Of a DNA stretch of 64,000 nt, positions 1 through 64,000 are shown in pieces. Position numbers and translations under genes: made by a program. The DNA is from Pandoraea communis (GTDB lineage: Bacteria > Pseudomonadota > Gammaproteobacteria > Burkholderiales > Burkholderiaceae), in assembly GCF_902459745.1 (NCBI RefSeq), contig NZ_CABPSJ010000001.1, forward strand, positions 496,001 to 560,000. Direction: 5' to 3'. A model generated the notes under the pieces. That model searched no databases. It was given only the letters and a program-made list of their open reading frames with translations, and was not told the DNA's origin. Numbering within the stretch: the stretch's first letter is position 1; every line of letters starts with the position of its first letter.

Positions 1-529
1 GATTCACGAACGTGCCCGCATGGGGGTCTCGTATCTGCCGCAGGAAGCGTCGGTATTTCGCAAGCTAACGGTCGAGGACAACATCCGCGCCGTGCTCGAA
101 TTGCAACTCGATGCACAGGGCAAACCGCTCAAGCGCGACGAGATCGAACGCCGCATCGAAGCGCTGCTCGATGAATTGCAGGTGAGCCATCTGCGCGAGA
201 ATCCGGCGATGTCGCTCTCGGGCGGCGAGCGCCGCCGTGTGGAAATCGCCCGCGCACTGGCTACGCAGCCGCGCTTTATTTTGCTTGACGAACCATTTGC
301 AGGTGTCGATCCGATTGCCGTGCTGGAAATCCAGCGCATCGTGCGCTTCCTGAAGGACCGCGGCATCGGTGTCCTGATTACCGATCACAACGTACGCGAG
401 ACGCTCGGCATCTGCGATCACGCCTACATTATCAGCGAAGGCTCGGTGCTCGCTGCCGGCACACCCGACCAGATCGTGGCCGACGAAAGCGTCCGCCGCG
501 TCTATCTGGGCGAGAATTTCCGGATGTAA
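1..529 (+). CDS. lptB: LPS export ABC transporter ATPase LptB (5' end cut off)
   Basis: This is the ATP-binding subunit of the LptB2FGC complex, which drives lipopolysaccharide transport from the inner membrane to the outer membrane. The window opens inside the gene in frame from base 2, so the Walker A motif is missing. About 175 residues remain. They contain the ABC signature LSGGE, the Walker B stretch [11 protein letters not shown] and the switch histidine in [10 protein letters not shown]. The reading frame ends with TAA at 527-529. Its position immediately before rpoN is the usual proteobacterial arrangement and supports LptB over other ABC ATPases. Confidence 0.95.
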
Positions 530-623
530 AGCAAATTTTTCGCATGTAAACCCTGCCCCCGATAGGGAACAGGGCCGGTTCCGCTGGCGTGACAAAGCCT
601 CTACAATGAAGGCGAGATACGCT

Positions 624-2111
624 ATGAAACCGACTCTTCAACTCCGCACCTCCCAGCACCTGACCCTCACGCCGCAGTTGCAGCAATCGATCCGGTTGTT
701 GCAACTGTCGACGCTCGAACTTCAGCAAGAAGTCGAGCACGCCCTCACCCAGAACCCGATGCTCGAACGCGAGGACGATTGGCTCGCGGGCTCGGTACGT
801 GTGGGCACGGACGGGTCGCTGCGCAACGAGCGGAGCACGTCGGGCAGCAGCACGAACGACAGCTCCGAACCCGCCAACGGCCGCGACGAAGCCCGCGAAC
901 TCGACGGCGAGACGCGCTTCGACGACAACGCCCAGGACAGCGGCAGCGACTGGAGCCTGAACGACTTCGCACGCTCGGGTAGCGCATCGGACGACGACGA
1001 CAACGCCCGTCCGCAACTTCATGTCGATCACCCCAATCTTCGCGAACACCTGTTGGCCCAGTTGCGCCTGACCAAAGCCAGTCCGCGCGACCGGGCGCTG
1101 GTGGAATTCCTGATCGAATCGCTCGACGAAGATGGCTACCTCGGCACCATGCTCGATGAAATTCAGGCAGAAATGCCCGAAGAGCTGGCGCTCGAGACCG
1201 AAGAAATCAACGCCGCACTCGCACTGCTGCAGAGCTTCGACCCGGCGGGCGTGGGCGCCCGCACCCCGGCTGAGTGCCTGCGGCTGCAACTCCAGCGTCT
1301 GCCCGCGAGCAACGTTCGCACACTGTCGCTACGAATCGTCAGCGATCACCTGGAATTGCTGGCCGCGCGCGATTACACCCGTCTGCGCCGCCAGCTGGGC
1401 GTGAGCGAAGACAGCTTGCGCGCCGCCCATCAACTGATTCGTTCGCTCGACCCGTTCCCCGGCGCCGCCTATGGCTCGCCCCAGGCCGATTACGTCGTGC
1501 CCGACGTGCTTGTGCGCAAACAGGGCAGCGGCTGGACTGCGGAACTCAATCCCGATGTCATGCCGCGCCTGCGCATCAATGAGATGTATGCGCGCATACT
1601 GCGTAATAACCGCAACGATCCGGGCACCGGCAACTTACAGCAGCAGCTTCAGGAAGCCCGCTGGCTGATCAAGAACATCCAGCAACGTTTCGATACGATC
1701 CTGCGCGTGGCGCAGGCGATTGTCGAGCGTCAAAAGAACTTCTTCACGCATGGCGAAATCGGCATGCGGCCCTTGGTTTTACGCGAGATTGCTGATACGC
1801 TGGGCTTACACGAATCCACGATTTCACGCGTGACTACCAGTAAGTACATGCTCACTCCATTTGGAACCTTTGAGCTGAAGTACTTCTTTGGTTCACATGT
1901 GGCAACGGAAGCCGGTGGCGCAGCGTCATCGACCGCCATCCGCGCACTCATCAAGCAACTCATAGGAGCAGAAGACCCGCAGACCCCCCTTTCCGACAGC
2001 CGTATCGCGGAACTGCTGGCAGAGCAAGGGTTCGTGGTAGCGCGGCGCACCGTCGCGAAATACCGTGAGGCCATGCGAATCCCCGCAGTGAACTTGCGCA
2101 AATCTTTGTAG
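624..2111 (+). CDS. rpoN: RNA polymerase sigma-54 factor RpoN
   Basis: Sigma-54 directs RNA polymerase to -24/-12 promoters that need AAA+ activators. The 495-residue product starts with the glutamine- and leucine-rich activator region ([20 protein letters not shown]), has an acidic, serine-rich linker at about residues 60-130, a core-binding domain, and the C-terminal RpoN box [10 protein letters not shown] near the end. I chose the ATG at 624 because AAGGCGAG lies seven bases upstream. The in-frame ATG at 606 has no ribosome site. It follows lptB by about 95 bp and precedes hpf, the standard order. Confidence 0.96.
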
Positions 2112-2253
2112 GACGGTCCTCGTGTGCCATGTTGGCTCGCTGGGGCATAACGCCGCAGTGCGACATTGCGTCACGTCAATGGCTCGCACTCCCGCTAGCC
2201 AGCGTCGTTGATGACGCGGCCTGCACTTCGGCATTTCAGCAAGGAGAGCAGCT

Positions 2254-2607
2254 ATGAATCTGAAGATCAGTGGACATCACCTCGAACTCACGCCGTCACT
2301 GCGCGAATTTGTCGTCAACAAGCTCGAACGCGTGTTGAGGCATTTCGACCAGCTCATTGGTGCCGAGGTGATCCTATCTGTCGACAAGACCAAGGAGAAG
2401 GCCGGACGCCAGATTGCTAGCGTCACCGTGTATCTCAAGGGCAAGGAAATTTTCGTCGAGAAGTGTGACGAGAATATGTATGCCGCCATCGACAAGCTGA
2501 TCGACATGCTCGACCGCAAGGTAATGCAATACAAGGACAAGGTTCAGGATCACGGTCGCGAGGCCCTCAAGCACCAGCAACCTCCCGAGGCAGAGCCGCC
2601 GCAATGA
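2254..2607 (+). CDS. hpf: Ribosome hibernation promoting factor (short type)
   Basis: This 117-residue protein of the HPF/YfiA family binds the 30S decoding region and promotes inactive 70S or 100S ribosomes during stationary phase. The N-terminal beta strand [14 protein letters not shown] and the basic helix residues are typical. The length matches a short HPF, with only a small proline- and glutamine-rich tail and no long dimerisation domain. AAGGAGAG just upstream of the ATG supports the start. The gene sits between rpoN and ptsN as in other proteobacteria and is followed by a strong terminator. Confidence 0.93.
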
Positions 2608-2710
2608 GCCTGTCCGGGCGAGGTAGTCGCATCGACTGACAGGCATGTGAGTTCGCACGGCGCCACCCAAGCGCATGCACGTCTGTCATAAGTCTGGCAT
2701 CACCCACCGC

Positions 2711-2735
2711 GGGGCCGTTGAACGGCCCCTTTTAT
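2711..2735 (+). terminator. Rho-independent terminator after hpf
   Basis: A seven-base-pair stem GGGGCCG/CGGCCCC with a five-base loop is followed by TTTTATAT. It lies about 100 bp after hpf and just before the ptsN promoter region, so it should separate the rpoN-hpf transcript from ptsN-hprK. Confidence 0.8.
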
Positions 2736-2785
2736 ATGGTTCCGCCAAGTTCCATGGATTGCCGCGGGCACCGTAGCGGGTGGTC

Positions 2786-2791
2786 TATAAT
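2786..2791 (+). promoter_or_regulatory. Candidate -10 box for ptsN-hprK
   Basis: A perfect TATAAT occurs 53 bp before the ptsN start and directly after the hpf terminator. No good -35 box lies at 16-18 bp: TTGCCG at 2759-2764 would need a 21-bp spacer. The call therefore rests on the -10 and on context. Confidence 0.4.
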
Positions 2792-2843
2792 GCGAGGTCA
2801 ATCGGGGGTTGGAGGGCGACTAAGCGTTCGCCCGCATTACAAG

Positions 2844-3299
2844 ATGAACCGTTTAGTCAAACTCTTACCTGCGTCCAACATCCTGCTTGGACTGTCCGTC
2901 ACCAGCAAGAAGCGCGTCTTCGAGCAAGCCGGGCTTCTTTTCGAGAACAATGCCGGCCTGTCGCGCGCGCTTGTGACCGACAATCTGTTCGCACGCGAGC
3001 GTCTGGGCTCGACCGGACTGGGTGAAGGCGTGGCCATTCCGCATGGGCGTATCAAGGGCCTCAAGCATCCGATGGCAGCATTTGTGCGTCTCGAAGACCC
3101 GATTCCCTTCGAAGCGCCCGACAGTCAGCCGGTCTCCCTGCTGTTTTTTCTATTGGTGCCTGAGCAGGCAACGCAGCAACATCTCGAGATTCTTTCCGAA
3201 ATTGCCCAGTTGCTCTCCGATCGCGCGATGCGCGAGACGTTGAGCCGCGCGCCGAGTGCCGACGAGATCCACGCCGCACTCGCCAACTGGCAGCCCTGA
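2844..3299 (+). CDS. ptsN: Nitrogen-regulatory PTS EIIA(Ntr) PtsN
   Basis: This is a 151-residue EIIA domain of the fructose/mannitol type acting as the output protein of the nitrogen PTS, which controls potassium and phosphate sensing and metabolism rather than sugar uptake. The phosphorylatable histidine lies in GEGVAIPHGRIKGL, the usual context. I chose the ATG at 2844 (MNRLVKLLP) because family members begin here. The frame stays open upstream to 2718, but that extension covers the candidate promoter. Its neighbours hprK and rapZ belong to the same regulatory network. Confidence 0.93.
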   Translation: MNRLVKLLPASNILLGLSVTSKKRVFEQAGLLFENNAGLSRALVTDNLFARERLGSTGLGEGVAIPHGRIKGLKHPMAAFVRLEDPIPFEAPDSQPVSLLFFLLVPEQATQQHLEILSEIAQLLSDRAMRETLSRAPSADEIHAALANWQP

Positions 3300-3376
3300 A
3301 CCGGCGTATGCGCCGGTATCCGCCGCGAAATTCAGAGAATTCGTAGCTCCCACACCCAACCGAACGAGGCGACGCG

Positions 3377-4342
3377 GTGGAACTGACCGGCATCAACGCG
3401 CAAAGCATTTTCGACGACAACGCCGCCACGCTGCGGTTGTCGTGGCTGACCGGCCATGAGGGATGGGAGCGCGGTTTCACGCCCGAGAGCGTGGCCACCG
3501 CCACCTCCAGCGCCGACCTCGTGGGTCACTTGAACCTCATCCACCCGAACCGGATTCAGGTGCTGGGTGAGGCTGAGTTGCGCTACTACCAGCGCCTCAC
3601 GGACGAAAACCGCAAGCGTCATATGGGCGAAGTGATTGCGCTCGAACCGCCGTTCCTCGTGGTCGCCGACGGCCTCGAAGCCCCGCCCGATCTGGTGTTG
3701 CGCTGTACCCGCTCGTCCACACCGCTGTTCACCACACCGATGTCGACGGCAGCAGTCATCGACAGCCTGCGTTTGTACATTTCGCGTGTGTTCGCCCCGC
3801 GATGCACGATGCATGGCGTGTTTCTCGACATTTTGGGCATGGGTGTGCTGCTCACCGGCGATTCCGGTCTCGGTAAGAGCGAACTCGGCCTGGAACTGAT
3901 CAGCCGGGGGCACGGACTGGTCGCAGACGATGCCGTCGATTTCGTGCGACTCGGGCCGGATTTCGTCGAAGGCCGCTGCCCGCCGCTGCTGCAAAACCTG
4001 CTGGAAGTGCGCGGTCTGGGCCTGCTCGACATCAAGACGATCTTCGGTGAAACGGCAGTGCGCCGGAAGATGAAGCTCAAGCTGATCGTCCAGTTGGTGC
4101 GCCGCCCCGACGGCGAATTCCAACGCCTGCCGCTCGAAGCGCAGACAGTGGACGTGCTTGGCCTGCCCATCAACAAGGTCATCCTGCAAGTGGCGGCCGG
4201 GCGAAACCTCGCCGTGCTGGTCGAAGCCGCTGTGCGGAATACGATCCTGCAACTTCGCGGCATCGATACCCTCAAGGACTTCATGGAGCGCCAGCGGCAA
4301 GCCATGCAGGACCCGGACGGCATGCAGGGCAAGCTGCTCTGA
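3377..4342 (+). CDS. hprK: HPr kinase/phosphorylase HprK
   Basis: This bifunctional enzyme phosphorylates and dephosphorylates Ser46 of HPr. The 321-residue protein has the P-loop [14 protein letters not shown] near residue 158 and the HprK signature [15 protein letters not shown] further on. The start is a GTG preceded by GAGGCG. The gene follows ptsN by 77 bp and is probably co-transcribed. Its substrate HPr, with the regulatory serine in KSIMGVM, is encoded at 62157-62426 in this same window. A terminator follows the gene. Confidence 0.95.
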
Positions 4343-4414
4343 ATCCCCCACGGGTGGCGCCCGCCGTCGCCCGAAACGCCGGGGTTTACCGTAATTTCTG
4401 CTTTTTTCTGTCAA

Positions 4415-4440
4415 CGCCGCGCGATTGCGGCGCGTTTTCT
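4415..4440 (+). terminator. Terminator after hprK
   Basis: A CGCCGC/GCGGCG stem with a six-base loop is followed by CGTTTTCTTTC. It closes the ptsN-hprK unit and isolates the next small gene. Confidence 0.65.
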
Positions 4441-4501
4441 TTCATGTTGTAATCGCCACGCGGTCCCTTCCCGTGCGTGTCGACCTTATGGAGAGACGAT
4501 C

Positions 4502-4828
4502 ATGAAAAAAGCACTCGCTGCATTGCTTCTGGCATCCCCGCTGCTCGCATCGCCCGTATTTGCCCAGACGGCCGCCCCGGCGCCAGCTGCCAAGACAGCC
4601 AACGCCCAACAGAACAAGATGAGCACCTGCAACACGCAAGCCGCCGACAAGAAGGGTGACGACCGCAAGGCGTTCATGAAGGAATGCCTGTCGAACAAGC
4701 CCGCCGCCGCAGCCAAGCCGACCCAGCAAGAAAAGATGAAGACCTGTAACGCACAGGCTGGCGACAAGAAGGGCGATGATCGCAAAGCGTTCATGAAGTC
4801 GTGCCTGTCGAACAAGCCGGCAGCCTGA
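4502..4828 (+). CDS. Periplasmic protein with two PsiF repeats
   Basis: This 108-residue exported protein has a signal peptide (MKKALAALLLASPLLASPVF, cleavage after the Ala at about 21), an Ala/Pro linker, and two near-identical repeats at about residues 38-66 and 78-106. Each repeat carries the pattern K-M-x-T-C-N-x-Q-A, KKGDDRKAFM and C-L-S-N-K. This is the PsiF repeat family, first seen in a phosphate-starvation-inducible protein of E. coli whose function is not established. GGAGAG precedes the ATG. The gene lies alone between the hprK terminator and rapZ. Confidence 0.85.
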   Translation: MKKALAALLLASPLLASPVFAQTAAPAPAAKTANAQQNKMSTCNTQAADKKGDDRKAFMKECLSNKPAAAAKPTQQEKMKTCNAQAGDKKGDDRKAFMKSCLSNKPAA

Positions 4829-4999
4829 CGCCTTTCCCCGCCAACGCATACCCAGCGGCGCCCTACGGGCGCCGCTGTCGCATGTGCAACGCTCTTTTCT
4901 CGTGAAACGAGAGAAATCCTCGGGAACGTTCTTGTTTCTGTCGGCTCGACACCCGTAAGACACAATCGCTTACCATCATGGTTGTATTCGGGGAATGTC

Positions 5000-5875
5000 A
5001 TGAAGATCGTACTGATTACCGGTGTTTCGGGTTCCGGCAAATCGCTGGCCTTGAACGTCCTCGAGGATGCGGGTTACTACTGCGTCGACAATTTGCCGTC
5101 GCGCTTCCTGCCTGAACTCGCCGAATATCTCGAAACGCAGAACTACACACGTCTCGCGGTCGCCATCGATGCGCGCAGCGGCGGCTCGCTCGCCGATCTG
5201 CCACCGATCATCGGCGGACTGCGCCGCTTCGGCCACGACGTGCGGGTGTTGTTCCTCAACGCCACCACGCAAACGCTCGTGCAGCGTTTTTCCGAGACGC
5301 GCCGCCGTCATCCGCTCTCTGTCCTGGGCGACGATACGGTGTCGGCCACTGGCTCGCTCGTCGAAGCGATCGAGAAAGAGCGCGAAATGCTCAATAGCGT
5401 GACCGAACTCGGTCACCAGATCGACACCAGCAATTTGCGCGCGAGTGCGCTGCGCCGCTGGATCCGTGAATTCGTCCAGCACGATCACGCCGGACTCACG
5501 CTGATGTTCGAGTCTTTCGGATTCAAGCACGGTGTGCCGCTGGACGCCGATCTCGTGTTCGATGTCCGCTCTCTGCCCAACCCCTATTACGACGCGCAGC
5601 TTCGTCCGCTAACCGGCCGCGATCAGCCGGTGATCGACTTCCTCTCGGCCATTCCGGAAGTCGACGAGATGACCAACGATATCGGCGCGTATCTGCAGAA
5701 GTGGCTGCCAAGCTACATGCGCGACAACCGCAGCTATCTGACGGTGGCGATCGGCTGCACGGGCGGCCAGCACCGCTCTGTCTTCATCGCCGAAACGCTA
5801 GGCGAGCGCTTCCGCGCGGAAGCCAGCGTGCTCGTGCGGCATCGCGAACTCGCTCCCCTCGAGCCCGCAGCCTGA
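5000..5875 (+). CDS. rapZ: RNase adapter / nucleotide-binding protein RapZ
   Basis: RapZ binds RNA and nucleotide-activated cell-wall precursors; in E. coli it steers RNase E to the GlmZ sRNA and so controls glucosamine-6-phosphate synthase. The 291-residue product begins [18 protein letters not shown] with a P-loop and ends in the conserved C-terminal domain containing [12 protein letters not shown] chose the ATG at 5000 because GGGGAA lies just upstream. The ATG at 4982 would add six residues. It is encoded near hprK and ptsN, as is common, and is convergent with mutY, whose stop lies two bases away. Confidence 0.94.
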
Positions 5876-5876
5876 T

Positions 5877-7067
5877 TCAGGCCGGCAGGCAGAGTTGGCC
5901 GTCGCCCGGCGAAACAATGCGCAGGGCGTCGGCAATCTTGCGGATCGGCGACGGCAATCCGGCCGCGGCGATGCCTGCCGAGTCGAGCCACGCATGGGGG
6001 GCGTCGCCCGAACGGGCAGCAAACGCCCCCTGCGCCGAAGCCCCGGATAGCGTTACCAGCCACGGGCGCAAGTGCAGCCGGAAATGCGTGAAGACGTGTG
6101 TGAGCCCCTGCAGCGGCACAAGCGACTGCACGGTGCCCTGCGCGGCGCCAAGGGCGGCGGCATGGGCGCTCAGACGCTCACGCAGCGACGCATCGTCCGC
6201 CTCGCGCTCCCCGGTGGGCGGTGTCAGTTCCGGCAAGCTCCATAGCCCGCCCCAGATGCCACTGTCGGGGCGCCGCTCGAACAGGATGCGCTCGCCCGAG
6301 CCAATCACCAGCACGTCGACGTAACGCTCAGGCTGAACCTTCTTCGGCTTGGACGTCGGCAATATCCGCTCGCGTCCCGTCGCATGCGCAACGCAATCGC
6401 TGTCGAACGGGCACTCGCCGCAACGCGGCTTGCCGCGCCCGCATAGCGTCGCGCCGAGATCCATCATCCCCTGCGTGTAGGCGGGCAAATTGCTTCCGGG
6501 CAGCAACGATTCGGCCAACGCCCACATTTCCCGCTCGATTTTCGGCGTGCCCGGAAATCCCTCGATACCGAACACACGCGCGAGCACCCGCTTGACGTTG
6601 CCGTCGAGAATCGCGGCGTGCGCATCGTAAGCAAACGCGGCAATCGCGGCGGCCGTCGAGCGGCCGATACCCGGGAGCGTGGCGAGCGTCTCTGGGTCCG
6701 TCGGGAAACGTCCGCCATGCTCGGCGAGCACGACCTGCGCGCAACGATGCAGGTTGCGCGCCCGCGAGTAGTAGCCGAGGCCGCTCCAGAGCGCCATCAC
6801 ATCGTCCTGCGGCGCGTTCGCCAGCGCGGCGACATCGGGGAATCGCTCAAGAAATCGCGCGTAATACGGGATCACCGTGGCAACCTGCGTCTGCTGCAAC
6901 ATGATCTCGGACAGCCAGATGCGATAGGCATCGCGCGTGTTCTGCCACGGCAGATCGTGGCGGCCATGCTCGGCCTGCCAAGCGATCAGACGCTCGGCAA
7001 AAGTGCCCGCAAGCGAGTTGGCAGGAAGGTCGCTGGACGATTCGTTCATATCGGTTTTTGGGGGCAT
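5877..7067 (-). CDS. mutY: Adenine DNA glycosylase MutY
   Basis: MutY removes adenine mispaired with 8-oxoguanine. The 396-residue protein has the catalytic Glu in SEIMLQQTQV, the helix-hairpin-helix LPGIGRSTA, the catalytic Asp in ILDGNVKRVL, the [4Fe-4S] cysteines in the pattern C-x6-C-x2-C-x5-C (CGRGKPRCGECPFDSDC), and a C-terminal NUDIX-like 8-oxoG recognition domain. The ATG at 7067 is used. A second ATG six codons in has no better ribosome site. mutM lies 66 bp upstream on the same strand, so the two partners of the GO repair system are probably expressed together. Confidence 0.95.
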   Translation of the reverse strand: MPPKTDMNESSSDLPANSLAGTFAERLIAWQAEHGRHDLPWQNTRDAYRIWLSEIMLQQTQVATVIPYYARFLERFPDVAALANAPQDDVMALWSGLGYYSRARNLHRCAQVVLAEHGGRFPTDPETLATLPGIGRSTAAAIAAFAYDAHAAILDGNVKRVLARVFGIEGFPGTPKIEREMWALAESLLPGSNLPAYTQGMMDLGATLCGRGKPRCGECPFDSDCVAHATGRERILPTSKPKKVQPERYVDVLVIGSGERILFERRPDSGIWGGLWSLPELTPPTGEREADDASLRERLSAHAAALGAAQGTVQSLVPLQGLTHVFTHFRLHLRPWLVTLSGASAQGAFAARSGDAPHAWLDSAGIAAAGLPSPIRKIADALRIVSPGDGQLCLPA

Positions 7068-7133
7068 CTTGTACGGCGATGGGCGGCGGCCGGGCCGGAC
7101 TTTCCGGTCATCCCGTTTGCCGCCGCTGCTGCG

Positions 7134-7964
7134 TCATTTCTGACAGTGCGGGCAGAAGAACGTGGAGCGCTGGCCCTGCACGATCTGCCGGATTGGCGTG
7201 CCGCACACGCGACATGGCTGTCCGGCACGGTCGTAGACAAAATACTCCTGCTGAAAATAGCCGCTCTTGCCGTCGCTACCCACGAAGTCGCGCAACGTGC
7301 TGCCACCTTTCTCAATGGCTGCGGCGAGCACATCCTTGATCGCTTTTGCGAGCTTTTCCGCGCGCGGCCGGGAAAGTTTGCCTGCCTGCATGCGCGGGTG
7401 GATGCCAGCACGGAACAGGCTCTCCGACGCATAGATGTTGCCCACGCCCACGACGATGTTGCCTGCGAGCAATGCCTGCTTGATGGCAACCGTACGCCCG
7501 CGTGTGCCGGCATACAACCGCTGACCGTCGAAGTCGTCTGTCAGCGGTTCTACCCCGAGACTGGCGAGCAGCGGATGCATGAGCACGTCGCCGGCCGAGC
7601 GCGGGTGGAACAGCACCGCGCCGAAGCGGCGAGGATCGCGATAGCGCAGCGCGCACCGCTCGAACACGAGGTCGATGTGGTCATGCACGCCGGCGGCGGG
7701 CAACGCGTGCGGCTCGGACATGACGCGCAACGTGCCGGTCATGCCCAGATGCACGAGCAGCCAGCCGGGGGCATATTCGAGCAGCAGGTACTTGCCGCGA
7801 CGGGTTACGCCGACGAGCGTTTCGCCACGCAGGAGCGTGTCGAGGCCGTCGGGCACCGGCCAGCGCAGCGAGGCGTTGCGCACGTCGATACGCGCGACAC
7901 GCGTGCCCGCCACGTGCGGCGCAATACCGCGGCGGGTGACTTCGACTTCCGGGAGTTCAGGCAT
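7134..7964 (-). CDS. mutM: Formamidopyrimidine-DNA glycosylase MutM (Fpg)
   Basis: This bifunctional glycosylase/AP lyase excises 8-oxoguanine opposite cytosine. The 276-residue protein begins MPELPEVEV, giving the catalytic Pro2 and Glu3, has the conserved lysine in RRGKYLLLE, and ends in the zinc finger C-x2-C-x16-C-x2-C (CRVCG to CPHCQK). It is transcribed away from the TPR gene and towards mutY. Confidence 0.96.
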
Positions 7965-7996
7965 GCCTGCGAACGTTTGCTGAGGATTTAGACTCT

Positions 7997-8018
7997 ATTG
8001 TATCGGGCGCGCTACAAT
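7997..8018. promoter_or_regulatory. Palindrome in the divergent mutM / TPR-gene promoter region
   Basis: ATTGTA and TACAAT flank ten bases (ATTGTA-N10-TACAAT) in the 79-bp gap between mutM and the TPR gene. On each strand the outer half reads as a TACAAT -10 box, so the palindrome may be two overlapping divergent promoters. No strong -35 boxes were found. Confidence 0.3.
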
Positions 8019-8043
8019 CGCTCGATACTTGCCGTGGATCCCT

Positions 8044-9978
8044 ATGCCGAACACCCGATTCCAGTCCATTCCCGCCGCCGAGAACACGGCGCTCACCGTG
8101 GCACCCGTGGTCTTGCGCCTGCGAGGCGCCCTGGCACGCGTGGCGTGGGCCGGCGCAACGGCGCTCGGCGTCACCTGCGCCAGCGCAATCATGGCATTCC
8201 TGCCATCTTCGAGCGCGTTCGCGCAAACCGCACCGAAAGCGCCGGCGGCCCCCGCCAGCGCCCCGGCGGCTGCGCCGTCCAAGGCAAGCGCCCCGCGCGC
8301 GGCTGGCGAGGCGGACACCGATAGCGACGACGTCAAGTCGAATGCGAACGCCCCTCGCGAAAATCTCCCGAACGTCGCGCTCTCCAGCGAGATCGTCTTC
8401 GAAGTGATGGCCGCCGAACTGAGCCTGCAACAAGGCAACCTGGCGCCGGCGTTCAACACATACATCGCGCTGGCGAATCGGACGAAGGACCCGCGCATGG
8501 CGCGCCGCGCCGTCGAAATCGCGCTGGGTGCGCGCCAGCTCGGCGACGCGCTGGTCGCCGCGCGGTTGTGGCATCAACTCGATCCCGCCTGGCGTCCGGC
8601 CTCGCAATTGCTCGCAAGCCTTCAAGTCGGCACCGGCCATCTGGCGGAAGCCGAACCGCTTCTCGTCGACGAACTGAACAAGGTGCCGGAAGCGCGTCGC
8701 GGTCAGGCCATTCTCGAACTGCAGCAGATGATTGCGCGTAGCCCGGAGCGCGCCACGGGCATCGACTCGCTCAAGCGCATGCTGGCCAACGACATGCAAC
8801 GCCCCGAGGCGCAACTGGCCATCGCCCGCTCGCAACTCGATGCTGGCGACACGGCCGGTGCGCGCACGTCGCTCGAAACGGCGCTCAAGCTTAAGCCCGA
8901 CTACGAAGCCGCCGCCCTGCTTTACGGGCAGATGGGCCCGGAAGAGCGCACCAGCGCCATCGCCGGATTGAAGACATTCCTCGATCGCAATCCGAATGCC
9001 AAGGAAGCCCGCTTCGCCTACGCCAAGCTGCTGCTCGCGGACAATCAGCTCGACGCCGCGCAGAAGCAGTTCGAGACGCTGGAGAAGCGTTTTCCGCATG
9101 AACTCTCGACGCTGATGGCGCTCGCATTGCTCAACCTGCACGCCAAGCATCCGGAGCAAGCCGAGCAGTATTTGCAGAAATACGCGGCAGAGGCGGAGCA
9201 ACAGAACACCGACGGCGCGCAAGCGTACGTCTATCTCGCGCAGATCGCGCAGGATCGCAAGGATTACCCGGCCGCCGACAAGTGGCTCTCGAAGATTCGC
9301 GAAGACAGCAACGCGTATCTGCCCGCACAGATCGGGCGCGCGCAATTGCTCGCCGATCAGGGCAAGGTCGAGGAAGGCCGTGCGCTGCTGCACGGCATCA
9401 AGTCGAGCGACCCGCGTGAGCAACTCGCGCTCAAGCGTGCCGAGTCCGATTTGCTCGTCAAGGCAAAGCGCTACGAAGACGCGGAAAAGCTGCTTGCCGT
9501 CGAGGTCAAGAACAATCCCGACGATCCGGATCTGCTCTATCAGTACGGTATGGTGGCCGAACTGAGCAAGCACTACGATGTGATGGAAAAAGCGATGCGT
9601 CGCGTGATGACGTCGCAGCCCGAGAACGCGCAGGCCTACAACGCCCTCGGCTATTCGCTGACCGAGCGCAACACGCGTTTGCCTGAAGCGCTCAAGCTGC
9701 TGCAGAAGGCGGCGTCGCTCGCACCGGAAGATCCGTACATCATGGACAGCCTCGGCTGGGTGAAATACCGCCTCGGCGACAAGCAACAAGCGCTCGATCT
9801 GCTGCGCCGCGCCTACGGCATTCAGGCGCAGGCGGAAATCGGCGCGCATCTGGGTGAAGTGCTGTGGGAGTCGGGCCAGCAGGACGAAGCGCGCAAGACC
9901 TGGCGCGAAGCCTTGAAGCTCGACGGCGACGACGACACGCTGCGCTCGACCATGAAACGCTACAACGTCGCGCCGTAA
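8044..9978 (+). CDS. Exported tetratricopeptide-repeat protein
   Basis: This 644-residue protein has a long N-terminal export signal (hydrophobic stretch about residues 33-56, likely cleavage after AFA at 60), an Ala/Pro linker, and TPR helices over the rest, for example around ALLYGQMG, YNALGYSLTERN and PYIMDSLGWVKYRLGD. TPR arrays scaffold protein complexes; the partner is unknown. The position upstream of lolB suggests an envelope role. The start is taken as the ATG at 8044; the frame also allows a TTG at 8029. The stop codon overlaps the lolB start as TAATG, so the two are translationally coupled. Confidence 0.88.
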   Translation: MPNTRFQSIPAAENTALTVAPVVLRLRGALARVAWAGATALGVTCASAIMAFLPSSSAFAQTAPKAPAAPASAPAAAPSKASAPRAAGEADTDSDDVKSNANAPRENLPNVALSSEIVFEVMAAELSLQQGNLAPAFNTYIALANRTKDPRMARRAVEIALGARQLGDALVAARLWHQLDPAWRPASQLLASLQVGTGHLAEAEPLLVDELNKVPEARRGQAILELQQMIARSPERATGIDSLKRMLANDMQRPEAQLAIARSQLDAGDTAGARTSLETALKLKPDYEAAALLYGQMGPEERTSAIAGLKTFLDRNPNAKEARFAYAKLLLADNQLDAAQKQFETLEKRFPHELSTLMALALLNLHAKHPEQAEQYLQKYAAEAEQQNTDGAQAYVYLAQIAQDRKDYPAADKWLSKIREDSNAYLPAQIGRAQLLADQGKVEEGRALLHGIKSSDPREQLALKRAESDLLVKAKRYEDAEKLLAVEVKNNPDDPDLLYQYGMVAELSKHYDVMEKAMRRVMTSQPENAQAYNALGYSLTERNTRLPEALKLLQKAASLAPEDPYIMDSLGWVKYRLGDKQQALDLLRRAYGIQAQAEIGAHLGEVLWESGQQDEARKTWREALKLDGDDDTLRSTMKRYNVAP

Positions 9979-10622
9979 TGCAGAAGATGTCGACGTTTTC
10001 GTTTCGTGCCGCATCGCTCTCGCTGGTTGTGTCTCGCTCGCTTCGCGCCATAACGCTGGCGCTGGCTTGCACGAGCGCCGTGTTGGCGACGGGCTGCGCG
10101 AGTCTCGCGCCGCCCACGCCTGTCACGCCGCCGGACGGCGCCAGTGTCGAGCACTATCGCGGTCGCTTTGCGGTGCGTTACGAGCAAAACGGCGAGGCGC
10201 GCAATAGCTACGGCAATTTCGATTGGCAGCAAAGCGGCGAGAACGCGACTGTCCAACTGCTCGACCCGCTTGGGCAGACGCAGGCGATCGTGCGCGAGAA
10301 TCCGCGAACGGCATCGCTGGAATTGCCCGGCAAGGCACCGTTGACGGGGCCGCGTCTCGAAGACGTCATGCACGATGCATTGGGCTTTGCACTGCCGGTA
10401 GGCGGTCTGCGCTATTGGCTGCGCATGCAGGGTGCACCGGGTTCACACGCGAGCATCGAGCGCGATCCGCAGACGCAACGCCCGACCCATTTGAAGCAGG
10501 ACGGCTGGACGATCGATTACCAGGCCTATTTCGACGGCTCGCCGCTGCGGGTCAAACGCATTGATCTCTCGCGCGACCTCGACGGCTCTCCGCTCGCCGT
10601 CCGGCTAGTGATCGACGAGTAA
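9978..10622 (+). CDS. lolB: Outer-membrane lipoprotein receptor LolB
   Basis: LolB accepts lipoproteins from periplasmic LolA and inserts them into the outer membrane, and is itself a lipoprotein. The 214-residue product has an N-terminal hydrophobic segment ending in the lipobox-like VLATGC and then a LolA/LolB beta-barrel domain with the GRFAVRYEQNGEARN motif near the start and QDGWTIDYQAYF near the end. The ATG overlaps the TPR-gene stop (TAATG). An internal ATG three codons later is possible. ispE follows as in many betaproteobacteria. Confidence 0.9.
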   Translation: MQKMSTFSFRAASLSLVVSRSLRAITLALACTSAVLATGCASLAPPTPVTPPDGASVEHYRGRFAVRYEQNGEARNSYGNFDWQQSGENATVQLLDPLGQTQAIVRENPRTASLELPGKAPLTGPRLEDVMHDALGFALPVGGLRYWLRMQGAPGSHASIERDPQTQRPTHLKQDGWTIDYQAYFDGSPLRVKRIDLSRDLDGSPLAVRLVIDE

Positions 10623-10863
10623 GTCCCAGGCGTCTTGCCTGATTCGCTTTCGCTATGGTGAGGTCGATACCCGCACGGGCATCGTCACCACGACGGTGCT
10701 ATCCTTGGCGCCGCCCCGTCAGGCATATGTCGGCATCGTGAGCGCTCCTGAGCGTGCGACTTCTTTGTCGATCGAACTGCATCGGGACCGTCTTCCCCTT
10801 TTCCGGCTACCCGCGTCGCGACATCGCGCTGCGGGTAGCCGATAGCCATCGTTTCGCATTGCC

Positions 10864-11733
10864 ATGTACGAAATCCTGCGTGACTGCCCGGCTCCGGCCA
10901 AGCTGAACCTGTTCCTGCACATCGTGGGACGCCGGCCCAATGGTTATCACGAGCTGCAAACCGTCTTCCAACTGATCGACTGGGCCGATACGCTGCATTT
11001 CGAGCGCCGGAGCGATGCCCGGATTGTGCACACGAACCCGCTGCCGGGCGTGCCGCCGGAGACCGATCTGACCGTCCGGGCAGCCCGTTTGCTTCAGGCA
11101 CATTGCGGCGTGCACTTCGGCGTGGACATCGCCATCGAGAAGCGACTGCCAGCCGGCGGTGGTATCGGCGGCGGCAGCTCCGATGCCGCGACGACATTGC
11201 TCGCACTCAATCGCATGTGGCAACTCGATCTGCCGCGCGCAGAACTCCAGACGCTCGCGTTGAAACTCGGTGCCGATGTGCCGTTTTTTGTTTTCGGCCG
11301 CAATGCCTTTGCCGAGGGGCTGGGCGAGGAGTTGTACGCGGTGGATTTGCCGCAGCGACACTTCCTCGTTGTGAACCCGCGCGTACACGTCGCGACAGAC
11401 AAAATATTTCGTGATCCCCTGTTGACAAGGGATACGAAGATCGTCACAATGGCGTTCTTTCTTGAGCACGCCAGCGAAAACATGCTCGAAACGGACGAAA
11501 TTTTCCGTAACGACATGCAGGCGGCAGTGACTCGAGAATACGCGGAAGTCGCTGCGGTGATTGACTGGTTCAGAACCTTCACCACGGCACGCATGACGGG
11601 ATCTGGCGCCAGTGTGTTTGCGGTATTCGACACGAAGGCAGACGCAGAAGCCGCATGCAAGCGATTGCCGGAACGCTGGCTCGGTCAAGTGACTACCAGC
11701 CTGGCCGAACATCCGATGTTCGGATTCGCGTGA
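10864..11733 (+). CDS. ispE: 4-diphosphocytidyl-2-C-methyl-D-erythritol kinase IspE
   Basis: IspE phosphorylates CDP-methylerythritol in the MEP isoprenoid pathway. The 289-residue GHMP kinase has the substrate-binding start [20 protein letters not shown], the ATP loop [18 protein letters not shown] and the third motif MTGSGASVF. The 241 bases between lolB and ispE hold no gene I can support. Confidence 0.95.
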
Positions 11734-11787
11734 AATGGTTTTACTTTGTTGCGTTTCCTACGACGCAGCAAGGGCATCGGTTAGTGT

Positions 11788-11864
11788 AGGGGAGTCGCCA
11801 AGTTGGTTAAGGCACCGGATTTTGATTCCGGCATACGAGGGTTCGAGTCCTTCCTCCCCTGCCA
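11788..11864 (+). tRNA. tRNA-Gln (anticodon TTG)
   Basis: A 77-base cloverleaf can be folded by hand. The acceptor stem is AGGGGAG with CTCCCCT, the discriminator base is G and CCA is encoded at 11862-11864. The anticodon stem CCGGA/TCCGG encloses the loop TTTTGAT, which gives anticodon TTG at 11822-11824. The T arm contains GGTTCGAGTCC. It lies between ispE and prs, a conserved arrangement in Burkholderiales. Confidence 0.97.
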
Positions 11865-11913
11865 ATTTCTCTGTCGCGCAGTGTCAGCATTCAAACGTTC
11901 CGCAGGTAGCCAG

Positions 11914-12861
11914 ATGAGTAGTGATAACCTAATGGTATTCACCGGGAACGCCAATCCCGCCCTGGCCCAAGCGGTCGTCGACACTCTCGGTATTCCGCTC
12001 GGCAAGGCAATGGCGAGCCGGTTCTCCGACGGTGAAATCCAAGTCGAAATCCAGGAAAACGTGCGTGGCAAGGACGTCTTTGTCCTCCAGTCGACGTGCG
12101 CTCCGACCAACGACAATCTGATGGAACTGATGATCATGGTCGACGCGCTCAAGCGCGCTTCTGCCGGCCGGATCACCGCTGCCATCCCGTATTTCGGCTA
12201 TGCCCGTCAGGATCGCCGCCCCCGTTCGGCGCGTGTGGCGATCTCGGCGAAGGTCGTCGCCAACATGCTGCAAATCGCAGGCGTCGAGCGCATCATCACG
12301 ATGGATCTGCACGCCGACCAGATTCAGGGTTTCTTCGATATCCCGGTCGACAACATTTATGCGTCGCCGCTGCTGCTCGCAGATGTGCGCGGACAGAACC
12401 ACGAAAACCTGCTGGTGGTGTCGCCGGACGTTGGCGGTGTGGTGCGTGCCCGGGCGCTCGCAAAGCAACTGCACTGCGATCTGGCCATCATCGACAAGCG
12501 TCGTCCGAAGGCCAACGTGGCCGAAGTGATGAACGTCATCGGGGAAGTCGAAGGCCGTACCTGCGTCATCATGGATGACATGGTCGACACCGCCGGCACG
12601 CTCTGCAAGGCTGCGCAAGTGCTGAAGGCGCGTGGCGCACAGAAGGTTTATGCGTACTGCACGCACCCGGTGCTTTCCGGTGGTGCTGCGGCGCGTATCA
12701 ATGCCTCGGAGCTGGACGAAGTGGTCGTGACGGATACGATTCCGCTGCGCGAGGACTCAAAGGGCGGCAAGATTCGCCAGTTGAGCTGCGCCAATCTGCT
12801 CGCCGAAACGTTCTCGCGTATTCGTCGCGGCGACTCGGTGATGTCGCTGTTCGCGGAATAA
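11914..12861 (+). CDS. prs: Ribose-phosphate pyrophosphokinase Prs
   Basis: Prs makes PRPP from ribose 5-phosphate and ATP for nucleotide, histidine and tryptophan synthesis. The 315-residue protein has [13 protein letters not shown] in the flexible region, the catalytic [12 protein letters not shown] and the PRPP-binding loop [12 protein letters not shown]. The ATG at 11914 ([12 protein letters not shown]) matches the family start. The frame is open further upstream, but only through the tRNA. Confidence 0.97.
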
Positions 12862-13016
12862 GCGTTCGGTAGAATTTTGCGGCGGCGCCTGTGTGGCGCC
12901 GTTGTTATGTCGGCGGGGAGCACCTCCCCGCCTTTGTCGTTCCTGAAGCCTGCGTTTTTGGGCATGGTATTCGGGAAGAAATCGCTGCCTGGTCGCGGGC
13001 AGTACAAGGAGTTGTT

Positions 13017-13640
13017 ATGAAAGTCGTCGCTTTTGAGCGTAATCTGCAAGGTACGGGTGCGAGCCGCCGCCTGCGCAATGCCGGTAAGACCGCGGGCATC
13101 GTGTACGGTGGTAATGTCGATCCGAAGCTGATCGAACTCGATCACAATGCCCTGTGGCACGCTCTCCGCAAGGAAGCCTTCCACTCGTCGATTCTCGAGC
13201 TGGAAATCGCTGGCAAGATCGAACAAGTGCTGCTGCGCGATGTGCAGTACCACCCGTTCAAGCAACTGGTTCTGCACGTGGATTTCCAACGTGTCGACCC
13301 GAACAAGCCGATCCACATGAAGGTGCCCCTGCACTTCCTGGGTGCTGAGAACGCCCCGGCTGTGAAGCTGGCGTCGAACGTGATCAGCCACACCATGAAC
13401 GAACTGGACATCAACTGCCTGCCGGGCAAGCTGCCGGAATTCCTGGAAGTTGACCTGTCGAAGCTGGAAGCCGGTCAATCGGTGCACGCCAAGGACGTCA
13501 AGCTGCCCGCCGGCGTGACGCTGACGCTGCACGTCGAGCAAGAAAACCCGGCAGTGGCGCAAGCCGTTCAACCGGCTGGTGTTGCTGCTGACGAAGCGGC
13601 TGCCCCGGCGGCTGCCGAAGGCGAAACGCCGGCTGCCTAA
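13017..13640 (+). CDS. rplY: 50S ribosomal protein L25 (general stress protein Ctc type)
   Basis: L25 binds 5S rRNA. The 207-residue product is the long Ctc form: an N-terminal L25 domain ([20 protein letters not shown]) followed by the beta TL5 C-terminal domain and an Ala/Glu-rich tail. AAGGAG lies six bases before the ATG. The gene is flanked by prs and pth, which is the classical order, and is followed by a strong terminator. Confidence 0.95.
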
Positions 13641-13680
13641 GCCTCGTGCGTTAGCTTTCAGCGGCGACGCTGGACGCAAG

Positions 13681-13714
13681 ACCCGCCGCGACATCATGTC
13701 CGGCGGGTTTTTTT
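13681..13714 (+). terminator. Rho-independent terminator after rplY
   Basis: The stem ACCCGCCG/CGGCGGGT, extended by GACA/TGTC with a one-base bulge, is followed by seven or more T residues. Confidence 0.9.
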
Positions 13715-13765
13715 ATTGGCGGCGCGTAGACCTGACGGCGAACGCGCCAAGATCCTGATACCGAA

Positions 13766-14362
13766 ATGATCAAGCTGATCGTAGGGCTCGGCAATCCGGG
13801 CGCCGAATATACAGCGACGCGTCACAATGCCGGCTTCTGGTTCGTCGACGCGCTGGCGCAGCAATGCGGCGCATCGCTCACGAACCAGAAGAACTTCCAC
13901 GGCTTCGCTGCGCGTGCGCGCATCGCCGGCCAGGAAGTGTGGCTGCTCGAGCCGCAGACTTTCATGAACCGTTCGGGACAGTCTGTCGTCGCGCTCGCGC
14001 GCTTCTACAAGATTCTGCCGGACGAGATTCTCGTCGTGCACGACGAACTGGATCTGCTGCCCGGTAGCGTGAAACTCAAGCGGGGCGGCGGCAGCGGCGG
14101 TCACAACGGCCTGAAGGACATTGCGGCACACCTGACGACGCCCGAATTCTGGCGCCTGCGCCTGGGCATCGGCCATCCGCGCACGCTGCAACCGGCGGGC
14201 AGCCAGCAGCAGGTGGTGGACTTCGTGCTCAAGCCGCCGCGCAAGGAAGAGCAAGCGCAGATCGACGACGCGATGTCGCGCTCGCTCGACATCGTCGATC
14301 TGGTCGTCAAAGGCGACATGGAAAAGGCGATGATGCGTCTGCACGCCACGCCGGGGAAGTAA
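13766..14362 (+). CDS. pth: Peptidyl-tRNA hydrolase Pth
   Basis: Pth releases tRNA from prematurely dropped peptidyl-tRNA. The 198-residue protein shows the signature [11 protein letters not shown], the catalytic histidine in TRHNAGFW and the acidic partner in [24 protein letters not shown] is also present. It lies 125 bp after rplY and converges with the ferredoxin gene. Confidence 0.96.
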
Positions 14363-14395
14363 GACGAAGCAGAAAAACGAGCGGCGGTTCGCCGC

Positions 14396-15251
<856 letters not shown>

Positions 15252-15267
15252 TTATTCATTGTGGTCT

Positions 15268-15861
15268 CTAGGTTTTCGGAATCGATTCAAGCAGATGATA
15301 ATGCACCGCTCCGGCTTTCGCCCGGCGCAGGCACACGAGGTCGAGTGCTGCGAGCGCGTCGTCGTCCAGCGGGCGGTCGGATTCGGCGTAAATCACACCG
15401 TTCGGGGCCAGCAGGCGGGCTGCGGGCGCCAGCAGGTCGTCCAGCCAGCCGCTCGCAAACGGGGGATCGAGAAACACCACGTCGAAAGCCCCAGGTGCGA
15501 GTGTGGTTATCAGGCGCCTCGCGTCGGCCTGCACGATCTCGATCTGGCTCGCACCGAGCTTCGCCTGATTGGCGCGAAGCTGCCGTACGGCCGGCGCGGC
15601 GTGTTCGATCATCAGCACCCGTGCAGCACCCCGCGACGCCGCCTCGAACCCGAGCGCACCGCTTCCGGCGAACGCGTCGAGACACTGCATGCCGCTCAGA
15701 TCCTGGCCGAGCCAGTTGAACAGCGTTTCGCGCACGCGATCGGGGGTAGGTCGCAGACCGTCGCCCGAGGGCACCGGCAACGGCGTACGCTTCCACTGGC
15801 CGCCGATGATGCGCACCTGCTGTGGCGCGCCGCGTGCCACGTTACCTGCACCGGACTTCAT
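15268..15861 (-). CDS. rsmD: 16S rRNA (guanine-966-N2)-methyltransferase RsmD
   Basis: RsmD methylates G966 of 16S rRNA using S-adenosylmethionine. The 197-residue protein has QVRIIGGQWKR at its start, the SAM-binding DAFAGSGALGFEAASRGA and the catalytic VFLDPPF. I chose the ATG at 15861, preceded by GGAGG at five bases. The much longer open frame to 16029 is out of line with family length. Confidence 0.94.
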   Translation of the reverse strand: MKSGAGNVARGAPQQVRIIGGQWKRTPLPVPSGDGLRPTPDRVRETLFNWLGQDLSGMQCLDAFAGSGALGFEAASRGAARVLMIEHAAPAVRQLRANQAKLGASQIEIVQADARRLITTLAPGAFDVVFLDPPFASGWLDDLLAPAARLLAPNGVIYAESDRPLDDDALAALDLVCLRRAKAGAVHYHLLESIPKT

Positions 15862-16132
15862 ACCGTCCTCCGCGACACAGCCCTGCCGATTGCACCGCCA
15901 CCCGGGCAAAAATGAGTTCGCGTGCACCGCTGCGCACGCCAGAAATCCAAAATCATGACATTTCACGCTACATTGTTGAGGCGAAACATACCACATCGCC
16001 CGCAATGGCCGCCTCACAAGGGCACGCAACCCGTCAGGCGATGCGTCAGCCCCGGCGGGCCGGTGTCGGACAATGCCCGATGCCGCACGAGGAACTCGCC
16101 TACCCGCTCAACAGGAAACCGCCCGACTTGCC

Positions 16133-17050
16133 ATGACCGATGCCGCTATCGAGGTAACCGAACTATGCAAGGCCTACGACGGCCGCCCCGTCGTCGATCA
16201 CCTGTCGCTGCGCGTGGCACCGGGCGAATGCTTCGGTCTGCTGGGACCTAACGGTGCCGGCAAGACCACCACCCTGCGTATGCTGCTGGGTCTGGTCACC
16301 CCCGACGCCGGTGAAATCCGCCTCGGCGGCATGCCCATCCCGCGACTGGCGCCGCAGGCGCGACGCCGCGTCGGTGTCGTGCCGCAATTCGATAATCTGG
16401 ACCCCGACTTCACCGTGCGCGAAAACCTCGCCGTTTTCGGCCGCTACTTTGGGCTCTCTTCGGCTGACCTTCGCGAACGTGTGCCCGCTCTGCTCGCGTT
16501 TGCGCGTCTCGAATCGAAAGCGAATGCCCGCGTCAGCCAGCTCTCGGGCGGCATGAAACGACGTCTCACCCTTGCCCGTGCCCTCGTCAACAATCCCGAT
16601 CTGCTGATACTCGACGAGCCGACCACCGGTCTCGACCCGCAAGCCCGGCACCTGATCTGGGAGCGGCTCAAATCGCTGATGAACGAGGGCAAGACAATTC
16701 TGCTCACGACCCACTTCATGGAAGAAGCCGAGCGCTTGTGCCATCGCCTCTGCGTGATCGATAACGGTCGCAAGATCGCCGAGGGCACGCCACCTGACCT
16801 CGTCGCCCGGGAGATCGGCTGCGACGTCGTGGAGGTGTTCGGCGACGTGCCGCAGGCGTTGCTCGCCCGGCTCGCTCCGCTCACCGAACGCCTCGAAACC
16901 AGCGGCGAGACCCACTTCTGCTATGTGCGCGACGCCGCCCCGGTCGTGAACGCGCTGCAAGATCAGCCCGGCGTGCGCTATCTGCATCGGCGCGCCAATC
17001 TGGAGGACGTTTTCCTCAAACTCACGGGCCGGGAGATGCGCGATGACTGA
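16133..17050 (+). CDS. ABC-2 type exporter ATPase (NodI-like)
   Basis: This 305-residue ATP-binding subunit has Walker [11 protein letters not shown], the signature [12 protein letters not shown] and Walker [13 protein letters not shown]. The LPQARR-like segment and C-terminal domain resemble the NodI/DrrA group, which pairs with ABC-2 permeases for export of small molecules or oligosaccharides. The substrate cannot be told from sequence. The ATG at 16133 is used; an AGGAAA further upstream is weakly placed. The gene overlaps the permease by eight bases. Confidence 0.85.
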
Positions 17051-17927
17051 GCACGATCGACACGGCCCCGGTAGTTCTGCCCACGCGGAAGGCGCCGCTG
17101 CCGCCACGGCGAGTGCACCTCGCACCACCTCACCGAAGGGACATCCTCCCGACGCGCCCCGCTATCTCCCAGGGATCACGCCGTGGACGGGCGTCTGGCG
17201 GCGTAACTTCCTCGTATGGCGCAAGCTCGCCATTGCGTCGATGTTCGGTAATCTGGCCGACCCGATGATCTACCTCTTCGGGCTGGGATTCGGCCTCGGG
17301 ATGATGGTCGGCGACGTCGACGGCACCTCGTACATCGCATTTCTCGCCGCCGGCACTGTGGGGTCGAGCGTGATGTTCTCCGCGAGCTTCGAGTCGATGT
17401 ACTCGGCCTTCTCACGCATGCACGTTCAGCGCACATGGGAAGCGCTGATGCACACACCGCTCACATTGGGCGATGTGGTGCTTGGCGAAGTCGTATGGGC
17501 GGCCAGCAAGGCAGTGCTCTCGGGCCTCGCCATTCTGGTGGTGGCGTGCGTACTCGGCTATGCACGCATCGACAGCCTGCCCGTGGTGTTGCCTGCGGTT
17601 CTGCTCGCGGGTCTGGCGTTCGCGAGTCTGGCGATGGTAATGACGGCGCTCGCGCCGAGCTACGACTTCTTCATGTTCTATCAAACGCTCGTGATGACGC
17701 CGATGTTGCTGCTCTCCGGCGTGTTCTTCCCGCTGTCGCAACTCCCGGCAGCGGCACGTCACGTGACGGAGTGGTTGCCGCTCGCCCATGCCGTCGCGCT
17801 GATCCGTCCGGCCATGCTCGGACGCACCATCGATCTGCCGTGGCTGCATGCCGGCGCACTCGCCCTATACGCCGTCGTCGGATTCGCCGTCGCACTGGTG
17901 TTGCTGCGCCGGCGGATTCTCCGGTAG
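17043..17927 (+). CDS. ABC-2 type exporter permease (NodJ-like)
   Basis: The 294-residue membrane protein has a hydrophilic N-terminus of about 50 residues and then about six transmembrane segments, including [20 protein letters not shown] and the conserved [18 protein letters not shown]. It should form the channel for the ATPase encoded just upstream, whose stop it overlaps. NodJ-type permeases export lipo-oligosaccharides, but homologues are found widely with unknown cargo. Confidence 0.85.
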
Positions 17928-17965
17928 CACTCATGGCGTGTGCACCAACGCTCATTGTCACCAAC

Positions 17966-18002
17966 AAAAAAACGGCACCGGGAATCTCCGGTGCCGTTTT
18001 TC
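17966..18002. terminator. Bidirectional terminator between the ABC permease and M16 genes
   Basis: An eleven-base-pair stem (AACGGCACCGG / CCGGTGCCGTT) is flanked by an A run on the left and a T run on the right. It can terminate both the plus-strand exporter and the minus-strand peptidase transcript. Confidence 0.88.
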
Positions 18003-18044
18003 GTTCATCGTGCCAATCATGCGACGTGTGCCGCGATACTGCGA

Positions 18045-19484
18045 TTACTTCGCCTTCACGGCCGCAACAGGCTTGCCGCTCGGCGCAGCGGCGCCAGCGC
18101 TGGCCGCACCGAAGACGTCGTTCGGGCCCACGACCACGGTGACAAGCCGCTCCGGCTGCACGTGACGCACGAAGGCATCCCGTACCTGCGCTGCGGTGAC
18201 GGCTTGAACCTTGTTGGTCCACGTGTCCAGATAGTCCAGCGGCAGGTTATAGAAGCCGATGGCGGCAACGTTCGCCAACAGTTTGCGATTGCTGTCGAGG
18301 CGCAGCGGGAAGCCATTGATCAGGTTGTCCTTTGCGGCCTGCATCTCCTCATCGGTCGGCCCGTCCAGCACAAATCTGTCGAGCGTTTCACGCACGACCT
18401 TGAGCGCTTCGGGCGCTTGCTCACGTCGCGTCTGCAAGCTGATCTCGAAGGGCCCCTCCTGCAACTGCGGGACGAAGCCGCTCGACACGCCATACGTCAG
18501 ACCGCGCTTCTCGCGCACTTCTGCCGTCAGACGCGAGACAAACCCGCCGCCGCCCAGCACGTAGTTCCCCACGAGCAACGGGAAGTAGTCGGAATCACTC
18601 CGGGCCACCGATGCCTGTCCGGTCACGATGTGTGCCTGCTCGGCCGGATGCGGCAGATCGATTTGCACCGCGCTGCGCAGCGCCGCCACAGGCGGCATGG
18701 CCGGCGGCGTCACCCCTGCCGGCATCGCATCGATCAGCGTGGCGACGAGCTTCTCCGCCTGCGGACGATCGATGTCGCCGACGATCGTGACAACTGCCCG
18801 CTTCGGGCTGTACATATCCCGGTAGAAGCGCACCACATCTTCGCGCTTCACGGCCTTGACGCTGGCCACCGTCGGACTCACGCCATAAGGATGGCTCCCG
18901 TAGATCGCGCTGCGAAACGCCTTCTCGGCAATCGCCTCGGGCTTCGTGTCGGCTTCGGCAATTGCCGCAGCCAGGCGCGCGGCTTCACGCTTGAGCACCA
19001 GGTCGGGGAAGGTCGGATGTTGCAGGAACTGCGCCATCGTGCTCACCGCGGCATCGCGCTCGGTCGCTGAAGATAGCGTGCGCATGGTGACGGTCGCCGC
19101 ATCGCGTCCGGCACTCGTCGATTCCATCGCGCCCACGTCGGCAAAGCGGTCGGCAATCTGCGCTTCGCTCAACGCCGGGCGCCCCCCTGCAGCGAACGCC
19201 CCGGAATCGAGCAGACCTGCCGTGAACAACGCCAGTCCGGACTTGCCCGGCGGATCGTAGCGGCTGCCCGCGTCGAAATCGATATTCACATCGATCATCG
19301 GGATCGAACGGCTTTCCACGAGCAGGACCTTGGCGCCCGACGGCGAGACCCAGCGTTGAATCGGCAGCGCCGCCTGGGCGCCGAGGGGCATCACCGCCAC
19401 CAACACGCCTGCAGCAACAGAAGCCAGAAGGCCCGTACGCGCAGGCACCGAGAACGCACGCAATAGTGCGGAAATTTTCATCAT
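18045..19484 (-). CDS. M16 peptidase family protein, apparently non-catalytic subunit
   Basis: This 479-residue exported protein (signal peptide ending near PLGAQA) has the two-domain M16 fold, but at the zinc site it reads SGLALFTAGLLDSG in place of HxxEH, so it should not cleave peptides itself. The C-terminal half keeps the YGVSSGF substrate-binding region. It lies 13 bp downstream of a catalytically intact M16 gene. Such pairs often form heterodimers, as in mitochondrial processing peptidase. The physiological substrate is unknown. Confidence 0.85.
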   Translation of the reverse strand: MMKISALLRAFSVPARTGLLASVAAGVLVAVMPLGAQAALPIQRWVSPSGAKVLLVESRSIPMIDVNIDFDAGSRYDPPGKSGLALFTAGLLDSGAFAAGGRPALSEAQIADRFADVGAMESTSAGRDAATVTMRTLSSATERDAAVSTMAQFLQHPTFPDLVLKREAARLAAAIAEADTKPEAIAEKAFRSAIYGSHPYGVSPTVASVKAVKREDVVRFYRDMYSPKRAVVTIVGDIDRPQAEKLVATLIDAMPAGVTPPAMPPVAALRSAVQIDLPHPAEQAHIVTGQASVARSDSDYFPLLVGNYVLGGGGFVSRLTAEVREKRGLTYGVSSGFVPQLQEGPFEISLQTRREQAPEALKVVRETLDRFVLDGPTDEEMQAAKDNLINGFPLRLDSNRKLLANVAAIGFYNLPLDYLDTWTNKVQAVTAAQVRDAFVRHVQPERLVTVVVGPNDVFGAASAGAAAPSGKPVAAVKAK

Positions 19485-19497
19485 CGTGTGGCCTCTC

Positions 19498-20916
19498 TCA
19501 GCGCATGTTCTTCAGGTCTTCCGCCCCTTGGGCGCGGCGCTTGCGTGTCGCTTCGTCGATCGGCTGCGGCACGAGCGTCGCCACCGTCAGCGACTCGTCG
19601 CCGAAATACTTGCCGGCCACCGCCTGCACCTGCGCGGGCGTCACCGCCTTCACCTTCTCGAGCATGCGATCGATCTTCCGCCACGAGATCCCCGACATTT
19701 CGTTCAGACCGATTTCCATCGCCTGACCGAAGACAGAGTCCCGCTTGTAGATCTGCGAAGCCACGACTTGCGCCTTCACGCGCCCCAGCTCTGCCTCAGT
19801 CACGCCGTGTGCCGCGATGTCGGCCACCTGCGCACGCAACGCCTTCTCGATCTGCTCGGGCGTCTTGCCCTGTGCAGGCGTGCCATCCAGGATAAAGAAC
19901 TGCGGACCACGGCCCACGCCGTCGTAACCGGCGCCGACATCGTTGGCGATGCGTTGTTCGCGCACGAGACGGCTCGTCAGACGCGCATTGCCATAGCCGT
20001 CGAGCACGGCGGCGAGCACTTGCAGCGCATAGACATCGTCATCCTTCTCGATGTCGGTCAGGCGCGGCGCCCGCCACGCGAGCATCACGTGCGGATTCTC
20101 GGCAGGCGCTTTTACGAATATCCGGCGCACGCCAAGTTGTGCCGGTTCGTTCTGCGCACGGCGTTCCGGCAACGCACGCTGCTTGAGCGGACCATAGTAC
20201 TTCTCGGCGAGTTGCTTGACCTGCGCCGGGTCCACATCGCCGCTCACCACCACCACGGCATTGTTCGGTGTGTACCAACGCTCGTACCAATCGCGCGCGT
20301 CCTGCACGGTCATGTGCTGCAAGTCGTCCATCCAGCCGACGATCGGGCGGCGATAAGGGTTGGCGATGAGCGCCGTGGCCATCAACTGCTCGTAGAGCAA
20401 CGCGCGCGGCTGGTCGTCCGTACGAAGACGGCGCTCCTCCATGACCACTTGAATCTCTTTGGCGAACTCGTCGGCCGTGAGCGTGAGATTGGCCATGCGA
20501 TCGGCCTCGAGACGCATCATCTCCGGCAAGCGCGACTTCTCCGTCTGCTCGAAGTACCCCGTGTAGTCCTTGCTGGTGAACGCATTCTCCCGGCCCCCGA
20601 GGGCGGCGACCTGACGCGAGAACTGGCCCGGCCCGACCTCCTTGGTGCCCTTGAACATCATGTGTTCTAGCGCATGGGCCACCCCTGTCGTGCCATTGAA
20701 CTCGTCGAGCGAGCCAGCGCGGTACCAGACCACATGGGCGACCGTCGGTGCCCGATGATCTTCGCGCACGATCAGCCGCAGGCCGTTCGATAGCGTGAAT
20801 TCCGAAGTGTTATCCGTCGTTTTGCTGCCCGCGGTGTCCGCAGCATGGCTCAGGCTCATTACACCGGCCAAGGTCAGTCCGACCAAGGCATGTCGCCAGC
20901 GCATGGTTCCCGTCAT
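19498..20916 (-). CDS. M16 family zinc metallopeptidase, catalytic subunit
   Basis: This 472-residue periplasmic peptidase has a signal peptide (hydrophobic stretch ALVGLTLAGVMSLSHA), the inverted zinc motif HALEH and the third ligand region IQVVMEERR. I chose the ATG at 20916 because AGGGGA lies four bases upstream; ATGs at 20937 and 20904 are alternatives. It is the first gene of a two-gene operon with the inactive paralogue and is divergent from ftsY, a common betaproteobacterial arrangement. Confidence 0.9.
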   Translation of the reverse strand: MTGTMRWRHALVGLTLAGVMSLSHAADTAGSKTTDNTSEFTLSNGLRLIVREDHRAPTVAHVVWYRAGSLDEFNGTTGVAHALEHMMFKGTKEVGPGQFSRQVAALGGRENAFTSKDYTGYFEQTEKSRLPEMMRLEADRMANLTLTADEFAKEIQVVMEERRLRTDDQPRALLYEQLMATALIANPYRRPIVGWMDDLQHMTVQDARDWYERWYTPNNAVVVVSGDVDPAQVKQLAEKYYGPLKQRALPERRAQNEPAQLGVRRIFVKAPAENPHVMLAWRAPRLTDIEKDDDVYALQVLAAVLDGYGNARLTSRLVREQRIANDVGAGYDGVGRGPQFFILDGTPAQGKTPEQIEKALRAQVADIAAHGVTEAELGRVKAQVVASQIYKRDSVFGQAMEIGLNEMSGISWRKIDRMLEKVKAVTPAQVQAVAGKYFGDESLTVATLVPQPIDEATRKRRAQGAEDLKNMR

Positions 20917-21087
20917 GGATCCCCTTTCGCCCGTCATGGACGTCGATACGCGTCTGATAAAATACGTCGCATTTCCCGCGTCGGAAATCACGACTCGCCC
21001 ATTGTAGGGCGTTTTGTGCGGCGCGAATGGCAAGACAAATCACAGACGCACGCCGACCGCGCGCGCCCACGTCGAGTTCTTCACCCC

Positions 21088-22494
<1,407 letters not shown>

Positions 22495-22521
22495 ACGCTT
22501 CCCGCAGCACGCGTCCCAAGA

Positions 22522-22557
22522 CAAACGGCCCGCCATTTCACATGAGCGGGCCGTTTG
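22522..22557. terminator. Perfect 12-bp inverted repeat between convergent ftsY and lysE-type genes
   Basis: CAAACGGCCCGC and GCGGGCCGTTTG flank a 12-base loop. The ends of the stem are A/T-rich in both directions, so it can serve as a shared terminator, although no long T run follows. Confidence 0.65.
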
Positions 22558-22608
22558 CATTGTCGGACGACACGGAACGGCTGCACAACGCTGCCGCCGA
22601 ACGATACG

Positions 22609-23235
22609 TTACAACTGCTGGGCGACGAGTCCTGCGCACAACCCCCACATCATCATGCCGACGATGCCGTCAAGGATCTGCCATGCCCGCGCGCGCGAGA
22701 ACAGCGGCGCAAGCAAGCGAGCGCCGTAGCCAAGGACGGTGAACCACAGCGCGGAGGCCGTCATCGCGCCTGCGGCGAACCAGACATTGCCGGGCGACGG
22801 CTCACGCGCCCCGATGCCGCCGAGCAGAATCACCGTATCGAGATAGACGTGAGGATTGAGCAGCGAGAGCATCAGCACGAGTACGAACGCGCGTTGCCAC
22901 GTCATGCGCTGCGTGGCCGCGCGGCTGCCGTCGGCCTGCAACGCGCCCGCTCCGCGAAACGCCGCGCGCCACGCGCGCAGGCCGTACCAGAACAGAAATG
23001 CCGCACCGCCCCACGTCACGGCCGTGAGAAAGCGCGGATACGCGGCGATGAGCCCGCCCATGCCGGCCACGCCCGCCGCGATCAACACCATATCGCTGAT
23101 GGCGCACACGGCCACAACCACGCCCACGTGACGCTTCAGAATGCCCTGCCGCAGCACAAATGCGTTCTGCGCCCCGATCGCCATGATGAGGCTGGCGCCC
23201 AGCGCCAGGCCCCGCCAGAAAGCCGGATCGACCAT
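22609..23235 (-). CDS. LysE/ArgO-type amino-acid exporter
   Basis: This 208-residue inner-membrane protein has about six hydrophobic segments, the N-terminal family motif IMAIGAQNAFVLRQG and NPHVYLDTVILLGG in the middle. LysE/ArgO proteins export basic amino acids. Substrate choice between arginine and lysine cannot be made here, and no LysG/ArgP regulator is adjacent. It is eight bases from maiA on the same strand. Confidence 0.88.
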   Translation of the reverse strand: MVDPAFWRGLALGASLIMAIGAQNAFVLRQGILKRHVGVVVAVCAISDMVLIAAGVAGMGGLIAAYPRFLTAVTWGGAAFLFWYGLRAWRAAFRGAGALQADGSRAATQRMTWQRAFVLVLMLSLLNPHVYLDTVILLGGIGAREPSPGNVWFAAGAMTASALWFTVLGYGARLLAPLFSRARAWQILDGIVGMMMWGLCAGLVAQQL

Positions 23236-23243
23236 CGCGGGAC

Positions 23244-23891
23244 TTACTCGGCGTCGGGTTGCGCTTCGGGCGCAGCACGCCGGAAGGCGTCGAGCGTTTG
23301 GCAGTGGGCGTCGATGGCGGCAATTCGCGGGAACGACGTCATGTCGACCTTGAAGCGGTTCGCGTTGTAGACCTGCGGCACAAGACAGCAGTCCGCAAGC
23401 GTCGGCGTGTCGCCGAATACGAACTTGCCCTGCGACGATTGCGCTGCCAGCCGGGCTTCCAGCGCCGTGAAACCCTCCAAGATCCAGTGAACGTACCAGG
23501 CGTTCTTCTGCGCTTCGCTCACGCCCAGTTCGTGCTTGAGGTACCGCAGCACGCGCAGGTTGTCGATCGGGTGGATGTCGGCGGCGATGTCCAGCGCCAG
23601 TGCGCGCACCTGGGCGCGCGCCAGCGGGCCGGCCGGCAGGAGTGCAGGTGTCGGATGCACCTCTTCCAGATACTCGATGATGGCGAGCGACTGATGGATG
23701 TTCACTTCGCCATCGAGGAACGTCGGCACCAGGCCGTTGACGTTGAGCGCGCGGTACGCCGGTTTGAGCTGTTCGCCACCGTCACGCACCAGATGTACGG
23801 GTACGGTGTCGTAATCGAGCCCCTTCAGATTCAGGGCGATCCGGACACGATACGCGGCGGAACTGCGGAAATAGCTGTACAGCGTGGACAT
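23244..23891 (-). CDS. maiA: Maleylacetoacetate isomerase (zeta-class glutathione transferase)
   Basis: The 215-residue protein begins LYSYFRSSAAYRVRIALNLK, which carries the SSxAxRVRIAL motif diagnostic of zeta-class GSTs that isomerise maleylacetoacetate in tyrosine/homogentisate catabolism. HQSLAIIEYLEE forms the glutathione-binding part. No other homogentisate gene is adjacent, so a general GST role is also possible. Confidence 0.85.
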   Translation of the reverse strand: MSTLYSYFRSSAAYRVRIALNLKGLDYDTVPVHLVRDGGEQLKPAYRALNVNGLVPTFLDGEVNIHQSLAIIEYLEEVHPTPALLPAGPLARAQVRALALDIAADIHPIDNLRVLRYLKHELGVSEAQKNAWYVHWILEGFTALEARLAAQSSQGKFVFGDTPTLADCCLVPQVYNANRFKVDMTSFPRIAAIDAHCQTLDAFRRAAPEAQPDAE

Positions 23892-24031
23892 GGCAGACCT
23901 CGAAAGCGGAATGTGGGAAGACGCGGCAGGTGCGAGAAATCTCGGGGCACGCGCGTCTGAACACGAGATGGTACTTCAAGCGCCGCCCCCGAGGACACCC
24001 GATTGCGTATGATGAACGGATACGAATTCAG

Positions 24032-25000
24032 ATGCCCCGTGTCATGACCTCTGCCGCCCCTTTCGCCTGTGCGCCGCTGCTCAAAATCATCGCCCGAGGC
24101 GCGAAAGGCGCGCGCCCGCTCGACGCCGGCGAGACACGCACCCTGTTCGACGCCATCCTCGCCGAGCGCGTGGCACCGGCGGAACTGGGTGGGGTTCTGA
24201 TCGCCTATCGCATCAAGGGCGAGACGCCCATAGAACTGCGCGCGATGCTCGATGCCGCACACGCAACGTTCACACCGCTCACCTCACCGGCCGATGCACC
24301 GCCGCCAGTCTTGTTACCCAGCTACAACGGCGCACGCAAACAACCGAATCTCACGGCACTGCTCGCCTTGCTGCTCGCCCGCGAGGGCATTCCGGTGCTC
24401 GTTCATGGCCAGCATCACAGCGGCGCGAATCGTGTCGGCACGCAAGCAATCTTCGCAGAACTAGGCCACGCCGCCTGTGGGTCGGCCGCCGAGGCCGAGG
24501 CAGCGCTGCGTACGCGCCGTGTGGCCTATCTGCCGATTGCCGCGCTCTCGCCCGCGTTGGAGCGACTGCTGGAGATGCGCGCAGCGCTTGGCGTACGGAA
24601 CTCCGGTCATACGGTGGTGAAGTTGTTGCAGCCGTTTGCCGGGCCCGCGCTGCGGCTCGTGAACTACACGCATCCCGAATACCGGGAAACGCTCAGCGAG
24701 ATGTTCGCCGACGCTGCCAACAGTCCGGCGCCGGGCGTGCTGCTCGCGCGCGGCACGGAAGGCGAACCGGTCGCCGACGCCCGTCGCCAAGCCGCCATCG
24801 ACGGCTTTTCGGACGGCGTGTATCACGTATGGCAAACGGCAGAGGAAGGTGCCACCGGAATACCGCCGACGCTTCCTGCCGCCGACGCCCCATCCACAGC
24901 CAAGTGGATTGAAGCCGTACTGGCCGGTGAGATCGCAGTGCCCGCCCCGATCGCCCGGCAGGTCGAAGTGATTCGTCAGGCACTGGGGATGGCCGGTTAA
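24032..25000 (+). CDS. ybiB: YbiB/TrpD2-like DNA-binding protein
   Basis: This 322-residue protein resembles anthranilate phosphoribosyltransferases (class IV PRT fold) but lacks the pathway context. E. coli YbiB (TrpD2) binds nucleic acid and is LexA-regulated. Visible motifs are RIKGETPIEL in the N-terminal helical domain, LPSYNGARKQPNL, HGQHHSGANRVGT, and NSGHTVVKLLQPF. The start is uncertain: ATG at 24032 or 24044, neither with a clear ribosome site. Confidence 0.85.
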   Translation: MPRVMTSAAPFACAPLLKIIARGAKGARPLDAGETRTLFDAILAERVAPAELGGVLIAYRIKGETPIELRAMLDAAHATFTPLTSPADAPPPVLLPSYNGARKQPNLTALLALLLAREGIPVLVHGQHHSGANRVGTQAIFAELGHAACGSAAEAEAALRTRRVAYLPIAALSPALERLLEMRAALGVRNSGHTVVKLLQPFAGPALRLVNYTHPEYRETLSEMFADAANSPAPGVLLARGTEGEPVADARRQAAIDGFSDGVYHVWQTAEEGATGIPPTLPAADAPSTAKWIEAVLAGEIAVPAPIARQVEVIRQALGMAG

Positions 25001-25062
25001 TTGCGACGGGCGTTTCTGCCGCGCATCTGGCCGCTTATTTGGACGCTCATTCAGACGTTATC

Positions 25063-25089
25063 CGGGCGAAATACCAAAAAATTTGCCCG
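25063..25089. repeat. AT-rich hairpin downstream of ybiB
   Basis: CGGGCGAAAT and ATTTGCCCG form an imperfect stem with one bulged G around an A-rich loop, inside a 246-bp gap that is markedly more AT-rich than its surroundings. It may terminate ybiB or the facing small gene. I see no gene in the gap. Confidence 0.35.
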
Positions 25090-25246
25090 AAATTCATCGC
25101 AAATCGCCGAAAATCGATAAATTCAATATTTTTCGGAACATTTCATCCCGAAACCCATCAAATCTTATGATCGGAGATGACGTCCGATGAGTACCGGACG
25201 AGGCAGCCGTCGAATCGGCCAAATCCGCCGGCAGACGGCCAGTGAT

Positions 25247-25630
25247 TCATTCGGCCGATGCCATGCGGGTCGCCTGCCAGGAGATGAGGTGCCATTCGTC
25301 GGCCTCGAGCACATGGACGGCCGTATAGGCCATTTGCGATTCGAGCGAACCGGTCGCGGTTTCCAGTTCGACCTTGAGCTTGCCGGTGACGACGACAGTG
25401 TCGCCAAACTGGCGCAGTTCCTGTGCCCGGATATCGATATCCAGATATCGACGGCGGCCCGAGGTCAGGGCGTCGAGAAATTCGCGCTTGGTTTCGCGTT
25501 TGCCGTTTGAATGCACGTAGTGAAGGCCGTCTGCCAGGAGAGCGTCGAGTTGTTCGACGTCACCCTCGACCATTGCGTCGAAGCGCGCCGATTCGCGCTC
25601 TCGCACTACGTCAATGTGCTTTCCTGCCAT
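25247..25630 (-). CDS. SnoaL/NTF2-like (DUF4440) protein
   Basis: This 127-residue single-domain cone-fold protein has the family pattern RESARFDAMVEGDVEQLDALLADGLHYVHSNG split over helix and first strand, and ends in WHLISWQATRM. Members range from isomerases to ligand binders and polar residues in the pocket do not settle the function. GGAGGT lies six bases before the ATG. It faces away from rpoH. Confidence 0.8.
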   Translation of the reverse strand: MAGKHIDVVRERESARFDAMVEGDVEQLDALLADGLHYVHSNGKRETKREFLDALTSGRRRYLDIDIRAQELRQFGDTVVVTGKLKVELETATGSLESQMAYTAVHVLEADEWHLISWQATRMASAE

Positions 25631-25790
25631 GTTGACCTCCCGTCTTCGCCGACCTCAAACGCTCGCGACGTGGGTTGCAATTTACACCATCCACGCGACG
25701 TTTGCGCCAGTGACTTATCTGGTTTTTCGGGGGGTGCTGGAAAACCCCGAGGCGCCGGAAACTTCCCGCCCGGTAAGGGTTCTAACGTCT

Positions 25791-25817
25791 TTAGCACTCA
25801 TCCGAAGAGAGTGCTAA
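25791..25817 (+). promoter_or_regulatory. CIRCE operator (HrcA binding site) upstream of rpoH
   Basis: TTAGCACTC and GAGTGCTAA are separated by exactly nine bases, a perfect match to the CIRCE inverted repeat bound by the HrcA repressor. It ends 35 bases before the rpoH start codon, so it is placed to repress the gene for sigma-32. Confidence 0.95.
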
Positions 25818-25852
25818 AATGTTTTCCCAGAGGCTAACCAGGAGTCCACCAC

Positions 25853-26791
25853 TTGAGTACTGCCGCCACTTTGCATCCGACGACGCCGGCCACCGGCACG
25901 GCGCCGAATTCTCGTGCCCTTGCTCTCGCCCCGTCGGCATTGATGCTGCCGGGCAGTCTGGGCAATATCGACAGCTATATTCAGGCTGTCCACCGCATTC
26001 CGCTGCTCACCGCCGAGGAAGAGCAGTCGCTCGCCAAGCGCCTGCGTGAGAACGACGACCTCGACGCCGCCCGTCAGCTTGTGCTGTCGCACCTGCGTCT
26101 GGTGGTGTCGATCGCGCGCAACTACCTCGGCTATGGTCTGCCGCACGCCGACCTGATTCAGGAAGGCAATATCGGCCTGATGAAGGCCGTCAAGCGCTTC
26201 GATCCAACTCAGGGGGTACGACTTGTGTCGTACGCCATGCATTGGATCAAGGCTGAGATTCACGAGTACGTTCTGCGCAACTGGCGCACGGTCAAGGTCG
26301 CCACGACCAAGGCCCAGCGCAAGCTCTTCTTCAATCTGCGTAGCCAGAAGCAAGGCTTGCAGGCGTTCACGCCGGAAGAGATCGATCAGGTCGCCCGCGA
26401 TCTGAACGTGAAGCGCGAAGACGTCATCGAGATGGAAACGCGCATGTCGGGTGGCGATATTGCCCTCGAAGGTCACAGCGACGATAGCGACAGCCCAAGC
26501 TTCGCTCCCATCGCGTACCTCGCCGATACGCATCAGGAGCCGACCGCCGTGATCGCCGCGCGCGAGCGCGACCATCTGCAAAGCGACGGTCTGCAAACGG
26601 CACTCGGCCGCCTCGACTCGCGCAGCCGCCGCATCATCGAAGCGCGCTGGCTGTCGGTTGCCGATGACGGTAGCGGCGGCGCCACGCTGCACGAACTGGC
26701 AGATGAATTCGGCGTGTCTGCCGAGCGCATCCGTCAGATCGAAGTTGCCGCAATGAAGAAGATGAAAGGCGCGCTGCAAGCCTTCGCGTAA
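25853..26791 (+). CDS. rpoH: Heat-shock sigma factor RpoH (sigma-32)
   Basis: Sigma-32 directs transcription of chaperone and protease genes. The 312-residue protein has region 2 with HADLIQEGNIGLMKAVKRFD and the RpoH box QRKLFFNLRS that distinguishes it from other sigma-70 proteins, plus region 4 with FGVSAERIRQIE. The start is a TTG at 25853, with AGGAG eight bases upstream; no closer ATG or GTG gives the family N-terminus. A perfect CIRCE operator lies just upstream. A terminator follows. Confidence 0.95.
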   Translation: MSTAATLHPTTPATGTAPNSRALALAPSALMLPGSLGNIDSYIQAVHRIPLLTAEEEQSLAKRLRENDDLDAARQLVLSHLRLVVSIARNYLGYGLPHADLIQEGNIGLMKAVKRFDPTQGVRLVSYAMHWIKAEIHEYVLRNWRTVKVATTKAQRKLFFNLRSQKQGLQAFTPEEIDQVARDLNVKREDVIEMETRMSGGDIALEGHSDDSDSPSFAPIAYLADTHQEPTAVIAARERDHLQSDGLQTALGRLDSRSRRIIEARWLSVADDGSGGATLHELADEFGVSAERIRQIEVAAMKKMKGALQAFA

Positions 26792-26875
26792 TGCGTTGAT
26801 CCGGTGGGCCGTGGCAGCGCGGCAAATTGCCACACGCCCCACCAGATCGCCGCCGGTCATTCATGACCGGCCCGC

Positions 26876-26904
26876 AAGCCCCGTGAGACTCACGGGGCTT
26901 TTTT
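26876..26904 (+). terminator. Rho-independent terminator after rpoH
   Basis: The stem AAGCCCCGTGA/TCACGGGGCTT with a three-base loop is followed by six T residues. Confidence 0.9.
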
Positions 26905-27146
26905 CTTGACCTTCGAAAGTTCACGGGGCATTTGCTTCGGACTTGATGCATCGCAAGGTCGCCCGGACGACCGGTCGCTAGAATCGACTCGTACGTGGCC
27001 ATGCTACGTGCGAAGGACGGCCCGGGGGCCGTTCGCCGCGCCGGACCCTTGTCTCGAACTCGTTTCTCGTCGGCCATCTCCGAGGGTGGCGGATTCGCAT
27101 CGAACCAGCGTCATCCGCGTGTCATCGGTCCCCCGTGCTCCGCGGT

Positions 27147-27174
27147 TTGACATTTTCATGCGATAAGGCAAAAT
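27147..27174 (+). promoter_or_regulatory. Candidate sigma-70 promoter of the cydPABX operon
   Basis: A perfect TTGACA is followed after 16 bases by CAAAAT (four of six matches to TATAAT). It lies 60 bases before the cydP start codon. Confidence 0.5.
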
Positions 27175-27233
27175 GCGCCGAGAGTCGCCGCTGTTTCCAA
27201 CACAACGACTTTCGACGCCAGGAGCCGTCACGG

Positions 27234-27545
27234 ATGGACACCCACTCTCCTAGCAGTCTGAAGCCTCCCGCGCCAGCCGCGCCCGTCGCGGGGTCGCACT
27301 CCGCCGTCGTCGCCTGGCTGATCAAGCGCTGGCGCACCCGCCCTTCCCGTTTCATGGTCGAAATCCTGATCGTCCTTGCGATCAAGGTAGTACTCCTGTT
27401 CATTCTGAAACACGCGTTCTTCGACGCTCCCATGGCCAAGCATATGCAATTGCCGCCAGACGTCGTGGCTCGTGCCCTGATCGGGCCGCAAGCCGTCGAA
27501 GCGCAGTCCACCACCACAAGTCAAGGTGTCCGCCATGATCAGTAG
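27234..27545 (+). CDS. cydP: Cytochrome bd oxidase small subunit CydP
   Basis: This 103-residue protein has a proline-rich N-terminus, a basic patch and one transmembrane helix (VEILIVLAIKVVLLFILKHAF), the form of the CydP family found before cydAB in betaproteobacteria. AGGAG lies nine bases before the ATG. The 3' end overlaps the cydA start by eleven bases, indicating coupled translation. A role in oxidase assembly is inferred from family and position. Confidence 0.88.
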   Translation: MDTHSPSSLKPPAPAAPVAGSHSAVVAWLIKRWRTRPSRFMVEILIVLAIKVVLLFILKHAFFDAPMAKHMQLPPDVVARALIGPQAVEAQSTTTSQGVRHDQ

Positions 27546-29139
27546 CGAAGTCGTTGACCTCTCGCGCTTGCAGTTCGCCATAACGGCGCTGTATCACTTC
27601 CTGTTCGTCCCGCTCACGCTCGGCCTGTCCTGGCTGCTTGTCGTCATGGAGTCGGTCTACGTAATGACCGGCAAGCAGATCTACAAGGACATGACCCAGT
27701 TCTGGGGCAAACTCTTCCTGATCAACTTCGCGATGGGCGTGACCACGGGTCTCACGCTCGAGTTCCAGTTCGGCACCAACTGGGCTTACTACTCGCACTA
27801 CGTCGGTGACATCTTCGGTGTGCCGCTGGCCATCGAAGGTCTGATGGCGTTCTTCCTCGAAGCCACGTTCGTCGGCCTGTTCTTCTTCGGCTGGAACAAG
27901 CTCTCGCGCATTGGCCACCTTGCGACCACGTTCGCGGTGGCGCTGGGCTCGAACCTCTCGGCGTTGTGGATTCTCGTAGCCAACGGCTGGATGAACAATC
28001 CGGTCGGCGCGCATTTCAACTACGAGACCATGCGCATGGAGTTGAACAGCATCTGGGATGTGATCTTCAACCCGGTGGCGCAGGTGAAGTTCGTGCACAC
28101 GCTCTCGGCCGGTTATGTGACAGCCGCCATGTTCGTGCTCGGCATCTCGGCGTGGTATCTGCTCAAGCGCCGCGACGTACCGTTCGCCCTGCGCTCCTTC
28201 GCGGTTGCCGCCGGCTTCGGTCTGGCCTCGACGCTGTCGGTCATCGTGCTGGGTGACGAATCGGGCTACACCACGGGCGAAGTGCAGAAGGTCAAGCTCG
28301 CCGCCATCGAAGCGGAATGGGAGACGGCCAAGCCGCCCGCATCGTTCACGCTGTTCGGCTTCCCGAACCAGAAGGAAGAGCGCACCGACTACGCCGTGAA
28401 GATTCCCTGGGCAATGGGCCTGATCGCCACGCGCTCGGTCGACACGCCGGTGATCGGTCTCACGCAGTTGCGCGACGAACACAAGGAGAACATTCAACGC
28501 GGCATGATCGCCTTCGCGGCGCTCGAGAAGCTGCGTAGCGGCGACAAGTCGCCGGCCGTACGCGCCGAGTTCGACAAGTACAAGGACGACCTCGGCTACG
28601 GCCTGCTGCTCAAGAAGTACACGGCCAATGTTGTCGACGCCACACCGGAACAGATCCACATGGCGGCCAACGACACGATCCCGCCGGTGGCCCCTGTGTT
28701 CTGGTCGTTCCGCATCATGGTCGGCCTGGGCTTCCTGTTCCTCTTCACCTTCCTGTGGGCGTTCTGGCTGTGCGCGCGCCGCCGTCTGCTCAAGCCGCGT
28801 TCGGCCTGGTTCCTGCGCTGGACTGTGTGGGCGATTCCGCTGCCGTGGCTCGCCGCCGAGTTCGGCTGGATCGTCGCCGAGATGGGCCGTCAGCCGTGGA
28901 CCATCGCCGGCATTCTGCCGACGCATCTCTCGACGTCGTCGCTCTCGGCTGGCGACCTGTATCTGAGCCTCGCGGGTTTCATCATCTTCTATACCGCGCT
29001 GCTCATCATTGAAATGTTCCTGATGGTGAAGTACGTCAAGCTCGGCCCGTCGTCGCTGCACACCGGCCGCTACCACTTCGAGAACGAAGCCACGAACGGT
29101 ACAGCCATCGCTGGCGACCGTCCGGCGACCTCGGTCTGA
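27535..29139 (+). CDS. cydA: Cytochrome bd ubiquinol oxidase subunit I
   Basis: CydA oxidises ubiquinol and carries hemes b558, b595 and d. The 534-residue protein has the heme ligand histidine in TALYHFLFVP, the second in KFVHTLSAGYV, the methionine ligand in FRIMVGLGF, and the GRQPW motif. Its quinol loop (about residues 245-385) is long, as in E. coli CydA. I chose the ATG at 27535 because AAGGTG lies six bases upstream; a GTG three codons earlier is possible. Confidence 0.97.
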   Translation: MISSEVVDLSRLQFAITALYHFLFVPLTLGLSWLLVVMESVYVMTGKQIYKDMTQFWGKLFLINFAMGVTTGLTLEFQFGTNWAYYSHYVGDIFGVPLAIEGLMAFFLEATFVGLFFFGWNKLSRIGHLATTFAVALGSNLSALWILVANGWMNNPVGAHFNYETMRMELNSIWDVIFNPVAQVKFVHTLSAGYVTAAMFVLGISAWYLLKRRDVPFALRSFAVAAGFGLASTLSVIVLGDESGYTTGEVQKVKLAAIEAEWETAKPPASFTLFGFPNQKEERTDYAVKIPWAMGLIATRSVDTPVIGLTQLRDEHKENIQRGMIAFAALEKLRSGDKSPAVRAEFDKYKDDLGYGLLLKKYTANVVDATPEQIHMAANDTIPPVAPVFWSFRIMVGLGFLFLFTFLWAFWLCARRRLLKPRSAWFLRWTVWAIPLPWLAAEFGWIVAEMGRQPWTIAGILPTHLSTSSLSAGDLYLSLAGFIIFYTALLIIEMFLMVKYVKLGPSSLHTGRYHFENEATNGTAIAGDRPATSV

Positions 29140-29160
29140 TCGTCAGGGAGACAAGACATC

Positions 29161-30303
29161 ATGATGATCGATTACACCGTACTCAAGCTGATCTGGTGGG
29201 TGCTCGTCGGCGTGCTGCTGATCGGCTTCGCCTTCTTCGACGGCTTCGACATGGGCACGGCCACGCTGCTGCCCTTCCTCGGCAAGACCGACGCGGAACG
29301 CCGCGTCATCATCAACACCGTGGCTCCCACGTGGGAAGGCAATCAGGTGTGGTTCGTGACGGCAGGCGGAGCAATGTTTGCCGCATGGCCGCTCGTCTAC
29401 GCCGCAGCGTTCTCGGGCTTGTATTGGGCGCTGTTGCTGGTGCTTTTCGCGCTGTTCCTGCGTCCGGTCGGCTTCGACTACCGCAACAAGCTGCCGAGCC
29501 CGCGCTGGCGCAATTCGTGGGACTGGGCGCTGTTCGTGGGTAGCGTGGTGCCGTCGCTCGTGTTCGGCGTGGCCTTCGGCAATTTGCTGCTGGGTCTGCC
29601 GTTCTCGTTCGACAACACCATGCGCTCGACGTACACCGGCTCGTTCTGGGCGCTGCTCAATCCGTTCGCGCTGCTGTGCGGCCTGGTGAGTGTGCTGATG
29701 CTGGTTACGCACGGCGCGGCCCACCTGCGCATGAAGGCCGATCCGGTCGTGGCCGAACGCGCGGGACGCATCATGCGCCTCACCGCGCTGGGCACGCTGT
29801 TGCTGTTCCTCTTGGCAGGTGTGTTCGTCGCCACGCACGTCGACGGCTTCGCCATCACGCAGATGGGCCCGACCGACTCGCCGGCCAACCCGCTGCTCAA
29901 GCAAGTCACGACCGGCCCCGGCCTGTGGCTCACGAACTATCACACCTATCCGTGGATGATCGCGGCGCCGGTCGTTGCCTGCCTGTGCGCCCTGCTCGCG
30001 GCACTGCTCGCAACCAGCCGGTCGTACGCCTGGACGTTCGTCGTCACCGGGCTGATGATGGCTGGCATCATCCTCACGGCCGGCTTCTCGATGTTCCCGT
30101 TCGTGATGCCCTCGGCCACGGCGCCGGGTAGCAGCCTCACGGTCTGGGACGCCACGTCGAGCCAGCTCACGCTGCAAATCATGCTGATCGCCGTGGTCAT
30201 CTTCCTGCCCATCGTCCTGCTCTACACCGGCTGGGTGTATCGCGTGATCCGCGGCCGCGTGACGATCGAGACGGTCAACGACAACCCGCACACGATGTAT
30301 TGA
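29161..30303 (+). CDS. cydB: Cytochrome bd ubiquinol oxidase subunit II
   Basis: CydB is the structural partner of CydA. The 380-residue protein has the N-terminal signature [37 protein letters not shown], and about nine transmembrane helices. It follows cydA by 21 bases and is followed by cydX in the same transcript. Confidence 0.97.
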
Positions 30304-30318
30304 TCAAGGAGTTGCGAC

Positions 30319-30435
30319 ATGTGGTACTTCTCTTGGACTCTCGGCCTCGGCCTCGCACTCGCGTTCGGTATCATCAACGTGATGTGGTTCGAAGCGCACG
30401 ACGACCTCGAACGCCGCAGTCAGGAAGGTAACTGA
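30319..30435 (+). CDS. cydX: Cytochrome bd oxidase small subunit CydX
   Basis: This 38-residue single-helix protein begins MWYFSWTLGLGLALAFG and contains the conserved EAHDD after the helix. CydX stabilises the heme-containing CydAB complex. AAGGAG lies eight bases before the ATG. It is 15 bases after cydB and ends 25 bases before a strong terminator. Confidence 0.95.
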   Translation: MWYFSWTLGLGLALAFGIINVMWFEAHDDLERRSQEGN

Positions 30436-30460
30436 CCCTGACTGACGGGAAGCAGAAATG

Positions 30461-30491
30461 AAAATCGCGCCCCGAGGGGCGCGATTTTTTT
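30461..30491. terminator. Bidirectional terminator between cyd and cox blocks
   Basis: A stem of about eleven base pairs (AAATCGCGCCCC / GGGGCGCGATTT) has A residues on its left and seven T residues on its right. It ends cydPABX on the plus strand and can end the minus-strand sco1 transcript. Confidence 0.9.
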
Positions 30492-30570
30492 ATCCTTCAG
30501 CGTCTTGTCCGTCCGCGTGTCGGCCGTGCGGCATCGACGCGCTTCGCGCACTCGGCTCGCTCAGCGCAGT

Positions 30571-31173
30571 TCAGCTCAACAACGTCTTCAGATCCTTGGC
30601 CATCGCATCGACCGGCTCGTCCGGACGCATGAACAGGCGCAACTGACCGTTCGGGTCGAAGACATAGATGCCGGCGGTGTGATCGATGGTGTAGTTGTTC
30701 GGCGTCGAGCCTTCCACCTTGTTGACCACCACGCGGAACGACTTCGTGACTTCCTTGAGCGCGGCGTCGTCTGCCGGGCGCAGGCCCACGAACGCCGGGT
30801 TGAACGCCGGCACGTACTGGCCCATCAGTTCCGGCGTATCGCGCTGCGGGTCGACGGTCACGAAGAGCACCTGCACGCGCTGCGCGTCGGCACCGAGTTT
30901 CTGCATGACCTGATTGAGTTCGGCCATCGTGGTCGGGCAGACGTCGGGGCAATGCGTGTAGCCAAAGAACATCACCACCGCTTTACCCTTGTAATCGGCG
31001 AGCGTGCGCGTCTTGCCTTGCGGGTCCTGCAACGAGAAGTCCTGCGCGAACTCCTTGTTTCCGGTGATATCGAGACTCTGAAACGTCGGACCGTCTTTGC
31101 CGCATGCGGCGAGCAGCACGGTGAGTCCCATCAGCAACATCGCACGACGCAACCAGATGACAGCAAGATTCAT
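30571..31173 (-). CDS. SCO1/SenC copper chaperone lipoprotein
   Basis: SCO proteins deliver copper to, or reduce, the CuA site of cytochrome c oxidase. The 200-residue protein has a lipoprotein signal ending LLAACG and a thioredoxin fold with the copper ligands CPDVC and the histidine in YTIDHTAG. It is the last gene of the cox/heme-A cluster, 141 bases after ctaB, with a possible terminator in between. Confidence 0.93.
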   Translation of the reverse strand: MNLAVIWLRRAMLLMGLTVLLAACGKDGPTFQSLDITGNKEFAQDFSLQDPQGKTRTLADYKGKAVVMFFGYTHCPDVCPTTMAELNQVMQKLGADAQRVQVLFVTVDPQRDTPELMGQYVPAFNPAFVGLRPADDAALKEVTKSFRVVVNKVEGSTPNNYTIDHTAGIYVFDPNGQLRLFMRPDEPVDAMAKDLKTLLS

Positions 31174-31221
31174 GAACGAATGACCCCAGGATGTATGGAA
31201 AAAACACCTTCCGAAAATACA

Positions 31222-31258
31222 ACAGGCGCGCCGGTCGGGAATACCGTAACGCGCCTGT
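31222..31258 (-). terminator. Possible terminator between ctaB and sco1
   Basis: ACAGGCGCG and CGCGCCTGT form a nine-base-pair stem around a 19-base loop. On the minus strand it is followed by TTGTATTTTC. It would lower read-through from ctaB into sco1. Confidence 0.45.
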
Positions 31259-31314
31259 CATCGTGACTCACACCACGGCGGGAAACGCTCGCTATGCCCG
31301 CCGACCACCCAGCG

Positions 31315-32220
31315 TCAGCCGAGCAGGAATATCTGGACGTAATGATCGACCAGCAGCGCCGCAAAGAGCAGCGACAGGTAGACGATCGAGTAGCGGAACA
31401 TCGAACGCGAGAGCGCATCGGAATAGTTGCGCCACAGCTTGATCGCGTACCCGAGGAAGATGCCCGAGAGCACGACCGCCGAGACCAGATACAGATAGCC
31501 GCTCATGCGATGCGCGAACGGCAGCAACGACACCGCGAACAGCACCACGCTGTAGAGCAGGATCTGCAGGCGCGTGTACTTCTCGCCATGCGTGATCGGC
31601 AACATCGGCAGGCCCGAATTCACGTAATCCTGACGGCGATAGAGCGCGAGCGCCCAGAAGTGCGGCGGCGTCCAGACGAAGATGATGAGCACCAGAATCC
31701 ACGCGTCGGCCGGCACGGCGCCGGTGGCGGCGGCCCAGCCGAGCGCCGGTGGCATCGCGCCCGACGCGCCGCCGATCACGATGTTCTGCGGCGTGGAAGG
31801 CTTGAGGATGATGGTGTAGATCAGCGCGTAGCCGACGAACGTGGCGAGCGTGAGCCACATCGTGAGCGCGTTGGTGAACGTGTAGAGCACCACCATGCCG
31901 GCCGCGCCGAGGATCGTCGAGAAGACGATGATCTGCCAGGGGGCGATCTCACCGCGCGCGGACGGACGCCACGCCGTACGGCGCATGAGCGCGTCGACGC
32001 GTTGTTCGATCAGGCAGTTCACGGCGAAGGCGGACCCGGCCAGCAGCCAGATACCGATGGTGCCGCCGATCAGCACCTGCCACGGCACCATGCCGCGCGT
32101 GGACAGGAACATGCCGATGACGGCGCAGAAGACGGCGAGCTGCGTCACACGGGGCTTGGTCAACGCCCAGTACTGTGCGATACGGCTAGACGGCGGATGG
32201 GGAAGGGTCGTGCTTTTCAT
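31315..32220 (-). CDS. ctaB: Protoheme IX farnesyltransferase (heme O synthase)
   Basis: CtaB farnesylates heme B to heme O, the first step to heme A for cytochrome aa3. The 301-residue UbiA-family membrane protein has the prenyl-diphosphate motif [15 protein letters not shown] and the second acidic/aromatic region around [16 protein letters not shown]. It follows ctaA by 18 bases on the same strand. Confidence 0.95.
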
Positions 32221-32238
32221 ACACTCAGAGGCAATGCG

Positions 32239-33423
32239 CTACGCCGAGCCAGTCGGGGCGCCAGCGAGCGGTGCAGCCGGCTCCGCTGACGGGAGGGGCT
32301 TCTGGCGGGCCGGAAGGTCTGCCTGATCTGTCAGGCCGGCCGCAATGGACGCCGCCGTTCTGGCGGCGCGAATGCGGTAGTTTAACATAACGAGCAATAG
32401 CAGCAGGACGGCCGCCCCGCCGTTATGGGCGATGGCGTTGAGCAGCGGCCATTGGAAAACGATGTTCGACAACCCCGTCGCGAATTGCACGAACACCAGC
32501 ATCAATACCAGCATGGACGGCTTTCTGAGTGCGGCATGACGCCGCAGCCGGGTCGCCAGCCACGCCAGATACAGCACGACCACCACCGCGAACGTCCGGT
32601 GCACCCAGTGAATCGCCACGAGCGCGTCCATCGGAATCACCTCGCCACCGGCTGTTTTGCCCAACTCACGCCAGAGCTTGAAGCCGTTGTGGAAATCCAT
32701 CGGCGGTACCCACTGCCCCTGGCACGTCGGGAAATCGGTACAGGCCAGCACGGCGTAGTTGGTACTCACCCACCCGCCAAGCGCGATCTGGAACACCAGC
32801 AGCGCCAATCCGATCAAAGCCGCCCAGCGCCAGCGCAACGCGCCCGGATCGGCCGCCACGCTCGCCTGCGACATTTGACGCGACGCCAGCCACACAAGCG
32901 ATCCGAGCAAAGTCAGCGCTAACATCAGGTGCGTGGTGACGATCACCGGCTGGAGCTTCATCGTGACGGTCCACGCGCCGAACGCGCCCTGCACGCACAC
33001 GAGGATGAATAGCCACGTGGCGAACCAGGGTGATTGCTTGAGTTCGCGCCGCTTCACCCATGCCATCACCATCAGCACGATGATGAGCACACCCACCGAC
33101 ATGGCGAAGTAACGATGGATCATCTCGATCCACGCCTTCAGGAACGTTACCGGCCCGGTGGGCAGCAGCGACTGCGCGGCGTGAATGTCCGCATGCGCGG
33201 CGAACGGCGACGACGTGCCGTAGCAACCCGGCCAGTCGGGGCACCCAAGCCCCGAATCCGTGAGCCGCGTGAAGCCGCCGAACATGATCAGGTCGAGCGT
33301 GAGAAAGGTCGTCACCCAGGCCAGCTTGCGGTACTTGTTCGCATCGCGGCGCAACAGCACCCAGCCGAGCGGCAGTACGGCAATACACAGGCCGATGAAG
33401 CCCAGTTCCAGAAGGTAAAGCAT
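32239..33423 (-). CDS. ctaA: Heme A synthase (COX15 type)
   Basis: CtaA oxidises the C8 methyl of heme O to give heme A. The 394-residue membrane protein has about eight helices and histidines in EMIHRYFA, VTTHLM, IHWVHR and IAHNGG that bind the hemes. The paired cysteines (GLGCPDWPGC and ACTDFPTCQG) in two periplasmic loops are typical. The C-terminal 40 residues are Ala/Pro-rich and not part of the domain. Confidence 0.94.
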   Translation of the reverse strand: MLYLLELGFIGLCIAVLPLGWVLLRRDANKYRKLAWVTTFLTLDLIMFGGFTRLTDSGLGCPDWPGCYGTSSPFAAHADIHAAQSLLPTGPVTFLKAWIEMIHRYFAMSVGVLIIVLMVMAWVKRRELKQSPWFATWLFILVCVQGAFGAWTVTMKLQPVIVTTHLMLALTLLGSLVWLASRQMSQASVAADPGALRWRWAALIGLALLVFQIALGGWVSTNYAVLACTDFPTCQGQWVPPMDFHNGFKLWRELGKTAGGEVIPMDALVAIHWVHRTFAVVVVLYLAWLATRLRRHAALRKPSMLVLMLVFVQFATGLSNIVFQWPLLNAIAHNGGAAVLLLLLVMLNYRIRAARTAASIAAGLTDQADLPARQKPLPSAEPAAPLAGAPTGSA

Positions 33424-33498
33424 CGGTTTTACGTCAGTTCCTCGTCATCTTCCGTGCGCCGTTGCGCCCGGTCTCATTCGCATTGCGGGGCGTGCCCC

Positions 33499-34131
33499 TC
33501 AACCCGTTCCCGACCATTTGAGCAATCGGGACAGATCGCTCTTGATCTTGCCCGGATCGGCGTTTTTCGGGAACGCCATCATCAGGTTGCCCAGCGGGTC
33601 GACCAGATAGATATGGTCGCGCAGCCCCGTACCGTCCTGCGTCGGCAGCCACGACGCCAACGCGACCGGGTCGGTCCGCAGGCGGCGCGTATCTTCATAT
33701 GCCGCGTCGAGTTTGCCGGACACCGGGGCGTCATCCGTGACCAGCCACAGCGTTTCCACGCGCGTACGCTCATTGCCCTGCAACACGCGAATCTGCCGCA
33801 TGTAGAAGAGCTTGCTCACGCAATTCTCGTCACACGCGGCGGTGTCTGCGCTGATCATCAGCCACTTGCCCTTGAGCGACGACAACGGCAGCGTCTCGCC
33901 CGTCTCGTCGTCGCGCACCAGCAGCGCAGGCAGCGGCCGCTGCGGTTCGATCAACTTCCCGTAGGCCGACGTGCCACCCTGCGGTTTGAACACGTAATAC
34001 ATCAGATAGGCCGCCACCGCAGGCGCTGCACACACCACGAACAGCAGCACCAGCATGCGCCGCGCACGGCGTCGTTGCATCGGATCGATGGCGGGGCTAC
34101 CCGTGCCTCCGGGACTCACGTCTGTATTCAT
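33499..34131 (-). CDS. Membrane-anchored SCO-like thioredoxin-fold protein
   Basis: This 210-residue protein has a basic N-terminus, one transmembrane helix (MLVLLFVVCAAPAVAAYLMY) and a periplasmic domain with CDENC and, further on, DHIYLVDPLGN. These match the CxxxC and histidine region of SCO proteins (compare CPDVC and DHTAGIYVFDP in the other SCO encoded in this window). It lies eight bases after surf1 and 75 before ctaA, which supports a role in oxidase assembly. Copper binding is inferred from the motif only. Confidence 0.75.
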   Translation of the reverse strand: MNTDVSPGGTGSPAIDPMQRRRARRMLVLLFVVCAAPAVAAYLMYYVFKPQGGTSAYGKLIEPQRPLPALLVRDDETGETLPLSSLKGKWLMISADTAACDENCVSKLFYMRQIRVLQGNERTRVETLWLVTDDAPVSGKLDAAYEDTRRLRTDPVALASWLPTQDGTGLRDHIYLVDPLGNLMMAFPKNADPGKIKSDLSRLLKWSGTG

Positions 34132-34138
34132 GCTCGCC

Positions 34139-34888
34139 TCATGCCCGCTTTAAGGGGTGGGTGGCTGTCGCCAGCTGGCGTCCGCGCCGATAAGCCAGAC
34201 GAAGTCCCAGCAGCGCAAGAATCAGCGACATGCCGAACCATTGCGCCATGTATCCATAATTGCGATCCGCGCCGCTCGCCGGCGCAGGCCAGTCGCGCAG
34301 CAGATGATCGCCCGTGTCGTTGGTCTGCATGACGACGAACGGTTGCAGCGGCAGCGACGTCTCACGCGCGTAATCCGCCACGTCGAGATTCTGGCGAATG
34401 ACCAGTCCCGCCGCCGAACCGCCCCGGCCCAATTCGAAGGCGCGCGACGCGTCAGGCTGCGCAATGCCCTCGATGGTGATATCGCCTGCGGGGGTCGCAT
34501 ACGGCATGATCGCCGCGCGATCGCGCAAGTCGCGCGGCAGCCATCCGCGATTGACGAGCACCACATGGTCCGGCGCCGTCTGCAACGCCATCACCACGTA
34601 AAAGCCGGGCAGTTCGTTGCGCGGACGATTGTCCAGATACACCACCCGGTTCTGCAGGAAGCGCCCCGTGACACGCACGCGCCGGTTCGCCACGTCGCTC
34701 AGCGAATAGGTCTGCGCACCCAGCACGATGACTGGCGCATGTTCGGCCTGCGCTATCAGTGCCTGACGTGCCAGACGCATCTGCGCGCGCTGATACTGCC
34801 ACGCGCCGAGCGCCGCGGTAAGCATCACGCCCAGCAAAATCAGCAGCGCCGGTACCGGGCGCATGCCACGCAAGAGAGTTTTCAACAC
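34139..34888 (-). CDS. SURF1 family cytochrome oxidase assembly protein
   Basis: SURF1 helps insert heme A into cytochrome oxidase subunit I. The 249-residue protein has one transmembrane helix at each end (PALLILLGVMLTAALGAWQY and GMSLILALLGLRLAY) with the conserved periplasmic VYLDNRPRNELPGFYVV and LVNRGWLPRD. I chose the GTG at 34888 because AAGGA lies six bases upstream. The ATG two codons earlier leaves no spacing from that site. The frame stays open far upstream with no support. Confidence 0.88.
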   Translation of the reverse strand: MLKTLLRGMRPVPALLILLGVMLTAALGAWQYQRAQMRLARQALIAQAEHAPVIVLGAQTYSLSDVANRRVRVTGRFLQNRVVYLDNRPRNELPGFYVVMALQTAPDHVVLVNRGWLPRDLRDRAAIMPYATPAGDITIEGIAQPDASRAFELGRGGSAAGLVIRQNLDVADYARETSLPLQPFVVMQTNDTGDHLLRDWPAPASGADRNYGYMAQWFGMSLILALLGLRLAYRRGRQLATATHPLKRA

Positions 34889-34999
34889 GTACATTCCTTG
34901 TCTGGCAGCGCAATGAACGCCGGCGCAATACACTGCATTGCAGCATGCCAGCGCGTGCCCGTTGCCCGATAATGACGAATTCCCGTCATCGGACAAATC

Positions 35000-35203
35000 A
35001 TGCGCATCATCGTTGCCATCGCCTTCGTCCTGATTCTTGGCAGTCTGGCGTCCGCATTGTTTTTCATGATGCGAGACAAGGGCCGATCGAGTCGCACCGT
35101 GCATTCGCTCATGGTGCGTGTCGGCCTGTCGGTGACGCTGTTCCTGCTCATCCTGTTCGCCAACTGGATGGGCTGGATTCACAGCACGGGCATACGATAC
35201 TGA
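35000..35203 (+). CDS. DUF2909 twin transmembrane protein
   Basis: This 67-residue protein has two hydrophobic segments (IVAIAFVLILGSLASALFFM and VGLSVTLFLLILFANWMGW) joined by a basic loop (RDKGRSSRTVH), the form of the DUF2909 family found next to oxidase genes in betaproteobacteria. It is divergent from surf1 and convergent with ctaE. Its function is unknown. Confidence 0.82.
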   Translation: MRIIVAIAFVLILGSLASALFFMMRDKGRSSRTVHSLMVRVGLSVTLFLLILFANWMGWIHSTGIRY

Positions 35204-35414
35204 GTCCCACGCCGCACGCCTGCGGCAAATCGCCGCACCCCATCCCCACTGCCCGTCTTTGCTCCACGTAACGCTTGCGGCCATCGCGCGGTGCCGTGAC
35301 TTCGGACACCTCGCCAGCTGTGCGACATAAGGCCGCATTTGGCCGCCCTCCCGTCGCTGTCGTGCGCAAAGCCCCCACTGCCCTATCGGGTGACGACGGC
35401 GCCTGCAAATGGAA

Positions 35415-35437
35415 ACGCCGCCGGAATCCGGCGGCGT
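35415..35437 (-). terminator. Terminator after ctaE
   Basis: ACGCCGCCGG and CCGGCGGCGT form a ten-base-pair stem with a three-base loop. On the minus strand it is followed by TTCCATTTG. It lies 26 bases beyond the ctaE stop. Confidence 0.6.
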
Positions 35438-35462
35438 CCCGATCGTCGTGCCGGTCTCGACG

Positions 35463-36323
35463 TCAGAGCCAGTAGACCACGACGTACAGGCCCAGCCAGA
35501 CCACGTCGACAAAGTGCCAATACCAGGCAGCGCCCTCGAAACCGAAGTGATGCTCCGGCGTGAAATGCCCCTTCATCAGACGAATCAGCATGACGCTGAG
35601 CATGATCGCCCCCAGCATCACATGGAAACCGTGGAAGCCGGTGAGCAGGAAGAAGGTCGAGCCGTACACGCCCGAGGTGAGCTTCAGGTTCAGTTCGGTG
35701 TAGGCGTGGTGATATTCGTACGCCTGGAAGCCCAGGAACACGAAGCCCAGTACAACGGTGGCGAACAGCCAAAAGATCGCAGTGCCGCGATGGTTCGCGC
35801 GCAAAGCGTGGTGCGAGATCGTGAGCGTAACGCCCGACGTCAGCAGCAGTGCCGTGTTGAGTGTCGGGATCGGCCACGGCCCCATCGTCTCGAAGGCATC
35901 GACGACACCGGCCGGGCCGGTGTTCGGCCACACGGCGCTGAAGTCGGGCCACAACAGCTTGTTGTCGAGATCGCCGAGCCACGGCATCGCCAGCGTGCGT
36001 GCGTAGAACAGCGCGCCGAAGAACGCCGCAAAGAACATCACCTCGGAGAAGATGAACCAGCTCATGCCCCAGCGATAGGACGCATCGATGCGCTTGCCAT
36101 ACAGCCCGCCTTCGGACTCGGCAATCGAATCGCCGAACCAACTGCGCAGCACCCACAGCACCCACAGCAGGCCGGCCAGCGCCGTCCACGGTGCCCACGA
36201 TTGACCGTTGACCCACGCGGCGGCCGAGCCCAGCACCACCAGCAAGCCGACACTGCAGCTCACCGGGTGACGCGAGGGGGCCGGCACGAAGTAGTAAGGC
36301 GCCGTTTGGTGTTGACCGCTCAT
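35463..36323 (-). CDS. ctaE: Cytochrome c oxidase subunit III
   Basis: This is subunit III of the aa3 oxidase, 286 residues with seven helices. The signature is spread over WGMSWFIFSEVMFFAAFFGA, with the conserved Glu in SEVMFF, then HHALRANHRG and GFHGFHVMLG. The C-terminus WYWHFVDVVWLGLYVVVYWL is typical. It is last in the ctaC-ctaD-ctaG-ctaE run. Confidence 0.96.
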   Translation of the reverse strand: MSGQHQTAPYYFVPAPSRHPVSCSVGLLVVLGSAAAWVNGQSWAPWTALAGLLWVLWVLRSWFGDSIAESEGGLYGKRIDASYRWGMSWFIFSEVMFFAAFFGALFYARTLAMPWLGDLDNKLLWPDFSAVWPNTGPAGVVDAFETMGPWPIPTLNTALLLTSGVTLTISHHALRANHRGTAIFWLFATVVLGFVFLGFQAYEYHHAYTELNLKLTSGVYGSTFFLLTGFHGFHVMLGAIMLSVMLIRLMKGHFTPEHHFGFEGAAWYWHFVDVVWLGLYVVVYWL

Positions 36324-36363
36324 GCTTATCTCTCCAGGCTGGGTTCTCTTTTATTTATGCCAT

Positions 36364-36585
36364 TCACGTCGCGAGCCGAATGGCGAGCTTCGCCAACAGC
36401 ACCAGCGCCACGACAAACAGGATGCCCCCGATCAGTCCCGCCAGGATCAGATGCACAGGGTTGAGCTGCGCCATGTCGCGGTCGTGATCACGCCCCTTGC
36501 GCACGCCAAAAAACGACCAGAACACCGCCTTGATGGTCTGGACGAATGACAGCTTGCGCTGAGTCGCCTCCTTCAGGTCATCCAT
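36364..36585 (-). CDS. DUF2970 small membrane protein
   Basis: This 73-residue protein has a soluble start (MDDLKEATQRKLSFVQTIKA), the conserved VFWSFFGVRKG and one C-terminal transmembrane helix. The DUF2970 family occurs between ctaG and ctaE in betaproteobacteria; an oxidase-related role is inferred only from that. It overlaps the ctaG end by eight bases. Confidence 0.85.
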   Translation of the reverse strand: MDDLKEATQRKLSFVQTIKAVFWSFFGVRKGRDHDRDMAQLNPVHLILAGLIGGILFVVALVLLAKLAIRLAT

Positions 36586-37231
36586 TGCTGCCCTTGCCTC
36601 CTCCTGTCGCTCCTGCGCTCAACTTGCCGCTTTGCGCGTCCACCGTGGCGTCCGCGCGCTGATTGGCGTCATTCTTGCCGAGATCGAAAAAAGTATAGGA
36701 CAGCGTGATCGTATTCACATCCTTGGGCAGCTTCGTGTCCACCACGAACACCACCGGGAATTCCTTGGCCTCTCCGGCCTTGAGTGTCTGTTGCGTGAAG
36801 CAGAAGCACTCGATCTTCTTGAAGTAGCTCGCCGCCTGCGCCGGAGCGTAGCTCGGAATCGCCTGCGCACGGACTTCATGCGGCTGCTGGTTCGCCACTT
36901 CGTACTCGATGGTCGCCATCTGTCCGGGGTGCACCGTCAGACTGCTCTTCGCCGGCTTGAAGCGTAGCGGTCCCTGCGCGTTGGCATCGAATTCGACAGT
37001 GATCGTGCGGCTTTCGTCGATCTGCGAATTGCGCGCCGCAATCTCAGTCGTGCGATCGCCCAACTGGTTGATGCCCACGAGATCGCAGAATGCGCGGTAG
37101 AACGGCACCATCGCGTAGCCGAAACCGAACATCACCGCGACCAGCAGCAGCAACTTGCTGAAAGTGCGCACGTTGATTCGTCGCAAGCCGCCCATATTCG
37201 CCTTGATGGCTCCCCGTTCAATGGTGTCCAT
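36578..37231 (-). CDS. ctaG: Cytochrome c oxidase assembly protein CtaG (COX11)
   Basis: COX11-type CtaG delivers copper to the CuB site of subunit I. The product, about 217 residues, has an N-terminal membrane anchor (LLLLVAVMFGFGYAMVPFYR) and a periplasmic immunoglobulin-like domain with the copper-binding CFCFTQQTLKAGE. The start is uncertain: ATG at 37231, ATG at 37195 close to AAGGCG, or GTG at 37243. Confidence 0.92.
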   Translation of the reverse strand: MDTIERGAIKANMGGLRRINVRTFSKLLLLVAVMFGFGYAMVPFYRAFCDLVGINQLGDRTTEIAARNSQIDESRTITVEFDANAQGPLRFKPAKSSLTVHPGQMATIEYEVANQQPHEVRAQAIPSYAPAQAASYFKKIECFCFTQQTLKAGEAKEFPVVFVVDTKLPKDVNTITLSYTFFDLGKNDANQRADATVDAQSGKLSAGATGGGKGSNG

Positions 37232-37295
37232 GCCGTGCGGCACGCTGGCCTCATGGCATCACCGGGCACCCCGCTGCATTGGCGAGGCGTCCGAT

Positions 37296-37415
37296 TCAAA
37301 TACCGCCCGTCAGCTTGGTCTTGATCATCACCCCAACGAAGAAAACCACCACGACCGAGGCGAGAATCAGCCCCGTGCGCAGGTTCTTCGCTCGCTGTTC
37401 GCGACTGGCTGCCAT
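37296..37415 (-). CDS. Cytochrome oxidase small assembly protein (39 residues)
   Basis: This tiny protein has a basic start (MAASREQRAKNLRTG) and one transmembrane helix (LILASVVVVFFVGVMI). It starts two bases after the ctaD stop, with GAAGGTG inside the ctaD 3' end as ribosome site, and precedes ctaG. A small membrane protein at this place is conserved in betaproteobacterial cox operons. Its role is inferred from position. Confidence 0.8.
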   Translation of the reverse strand: MAASREQRAKNLRTGLILASVVVVFFVGVMIKTKLTGGI

Positions 37416-37417
37416 GG

Positions 37418-39010
37418 TCAATGCACCTTCGGCGGCGTTTCGAAGGTGTGGAACGGCGCCGGGCTCGGCACGGTCCACTCCAGGCCTTCCGCACCATCCC
37501 ACGGCTTGGCTTCGGCGGCCGGGCCGCCGCGCCACGTCGGCAGCGCCACGAAGAACAGGAAGTACACCTGCATCAGGCCGAAACCGAAAGCACCGATCGT
37601 CGCGAGCTGGTTGAAGTCCGTGAACTGTGCCGGGTAGTCGGCATAGCGGCGCGGCATACCGGCCAGCCCCAGGAAGTGCATCGGGAAGAACGTCACGTTG
37701 AACGTGATGAGCGAGCCCCAGAAGTGGAACTTGCCGCGCCACTCGTTGTACATGTGGCCTGTCCACTTCGGCACCCAGTAATAGAACCCGGAGAAGAGCG
37801 CGAATAATGAACCGGCCACGAGCACGTAGTGGAAGTGCGCCACCACGTAGTAAGTGCCGTGCATCTGAATGTCGAGCGGCGCGAGCGAGAGCATCAGGCC
37901 GGTGAAGCCGCCCATCGTGAACACGAAGAGGAAGCCGACGGCGAAGAGCATCGGCGACTCGAACGAGAGCGAGCCCTTCCACATCGTGGCAACCCAGTTG
38001 AAGACCTTCACGCCGGTCGGCACCGAGATCAGCATCGTGGCGTACATGAAGAAGAGCTGGCCCGTGACCGGCATGCCCGTCACGAACATGTGGTGCGCCC
38101 ACACCATGAACGACAGAATCGCGATCGACGCCGTGGCGTACACCATCGAGCTATAGCCGAACAACCGCTTGCGCGAGAACGCCGGAATCACCTGCGAGAC
38201 GATCCCGAACGCCGGCAGAATCATGATGTACACCTCCGGGTGTCCGAAGAACCAGAAGATGTGCTGATACATGACCGGATCGCCGCCGCCCGCCGCGTTG
38301 AAGAACGACGTGCCGAAGTGCCGATCCGTGAGCAGCATCGTGATCGCGCCGGCGAGCACCGGCATCACGGCGATGAGCAGATAGGCGGTGATCAGCCACG
38401 TCCACACGAACATCGGCATCTTCATGAGCGTCATGCCCGGCGCGCGCATGTTCAGGATGGTCACGATGATGTTGATCGCGCCCATGATCGACGACGCCCC
38501 CAGAATGTGCGCACCGAAAATCGCCAGATCCTGGCCGGGGCCCATCTGCACCGACAGCGGCGCGTACATCGTCCAGCCGGCTGCCGTGGCACCGCCCGGC
38601 ACGAGAAACGACGAGATCAGCAACAGACCGCCAACGGGCAGCAGCCAGAAGCTGAAGTTGTTCATCCGCGCGAAGGCCATGTCCGACGCGCCGATCTGCA
38701 ACGGGATCATCCAGTTCGCGAACCCCACGAACGCCGGCATGATCGCGCCGAAAATCATCACCAGCCCGTGCATGGTGGTGAGCTGGTTGAAGAACTCCGG
38801 ACGAATGAACTGCAAGCCCGGTTCGAACAATTCCGCACGGATCATCAACGCCATCACGCCGCCCGAGAGCAGCATGACGAACGAGAAGATCATGTACATC
38901 GTGCCGATGTCCTTGTGATTCGTCGCGAACAGCCAGCGTCGCCATCCGTGCGGATGGTCGTGCGCGTGATCGTCGTGACCCGCCACGTGATCGTGAGCGA
39001 TGGAACTCAT
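37418..39010 (-). CDS. ctaD: Cytochrome c oxidase subunit I
   Basis: Catalytic subunit of the aa3-type heme-copper oxidase, 530 residues and twelve helices. Visible are the heme a ligand in TTMHGLVMIF, the CuB histidine with the cross-linked tyrosine in FGHPEVYIMILP, the histidine pair in VWAHHMFV and the heme a3/heme a ligands in VVAHFHYVL. The N-terminus is rich in histidine. I chose the ATG at 39010 (MSSIAHDH), which has AAGGAGA six bases upstream. Confidence 0.97.
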   Translation of the reverse strand: MSSIAHDHVAGHDDHAHDHPHGWRRWLFATNHKDIGTMYMIFSFVMLLSGGVMALMIRAELFEPGLQFIRPEFFNQLTTMHGLVMIFGAIMPAFVGFANWMIPLQIGASDMAFARMNNFSFWLLPVGGLLLISSFLVPGGATAAGWTMYAPLSVQMGPGQDLAIFGAHILGASSIMGAINIIVTILNMRAPGMTLMKMPMFVWTWLITAYLLIAVMPVLAGAITMLLTDRHFGTSFFNAAGGGDPVMYQHIFWFFGHPEVYIMILPAFGIVSQVIPAFSRKRLFGYSSMVYATASIAILSFMVWAHHMFVTGMPVTGQLFFMYATMLISVPTGVKVFNWVATMWKGSLSFESPMLFAVGFLFVFTMGGFTGLMLSLAPLDIQMHGTYYVVAHFHYVLVAGSLFALFSGFYYWVPKWTGHMYNEWRGKFHFWGSLITFNVTFFPMHFLGLAGMPRRYADYPAQFTDFNQLATIGAFGFGLMQVYFLFFVALPTWRGGPAAEAKPWDGAEGLEWTVPSPAPFHTFETPPKVH

Positions 39011-39045
39011 ACCCAATCTCCTTCCTCGAACTGGTCGAACGGCAC

Positions 39046-40251
39046 TTAACTGTTCTTCGCTGCGCCAGCGTCGGCAGCCCCTGCGGCATTCGCCGACTTG
39101 TTGCCACGCGCTTCACGCACCTGCGCCGGCTGAACGACGTCACCGGTCTTGTTGCTCCACGAATTGCGCTCGAACGTGATGACGGCCGCAAGCTCCACAT
39201 CGTTCAGATGCGACCAGTTAGGCATCGCATTCTTGCCGTGCAGCACGATGCTGATGTGATCTGCCACCGGGCCGTTCACGATCTTGCCGCCATCGAGCGC
39301 CGGGAAGGCACCGCCGCCCTTGCCGTTCGGCTGATGGCACACCGCACAATTCGACGCGTAGACCTTCTGGCCGCGCTCCATCAGTTCCTGCACGGTGTAC
39401 GTCTTGTTCGGATCGTCGGCCGACGCCGCCATCTGCTTCTTCTGCGTATCGACCCACTTGTTGTAATCGTCTTCGGAGACCACCTTCACCACGACCGGCA
39501 TGAACGCGTGCTCCTTTCCGCACAGCTCGGTACAGAAGCCGCGATACTCGCCGACCTTCTCCGCCTTGAACCACGTATCGCGTACGAAGCCCGGAATCGC
39601 ATCCTGCTTGATACCGAACGCGGGCACGTAGAACGAGTGGATCACGTCGTTGGCCGTCGTGATGAGACGCACCTTCTTGTTGACCGGCACGACCATCGGG
39701 TTGTCGACTTCCTGCAAATAGGTGTTGCTCTTCGGTGCCTGGCCGTCGATCTGGCTGCGCGGCGTGGTGAGTGTGGAGAGGAACCTAATGCCCTCGCCTT
39801 CGCCCTTCAGGTAGTCGTAGCCCCACTTCCACTGATAGCCGGTCACCTTGATCGTGATGTCGGCGTTGGTCGTGTCCTTCATGGCGACCACGGTTTTCGT
39901 GGCGGGCAGCGCCATCAGAATCACGATGATGAACGGCACGACCGTCCAGATCACCTCGACCGTGGTGCTCTCGTGAAAATTCGCGGGTTGATGGCCCTTG
40001 GATTTGCGGTGTTTGAAGATCGAATAGAACATCACACCGAACACCGCGAGGAAGATCACCAGACAGATGATCAGCATCATGGTGTGAAGGCTGTGAAGCT
40101 CTTGCGCGAGTTTCGTGACCGGCGGCTGGAAGTTGAGTTCGTTGACGGCAGGCCCCCCCGGCATATCGGTGACCGCCGCCAGTGCCGGAGCGCCGGCGAA
40201 CAGTGAGGCGCCCGCAAGGAAAGCCGCCAAGGCGTGTTTCGTTTTTTTCAT
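39046..40251 (-). CDS. ctaC: Cytochrome c oxidase subunit II with fused cytochrome c domain
   Basis: Subunit II carries the CuA electron entry site. The 401-residue protein has a signal peptide (MKKTKHALAAFLAGASLFAG), two helices, the CuA domain with HSFYVPAFGIKQ and CTELCGKEHAFM, and a C-terminal cytochrome c domain with CAVCH and a possible axial Met in NAMPNW. This makes the enzyme caa3-like. The start is ambiguous: ATG at 40251 follows AAGGAAG and ATG at 40275 follows GGGAGG. I favour 40251 because it gives a standard signal peptide. Confidence 0.95.
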   Translation of the reverse strand: MKKTKHALAAFLAGASLFAGAPALAAVTDMPGGPAVNELNFQPPVTKLAQELHSLHTMMLIICLVIFLAVFGVMFYSIFKHRKSKGHQPANFHESTTVEVIWTVVPFIIVILMALPATKTVVAMKDTTNADITIKVTGYQWKWGYDYLKGEGEGIRFLSTLTTPRSQIDGQAPKSNTYLQEVDNPMVVPVNKKVRLITTANDVIHSFYVPAFGIKQDAIPGFVRDTWFKAEKVGEYRGFCTELCGKEHAFMPVVVKVVSEDDYNKWVDTQKKQMAASADDPNKTYTVQELMERGQKVYASNCAVCHQPNGKGGGAFPALDGGKIVNGPVADHISIVLHGKNAMPNWSHLNDVELAAVITFERNSWSNKTGDVVQPAQVREARGNKSANAAGAADAGAAKNS

Positions 40252-40316
40252 AGCTTCCTTACCCAAAATTACCATCCAAATCCTCCCTGGCGGTCGCCCG
40301 AGATCGTCTCCATCTC

Positions 40317-40799
40317 TCAGGCCTGTTGGGCAAGACAACGGCGCAGCTCGCGCGCAAACGTTTCGCGGCGATGCGGCGCAAGATAGGCACCGACAGTGAC
40401 CGAGCGGCTACCCGAGCGCAAGACAACGCGCGTACGTGGCGGCTTCTCGATGTCGATGCGCACCCAGCGGGGATTGAACTCGTACTGCGTCAACCTCTGT
40501 GCTGAACGTTGCTCGACCACAAGGCTCACAGGCGACAACCGAATGACCTCGTAATCTGTGGCATGCCGGGCATGAATGACAAACGCAACGCCCACCACGA
40601 GCAAGTCCAGGCCTGTGAACGGCAAGACCAACCACCCACCGCGCCACGCCGCAATCAAGGCAACACCCAGAGAAACGGCGGCCAACGACAGGTAGAACAG
40701 GACAAACTGGCGCGGCGATATCGCGCAGTTGCGCTTGTGCGTCCATTCCTTCGTCACCGATTCAACGTCGGAGGAAGAGGCTGCGAGCATCGCCGTCAC
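40317..40799 (-). CDS. DUF2244 membrane protein
   Basis: This 160-residue protein has two adjacent hydrophobic segments (FVLFYLSLAAVSLGVALIAA and LVLPFTGLDLLVVGVAFVIH) and a basic C-terminal domain. DUF2244 proteins are often found at the head of betaproteobacterial and alphaproteobacterial cox operons. The function is not known. It is the first gene after the likely cox promoter. Confidence 0.82.
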   Translation of the reverse strand: MTAMLAASSSDVESVTKEWTHKRNCAISPRQFVLFYLSLAAVSLGVALIAAWRGGWLVLPFTGLDLLVVGVAFVIHARHATDYEVIRLSPVSLVVEQRSAQRLTQYEFNPRWVRIDIEKPPRTRVVLRSGSRSVTVGAYLAPHRRETFARELRRCLAQQA

Positions 40800-41372
40800 C
40801 CGTGGGGCATCTTGGGTCTTTCATGTCCGACGGCCGGGAACCAGTGGCGTCCGGGCCGCGACAAACTGCCGCATTATAGAACGCGCATTCTCGAAGCGAC
40901 AACATTGATACCGAGTATTTGGCGAACCATAGCATCCTCCTGAACTCATTGATGCAAAAGGGAAATCCGGTTATTCCCCTAGCTGAAAATCTTGGCGGCC
41001 GGGCGACTACGGGATACTCCCTATGCGCCGCCGGTTTGACACGTTGCAACACGACACGACTCGTTGCGGTGTCCTGAATACCCGAACCGCACGCGTTCGT
41101 GAACGATGCTCCCCCCGTCGTCAAACGCCCGTCACGCGAATCGCGCGACGCGCTCCGCCCATCATCGCCTTCGCTGCGATGCGGGATTCGTCCGATATCC
41201 ATCAACACTAGACGCTGCGCCGGATTTCGCATGCGACGTTATGTCGCGCCCGGTGCACCGTGCGTGACACACGCTCGCGCGCCAAACCCTCACACCCCGC
41301 GTAGCGCCCCTCGATGCGCGCGTCCATATCACGCATGCTACAAGCGAAACATGTTCCCTACATCGATATGTC
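40800..41372. other. Intergenic region between the cox operon and the luxR-type gene
   Basis: These 573 bases separate the minus-strand cox operon from the plus-strand regulator. The cox promoter is at 40873-40902. In the rest I find no convincing gene, tRNA or repeat. It marks the left edge of the accessory cluster. Confidence 0.55.
40873..40902 (-). promoter_or_regulatory. Candidate sigma-70 promoter of the cox operon
   Basis: On the minus strand TTGTCG (40902-40897) is followed after 18 bases by a perfect TATAAT (40878-40873). It lies about 75 bases before the DUF2244 start. Confidence 0.55.
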
Positions 41373-42200
41373 ATGCGTGCCACGCGTTGCATTACTCCCC
41401 GCTCGTTTGCCGACGGTCTGAGCGCCTTGCACTCCGTCACTGACTTCGATGCCTTGTGCACGCTGTTGCAGTCGTTATGCCGTGCGCTCAGACATTGCTA
41501 TTTCAGCTATCGCGGGCATTTCCCGTTGCCGGGCGGCAAGCTGGCGACACCGCAACTCGGCAACCTGCCCGAAGCATGGCAAAAGCACTACGACGCTCAA
41601 CAGTACGCGAACATCGACCCGGTGCTGTCTCGTGCGCGCAGACAACTCACGCCCGTCGAATGGATGCCTGCGCTCTACACATCGCCCGAGGCCCTGCAAC
41701 TGCTTCACGACCAGCGTGCCGCAGGTCTGCGCTCCGGCATCACCTATCCGGTATTCACCCCTTCCGGGGCATCGGGAACATTGAGCCTGTCCTCGTCGCG
41801 TCGTCCGCCCCGCCATCCGCGCGCACCCGGTGCGCACGCCTGGATACAGCATGGAGGCGCCGTGCTGGCGATGCATGTGCACGAGGCTGCATGGCGCATC
41901 GTGCAACGCGACGCCGTGCGCCACCATGCCCCCGTACTAACGCCGCGCGAACGCGAGTGCCTGCGTTGGGTGGCATGCGGCAAGACTTCGTGGGAGATCG
42001 GGCGCATCCTCACGATCTCGGAACACGGCGTCGTCTTCCATTTGCGCAGCGTCATGCGCAAGTTCGACGTATCGAGCCGTCACCGAGCGGCGAAACTCGC
42101 CAGCGATTACGGGCTGCTCGACGACTTCACCTCTACGGGGCCACAAGCCGTCACTTCCGCGCCGCAAGGTCGGCGAGCGTCTTGTAACGCGTCAACGTGA
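41373..42200 (+). CDS. LuxR-type quorum-sensing regulator (solo)
   Basis: The 275-residue protein has an autoinducer-binding domain followed by a LuxR helix-turn-helix (about residues 189-245, LTPRERECLRWVACGKTSWE). All the residues usually needed for acyl-homoserine-lactone binding are there: W69, Y73, Y78, D82, P83, W97 and G122, in the order and spacing of LasR (AWQKHYDAQQYANIDP and later VEWMP). No LuxI synthase gene is in the window. It converges on the biosynthetic operon and its 3' end overlaps the flavin reductase gene by 50 bases. I infer that it controls that operon. Confidence 0.9.
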   Translation: MRATRCITPRSFADGLSALHSVTDFDALCTLLQSLCRALRHCYFSYRGHFPLPGGKLATPQLGNLPEAWQKHYDAQQYANIDPVLSRARRQLTPVEWMPALYTSPEALQLLHDQRAAGLRSGITYPVFTPSGASGTLSLSSSRRPPRHPRAPGAHAWIQHGGAVLAMHVHEAAWRIVQRDAVRHHAPVLTPRERECLRWVACGKTSWEIGRILTISEHGVVFHLRSVMRKFDVSSRHRAAKLASDYGLLDDFTSTGPQAVTSAPQGRRASCNAST

Positions 42201-42795
42201 AAGTATCGCTGGCGGCATTCACAAACGATCCGCCCCCCAGCCGTCCTACCGGACGCAATCCTTGCAAATCCACCTGATGGGTGACCGGGTCGAGCAACGC
42301 GTCGTCCACATGCGCCGCCAGCACCGTGCCGAGTACGACCCATCCTCCCCCCGGGGCGGCACTGATCTCGATGATGTCGCGCACTCGGCACTCGTACGCC
42401 ACAGCGGCCTCAAGCACGCGCGGTGGCCGCACGCGTGACGAAGGCACCGGGGTCACGCCCGTCAGATCGAATTCCGACTCGCCGGCGGGCAGCGGTGCTG
42501 CCGAGAGATTCACGGCGTCGATACACGACGCACTTGCCACGTTCACGACGAACTCGGGCACAGCCTCGACATTGCGAAGGGTGTCCTTCTTTCGCTTCGG
42601 CGCGGGGGGCACCACCGGACAGAACAACACCGTCATCGGCACGCAACATACCCCCATGAAGTAGGCATACGGTGCGAGATTCGGCCGCCCCTGCCTATCC
42701 ACCGTGCTGACCCACGCGATAGGACGCGGCAGGATCGTGCTCATCATGAAGTTGTAGATGCTCGCTTCGTCGAGCGTCGCCGGATCGAGTTCCAT
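42151..42795 (-). CDS. Flavin reductase-like FMN-binding split-barrel protein
   Basis: This 214-residue protein belongs to the flavin reductase-like family (split barrel), with ILPRPIAWVSTVDRQGRPNLAPYAYF at the start split across strand and loop and FVVNVASA in the middle. Such proteins reduce FMN/FAD with NAD(P)H or bind flavin for other reactions. In this operon it could supply electrons to the di-iron oxygenase; that is inference. I chose the ATG at 42795 because GGGAAG lies four bases upstream. A GTG at 42840 would lengthen it by 15 residues. It is the last gene of the operon. Confidence 0.85.
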   Translation of the reverse strand: MELDPATLDEASIYNFMMSTILPRPIAWVSTVDRQGRPNLAPYAYFMGVCCVPMTVLFCPVVPPAPKRKKDTLRNVEAVPEFVVNVASASCIDAVNLSAAPLPAGESEFDLTGVTPVPSSRVRPPRVLEAAVAYECRVRDIIEISAAPGGGWVVLGTVLAAHVDDALLDPVTHQVDLQGLRPVGRLGGGSFVNAASDTFTLTRYKTLADLAARK

Positions 42796-42843
42796 GTCAC
42801 TTCCCAGAGTTGTGGTGTCTGCCCGGCCGTTTGCGGGCACACG

Positions 42844-43800
42844 TTAATTTGCCGTCGCCAGCCCCGCCAAACGCAGAACATCGTTCGCACAGCCCCACGA
42901 CAACGTGAAGCCACCGCCGCCGTGACCATAGTTGTGAAGCAACCGAGAGTGACGCTCGTCGACCGCCACTCTTGCAACACGTCGCATCGGCCGGAATCCG
43001 GTGCGAGCCTCGATAACGCGCAACACGGCGACCCCCTCGCACAGTTGAGTGCAACGGCGCACGATGTCGGCGATCTGCCGGTCGCCAATAACGGTCGACG
43101 TCAGTTCCGGGTCGGCCGTGCCGCCGAGAACGATGTCGTCATCTCGCTCCACGATGTACGTCGGCGCTGCCGGATCGGAGTCGTCGATGAAGCAACCACG
43201 CACCGCAGCGTCGCGCCGGGCGCGCAACACAATGGCGCGAGAGAGCGACAACGCGTTGTCGCCGAACTGCCGGCTGCCATAGCCACAGCAATTCACCACA
43301 TAGTCGGCGTCGTCGAGCAGCGGTGCCGGATCGTCGACACGTTGCTGCTCGAAACGACCACCGAGTTCGAGAAACATATTCATCAGGTAACGAAGATAGA
43401 TCCCCGTGTCGGCGACGGGCACGGCCATACGATAAGCACATGCGAAACGTGATGGCACGTCGGTCTCCGGCAGCCGCTTGAGGTCGCGGGCGCACTCGGC
43501 CCACCATGGCACACCGGCGTCTCGACGGAAATATTCGGTGAGCGTTCGCATGAGCACGCCAGAGGATGTGTCGGCAGACAAGCGAGCCATCGTCGCGTAC
43601 GTCCGACGAGCCCGTTCGAGATAGACGAAATCGGGCGCCTGATAGAACGGATGCCAGATCGCGGCGGCGAGTGCAGATGTTGTCTGCCCCGGCCCTTCCG
43701 CGGCGTGAATAGCGACGTCGCATCCCGCCAATGCCATCGTCACGGCTGTCGTCAGGCCACTGACACCGGCGCCGAGGACGATGATGCGTTGCCGCGTCAC
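42844..43800 (-). CDS. D-amino-acid oxidase family flavoenzyme
   Basis: The 318-residue FAD protein has the N-terminal dinucleotide motif VLGAGVSGLTTAV, the substrate-carboxylate region RTGFRPMRR and the DAAO signature HNYGHGGGGFTLSWG at about residues 289-303. Family enzymes oxidise D-amino acids (or glycine derivatives) to imino acids with release of peroxide. Start is a GTG that overlaps the upstream stop as GTGA, so translation is coupled. The substrate here is unknown; it may be an amino-acid intermediate of the pathway. Confidence 0.87.
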   Translation of the reverse strand: MTRQRIIVLGAGVSGLTTAVTMALAGCDVAIHAAEGPGQTTSALAAAIWHPFYQAPDFVYLERARRTYATMARLSADTSSGVLMRTLTEYFRRDAGVPWWAECARDLKRLPETDVPSRFACAYRMAVPVADTGIYLRYLMNMFLELGGRFEQQRVDDPAPLLDDADYVVNCCGYGSRQFGDNALSLSRAIVLRARRDAAVRGCFIDDSDPAAPTYIVERDDDIVLGGTADPELTSTVIGDRQIADIVRRCTQLCEGVAVLRVIEARTGFRPMRRVARVAVDERHSRLLHNYGHGGGGFTLSWGCANDVLRLAGLATAN

Positions 43801-45059
43801 GTCTGCCCCTCCCCGCGAAAATGCCGGCGCTCTTCGGGGACGCCGCGAGGCACGGCCTTGGCATAGTCTTGTAAGTGCCCGGGCGCCACGCTATCGAAGT
43901 CCTGCGGGGCCTTCAGCCCCGTTCCTGTGCCAAGCAGCACTACCCGCGACCCGGTCTGGATTCGGCCCGTGGCGAGACATTCATGTAGCGCCGCATATCC
44001 GGCGGCCGTCGACGGTTCGAACCATAGGCCGAAACGCTGCGCCAGCGTTTGCGACGCGGCGAGAATGCGGGCATCGTCCAGCGCGACACATGCACCGCGC
44101 GTTACGCGCAATGCGTGCAGCGCCGCGAAATGATCGCGAGGACGGCTGACCGACAGACTGTCGGCGACCGTTTCCGGATTGACGACGGTGGGAGACTGCG
44201 GCAAAGCCGAGCCTTCATCGTCGTCCTGCCAATCGCGCGTGATGCTGTTCGAACTGTCGGCCTGTGCCGCCAGCAAGCGAGGCACCGCAGGCGTAATGCC
44301 CAGTGCATAGAGTTCGAGGAACCCCGCCGCGATTCCGGAAAGAATGTTGCCGTCGCCCGTCGGCACGACCACCCAATCCGGCACACACCAATCGAATGCC
44401 TCCGCCATCTCGAACGCGCAAGTTTTCTTGCCTTCGCGCGTGAAGGGATTGATGCCCGTATTGCGGCAGCACACACCGGCATCGTCGGCCATCCGTTCGG
44501 CAATCTCGAACGCATCGTCGTAAGTTCCGTCGACCTCACAGACCTTTGCGCCATAGGCGCGGATCTGCGCGAGTTTGACGAAAGGCGTGCTGGCCGGCAC
44601 GACAACAGTCGCCTGCATCCCCTGCGACGCGGCGATGCACGCCAACGACGCACCGGCATTGCCTGTCGACGCCGCTACCGTATGCGTGCATCCCGCGCGC
44701 TTCGCGACGGCCAACACCACTTCGGTGGCGCGATCCTTCAGCGATCCGCTGGGATTGCGAGCCTCGTCTTTCACCCAGAGATCGACACCCCCATCGTCGC
44801 CACAGTCGATCAGCGGCGTTTCCCCGACAACCAATCGACTGCCCCATCGGGCCTCGACGGGCAGGAGCGCACGGTATCGCCACATCCCTCGGCCGCGAAA
44901 CGTGCTCACGATGTCCCGCGCGGACGGCGCCTCACCGTTAACCTTGCGTTGGATGCGCAGATTTTGTCCGCACAGGTGGCAGCGATAACGGATCGCGCCC
45001 CAGGACTGCGGCGCCGCGCATCTCACACACGCATAACGATACGAGAAGCATGACGTCAC
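43797..45059 (-). CDS. Threonine synthase-like PLP enzyme
   Basis: This 420-residue fold-type II PLP enzyme has an N-terminal zinc ribbon (C11, C14, C27, C30), the PLP lysine K108 in NPSGSLKDRA, the SxGN loop ASTGNAGASL and the glycine-rich phosphate-binding region. Threonine synthases act on O-phosphohomoserine; relatives do beta or gamma replacements on other phosphorylated or activated amino acids. The housekeeping thrC normally sits with hom, which is absent here, so this is probably a paralogue with a pathway role. It starts with a GTG overlapping the previous stop by four bases and ends in GTGA overlap with the oxidase gene. Confidence 0.85.
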   Translation of the reverse strand: MTSCFSYRYACVRCAAPQSWGAIRYRCHLCGQNLRIQRKVNGEAPSARDIVSTFRGRGMWRYRALLPVEARWGSRLVVGETPLIDCGDDGGVDLWVKDEARNPSGSLKDRATEVVLAVAKRAGCTHTVAASTGNAGASLACIAASQGMQATVVVPASTPFVKLAQIRAYGAKVCEVDGTYDDAFEIAERMADDAGVCCRNTGINPFTREGKKTCAFEMAEAFDWCVPDWVVVPTGDGNILSGIAAGFLELYALGITPAVPRLLAAQADSSNSITRDWQDDDEGSALPQSPTVVNPETVADSLSVSRPRDHFAALHALRVTRGACVALDDARILAASQTLAQRFGLWFEPSTAAGYAALHECLATGRIQTGSRVVLLGTGTGLKAPQDFDSVAPGHLQDYAKAVPRGVPEERRHFRGEGQT

Positions 45060-46102
45060 TCAAGGCACCCCGGATTCAGTAAATGCGCCATCACGGCGTT
45101 CTGCGCATGAAGCCGGTTCCCGGCTTGCTGAAAGACCCACGACGACGGGCCGTCGATCACCTCGTCCGTCACCTCTTGTCCTCGGTCTGCGGGCAAGCAA
45201 TGCAGATACCCGGCGCCTGGTGCGGCGAGTCGCATCACGTCGGCGTCGACACGCCAGTCTCGATGACGCTCGAAGGACTCCCGCATCGCCGTCTCGTCGA
45301 CTGCATCACCGTGGCGCAGTGGCAAATGCGCGAGGCTGCACCATGATTTCGCATAGACGGCGTGCGCATCGGTCACCCCGTCGCGCAGGTCGTGAGTGAC
45401 GCGAATGCTTGCGCCCGTCTGCTCGGCAAACTGCGTGGCCGCTTGCATGACTTGCGGATCGAGACCGAACGATGCCGGATGGGCAAGCGTGACATCCATC
45501 CCCGCTTTCACGGCGGCGAGCAGCAGACTCTGCGGCACCGCCACGGGCTTGTGCCAGCTTCCGGAGTAGGCCCAACTGATGCAAAGCCGCCGCCCGGCGA
45601 GTCCTCCCAATTGCTCGCGCATCGTCATCACGTCGGCGAGCGCCTGACACGGATGAAAGCGATCGCACTCCATGTTGATGATGGGCGCCCGGCTCCATTG
45701 CGAAAATGCTTCGAGATGACGATGCGCCGCGCCGTACACCCAACCGGCCGGTGCACCGTACATGCGGATGGCGATCGCATCACCATAGGACGAAAGCACC
45801 CTCGCCACATCGGCGACACGCTCTGTCGAATAGGGAATCTCGGCCTCAGGCAGCGCTGGCGTATAAATCCCGTGATGGGGATCGAGCACGATGGCATGCC
45901 CGCCCATGCGAGACAAACCAGTCTGGAAGCTGCTGCGCGTGCGGAGTGAAGCGTTATAGAAGAGAAAGTAGATCGTCCGGCCGCGCAACGCGTCTTCGGT
46001 GGACCGCGGATATCGACGCTTGAAGGAAAGTGCCGCGTCAAGCAGCGCACGATAGTCCGGTGCGCTCATGGTCAGATCGGGGGCAAGCCAGTTGCGAGTC
46101 AC
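45056..46102 (-). CDS. Ornithine/acetylornithine carbamoyltransferase paralogue
   Basis: The 348-residue transcarbamylase has the carbamoyl-phosphate motif as SLRTR (residues 52-56; as in acetyl- and succinylornithine enzymes, where ornithine enzymes have STRTR), HPCQ at 150-153, KSW at 252-254 and HCLPADRGQEV at 301-311, which looks like ornithine carbamoyltransferase. The amino-acceptor is therefore not predictable. An attractive one is diaminopropionate, giving 3-ureidoalanine, by analogy with the carbamoyltransferase of the viomycin cluster. I chose the GTG at 46102 because AGGAG lies just upstream; the frame is open to 46213. It lies 127 bases after the oxygenase. Confidence 0.85.
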   Translation of the reverse strand: MTRNWLAPDLTMSAPDYRALLDAALSFKRRYPRSTEDALRGRTIYFLFYNASLRTRSSFQTGLSRMGGHAIVLDPHHGIYTPALPEAEIPYSTERVADVARVLSSYGDAIAIRMYGAPAGWVYGAAHRHLEAFSQWSRAPIINMECDRFHPCQALADVMTMREQLGGLAGRRLCISWAYSGSWHKPVAVPQSLLLAAVKAGMDVTLAHPASFGLDPQVMQAATQFAEQTGASIRVTHDLRDGVTDAHAVYAKSWCSLAHLPLRHGDAVDETAMRESFERHRDWRVDADVMRLAAPGAGYLHCLPADRGQEVTDEVIDGPSSWVFQQAGNRLHAQNAVMAHLLNPGCLE

Positions 46103-46229
46103 ATATCTCTCCTGATCGTCTTTCGGTGATGCTCCCGAGACAGCACCACGCTGCCTGTCGTGTTTGACGTTATCTGGCGGATATGCGCTCGCTGACCGCG
46201 GTACCCACCGCACCCGATGGGTTATCCCG

Positions 46230-47192
46230 TCAAGGAGGGCGCCAGCGGCTCACCCTCTGTGCAAAGTGCTCGGCACAGGACAGGCCCAACCGTTCGAAAA
46301 GACGTCGTGGCACGAGCGCTGCCTCCATCATCTGCACGCCCACTTCCAACGGATCGGTGCTTTCCCGGATCACGAGATCGGCTTGCGCAGCATCCAGCCC
46401 GATAGCGCGCAAGTGATCTCGCCACGCGGGAAGCTCGGGAGCGAGAAACGCCATCATCAGATCAGGTAGAAGCGCATCGAGAAACCTGCGCTCGTCAGCC
46501 GACAGCGACGGCACCCACTCACTCGCAAAGCGGACGAACGCGGCCTGATGCCGCATCTCGTCCGATGCGTGATCGCTCAGCAACGCGCGCACGGGTGGAT
46601 AAACGTCGTCGCATGCCCCGGCTTGACGCAGCGTGCCGGTAATCAACGTCTCAGTGACCGATGCCGCCGCTACGATGGACATTGCGCGATGCGTCTCGGG
46701 GGTCGTCTCGCACAACGCCAGCACGCGAACGACACTCGACGACGGCCCTTGCCCAAGCACGTATCCCGTATGGCGCTGCAGATGCCTGCGAAATCGCTCC
46801 ATCATCCACGTGTGAAACCCCTCGTCCGTGTAAATCGCCAGCAGGTCGTCCCGGCTAACCGATGCAATGCCAGGCACGTCGAGCATCTGTTCGATAGCCC
46901 GATTGACGATATGCAGCTCGACCCGCTCCGTCTTGTTCAGGTAGTCCGCCAACCGTAGCGCGCTCAATTGCTGCCGGGCTGCCTGTCCGCGTTCGCAAAC
47001 CATCGGATGCATGGCGTAAGGCATCAACGCCACGTTGAAGAACACCTGATCGGGTCGCAACGGCGGGAACGGCGCCTGCGTCGCACGACGAGTGACGGCC
47101 GCCACTTCCCGCCACGGCCGTTGCCCGTGATCGCACCCGCTGCCAACGCCGGGCACGAGTTTGGCGCCGTCCGGCAAACGGGGATCAGACAT
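46230..47192 (-). CDS. AurF-type di-iron N-oxygenase
   Basis: The 320-residue all-helical protein matches the p-aminobenzoate N-oxygenase (AurF) family. All seven ligands of the di-iron centre can be placed: E89, E124, H127, E181, H208, E212 and H215, seen in TDEGFHTW and SDHASDEMRH. Spacings equal those of AurF except for a three-residue difference before the fourth ligand. Such enzymes oxidise amines to hydroxylamines or nitro groups. The ATG at 47192 overlaps the preceding stop by eight bases; an ATG at 47225 is possible. The substrate is probably an amino-acid amine made by the operon. Confidence 0.88.
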   Translation of the reverse strand: MSDPRLPDGAKLVPGVGSGCDHGQRPWREVAAVTRRATQAPFPPLRPDQVFFNVALMPYAMHPMVCERGQAARQQLSALRLADYLNKTERVELHIVNRAIEQMLDVPGIASVSRDDLLAIYTDEGFHTWMMERFRRHLQRHTGYVLGQGPSSSVVRVLALCETTPETHRAMSIVAAASVTETLITGTLRQAGACDDVYPPVRALLSDHASDEMRHQAAFVRFASEWVPSLSADERRFLDALLPDLMMAFLAPELPAWRDHLRAIGLDAAQADLVIRESTDPLEVGVQMMEAALVPRRLFERLGLSCAEHFAQRVSRWRPP

Positions 47193-48654
47193 GGGGGAAG
47201 GCGGACGCGGCTGGCGCCGGACCATGCTCGGTCAGCGAAATCAAACTGGCCCGTTCCGGCCCGAGTCCAATCCCGGCCAGCGGCGCACCGATGTGCCGCT
47301 CGACGAAATCGACGAAGCCGTGCATCGCGGCGTCGAGTGTTCCCTCACGTCCAAGCGTAAGCGAACGCTCGTTCAGCCCGGGATAAATCAGCACATCCGG
47401 CATGACCTCGCTCGACAACACGTCAGGATGCACGCGCATCGGTATGCCCTGATACGCCGAATGAAAATAATGCGCCAGACAATCGACCTTATTGAGATAC
47501 ACGCAGTCCACCGCGTGCGCCTTGACGACCTCTCGCAACTGCGCGAGGTCAAGCATGCCGATCCGGCGCGGCCGCCCGGTGCCTGTGCCGTACTCGCCCG
47601 TCAGCATTCGAAGTGCGGTGCCGACATCGAACGGATCGTTGGAGCGCAGTAGCTCATCCGGCGAATAGCGCACTTGTTCTTCCGCTGCACCAACGTGTGA
47701 CTGCGACGCCCCGTGGCAGTATTGTGCCGAGCGCTCACCGCCCAGCTCCGAAGGAAACGGGCCTCGCCCGACGCGCGACATGATGGCTTTCGCCACGCCT
47801 ATCGTTCGACGGTGATACTTCGGCGACAGATCCCCCCCTACATAGGCGTAGGCCGGCACGGTGTGGCTCGACGTAACGTATGGCTGGCTGCCGTCAACGA
47901 CGTCGAGCAACACCGACTGCGCGCCTTCGAACAACACGTTGGCACCGTCCTTCACGCGATCCGTGAGCCATCCGCGATCCGGCTCGATGTACCCCCGCAA
48001 GGTCTGCGTGACCTTCGGCAGGCCCAACAACATGTCCGACATTTCAGCGATCCACGGCGACGTACCGCCTTCCGCATTGATCATGCGCGTGAACACGTCC
48101 CGCATCGAGGTGATGGTGTCCGCTTCGTTCTTCAGCAGATCTCCGAGCATCAGATTGACGCGTGTGTCGTGGCGCACACGCATGGCACGATCCGCGTAGC
48201 ATGGCCCGATGCCGTTGCCCGTGGTGCCGATCGTGCCACTTCCGCGCCGATCCATCGCGATGTGGTGCGGCTGCACAAGTGCTGCGCGCGCGCTGATGTG
48301 CAGCCGGCCTTCGAGCGAGATACCCATCTCGCGCAACTGTTCAATCTCGTCGGCCAGTTTCCAGGGGTTGATGGCGCACCCCGACCCGATATAGAGCGTC
48401 GCGTGCGGATGAAATACGCCGGATGGCAATTGCTTGAGCGCGATACGTCCGGAGGGCGTGTCGATGGTGTGCCCCGCGTTGGCACCGCCGTTGAAACGGG
48501 CGATCACGTCGTACCTCGGCGCGAGGGCGTCGATGATCTTCGCCTTGCCTTCGTCGCCATATTGCAAGCCGACGAGTACATCGGCGAAGCCTTCGGCGGA
48601 CTGCGAGGCGAGGGGGGAGGTGTGAAGCGAGGGGCTGGAGGATACAGAGGTCAT
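47185..48654 (-). CDS. Divergent adenylosuccinate synthetase paralogue
   Basis: This 489-residue protein is about 55 longer than usual PurA. It keeps the P-loop-like QYGDEGKAK with catalytic D34, the catalytic H62 in GGANAGHT, GTTGNGIGPCYAD, the GTP-specificity motif LNKVD and the aspartate loop as YGTGTGRPRR. It has an extra 35 or so residues at about 305-350, directly before that loop, and an N-terminal extension. Normal PurA joins IMP and aspartate with GTP. Here it may be a pathway ligase or a resistant copy of the housekeeping target. The ATG overlaps the sbnB stop as ATGA. Confidence 0.88.
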   Translation of the reverse strand: MTSVSSSPSLHTSPLASQSAEGFADVLVGLQYGDEGKAKIIDALAPRYDVIARFNGGANAGHTIDTPSGRIALKQLPSGVFHPHATLYIGSGCAINPWKLADEIEQLREMGISLEGRLHISARAALVQPHHIAMDRRGSGTIGTTGNGIGPCYADRAMRVRHDTRVNLMLGDLLKNEADTITSMRDVFTRMINAEGGTSPWIAEMSDMLLGLPKVTQTLRGYIEPDRGWLTDRVKDGANVLFEGAQSVLLDVVDGSQPYVTSSHTVPAYAYVGGDLSPKYHRRTIGVAKAIMSRVGRGPFPSELGGERSAQYCHGASQSHVGAAEEQVRYSPDELLRSNDPFDVGTALRMLTGEYGTGTGRPRRIGMLDLAQLREVVKAHAVDCVYLNKVDCLAHYFHSAYQGIPMRVHPDVLSSEVMPDVLIYPGLNERSLTLGREGTLDAAMHGFVDFVERHIGAPLAGIGLGPERASLISLTEHGPAPAASAFPHV

Positions 48655-49703
48655 GCGCGTTGCATATCGTAGAAAAATCGGGGAACCGGTGCTTGCTGCG
48701 CCGCCAGCCGGTCGTAGACCCAACGGCCGACGGCAATATCGAGAATGCCCAGGCCGAAGGGGGAAAACACGATTGGCCGGTCACGCGCCGGAGGCTCGCC
48801 ACCACAAAGCAAATGCGGCAACGATGTGGTGACGAAGCGCCGGTGGCCAGCTTCGACTTCCGTGAGATGAAGCGAGGTCATCGCGCGCAGGCAATGATCG
48901 ATGTCGTCGACCACGTTGTAAGACTCGAGAATAATCGCGGGCGCGAGGTCGCGCAGAGAGAGATGCAGCACGATTGGGCAATGCGAGAACCAATCGGGGT
49001 TCTCGAGATAGGGCGACGCCGCCGTTGTGGTGAACACGATGACATCGGCCGCGCGAATGGTGTCTTCCAGCGACGCCTCCGGGCGAGCTTCGTAACCGAG
49101 GTGCTGCCCAATTCGGGTGGCAAGCGACACCGCATAATCGTTGTTCAGATCGTGCACCGTCACCTCGCCGATCGGCAGCGTCGCGAGCGGCAAACACTCG
49201 GCCACATGACGCGCGATAACGCCCGCACCGATAAACGCCACGCGCAGGTTTTTCGACGATGCCTGCCTCATGGCAGGCACGTTGTTCGCGAGGCAGCGTA
49301 GCGCACTCATTGCACTGGCCGCCGTGCGCGCCGCGCTGATGATGCTCGCTTCCATGCACGCCATCGGATAACCGGTCGTAGCGTCGTTCAGAATGAGAAC
49401 GGCCGATGCGCGTGGCATTCCACGCTCGACGTTTTCAGGAAAACTCGATATCCATTTGATGCCGGTGACGCCATCGCCATCACCGTCGCGATCACGAATG
49501 TGCGCTGGCAGCGCGATGATGCGATTTCGTTGCTCGTCGGGGAAACGGAGAAACTGACTTTCCGGATTCACGGTGTGTCCGGCGTTGTGGGCTCGATATG
49601 CCGCTTCGACCGTATCGAGAATGGCAGACTTGTTCTCACCAATGGCAGCATCGATCTGCTCCCCGGTGAACACGCGGAATTGCGGTATCGGCAGGGCGTT
49701 CAT
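48651..49703 (-). CDS. sbnB: 2,3-diaminopropionate biosynthesis dehydrogenase SbnB
   Basis: The 350-residue protein belongs to the ornithine cyclodeaminase/mu-crystallin fold and matches SbnB, which oxidatively cleaves N-(1-amino-1-carboxy-2-ethyl)-glutamate with NAD+ to L-2,3-diaminopropionate and 2-oxoglutarate. Visible are FLRFPDEQRNRIIALPA, GIKWISSFPENVERGMPRAS, EASIISAARTAASA, the NAD loop IGAGVIARHV at about 158-167 and FSPFGLGILDIAVG near the end. Start and stop both overlap the neighbours by four bases (ATGA), showing tight coupling with sbnA and the PurA-like gene. Confidence 0.93.
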   Translation of the reverse strand: MNALPIPQFRVFTGEQIDAAIGENKSAILDTVEAAYRAHNAGHTVNPESQFLRFPDEQRNRIIALPAHIRDRDGDGDGVTGIKWISSFPENVERGMPRASAVLILNDATTGYPMACMEASIISAARTAASAMSALRCLANNVPAMRQASSKNLRVAFIGAGVIARHVAECLPLATLPIGEVTVHDLNNDYAVSLATRIGQHLGYEARPEASLEDTIRAADVIVFTTTAASPYLENPDWFSHCPIVLHLSLRDLAPAIILESYNVVDDIDHCLRAMTSLHLTEVEAGHRRFVTTSLPHLLCGGEPPARDRPIVFSPFGLGILDIAVGRWVYDRLAAQQAPVPRFFYDMQRA

Positions 49704-50785
49704 GACAATGAAGGGCTCACGATGTCGAGGGTGTGGGATGCCCCGCGAGGCGCACCGGAAAGATCGTCAACGCTGGCAGCGGCCCAGTCCGGGTCGTAGA
49801 GGGTGTCCAGATACTTGTCGCCCATGTCCGGCGCAATGGCGACGACCGTGTCGTTGGCCGCGATGTCCCCCGACGACATTTGCACGGCGCGCAGCACGCT
49901 GCCCGTCGACCCGCCTGCCAGCAAACCGCGTGCGGCCAGCATGTGACACATGCGCAGTGTGTCCGCTTCGGGGATGTGGACGATGGCGTCCGGGGGCTCC
50001 GCCTCTAGCGGTTCGCACAGCGGCGGGCGGCAGCTTGTCCCCAGTCCGGGAATGCGTCTCGGTCCCGGCGGCCCACCGAACGTGACGGAGCCGGCGGCAT
50101 CGACCGCGATGACGCGCGTCGGCAGTCGATGCGCTCGCACGTACCGCAAGCACCCGATCAACGTGCCGGTCGTGCCCGCGCCGATGAACAGATGGCCGAG
50201 GTCGGGATAGGTTGCGAAGATTTCGGGCGCCGTCCAACGGTAGTGCGCCCGCCAATTGGCGGGATTGGCATATTGATTGACCCACACCCATCGCGCATCG
50301 CGCGCCACTTGTTCCCGGATCCACGCGATGCGTGTACCGAGATAGCCGCCCTGCGCATCACGACGCTCGACGCACACGACGCGGGCGCCTGCCGCTTGCA
50401 TGGCACGGATGGCCTGACGCGAGGTATTGGGATCGGTCACACAGGTGAATCGGTAGCCGCGATTCGCACACACCATCGCCAACGCCACCCCGAGATTTCC
50501 GGACGACGACTCGACGATCTGCGTGTTCGCACAAATGCGCCCCGTCGCTTCCAGATCTTCGATCAGGTGAAGCGCAGTCTTGAGCTTGATGGAACCGGCG
50601 GGATTCAGTCCCTCCAGCTTGAGGTGAACCGTGGCGAGACACAAACCGTCAATCGCCGTGAAGACAGGAGCCGTCGGTTGCAGGAATGCGCCACCGACGC
50701 GCAACAGCAGGTCGTCGCGTGTTTTGTTGCTTGCTTCGGGCCCGACCTGCGGCGGCACCGCCAACGTTTCGTGCTGATACCCCAC
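49700..50785 (-). CDS. sbnA: 2,3-diaminopropionate biosynthesis synthase SbnA
   Basis: This 361-residue PLP enzyme of the cysteine-synthase fold joins O-phospho-L-serine and glutamate into the SbnB substrate. The PLP lysine is K67 in LNPAGSIKLKTA, followed by SSSGNLGVALAM and RDAQGGYLGTRI, segments that mark SbnA rather than CysK. The likely start is the GTG at 50785 with GGGAGG five bases upstream. A TTG at 50821 would extend it by twelve residues. It is the first gene of the operon, and a lux-box-like site lies about 125 bases upstream. Confidence 0.92.
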   Translation of the reverse strand: MGYQHETLAVPPQVGPEASNKTRDDLLLRVGGAFLQPTAPVFTAIDGLCLATVHLKLEGLNPAGSIKLKTALHLIEDLEATGRICANTQIVESSSGNLGVALAMVCANRGYRFTCVTDPNTSRQAIRAMQAAGARVVCVERRDAQGGYLGTRIAWIREQVARDARWVWVNQYANPANWRAHYRWTAPEIFATYPDLGHLFIGAGTTGTLIGCLRYVRAHRLPTRVIAVDAAGSVTFGGPPGPRRIPGLGTSCRPPLCEPLEAEPPDAIVHIPEADTLRMCHMLAARGLLAGGSTGSVLRAVQMSSGDIAANDTVVAIAPDMGDKYLDTLYDPDWAAASVDDLSGAPRGASHTLDIVSPSLS

Positions 50786-50881
50786 CCCTACCTCCCGAAG
50801 TCCCGCCCGAAGGCGACGCAATGGCGTGGCGGAGGGATTGCGGTTCGCAAAGTCCTTCGTTCATGCACGCCGTGAAGCGTC

Positions 50882-50887
50882 ATTTAA
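50882..50887 (-). promoter_or_regulatory. Candidate -10 box of the sbnA operon
   Basis: TTAAAT on the minus strand lies 97 bases before the sbnA start. If it is the -10, transcription would begin near 50875, which puts the centre of the lux-box-like palindrome at about -44. That is the geometry of class II LuxR activation, in which a poor -35 is expected. Confidence 0.4.
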
Positions 50888-50910
50888 GCGAACGGGACGA
50901 GCGCGGAACA

Positions 50911-50928
50911 CCTGCATAGTCGTGTAGG
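50911..50928. promoter_or_regulatory. Lux-box-like palindrome upstream of sbnA
   Basis: The 18-bp site CCTGCATAGTCGTGTAGG has half-sites CCTGCA and TGTAGG and satisfies the loose LuxR-family rule CT-N12-AG. It lies in the 287-bp gap between sbnA and the BioC-like gene, which otherwise shows no gene. It is a candidate binding site for the convergent LuxR-type protein. Confidence 0.5.
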
Positions 50929-51072
50929 ACGCAGGATGCGGCGGGGTATTTGGGAACCTGCGAAACGCTCTACGCTAGCAACTGCAGCTTGGGGAATCGG
51001 GAAATCGGCGGAATATCGCCGTGAACCCGTCGAACGCGCAGGCATATGCCGAAACGCGTTCGCGGATGACGC

Positions 51073-51993
51073 TCAGCGAGGCCGGCCGCCGCGCCCAATG
51101 TCCTGAATACGAACGACGGCGTTGCCTGCTGCATCGGTCTTTTCGGGAATTTTCCAGGCGTGACCGTAGACAAGCTCGAAAGTCAGCGCAATCGTGCCAT
51201 CCGGCCCGCGCTGACGCTCCAACGCCGCGCGCAAGGCCGCAAGGCGCGCCCTCCCTGTGAGCCCGCTACGACGCTCCGGCAACGGATTTACGCCAAGCAG
51301 ACGGACGTCGCGCAACAACGTATCCGGAGATTCGAACGTGAGCGTGAGGCGCTCCATGTCCGTGACAGGCGTATCGAAGCCGCTTGCGACCATCATGTCT
51401 CCCAGATCGTGCATGTCCGTCGGCTCGAGCACGTGCGCAACGTCATCGACTTCCGCCCATGCCGCGCGCAGTTCGCGCAGCGTGTCGGGGCCATAGGCCG
51501 AGAACATCAGCAATCCATCCGTACTCAGCACGCGATGCCACTCGGGAATGACGCGATGCGGCTCGCGATACCAGTGAAGTGCGAGATTCGACCACACCAG
51601 ATCGAATGTGCGCGAGGCGAACGGAAGGGCCGAGAAATCGCCCTGCACCACACCGTACGGCGGCGCAGTGCGCAGCAGCCGGCGCCAGCCAGTCGTCGCC
51701 CCTGCCGCAGCGGCCGCTTTGGCCATCGCGAACGAGGCATCCAGGCCTACGCGATAGGCGTCGGGATAGCGTTCGCCGAAGTTCAGCAAGTCGCCGCCCG
51801 TGCCACATCCGACATCCAGCACGCGTTTGGGCTTGAGCTTGATGTAATCGAGCCGGCTCGCGAGCCGCGACGCCACCTCCCGCATCAGGAAATCGGCCTC
51901 GTGCCAGTTCGGCGCGCGGCGGTCGAACGCGGTGCGCAAAAAGCGGGCGGAGAACGCTGAGGACGGGGTTTGGGGAGCGGCTGAAGGCTTCAT
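51073..51993 (-). CDS. bioC: BioC-like SAM-dependent methyltransferase
   Basis: This 306-residue class I methyltransferase has the SAM loop VLDVGCGTGGDLLNFGERYP, FDLVWSNLALHWYREPHRVI and HRVLSTDGLLMFSAYGPDTL. The set resembles betaproteobacterial BioC, which methylates malonyl-ACP at the start of biotin synthesis. No other bio gene is adjacent, so the assignment rests on family resemblance. I chose the ATG at 51993; the longer frame to 52086 would cross into the divergent comF promoter region. Confidence 0.7.
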   Translation of the reverse strand: MKPSAAPQTPSSAFSARFLRTAFDRRAPNWHEADFLMREVASRLASRLDYIKLKPKRVLDVGCGTGGDLLNFGERYPDAYRVGLDASFAMAKAAAAAGATTGWRRLLRTAPPYGVVQGDFSALPFASRTFDLVWSNLALHWYREPHRVIPEWHRVLSTDGLLMFSAYGPDTLRELRAAWAEVDDVAHVLEPTDMHDLGDMMVASGFDTPVTDMERLTLTFESPDTLLRDVRLLGVNPLPERRSGLTGRARLAALRAALERQRGPDGTIALTFELVYGHAWKIPEKTDAAGNAVVRIQDIGRGGRPR

Positions 51994-52165
51994 GGGACGG
52001 GCAAAAAGGCGAGTCGGCAGTATACTCGTTGCTGTCCGAATGCATCGGGCACCGCCAAGCGGCCCGGCCCAGACCGATCTCCGCACCTGACGGCGCAGGC
52101 AGTTCCGCCCGCCACATCACTTTGTCCCTACTATCGCCTTGCCCATCCCTCACGCCACTTTCCCC

Positions 52166-52942
52166 ATGCTCGCCAGGTTTGCCGGTGGACTGCTGCGCGT
52201 GGCGTTGCCGGACCACTGCGCGGTCTGCCGCCGGCGCGCTGCGCGACAAATCTGCTCGGATTGCGCACGGGCATTCGACGCCGCCCGGTCCGACGCGCCG
52301 CTGCGTTGCCAGCAATGTGCCGCCGCATTGCCATCGCTGGCGTCACCGATGGAGGACGCAAGGACACCCCATGCCGAAGGTGCGACAATTTGCCGCACTC
52401 AATCACCCATCGTCTGCGGACAATGCCTGCGGCACCGCCCCGCATTCGACGCCACATTGACGCTCGCAGACTACGTGGCGCCACTCGATATGCTGATGAT
52501 TCGTCTGAAATACCATAACGCCCTGCCGTTCGCTCGCGAATTCGGCGAACGCCTGGGCGACGCGTTGACGGCGCGTGGTGACGCGACACCGCTGCTGGTG
52601 CCCGTACCGCTTGCCCCCTCACGACTCGCGTCGCGTGGTTTCAATCAGGCTTGGGAACTGGCGCGGGTGGCATCCCGTCGTGCGAATCTGCCCGCCAGCG
52701 CCCATGTGCTGCGACGTGAGCGATCGACTGCCACACAGCAGCGCCTGTCCCGCGAAGCGCGCAGGTGCAATTTGCGCGGCGCTTTCGTCGCAAACGACCA
52801 CGCCCGCGGACGCCGCATCGTGCTAGTCGACGACGTCATGACCACCGGCGCGACCTGCGATGCTGCAGCCGCCGCGCTCAAGCATGCCGGCGCAACGCAC
52901 GTCCTTGCGGCTGTCGTATTGCGTACCCCGTCTTCTCTGTAA
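52166..52942 (+). CDS. comF: ComF family phosphoribosyltransferase-like protein
   Basis: The 258-residue protein has N-terminal paired cysteines (CAVCRRR, CSDC, CQQC, CGQC) of a zinc ribbon and a C-terminal PRTase fold with VLVDDVMTTGAT. ComF proteins act in uptake or processing of transforming DNA in competent bacteria. The frame starts at a TTG at 52139, but the ATG at 52166 fits the family start. It is followed by trmL after 18 bases. Confidence 0.87.
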   Translation: MLARFAGGLLRVALPDHCAVCRRRAARQICSDCARAFDAARSDAPLRCQQCAAALPSLASPMEDARTPHAEGATICRTQSPIVCGQCLRHRPAFDATLTLADYVAPLDMLMIRLKYHNALPFAREFGERLGDALTARGDATPLLVPVPLAPSRLASRGFNQAWELARVASRRANLPASAHVLRRERSTATQQRLSREARRCNLRGAFVANDHARGRRIVLVDDVMTTGATCDAAAAALKHAGATHVLAAVVLRTPSSL

Positions 52943-52960
52943 CTCTGCCCCCCAACGCTC

Positions 52961-53431
52961 ATGTTCAACGTCGTTCTCGTCTCCCCTGAAATTCCGCCGA
53001 ACACGGGTAACGTGATTCGCCTGTGTGCCAACACCGGCGCACGGCTGCATCTGATCGAACCGCTCGGCTTTCCACTGGACGACGCGCGTATGCGCCGCGC
53101 GGGGCTTGACTATCACGAGTACGCAGAGATGAAGGTCCACCCGGACTGGCGTGCGTTTCTGGCTGCCGAGACACCCGACCCGGCGCGGATGTTCGCGCTG
53201 ACGACACGCGGTTCGCGCCCCTTTGGCGAGTTGTCCTTCGCACCAGGCGATTGGTTCATCTTCGGCTCGGAAACGCGTGGCCTCGCGCCGGAATTGCTCG
53301 ACACGTTCACCACCACGCAACGCGTGCGCCTGCCGATGCGCCCCGGCAACCGGAGCCTCAATCTGTCGAATACGGTCGCCGTAGTGGTCTTCGAAGCATG
53401 GCGCCAGCAGGGTTACGCCGAGGGGGCCTGA
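52961..53431 (+). CDS. trmL: tRNA (cytidine/uridine-34-2'-O)-methyltransferase TrmL
   Basis: TrmL methylates the wobble ribose of tRNA-Leu isoacceptors. The 156-residue SPOUT protein has [20 protein letters not shown] at its start, the knot segment [15 protein letters not shown] and [20 protein letters not shown]. Its end overlaps the convergent macrodomain gene by 19 bases. Confidence 0.93.
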
Positions 53432-53943
53432 CTGGCGAGTTCCGCTTGATAGCGTGCCAGCATCGGGGCGTCGAAGCAGACGAACTCCACACGTTCGATG
53501 TTCGGGAAGTGAGGCAGCGCATCGAGCACGGTGAACACGGCCAACGGCACGGCGAGTTCGGCCGGATAGCCAAAGATGCCGCAACTGATCGCCGGAAAGG
53601 CCACACTCCGGCAGTCATGTTCCGATGCCAGACGCAGGCTTTCCCGGTAGCAACTTGCCAGCAGGGCGGGTTCGCCGTCAGCGCCGCCGCTCCAGACCGG
53701 GCCGACCGCATGGATCACGAACCTCGCCTTGAGGCGAAATCCTGGGGTGAGCTTTGCCTGCCCGGTGGGACAGCCGTGAAGTTTGCGGCAGGCTTCGAGC
53801 AGTTCTGGGCCGGCCGCGCGATGGATCGCTCCATTGACGCCACCACCACCGAGCAACAGCTCGTTCGCGGCATTCACGATGGCATCGACGGGGGATTGGG
53901 TGATGTCGCCTTGGGAGGCGTGCAGACGGGAAACTTGCGACAT
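53413..53943 (-). CDS. Macrodomain protein (O-acetyl-ADP-ribose deacetylase type)
   Basis: The 176-residue single macrodomain has [20 protein letters not shown] and [14 protein letters not shown], the ADP-ribose binding loops of the YmdB/MacroD group, and [15 protein letters not shown]. Such enzymes remove acetyl or ADP-ribosyl groups. GGGAG precedes the ATG at 53943, which I prefer to the frame start at 54033. Confidence 0.9.
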
Positions 53944-54086
53944 GGGCTCGACTCCCTTGTTGCGAGTGCCGGCGACGGGATTGCGCCACCGGGGAAACGG
54001 CTCACCGGCAATCCCGCAGCGGATCATCGGCAAGCCACGCGAAACCTGACGCCGTCGCGTTGACGGCGCAACATGCGGTGACGCGT

Positions 54087-55100
54087 TTAGCCCACGTCGC
54101 CCTCGCGCTCAGCGCGGGCATCGCGCCGCAGCAGGGCTTCCACCGCCGCGCGGGCAGGCAAACCCTCGAACAATGTGGCGCATACCGCGTCGGTAATCGG
54201 CATTTCGACGCCGTGCGCACGGGCCAGATCACGCACCGCACGTGCACATCGTACGCCTTCGGCGACATGTCCCAACGACGCCAGCACGTCGTCGAGCGAT
54301 TTTCCTGTCGCCAGTTGCAATCCCACCGTGCGGTTGCGCGACAAATCGCCGGTTGCCGTCAGGATCAGATCGCCCATGCCCGTCAGCCCCATGAACGTCT
54401 CGGGCTTACCGCCCAGCGCAACGCCCAAGCGGGTCATTTCGGCCAGACCGCGCGTCACCAGCGCTGCGCGGGCGTTAAGCCCCAAACCCAGACCGTCGCT
54501 CACACCCGTGGCAATCGCGAGCACGTTCTTTACGGCGCCCCCTACTTCGACACCGACGAGATCGTCACTCGAATAGATGCGCAGGGCGTCGAAATGGCAG
54601 GCAGCGATCGTCAGCTCGCACAGCGACGGCACCGCGCTGGCAATGGTCAGCGCTGCCGGGAGGCCCTGCGCGACTTCGCGCGCAAAGCTCGGCCCCGAGA
54701 GCGAACCACCCGCAACCTGCGGGAAAACCTCGGCAACGATCTGATGCGGCAGCAGCCCGGTGTCCGCCTCAAAGCCCTTGCAGAGCCAGATCAGGTTCTG
54801 CGGCGGATGGGCGGCGAGCGCCATATGGCCAGCCAATGCGCGCAAGCCTGCGACGGGCACGGCTGCGACGCACAAGGCGTGTTCCCCCGTGCCATGCGCC
54901 AGCGCCGTCGCGAAATCGGCTTCGAATCGCAAACGGGGAGACAGCGTGGAACCGGGGAGGTAGGCGGAATTCTCGTGGGAGGCGGCCAGTTGCTTCACGA
55001 GCGCAACGTCGCGCGCCCAAAGGACAACGTCATGGCGTACTGCCATGTGACTCGCCATTGCGGTGCCCCAGGCACCTGCACCGAATACGGCAATCTTCAT
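54087..55100 (-). CDS. gpsA: Glycerol-3-phosphate dehydrogenase [NAD(P)+] GpsA
   Basis: GpsA reduces dihydroxyacetone phosphate to sn-glycerol 3-phosphate for phospholipids. The 337-residue protein has the NAD motif [12 protein letters not shown], the [13 protein letters not shown] catalytic region with its lysine, and [20 protein letters not shown]. It follows secB on the same strand by 64 bases. Confidence 0.96.
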
Positions 55101-55164
55101 GAAGGGGGCCTCGACGCGAAAGCCGGCACGGGGCCGGCCATCGCGCCGATCAAGCGCAAAGCGC

Positions 55165-55671
55165 TTAGTGAGTCTGAGCGGACGAGCCGTCGGGCATGAC
55201 GATGCCCGGTGCCGGCGTCTCGCCGTTGGCCGCTTGTTGCTCGGCCAGTTGTGCCAGACGTTGCTCGTACAGCGCCTGGAAGTTCACTTCGGCCAGGTGG
55301 ATCGGCTGGAAGCCGGCACGGCTGATGGCGTCGGCCACGTTGGCACGCAGGTACGGATAGACGATCGTCGGGCAAGCGATGCCGATGAGCGGATCGAGCT
55401 GTTCGACCGGCACATTGCGGATTTCGAAAATACCGGCTTGTTTGCCTTCGACCAGGAACGCGACCTTGTCCTTGATCTTGGCCGTCACGGTGGCGATCAC
55501 GGCGACTTCGAAGATTTCCTCGGCCAGACGCTCAGCGGCGACGTCCAGTTGCACTTCGACGGTCGGCATCTCCTGCTCGAGGAAGATCGCGGGCGAGTTC
55601 GGCTGCTCGAGCGACAGATCTTTCAGGTAAGCGCGCTGGATGCTGAAAAACGGCTGATTCTGGTCGGACAT
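55165..55671 (-). CDS. secB: Protein-export chaperone SecB
   Basis: SecB keeps preproteins unfolded and hands them to SecA. The 168-residue protein contains [20 protein letters not shown] and [20 protein letters not shown], both typical. I chose the ATG at 55671 because AAGGAAAC lies just upstream. It lies in a rhodanese-grxC-secB-gpsA run, which is the usual gammaproteobacterial and betaproteobacterial order. Confidence 0.96.
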
Positions 55672-55735
55672 TTCGTTTCCTTGGTATGAGACAGCCACGT
55701 AGGCACGCGGCTGGGCGCACTATTTTCAGGCGGTA

Positions 55736-55996
55736 TCAGGCCGCTTGCAAGAGCGGCAGGAGGCCACCGGCACGATCCAGTGCCGACAGATCGTCGTAAC
55801 CGCCAATGTGACGCTCATCGATGTAGATCTGCGGCACCGTACGGCGGCCCGTGCGCGTCATCATTTCCTCGCGGCGGACGGGTTCCTTGTCGATCAGGAT
55901 CTTCTCGATGTCCTGAACGCCGCGCTGGCGCAGCAGACGTTCCGCCATCTGGCAATACGGGCACACTTGCGTGCTGTACATCACGATCTTCGGCAT
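55736..55996 (-). CDS. grxC: Glutaredoxin 3
   Basis: The 86-residue thioredoxin-fold protein has the CPYC active site (MYSTQVCPYCQMAERLL), the cis-proline TVPQIYI and the glutathione-binding GGYDDL. It reduces glutathione-mixed disulfides. The ATG at 55996 has AGGAG nine bases upstream. Confidence 0.95.
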   Translation of the reverse strand: MPKIVMYSTQVCPYCQMAERLLRQRGVQDIEKILIDKEPVRREEMMTRTGRRTVPQIYIDERHIGGYDDLSALDRAGGLLPLLQAA

Positions 55997-56013
55997 GACT
56001 TGCAACTCCTCGA

Positions 56014-56421
56014 TTACTTGACGACCGGCAAACCGGCTTCCTGCCAGGCGGCGATGCCACCCTGGAGGCTGAACGCCTCAGCATAGCCAAGATTGCGCAA
56101 CAGCGTCTGAGCGCGCGCCGAGCGCTGACCGCTCTTGCACACGATAAGTACCGGTGCCGCCTTGTTTTTGATGACCTGAGCGATTTTTTGCTCCACGTCG
56201 TCGAGCGGCACGTTTCGCGCGGACGGCAGGTGGCCGGCGGCGAATTCCTCTCCCGAGCGCACGTCGAGCACCACAGCGCCCTTACGGTTAATGAGCTGGG
56301 TCGCTTCGATGGTCGACAGTCCGCGACCGCCGCGCTTGAAGACCGGCCAGGCCAGCATGCCTCCCGAAACGAGGGCAATCGCGATCAGCGCGAGGTTGGT
56401 GTAATCGGAAAAGAACTTCAC
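56014..56421 (-). CDS. Membrane-anchored rhodanese-like protein
   Basis: The 135-residue protein has one N-terminal transmembrane helix (NLALIAIALVSGGMLAWPVF) and a rhodanese domain with the active-site cysteine in VLIVCKSGQRSARA. It may transfer sulfur; the substrate is unknown. The start is taken as the GTG at 56421 with AGGTGG upstream. It is the first gene of the grxC-secB-gpsA run. Confidence 0.88.
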   Translation of the reverse strand: MKFFSDYTNLALIAIALVSGGMLAWPVFKRGGRGLSTIEATQLINRKGAVVLDVRSGEEFAAGHLPSARNVPLDDVEQKIAQVIKNKAAPVLIVCKSGQRSARAQTLLRNLGYAEAFSLQGGIAAWQEAGLPVVK

Positions 56422-56454
56422 AAACCACCTGAAAAAGATCAAAAGAATCCGATC

Positions 56455-56460
56455 ATTATA
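56455..56460 (-). promoter_or_regulatory. Candidate -10 box for the rhodanese-grxC-secB-gpsA run
   Basis: A perfect TATAAT occurs on the minus strand 34 bases before the rhodanese start, in an AT-rich island between divergent genes. No matching -35 stands out. Confidence 0.35.
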
Positions 56461-56657
56461 AAATAATCCGTGATTGCGCCGACGGATCGCGTTGCCAATC
56501 GCTGCGCCGGACATCGGTGGCCCCTTCACCGCTACCCCGAATGTCCCTGAATTGCTGCCGCAAAGCCCTTGCCGGGCGTTGTCGCGCAAGGCGCTGCGAA
56601 CTGCCTCCGTGCCATCGGCCGCCCCCGCTTTCCAACTCTGACTGAAGTTTGCTCATC

Positions 56658-57404
56658 ATGTACAAGCTCGTTCTCATCCGCCACGGCGAATCGACGTGGA
56701 ACAAGGAAAATCGCTTCACCGGCTGGATCGACGTCGACCTGACCGAAAAGGGCGTCGCCGAAGCCAGCCAGGCCGGCAATCTGCTCGCCGAAGCCGGCTT
56801 CAAATTCGATCTCGCCTACACGTCGGTCCTCAAGCGCGCGATCCGCACCCTATGGCACGTGCAGGACGTCATGGACCAGATGTGGATTCCCGTGGTGCAT
56901 AGCTGGCGTCTGAATGAGCGTCACTATGGCGCGCTGGCCGGTCTGAACAAAGCCGAGACCGCCGCCAAGTACGGCGACGAGCAGGTTCACGTCTGGCGCC
57001 GCAGCTACGACACCCCGCCGCCCCCGCTGGCAGCGGACGACGAGCGCAGTTCCTACAACGATCCGCGTTACGCCAAGCTCAAGCGCGAAGAGATTCCGCT
57101 CACCGAGTGCCTGAAGGACACCGTGGCTCGCGTGCTGCCGCTGTGGAACGAATCGATTGCGCCGGCCGTGCGTTCCGGCAAGCAAGTGCTCGTTGCCGCC
57201 CACGGCAATTCGCTGCGCGCGCTCATCAAGCACCTCGACAACATTTCGGACGACGACATCGCCGGCCTGAACATCCCGAACGGCACGCCGCTCGTGTACG
57301 AGTTGGACGCCGACCTCAAGCCGATCCGCCATTACTATCTCGGCGATCAGGCAAAGATCGCCGGCGCGCTGGCTGCCGTCGCCGCGCAAGGGAAGTCGAA
57401 GTAA
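56658..57404 (+). CDS. gpmA: 2,3-bisphosphoglycerate-dependent phosphoglycerate mutase
   Basis: GpmA interconverts 3- and 2-phosphoglycerate. The 248-residue protein has the phosphohistidine motif [25 protein letters not shown] and [10 protein letters not shown] with the second histidine. The ATG at 56658 gives the usual [10 protein letters not shown] start. A GC-rich hairpin follows. Confidence 0.96.
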
Positions 57405-57767
57405 TCCCCGACTATCGCCCGACGCGATAGCCGGAACCGGGCGCACCGCCACCGCGGTGCGCCCCCCACGCCTCCCGCCCCGCCCGTAATACCCGGTAAC
57501 ACGATTTCGGCGGCTTTGGCGGTATCTCATTTTCGCCTCGCGTCGCCTGCCGAAGCGCATTCTGCCTGCCAACGCCACGCGCTATCGGAGGGCGACCGCC
57601 CAAAAACCCGTCACAACGGCAGGTCGAACGGAACTTTTTGTCGAACCACTCAGGAAAAGCTCCTGTCGAATGGGCAATGTCCGCCCTGCGGGCAAACGGT
57701 TATACTTCGCCAAAGTGCGCGCGCCCATTGGCGGGCGCCCCGAAAAATCCGGAATTTCCACGCCTAT
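57405..57767 (+). other. Intergenic region between gpmA and ctpA
   Basis: These 363 bases hold a strong hairpin at 57439-57464 and a possible -10 box TATACT at 57701-57706, extended on its 5' side by GGT, about 60 bases before ctpA. The ctpA frame is open through most of the region, but without a ribosome site or family match, so I do not count it as coding. Confidence 0.5.
57439..57464 (+). terminator. GC-rich hairpin after gpmA
   Basis: GGGCGCACCGC and GCGGTGCGCCC form a perfect eleven-base-pair stem with a four-base loop. No T run follows, so it may be a weak terminator or an mRNA-stabilising 3' end. Confidence 0.55.
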
Positions 57768-59324
57768 ATGCGCCAAACCCTCAAACACATCGGCCTGATC
57801 GTGCTGGGCCTCGCGACCGGTGCGGCTGCCACCCTCGCGTTTTCGCAGGCATCCGCACAAAGCGCTACCACGCCATTGCCGCTCGAGCAGCTTCGTCTGC
57901 TGGCCGAAGTGTTCGGTCAGATCAAGCGTGAGTACGTACAGCCGGTGGACGACAAGAAGCTGCTGACCGCAGCGATCAAGGGCATGGTGTCGAGCCTCGA
58001 TCCGCACTCGTCGTACCTCGACAAGGACGAATACAAGGAACTGCAAGAGCAGACGCGTGGCCGCTTCGCCGGTCTCGGCATCGAGATTTCGCAAGAAGAC
58101 GGCCTCGTGAAGGTGATCTCCCCGATCGAAGACAGTCCGGCCTTCAAGGCAGGTCTGAAGCCCGGCGACCTGATCACCCGTATCGACGACAAGCCCGTGC
58201 GCGGCATGACCCTCGACCAGGCAGTCAAGCGCATGCGCGGCGCCCCCGGCAGCAAGGTCACGCTGACGATCTTCCGCAAGGCGGAAGAGCGTACCTTCCC
58301 GGTGTCGATCGTACGTGCGGAAATTCGTGTGCAGAGCGTGAAGGGCAAGATGCTCGAACCGGGTATCGGTTACGTCCGCATCACGAGCTTCCAGGAACGC
58401 ACCGTGCCGGATCTGGCCAAGAAACTCCAGGAACTGGCCAAGGACCAACCGCTCAAGGGTCTGGTGCTCGATCTGCGTAACAACGGCGGCGGCATTCTCC
58501 AGTCCGCAGTCGGCGTGTCCGCAGCCTTCCTGAAGGAAGGTGCCACGGTCGTGACGACCAACGGTCAGATCGAAGACGCCAAGCAGAAGTACACGGCCAC
58601 GTTCGACAACTACCGTCTGTCGGCAAGCCCGGACGATCCGCTCAAGGGCGAAGCTGCCATCTGGAAGACGGTGCCGATGGTGGTGCTCGTGAACGCCTAC
58701 TCCGCGTCGGCTTCGGAAATCGTGGCAGGTGCGCTGCAGGATTCGAAGCGCGCGCTGATCATGGGCAAGACGACCTTCGGCAAGGGCTCGGTGCAGACCG
58801 TGCGCCAGTTGTCGCCGGACACCGCCCTGCGTCTGACCACGGCGTACTACTACACGCCGAGCGGCCGCTCGATCCAGTCCATCGGTATCAAGCCGGACGT
58901 GCCGGTCGACCAGAATCCGAAGGGCGATCCGGACGATGTGCTGGTCACGCGCGAAATCGATTACCAGAACCATCTGCACAACACGCAAACGCCTGACGAG
59001 CAGAAGGAAATCGACGCCCGCGAAGCCCGCCGCCTGGAAGAACTGCGCCGCCTCGAGGAAGAGAACGCGAAGAAGACGCCGGAAGAGCGCAAGAAGGAAC
59101 GTGAAGAACGCCTGCCGGATCTGGGCAGCACCGACGACTTCATGCTCCAGCAGGCCATCCATCAGCTCAAGGGCGAGCCGGTCCAGCGCACGAAGTCGCG
59201 CCTGGAGGCCAACGCCGGCCCGATGCCGAAGGACGCTTCGAAGGCTGCGGCGCCCGCAGCCGGTGCCAAGACGGACCCGAAGACCGACACCGTCGTACCG
59301 GCCAAGCCGGCGGACAAGAAGTAA
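57768..59324 (+). CDS. Carboxy-terminal processing protease (S41, CtpA type)
   Basis: This 518-residue exported serine protease has a signal sequence (HIGLIVLGLATGAAATLAFS), a PDZ domain at about residues 95-175 (GRFAGLGIEISQEDG), and the catalytic Ser in NAYSASASEIVAGA with the Lys in GKTTFGKGSVQT. The C-terminal 120 residues are charged and low in complexity. It trims periplasmic or cell-wall enzymes. I chose the ATG at 57768, which gives a proper signal peptide. The upstream extension of the frame is not supported. Confidence 0.92.
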   Translation: MRQTLKHIGLIVLGLATGAAATLAFSQASAQSATTPLPLEQLRLLAEVFGQIKREYVQPVDDKKLLTAAIKGMVSSLDPHSSYLDKDEYKELQEQTRGRFAGLGIEISQEDGLVKVISPIEDSPAFKAGLKPGDLITRIDDKPVRGMTLDQAVKRMRGAPGSKVTLTIFRKAEERTFPVSIVRAEIRVQSVKGKMLEPGIGYVRITSFQERTVPDLAKKLQELAKDQPLKGLVLDLRNNGGGILQSAVGVSAAFLKEGATVVTTNGQIEDAKQKYTATFDNYRLSASPDDPLKGEAAIWKTVPMVVLVNAYSASASEIVAGALQDSKRALIMGKTTFGKGSVQTVRQLSPDTALRLTTAYYYTPSGRSIQSIGIKPDVPVDQNPKGDPDDVLVTREIDYQNHLHNTQTPDEQKEIDAREARRLEELRRLEEENAKKTPEERKKEREERLPDLGSTDDFMLQQAIHQLKGEPVQRTKSRLEANAGPMPKDASKAAAPAAGAKTDPKTDTVVPAKPADKK

Positions 59325-59342
59325 GCATCCGCTTTACACTAC

Positions 59343-59377
59343 AAACCGTGCCCGCGAAAGCCGGCACGGTTTTTTTA
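59343..59377 (+). terminator. Rho-independent terminator after ctpA
   Basis: AAACCGTGCC and GGCACGGTTT form a ten-base-pair stem with a ten-base loop and run into seven or more T residues. Confidence 0.9.
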
Positions 59378-59394
59378 TTCCACTCCGGTTTGCG

Positions 59395-60171
59395 ATGAAC
59401 GACGACCAGTTGCTGCGTTACTCCCGCCACATCCTGCTCGACGAACTCGGTATCGAGGGCCAGGCGCGTCTGCTCGCGGCCCATGCCGTGATCGTGGGGG
59501 CGGGCGGCCTGGGCTCGCCCGCAGCCCTCTATCTGGCGGCATCGGGCGTCGGACGCATCACGCTGATCGACGACGACGATGTCGATCTCACCAATCTGCA
59601 ACGCCAGATCCTCCACGACACACGGAGTGTGGGCCGTCCCAAGGTCATCTCCGGACGCGAGCGCATCGCGCAAATCAATCCGGACGTGATCGTCGACGTC
59701 GTCAACGAACGTGTGGACGAAGCACGGCTCACAGCACTGGCGCGCGACGCCACCGTGGTGCTCGACGGCTCGGACAACTTCGCCACGCGTCACGCGGTCA
59801 ATCGCGCCTGCGTGGCGGCGGGCGTCCCGCTCGTGTCCGGCGCGGCCTTGCGCTTTGACGGCCAGATCAGCGTCTTCGACGTGCGCGATGACGCCTCGCC
59901 CTGCTATGAGTGCATCTTCCCCGCGGACGAGCCCTTCCCCGAACAGGCCTGCGCGACGATGGGGGTGCTGGCCCCGCTGGTGGGCATCATCGGCAGCATG
60001 CAGGCGGCCGAGGCCATCAAGCTCATCACGGGCGTAGGTGTGCCGCTGGTCGGCCGTCTGCAAATGCTCGATGGGCGCAAGATGAGTTGGCACACCATGC
60101 ACTGCGCGCGCAATCCCGAGTGCAAGGTTTGCGGTCAGCGGCACGGAACACCGCGAACCGAATCGCCGTAA
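59395..60171 (+). CDS. moeB: MoeB/ThiF-family sulfur-carrier adenylyltransferase
   Basis: This 258-residue E1-like enzyme adenylates the C-terminal glycine of a ubiquitin-like sulfur carrier (MoaD or ThiS). It has RYSRHILLDELGIEGQ, the nucleotide loop IVGAGGLGSPAALYLA, LTNLQRQILH and the zinc cysteines CYEC and CKVC. The ATG at 59395 is immediately after the ctpA terminator. ThiF and MoeB cannot be told apart with confidence from sequence; no moa or thi gene is adjacent. Confidence 0.82.
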   Translation: MNDDQLLRYSRHILLDELGIEGQARLLAAHAVIVGAGGLGSPAALYLAASGVGRITLIDDDDVDLTNLQRQILHDTRSVGRPKVISGRERIAQINPDVIVDVVNERVDEARLTALARDATVVLDGSDNFATRHAVNRACVAAGVPLVSGAALRFDGQISVFDVRDDASPCYECIFPADEPFPEQACATMGVLAPLVGIIGSMQAAEAIKLITGVGVPLVGRLQMLDGRKMSWHTMHCARNPECKVCGQRHGTPRTESP

Positions 60172-60208
60172 AAAAAAGCGGGCGCCCCGTTATCGGAGCG
60201 CCCGCTTC
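60170..60208 (-). terminator. Rho-independent terminator after ptsI
   Basis: AAGCGGGCGC and GCGCCCGCTT form a ten-base-pair stem. On the minus strand it is followed by seven T residues, so it ends the ptsI operon. It begins at the moeB stop codon and may also act on that transcript. Confidence 0.85.
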
Positions 60209-60250
60209 TCATTTCAGGGACGTTCAGGCCCCGGCCCGGCGGTCAGTGCG

Positions 60251-61987
60251 TTACGCGACTGCCAGACGCGCCAGCGCCGCCTGCATCTCTTCCGGCTCGG
60301 TCGCCGCCAGCAGTTCCTGAACCGGCCGCTCCAGGTCCGGCAGGTGCGCTCGCAGGATCTCCTGCTTGACCTGCAGCAGTTGGCTCGGATGCATCGAAAA
60401 CTCCCGCAGCCCCATGCCGAGCAGCAACCGCGTCGCCGTCGGATCGCCCGCCATTTCGCCGCATACCGCCACCGGCACGCCGAACGCATGTGCCTCGCGG
60501 ATAGTCATGGCGATCAGACGCAGCACAGCCGGATGCAGCGGGTCGTACAAATGGGCGACGGCATTGTCCGCGCGATCGATCGCCAGCGTGTACTGAATCA
60601 GATCGTTCGTGCCGATGGACAGGAAATCGAGCCGCTTCAGGAACATCGAGACCGTGAGCGCGGCGGCCGGCACCTCGATCATCGCCCCCAGCTTCACGCC
60701 CGGATCGTAGAGCAGCCCGGCCGCATCGAGCTGCGACTTCGCTTCTCGCACGAGTTCCAGCGTCTGATCGATCTCCTGCGCATGCGCGAGCATGGGGAAC
60801 AGGATTTGCACCTTACCGAATGCCGAAGCGCGCAGAATCGCCCGCAACTGCGTCAGGAACATGCGCGGCTCCGACAGGCTCCAGCGAATGGCCCGCAAGC
60901 CCAGCGCGGGATTCGGCGCAGTCTCATACGTCTCATGACTGTCGAGCGGCTTGTCGGCGCCCACGTCAATGGTCCGGATCGTGAGCGGCAGCCCCTTCAT
61001 CGCCTCGACGGCACGCTTGTACGCCTCGAACTGCGCCTCTTCCTCCGGGGCTTCCTTCTCGTTCATGAAAAGGAATTCCGTGCGGAACAGTCCCACGCCG
61101 ACGGCACCGGCCGCCACGGCGGTCTTCGCATCCTCCGGCAACTCGATGTTGGCAAACAGTTCGATGGGTGTGCCGTCGATGGTCTGTGCGGGCGAGTGCT
61201 TGAGACGCTGCAAGCGACGCTCTTCCAGCGCACGCTCGCTTTGCCGGTAGCTGTACTCTTCGAGCACGATCGGCGCCGGATCCACGATGACGATGCCGCT
61301 GTCCCCGTCGATGATGATGACGTCGTCCTGCTTGATGAGCAGGCTGGCTTGCGCCACGCCGACAGCCGCCGGAATCCCCAGACTGCGGGCCACGATGGCC
61401 GTATGCGACGTCTTGCCGCCCAGATCCGTGACGAACCCTTTGAACGTCTGCGACTTGAATTGCAGCATGTCGGCCGGCGCAATGTCGCGGGCCACGACGA
61501 TCATGTCGTCACGCGGCGTCTCGGCCACCACATGGCGGATGCCGGGCGCGCCGGCAAGCGCCTTGAGCACGCGCTCGGCCACCTGTTCGATGTCTGCGCG
61601 GCGCTCGCGCAGATACTCGTCGTCGATGTCTTCGAAGCGGGCGACGAGCACCTCAAGCTGAGTGGTCAGCGCCCATTCCGCGTTATAGCGGCGTTCGCGA
61701 ATCAGCTTGAGGACGGCATCGGCCAGCAGCGTGTCGTTGAGGATCAGCGAGTGAACGTCGAGGAACGCCCCCATCTCACCGGGCGCGTCGTCCGGTAGTT
61801 CTGCCTTGAGGGTATCAAGTTCGTGCTGGACGCTCGCCTGAGCGCCGCGAAAGCGCGCAATTTCGTCGTCGATCTGAGACGGATCGAGCAAATAGTGCGG
61901 CACATCGAGCGTGGCGGGCGCGAGCAAATAGGCGCGTCCGATCGCGATGCCGCGGGAAACGGGAATGCCGTGCAGGGTGAAAGACAA
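60251..61987 (-). CDS. ptsI: Phosphoenolpyruvate-protein phosphotransferase (enzyme I)
   Basis: EI takes phosphate from phosphoenolpyruvate and passes it to HPr. The 578-residue protein has the active-site histidine in GGKTSHTAIVARSLG, the PEP-binding FRTEFLFMNE and the catalytic cysteine in VAVCGEMAGDP. The EI is of the sugar-PTS type without a GAF domain. It is the last gene of an EIIA-HPr-EI operon with no sugar permease, so a regulatory role is likely. Confidence 0.96.
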   Translation of the reverse strand: MSFTLHGIPVSRGIAIGRAYLLAPATLDVPHYLLDPSQIDDEIARFRGAQASVQHELDTLKAELPDDAPGEMGAFLDVHSLILNDTLLADAVLKLIRERRYNAEWALTTQLEVLVARFEDIDDEYLRERRADIEQVAERVLKALAGAPGIRHVVAETPRDDMIVVARDIAPADMLQFKSQTFKGFVTDLGGKTSHTAIVARSLGIPAAVGVAQASLLIKQDDVIIIDGDSGIVIVDPAPIVLEEYSYRQSERALEERRLQRLKHSPAQTIDGTPIELFANIELPEDAKTAVAAGAVGVGLFRTEFLFMNEKEAPEEEAQFEAYKRAVEAMKGLPLTIRTIDVGADKPLDSHETYETAPNPALGLRAIRWSLSEPRMFLTQLRAILRASAFGKVQILFPMLAHAQEIDQTLELVREAKSQLDAAGLLYDPGVKLGAMIEVPAAALTVSMFLKRLDFLSIGTNDLIQYTLAIDRADNAVAHLYDPLHPAVLRLIAMTIREAHAFGVPVAVCGEMAGDPTATRLLLGMGLREFSMHPSQLLQVKQEILRAHLPDLERPVQELLAATEPEEMQAALARLAVA

Positions 61988-62156
61988 GGAAGTCCCCCCA
62001 GTTCAGAGGCGAATGATTCGATCGTAATCTATGTTTTTTCGCTGCGTTCGGGATGGCGTTCGAAGCGGTGGGCAGCGCTCCGGCGCAGGCACGGTCCGCG
62101 CTCGGCGGTGCGCCTGCGATGCGCCGCACTCCACCGCATTTCGCCGCAGCGCCGCC

Positions 62157-62426
62157 TTATTCCCCTTCGCCGAACTTGTTCGCAATGAGGGCCAGGATTT
62201 CATCCATGGCTTGTTGTTCGTCAGCGCCTTCGGTCTCCACTTCGACCGTCGAGCCGATCCCGGCAGCCAGCATCATGACCCCCATGATGCTCTTCGCATT
62301 GATGCGCCGACCATTCCGGGTCAGCCAGACCTCACTCTGAAATTTCGCCGCCAGTTGCGTCAGCTTTGCAGATGCCCGGGCATGCAGGCCCAATTTATTT
62401 ACGATCGTCGTTTCTTGTCGAAGCAT
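62157..62426 (-). CDS. ptsH: Phosphocarrier protein HPr
   Basis: The 89-residue protein has the phosphorylated histidine in GLHARASAKL and the HprK target serine in AKSIMGVMMLAA. It links EI to the EIIA proteins (the mannose-type one next door, PtsN at 2844). The serine is meaningful because hprK is in the same window. It is three bases from the EIIA gene. Confidence 0.96.
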   Translation of the reverse strand: MLRQETTIVNKLGLHARASAKLTQLAAKFQSEVWLTRNGRRINAKSIMGVMMLAAGIGSTVEVETEGADEQQAMDEILALIANKFGEGE

Positions 62427-62429
62427 GTT

Positions 62430-62843
62430 TCAGTGTGACGTAGTGTGTATGGCCGGCGCACCCGCGCCGACTTCGAGAATACCTTTAGATCCGCCCGAAA
62501 GCACCTTCTCCGTCAGTGTGTCGAGCGGCACGGAGCGATAGCACACCGCCTTGATGAGCATCGACAGGTTCACCCCGGCGAGCACACGCACTTTCGGTCC
62601 GACGAGTTGCGCCGCGACATTCGACGGCGTGGCGCCGAACAAGTCGGTGAGGACCAGCACGCCATTTTCTTCCTGCAACTGTGCAAGGCGTTCACGGGCG
62701 ACGTCGACAAGCGCCGCCGTGTCCTGGTCGGGAACGACGTCGATCGCGCCGATGTTCGACGGACAACCGCCGTAGATGTGCGAAACACACTCGCGAAGTG
62801 CCGAGGCGAGCGGTGCGTGGGCAATAATCAGAATTCCAGCCAT
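62430..62843 (-). CDS. Mannose-type PTS EIIA component
   Basis: The 137-residue EIIA(Man) domain has the phosphohistidine in ILIIAHAPLASALREC and the domain segment LVLTDLFGATPSN. No EIIB, EIIC or EIID gene is present, so it is likely a regulatory protein. I chose the ATG at 62843 because it gives the family start MAGILIIAH. The frame is open to 62888. Confidence 0.92.
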   Translation of the reverse strand: MAGILIIAHAPLASALRECVSHIYGGCPSNIGAIDVVPDQDTAALVDVARERLAQLQEENGVLVLTDLFGATPSNVAAQLVGPKVRVLAGVNLSMLIKAVCYRSVPLDTLTEKVLSGGSKGILEVGAGAPAIHTTSH

Positions 62844-63010
62844 GATGCTAGGCACGCCGGGCGCCGCGGGTGTTCGGGATACAAACACAACGACGAACGC
62901 GCACCTGTCGATTTTGGGATTCTCATTTTAGCAGGCGCGCAAAAACCCCGAATTTTCATCAAGTTAGGGGCCGCTCCAAGCGATTTGCCGGACAACGGCC
63001 CCGCGTTTCC

Positions 63011-63949
63011 TCAGACCGCCAGTTCCAGCGCGTCGATGAACATCTTCGGCACGTCGAAACCGGTCTGCGCCGTGATTTCCTGGAAACACGTCGGACTCGT
63101 GACGTTCACTTCCGTGAGGTAATCGCCGATGATGTCGAGCCCCACGAGCAGCAGGCCACGTTGCCAGAGAATCGGGGCAAGTGTTTCGGCAATCTGCCGA
63201 TCGCGTGCAGACAGATCGCGCGCTTCGCCCACCCCGCCGGCCGCGAGGTTGCCGCGCACTTCGTTGCCTTGCGGGATGCGCGCCAGCGAATGCGGCACAA
63301 CCTTGCCGCCGATCACGAGCACTCGCTTATCACCCGCCTTGATTTCAGGGATGAAGCGCTGCGCCATCACCGAGCATGCCCCGTATTCGCCAAGCATCTC
63401 GACCACCGAGCCGAGGTTGCGGCCGTCCGGGCCAATGCGGAACACGCCCGTGCCCCCCATGCCGTCGAGCGGCTTGTAGATCACGTCGTCATGTTCGGCG
63501 TGAAAGGCGCGCAGTCGCGCCGCGTCACGCGTCACCAGCGTCGGCACCACGAACTGGGGAAACTCGGCAATGGCGAGCTTTTCGGAGTGATCTCGAATCG
63601 CGCTCGGCTTATTGAATACGCGAGCCCCGGCCCGCTCGGCAACTTCCAGCAGCCATGTGGCGTTGATGTACTCCATGTCGAATGGCGGGTCCTTTCGCAT
63701 GAGCACGGCGTCGAATTCGGTGAGCGCCGCCACACGAATGTCGGCGACCTCGTACCAGGCATCCGCATCGCCCGTCAGGCGAATTTCCTTCACGCGCGCA
63801 TCGACCTTTGCGCCATACCACGCCATCTCGTGCAACTCGCACGCGAAGATGCGGTGCCCGCGGCGCGCAGCCTCGCGCATCATCGAGAACGTGGTGTCCT
63901 TGTAGGTTTTGAACTGGTCAAGCGGGTCGGCGATAAAGAGAATCTGCAT
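63011..63949 (-). CDS. gshB: Glutathione synthetase
   Basis: GshB joins gamma-glutamylcysteine and glycine with ATP. The 312-residue ATP-grasp protein has FIADPLDQFKTYKDTTFSMM, LMRKDPPFDMEYI, the ATP-binding KPLDGMGGTGVFRI and EVNVTSPTCFQEI. It ends 168 bases before the EIIA start, a common Burkholderiaceae neighbour pair. The last 51 bases of the window hold no gene I can support. Confidence 0.96.
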   Translation of the reverse strand: MQILFIADPLDQFKTYKDTTFSMMREAARRGHRIFACELHEMAWYGAKVDARVKEIRLTGDADAWYEVADIRVAALTEFDAVLMRKDPPFDMEYINATWLLEVAERAGARVFNKPSAIRDHSEKLAIAEFPQFVVPTLVTRDAARLRAFHAEHDDVIYKPLDGMGGTGVFRIGPDGRNLGSVVEMLGEYGACSVMAQRFIPEIKAGDKRVLVIGGKVVPHSLARIPQGNEVRGNLAAGGVGEARDLSARDRQIAETLAPILWQRGLLLVGLDIIGDYLTEVNVTSPTCFQEITAQTGFDVPKMFIDALELAV

Positions 63950-64000
63950 CGATCGGCGGAGGTCTTGGGGGGTTCGGATGCAAACACCGCAGGCTGCGGC

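Follow-up and report, generated by a model that had tools for sequence, protein, structure and literature searches.

A Pandoraea gene cassette combining a diaminopropionate module with a divergent adenylosuccinate synthetase, possibly for antimetabolite synthesis

Among the closest described parallels to the locus analyzed here is the L-alanosine cluster (aln/ala) of Streptomyces alanosinicus. A review proposes L-2,3-diaminopropionate (Dap) as the precursor of alanosine and N-oxygenation of Dap as a step in its synthesis, and an alanosine adduct was reported by Tyagi and Cooney (1980) to inhibit adenylosuccinate synthetase. The cassette described below would share the proposed Dap precursor, the proposed N-oxygenation and the link to adenylosuccinate synthetase. 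In contrast, Pfam and NCBIfam give its nine proteins no match to AlaD/AlnG, a flavin enzyme, or to AlnA, a cupin-AraC protein, both reported for the alanosine cluster; in their place stand an AurF-type protein, a carbamoyltransferase, a ThrC-like protein and PurA2. CreD and CreE are absent too, as they reportedly are from some aln clusters. These and the other comparisons with described systems draw on passages of PMC4581275, PMC11705231, PMC12144892, PMC10134790, PMC12341450 and PMC12884076. Within Pandoraea, pandorabactins were presented in 2025 as the first characterized natural products of the genus. For the full eight-gene set of the operon no published account was found in the literature searched (titles, abstract openings and passages, with subscription papers little covered), in line with a preliminary description of the locus that knew of no characterized cluster of this composition.

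The window, a stretch of 64,000 nucleotides from Pandoraea communis (NZ_CABPSJ010000001.1, positions 496,001 to 560,000), contains a discrete nine-gene cassette beside bioC, consisting of one minus-strand operon of eight genes (42151-50821) and a convergent LuxR-type regulator gene on the plus strand (41373-42200; autoinducer-binding domain PF03472 and HTH domain PF00196). The cassette spans 40800-51072, bounded by a small membrane-protein gene (40317-40799) and bioC (51073-52086). Based on ORF calls and Pfam and NCBIfam families, the operon encodes, in order, SbnA (49700-50821), SbnB (48651-49703), the PurA-like protein PurA2, a divergent adenylosuccinate synthetase (47185-48654; PF00709, 325.5 bits), an AurF-type diiron N-oxygenase (46230-47192), a carbamoyltransferase of AOTCase/SOTCase type (45056-46213; PF02729 and PF00185), a ThrC-like PLP enzyme (43797-45059; PF00291), an FAD-dependent D-amino-acid-oxidase-like (DAO-like) protein (42844-43800; PF01266, 117 bits) and a flavin reductase-like protein (42151-42840; PF01613, 81.5 bits) shared by all 24 further genomes that were checked for it. 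All eight genes and families named in the preliminary description are thus confirmed, as are its overlaps of 4-8 bases at five of the seven junctions: 4 bases at sbnA/sbnB, sbnB/purA2 (ATG at 48654), carbamoyltransferase/ThrC-like and ThrC-like/DAO-like, and 8 bases between purA2 and the AurF-type gene, given an AurF start at the ATG at 47192. The DAO-like and flavin reductase genes are separated by 3 bases, and the AurF-type and carbamoyltransferase genes by at least 16; the real start of the carbamoyltransferase probably lies inside the called ORF, since in-frame stops occur at the upstream end in one relative. For SbnA, an alternative start is possible at the GTG at 50785. The ThrC-like protein falls under the thrC NCBIfam cut-offs and carries, as read by eye, an N-terminal Cys4-type ribbon, and the DAO-like protein scores under the cut-offs of all seven NCBIfam models listed for it. 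As previously proposed, no NRPS, PKS or carrier domain was detected in the nine cassette proteins (Pfam, NCBIfam); the alanosine pathway presumably uses a carrier protein. Among 20 other ORFs of the window, chosen by length, NCBIfam matches, where any, were to ordinary chromosome genes, and PADLOC, run on three proteins with a defence system in mind, returned no match.

Searches with AurF and with PurA2 located the cassette in the identical 28 of the 32 genomes searched of Pandoraea, an emerging lung-infection genus. Gene order is the same in all 24 other Pandoraea genomes checked, in 37 of 37 loci (13 genomes being represented twice), and pairwise dN/dS values, computed for each of the eight operon genes with five species, range from 0.05 to 0.20 in all 40 comparisons; hence, the operon is not a chance arrangement. 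In three of the four same-genus genomes without cassette genes the cassette is missing with its flanks intact: coxB lies near bioC with no cassette between them in G023, G025 and G029, and likewise in G033, from another genus, while G025 has neither operon nor luxR at the site. Outside Pandoraea, an AurF search of 399 genomes of the order (E≤1e-8) matched ten, namely the genome itself and nine distant ones at no more than 27% identity. None of nine wider stretches around distant AurF matches, from six of the nine distant genomes and three of six plasmid matches (all Streptomyces), contained other operon genes at E≤1e-4, a search in which even AurF was not recovered in two of the nine. The carbamoyltransferase had two further matches in 329 genomes (E≤1e-55; 40% identity), one of which (L175) lies, as judged by eye, among argB-, argC-, argE- and argG-like genes. 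No match was obtained for the ThrC-like protein in 328 other Pseudomonadota genomes (E≤1e-60) or for PurA2 in the class sample of 368 further genomes (E≤1e-80), and a genome contig scan with one AurF protein, which detects close relatives only, returned 17 loci, all from Pandoraea. SbnB and the DAO-like protein have many plasmid matches, four of which were opened: cassette-type genes are absent from the neighborhood on a Tsukamurella plasmid, two other records carry no annotation there, and on a Streptomyces plasmid sbnB and sbnA are clustered with anthranilate, halogenase and carrier genes. Of seven solitary purA matches listed for Burkholderia plasmids, two were opened (33-34% identity), with no cassette gene among the annotated neighbors.

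Both SbnA (TIGR03945, 373.0 bits against a cut-off of 349.95) and SbnB (TIGR03944, 370.9 against 326.9) score above NCBIfam equivalog cut-offs, which upholds the predicted Dap module; we take the two enzymes to form Dap from O-phosphoserine and glutamate. Carbamoyltransferases also act in the Dap pathways of zwittermicin A and viomycin (DPTCases), where they carry HDLP and (T/S)RWQTTG motifs. The cassette enzyme instead presents SLRTR, HPCQ and HCLP with a WAYSGSWHKP loop, and the cassette has no NRPS gene. Its best PDB match is an N-acetylornithine carbamoyltransferase, although it scores 280.1 bits against the 288 of the AOTCase equivalog, and at the AOTCase positions Glu92, Asn185 and Lys302 it has Thr, Pro or a gap (depending on the alignment) and Glu. 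In the SOTCase list for these positions (A/S/P/V/Q; P; V/I/E), Pro, seen in one alignment, and Glu fit and Thr does not, and the substrate-binding SOTCase residue R278 would correspond to Asp by our own numbering. Of the earlier model of Dap synthesis followed by carbamoylation, then, the Dap step stands, whereas simple carbamoylation of Dap is not indicated for an AOTCase/SOTCase-like enzyme without DPTCase motifs. Carbamoylation of Dap to albizziine, also considered, is weakened by the same absence.

The AurF-type protein belongs, like the p-aminobenzoate N-oxygenase AurF, to PF11583 (80.2 bits, cut-off 29.6), and its E, ExxH, E and HxxxExxH motifs align with 3chh; these residues, which we assume to be metal ligands, are conserved in 36-37 of the 37 loci from 24 genomes, the first pattern being loose. 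It lies, however, far under the AurF equivalog (32.8 against 620 bits).

PurA2 falls below both purA equivalogs (300.5 against 402 bits for NF002223; 271.3 against 395.55 for TIGR00184) and forms a deep separate clade in the tree. In a residue survey, all 41 PurA2 sequences keep K16, N38, H41, T128, T129, R143, Q224 and T239, as well as V273, R303, R305, K331 and D333. They also keep D13, the catalytic residue reported as replaced by Ser in phage PurZ, likewise a diverged adenylosuccinate synthetase paralogue. All 41 share Q34N, R131N, G225S and S414G, and 39 carry T300G, none of which occurs in the 31 canonical rows (29 canonical PurA are the best-scoring ones, with unusual true PurA under-represented). 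Between positions 274 and 298 every PurA2 has 59 residues, against 23 in 30 canonical rows and 31 in the remaining one, and 36 extra residues thus precede the aspartate loop. We presume that R131 and T300 take part in aspartate binding. Passages of PMC11571797 list Asp12, Asn37, Gly119, Thr121, Thr230, Val264, Arg294 and Arg135 as IMP contacts in Helicobacter pylori AdSS; by our own mapping to E. coli numbering, the catalytic and IMP-contacting positions 13, 41, 38, 129, 239, 273, 303, 143 and 127 are unchanged in 41 of 41 PurA2. The H. pylori counterparts of R303 and R305 are described there as holding a sulphate near IMP, which we infer to mark the aspartate carboxylate site, and since both arginines are kept, aspartate mimics may still bind PurA2. 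PurA2 also occurs in related genera in an AraC-RidA-PurA2-PPOX-MFS operon with an aromatic-acid-type MFS protein, which looks catabolic, and SbnA and SbnB are absent from all 15 stretches read around it. The preliminary description expected a small modified amino acid as the product. As a distinct clade with intact IMP/GTP residues, found also without Dap genes nearby, the PurA-like protein suits the role of a target copy, or of an enzyme acting on nucleotides, better than that of a modifier of free amino acids.

Four of the eight enzymes (SbnA and the PurA-like, carbamoyltransferase and ThrC-like proteins) are distant relatives of primary-metabolism enzymes by Pfam and NCBIfam, as described before, and might accordingly be spare copies for purine, arginine and threonine synthesis, the case with which the earlier model had been held incompatible. 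This is very improbable because the genome encodes elsewhere a canonical PurA, an ArgF bearing the OTCase motif and a ThrC whose N-terminal domain is of the standard kind; moreover, the three cassette copies lie under equivalog cut-offs, and their gain or loss is joint with that of AurF and the Dap module. We rather read the cassette, at a probability of about 0.4, as a genus-level locus for a Dap-derived amino-acid antimetabolite directed against adenylosuccinate synthetase, with PurA2 as an insensitive copy and probably under quorum control. SbnA and SbnB, assigned at equivalog level, would make Dap, a nitrogen of which the AurF-type enzyme might then oxygenate; the carbamoyltransferase would probably carbamoylate an already substituted intermediate, not free Dap, and the ThrC-like, DAO-like and flavin reductase proteins could complete the molecule, in this or another order. 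The product would most likely be an aspartate mimic striking adenylosuccinate synthetase, and PurA2 most likely the producer's own insensitive target copy, a role suggested by its sequence differences and better suited to its presence in the second operon without SbnA or SbnB than is that of a Dap-using enzyme. The absent DPTCase motifs, the retention of R303 and R305, the weak lux-box match, the catabolic look of the second PurA2 operon, the bias of the canonical PurA sample and the lack of a transporter gene in the cassette all count against this reading.

Rather unlikely is a biosynthetic PurA2 that uses GTP to activate IMP, or some similar nucleotide, and couples it not to aspartate but to a different amino acid, such as a Dap derivative, giving an N6-modified adenine nucleotide or an adduct intermediate. 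The IMP/GTP residues and R303/R305 are kept while R131, T300 and the stretch preceding the 298-303 loop are changed clade-wide, purA2 is the third gene of a tightly overlapping operon, and phage PurZ is reported as a case of PurA relatives able to change substrate; PurA2 is found, however, in operons with neither SbnA nor SbnB nearby, and no nucleotidase, lyase or glycosidase that could process the adduct was identified among the nine cassette proteins (Pfam, NCBIfam). A bolder form, which we consider unlikely, has PurA2 coupling IMP to a non-aspartate amino acid that in Pandoraea would be Dap-derived and N-oxygenated, yielding antimetabolites of a new class, nucleotide-linked or nucleotide-derived and under quorum control, with the RidA-PurA2-PPOX operon of Caballeronia-like bacteria handling a related compound. 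The siderophore staphyloferrin B, in addition, has Dap as one of its building blocks, and SbnA is named as a siderophore protein. The product could therefore be a metal-binding or signaling N-oxygenated Dap derivative, PurA2 supplying AMP or unrelated support; the co-inserted LuxR gene and the N-oxygenase HamC, proposed for the fragin/valdiazen pathway, agree with this. It is nevertheless improbable, given that Pfam and NCBIfam show among the nine proteins neither an NRPS nor a receptor for siderophores, nor anything for iron uptake, that the genus is reported to have the siderophore pandorabactin, and that a dedicated PurA paralogue is left unexplained. The PurA2 clade offers a lead for genome mining, as a PurA copy remodeled on the aspartate side may mark clusters for PurA-directed antimetabolites or new ligase chemistry.

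The cassette LuxR gene adjoins cytochrome oxidase genes, the position at which Chua et al. (2019, PMC6691176) described the Pandoraea solo luxR3, with passages of that paper naming no target operon and reporting LuxR3 as absent from P. thiooxydans. Judged by domains and position, the regulator matches the published orphan LuxR3; W57, Y61, D70, P71 and W85 were read by eye, and G113 was not placed. The preliminary description contained neither this gene nor the conserved site upstream of sbnA. That upstream region (50822-51072, minus strand) has, in a conserved block, a lux-box-like dyad, TCCTACACGACTATGCAGGT, 22 bases before TTAAAT, with identical spacing in 24 of 25 genomes. A looser consensus was scored, the strict CTG-N10-CAG form being absent from all 37 loci, and shuffled sequences reach the score in 0.5-12.5% of trials across 24 genomes, a weak signal on its own; in the divergent L042 shuffles reach it in 71%, and the TTAAAT spacing is lost as well. 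Since the gene was co-inserted with the operon and a lux-box-like site precedes it, LuxR3 probably controls the operon, and the cassette thus provides this orphan regulator with a candidate target.

The eight minus-strand open reading frames listed in the preliminary description were all recovered, spanning 42151-50821, and searches against Pfam and NCBIfam agree with the families it had named: SbnA, SbnB, a PurA-like protein, an AurF-type oxygenase, a carbamoyltransferase, a ThrC-like protein, a D-amino-acid-oxidase-like protein and a flavin reductase. The overlaps it had claimed, of 4-8 bases each, are likewise present at five of the seven junctions. Both SbnA and SbnB score above their NCBIfam equivalog cut-offs, and the PurA-like, carbamoyltransferase and ThrC-like proteins fall under those of their primary-metabolism namesakes. 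The possibility that these genes serve ordinary purine, arginine and threonine synthesis is contradicted by the rest of the genome, which encodes a canonical PurA at C3 (601 bits against PF00709; the cassette copy scores 326), an ArgF that carries the DxxxSMG motif of ornithine carbamoyltransferases and a ThrC-type protein with a standard N-terminal domain. We assign a probability of about 0.75 to the general reading that the operon directs the synthesis of a specialised metabolite from L-2,3-diaminopropionate (Dap), rather than primary metabolism. Convergent with the operon is a plus-strand gene of LuxR type (41373-42200), which shares 50 bases with the operon's last gene.

The preliminary description had proposed a search for co-occurrence of SbnA, SbnB, PurA-like and AurF-like proteins; the order of the cassette genes, LuxR included, is identical in 37 of 37 loci from 24 other genomes. 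The AurF gene was identified in 28 of the 32 same-genus genomes (the window's own counted; 51-95% identity in the others), the cassette PurA was found in the same 28, and the named relatives that share this AurF gene, 17 loci, all belong to Pandoraea. The cassette, which occupies 40.8-51.07 kb of the window, is a block that was either acquired there or removed cleanly, since its flanks stand together without it in genomes that lack it: coxB and bioC do so in three of the four cassette-free Pandoraea genomes (G023, G025 and G029) and in G033, from another genus, and bioC was the sole flank found in the stretch examined of the fourth, G002. The gene for the small membrane protein next to luxR in the window, matched by eye, has coxB and bioC as its direct neighbours in G025, and both the operon and luxR are missing from that site. 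The G+C content of the cassette lies inside the range of the window, and when the window's eight operon genes were compared pairwise with their counterparts in five species, dN/dS was 0.05-0.20 in all 40 cases. Some Pandoraea species carry an extra gene, absent from the window, between the flavin reductase gene and luxR (L032:14092-14946, L033:4066-4920, L041:14096-14947 and within 3618-4793 of L042); its product in L032 is an NHL-repeat protein, and the other three copies are similar by eye.

The cassette LuxR matches LuxR3, an orphan LuxR solo that, in the portions of PMC6691176 consulted, is reported from Pandoraea only, is absent from P. thiooxydans and follows, on its downstream side, a membrane-protein gene and those for cytochrome c oxidase; neither those portions nor those of a LuxR-solo review (PMC10134790) name a target for it. 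Upstream of sbnA a block is conserved while the remaining intergenic region diverges. This block contains a lux-box-like dyad. Of the 20 positions, 13-14 match in 24 of 25 genomes and 11 in L042, and in 24 of the 25 the dyad keeps a constant spacing of 22 bases to a TTAAAT element. Single matches of this quality were equalled by shuffled sequences in 0.5-12.5% of trials for 24 genomes and in 71% for L042; because shuffles reach single matches and the genomes are related, the identification of the dyad as a lux box is suggestive only, and LuxR3 is a candidate for binding there.

In the proposed pathway, SbnA and SbnB would supply Dap. Most of the AurF-type protein can be aligned with p-aminobenzoate N-oxygenase, and its metal-ligand motifs are intact. 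The earlier idea that Dap is carbamoylated is weakened: the carbamoyltransferase retains the carbamoyl-phosphate motifs SLRTR, HPCQ and HCLP, but both Dap carbamoyltransferase motifs are absent. The protein is similar to enzymes acting on N-acylated ornithines; its residues fit neither the AOTCase nor the SOTCase type fully, and its substrate would be a substituted diamino acid. Elsewhere, 21 of the 32 same-genus genomes have another AurF-type match, a distant one at 21-23% identity (e.g. G000:C8:225746-226414), and on three Streptomyces plasmids (L076, L077, L078) AurF-type genes, encoding diiron oxygenases, adjoin asnB genes or lie in their vicinity.

The cassette PurA belongs to a divergent adenylosuccinate synthetase clade, PurA2, detected at E<=1e-75 in 46 of 398 family genomes (28 Pandoraea and 18 from four other genera); six Pandoraea genomes hold a further copy elsewhere, 50-51% identical. 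We compared 41 PurA2 sequences (25 cassette copies, window counted, and 16 from the second context) with 31 canonical PurA, comprising those of E. coli and of the genome itself and the 29 best-scoring from a 60-genome sample. A quick maximum-likelihood tree sets both PurA2 groups jointly apart from canonical PurA (100% SH-aLRT); within PurA2, a branch with 83% support has the cassette copies on one side, and the second group reaches 49% only. All 41 PurA2 keep the catalytic Asp13 and His41, as well as K16, N38, G127, T128, T129, R143, Q224, T239, V273, R303, R305, K331 and D333, which include every IMP contact listed for the H. pylori enzyme in the part of PMC11571797 consulted (Table 3). Five substitutions (G17A, Q34N, R131N, G225S and S414G) are present in all 41 and in none of the 31 canonical sequences, which also lack T300G (39 of 41 PurA2); W11Y is found in 40 of the 41 PurA2, and R147 is replaced by M or Q. 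From older mutagenesis work, we take R131 and T300 to touch the aspartate site. In all 41 PurA2, 59 residues separate E. coli positions 274 and 298, versus 23 in 30 canonical sequences and 31 in one, so that 36 extra residues directly precede the 298-303 loop.

The second context was analyzed in 15 stretches, none longer than about 20 kb (L118-L132; five of the six Pandoraea copies and 10 of the 18 from other genera). All 15 encode an alpha/beta hydrolase, an AraC regulator, RidA, PurA2, a PPOX-type protein and an MFS transporter, the last starting about 4.3 kb past the PPOX gene in G004, and no match to SbnA or SbnB was found in them at E<=1e-10. The transporter is nearest to aromatic-acid symporters, scoring under their cut-off, and the operon looks catabolic or protective. 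This operon, whose AraC protein has a cupin-type domain, occurs in Caballeronia, with plasmid p3 of Caballeronia zhejiangensis as a named example (L086:9650-15486), in other Burkholderiaceae and in the six Pandoraea genomes, of which five were analyzed. A solitary purA also lies on plasmids of Burkholderia multivorans and B. stagnalis (7989-9287 in both L087 and L088), between gcvA-named and LysR regulator genes and close to replication genes.

PurA2 is found both within a Dap cassette and in operons that have no Dap genes close by, and this occurrence is most simply explained if it still makes adenylosuccinate and serves cells meeting an inhibitor that mimics aspartate. Alanosine, in the portions of the literature consulted, is a proposed Dap derivative and is linked to inhibition of adenylosuccinate synthetase. 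PurA2 may instead join IMP to an amino acid other than aspartate, a role that the altered region would also serve. The full proposal, a Dap-derived specialised metabolite with PurA2 as the resistant target copy, is advanced tentatively, as falling somewhat short of probable. The enzyme families are each already known; the portions of the literature searched gave no description of their combination, of its connection with LuxR3 or of the PurA2 clade. The consulted part of a 2025 paper presents the pandorabactins as the first characterised natural products of Pandoraea. Elsewhere in the window, in a genus for which we know of no nodulation, positions 16073-17927 encode a NodI/NodJ-type ABC transporter pair scoring over the NCBIfam cut-offs.
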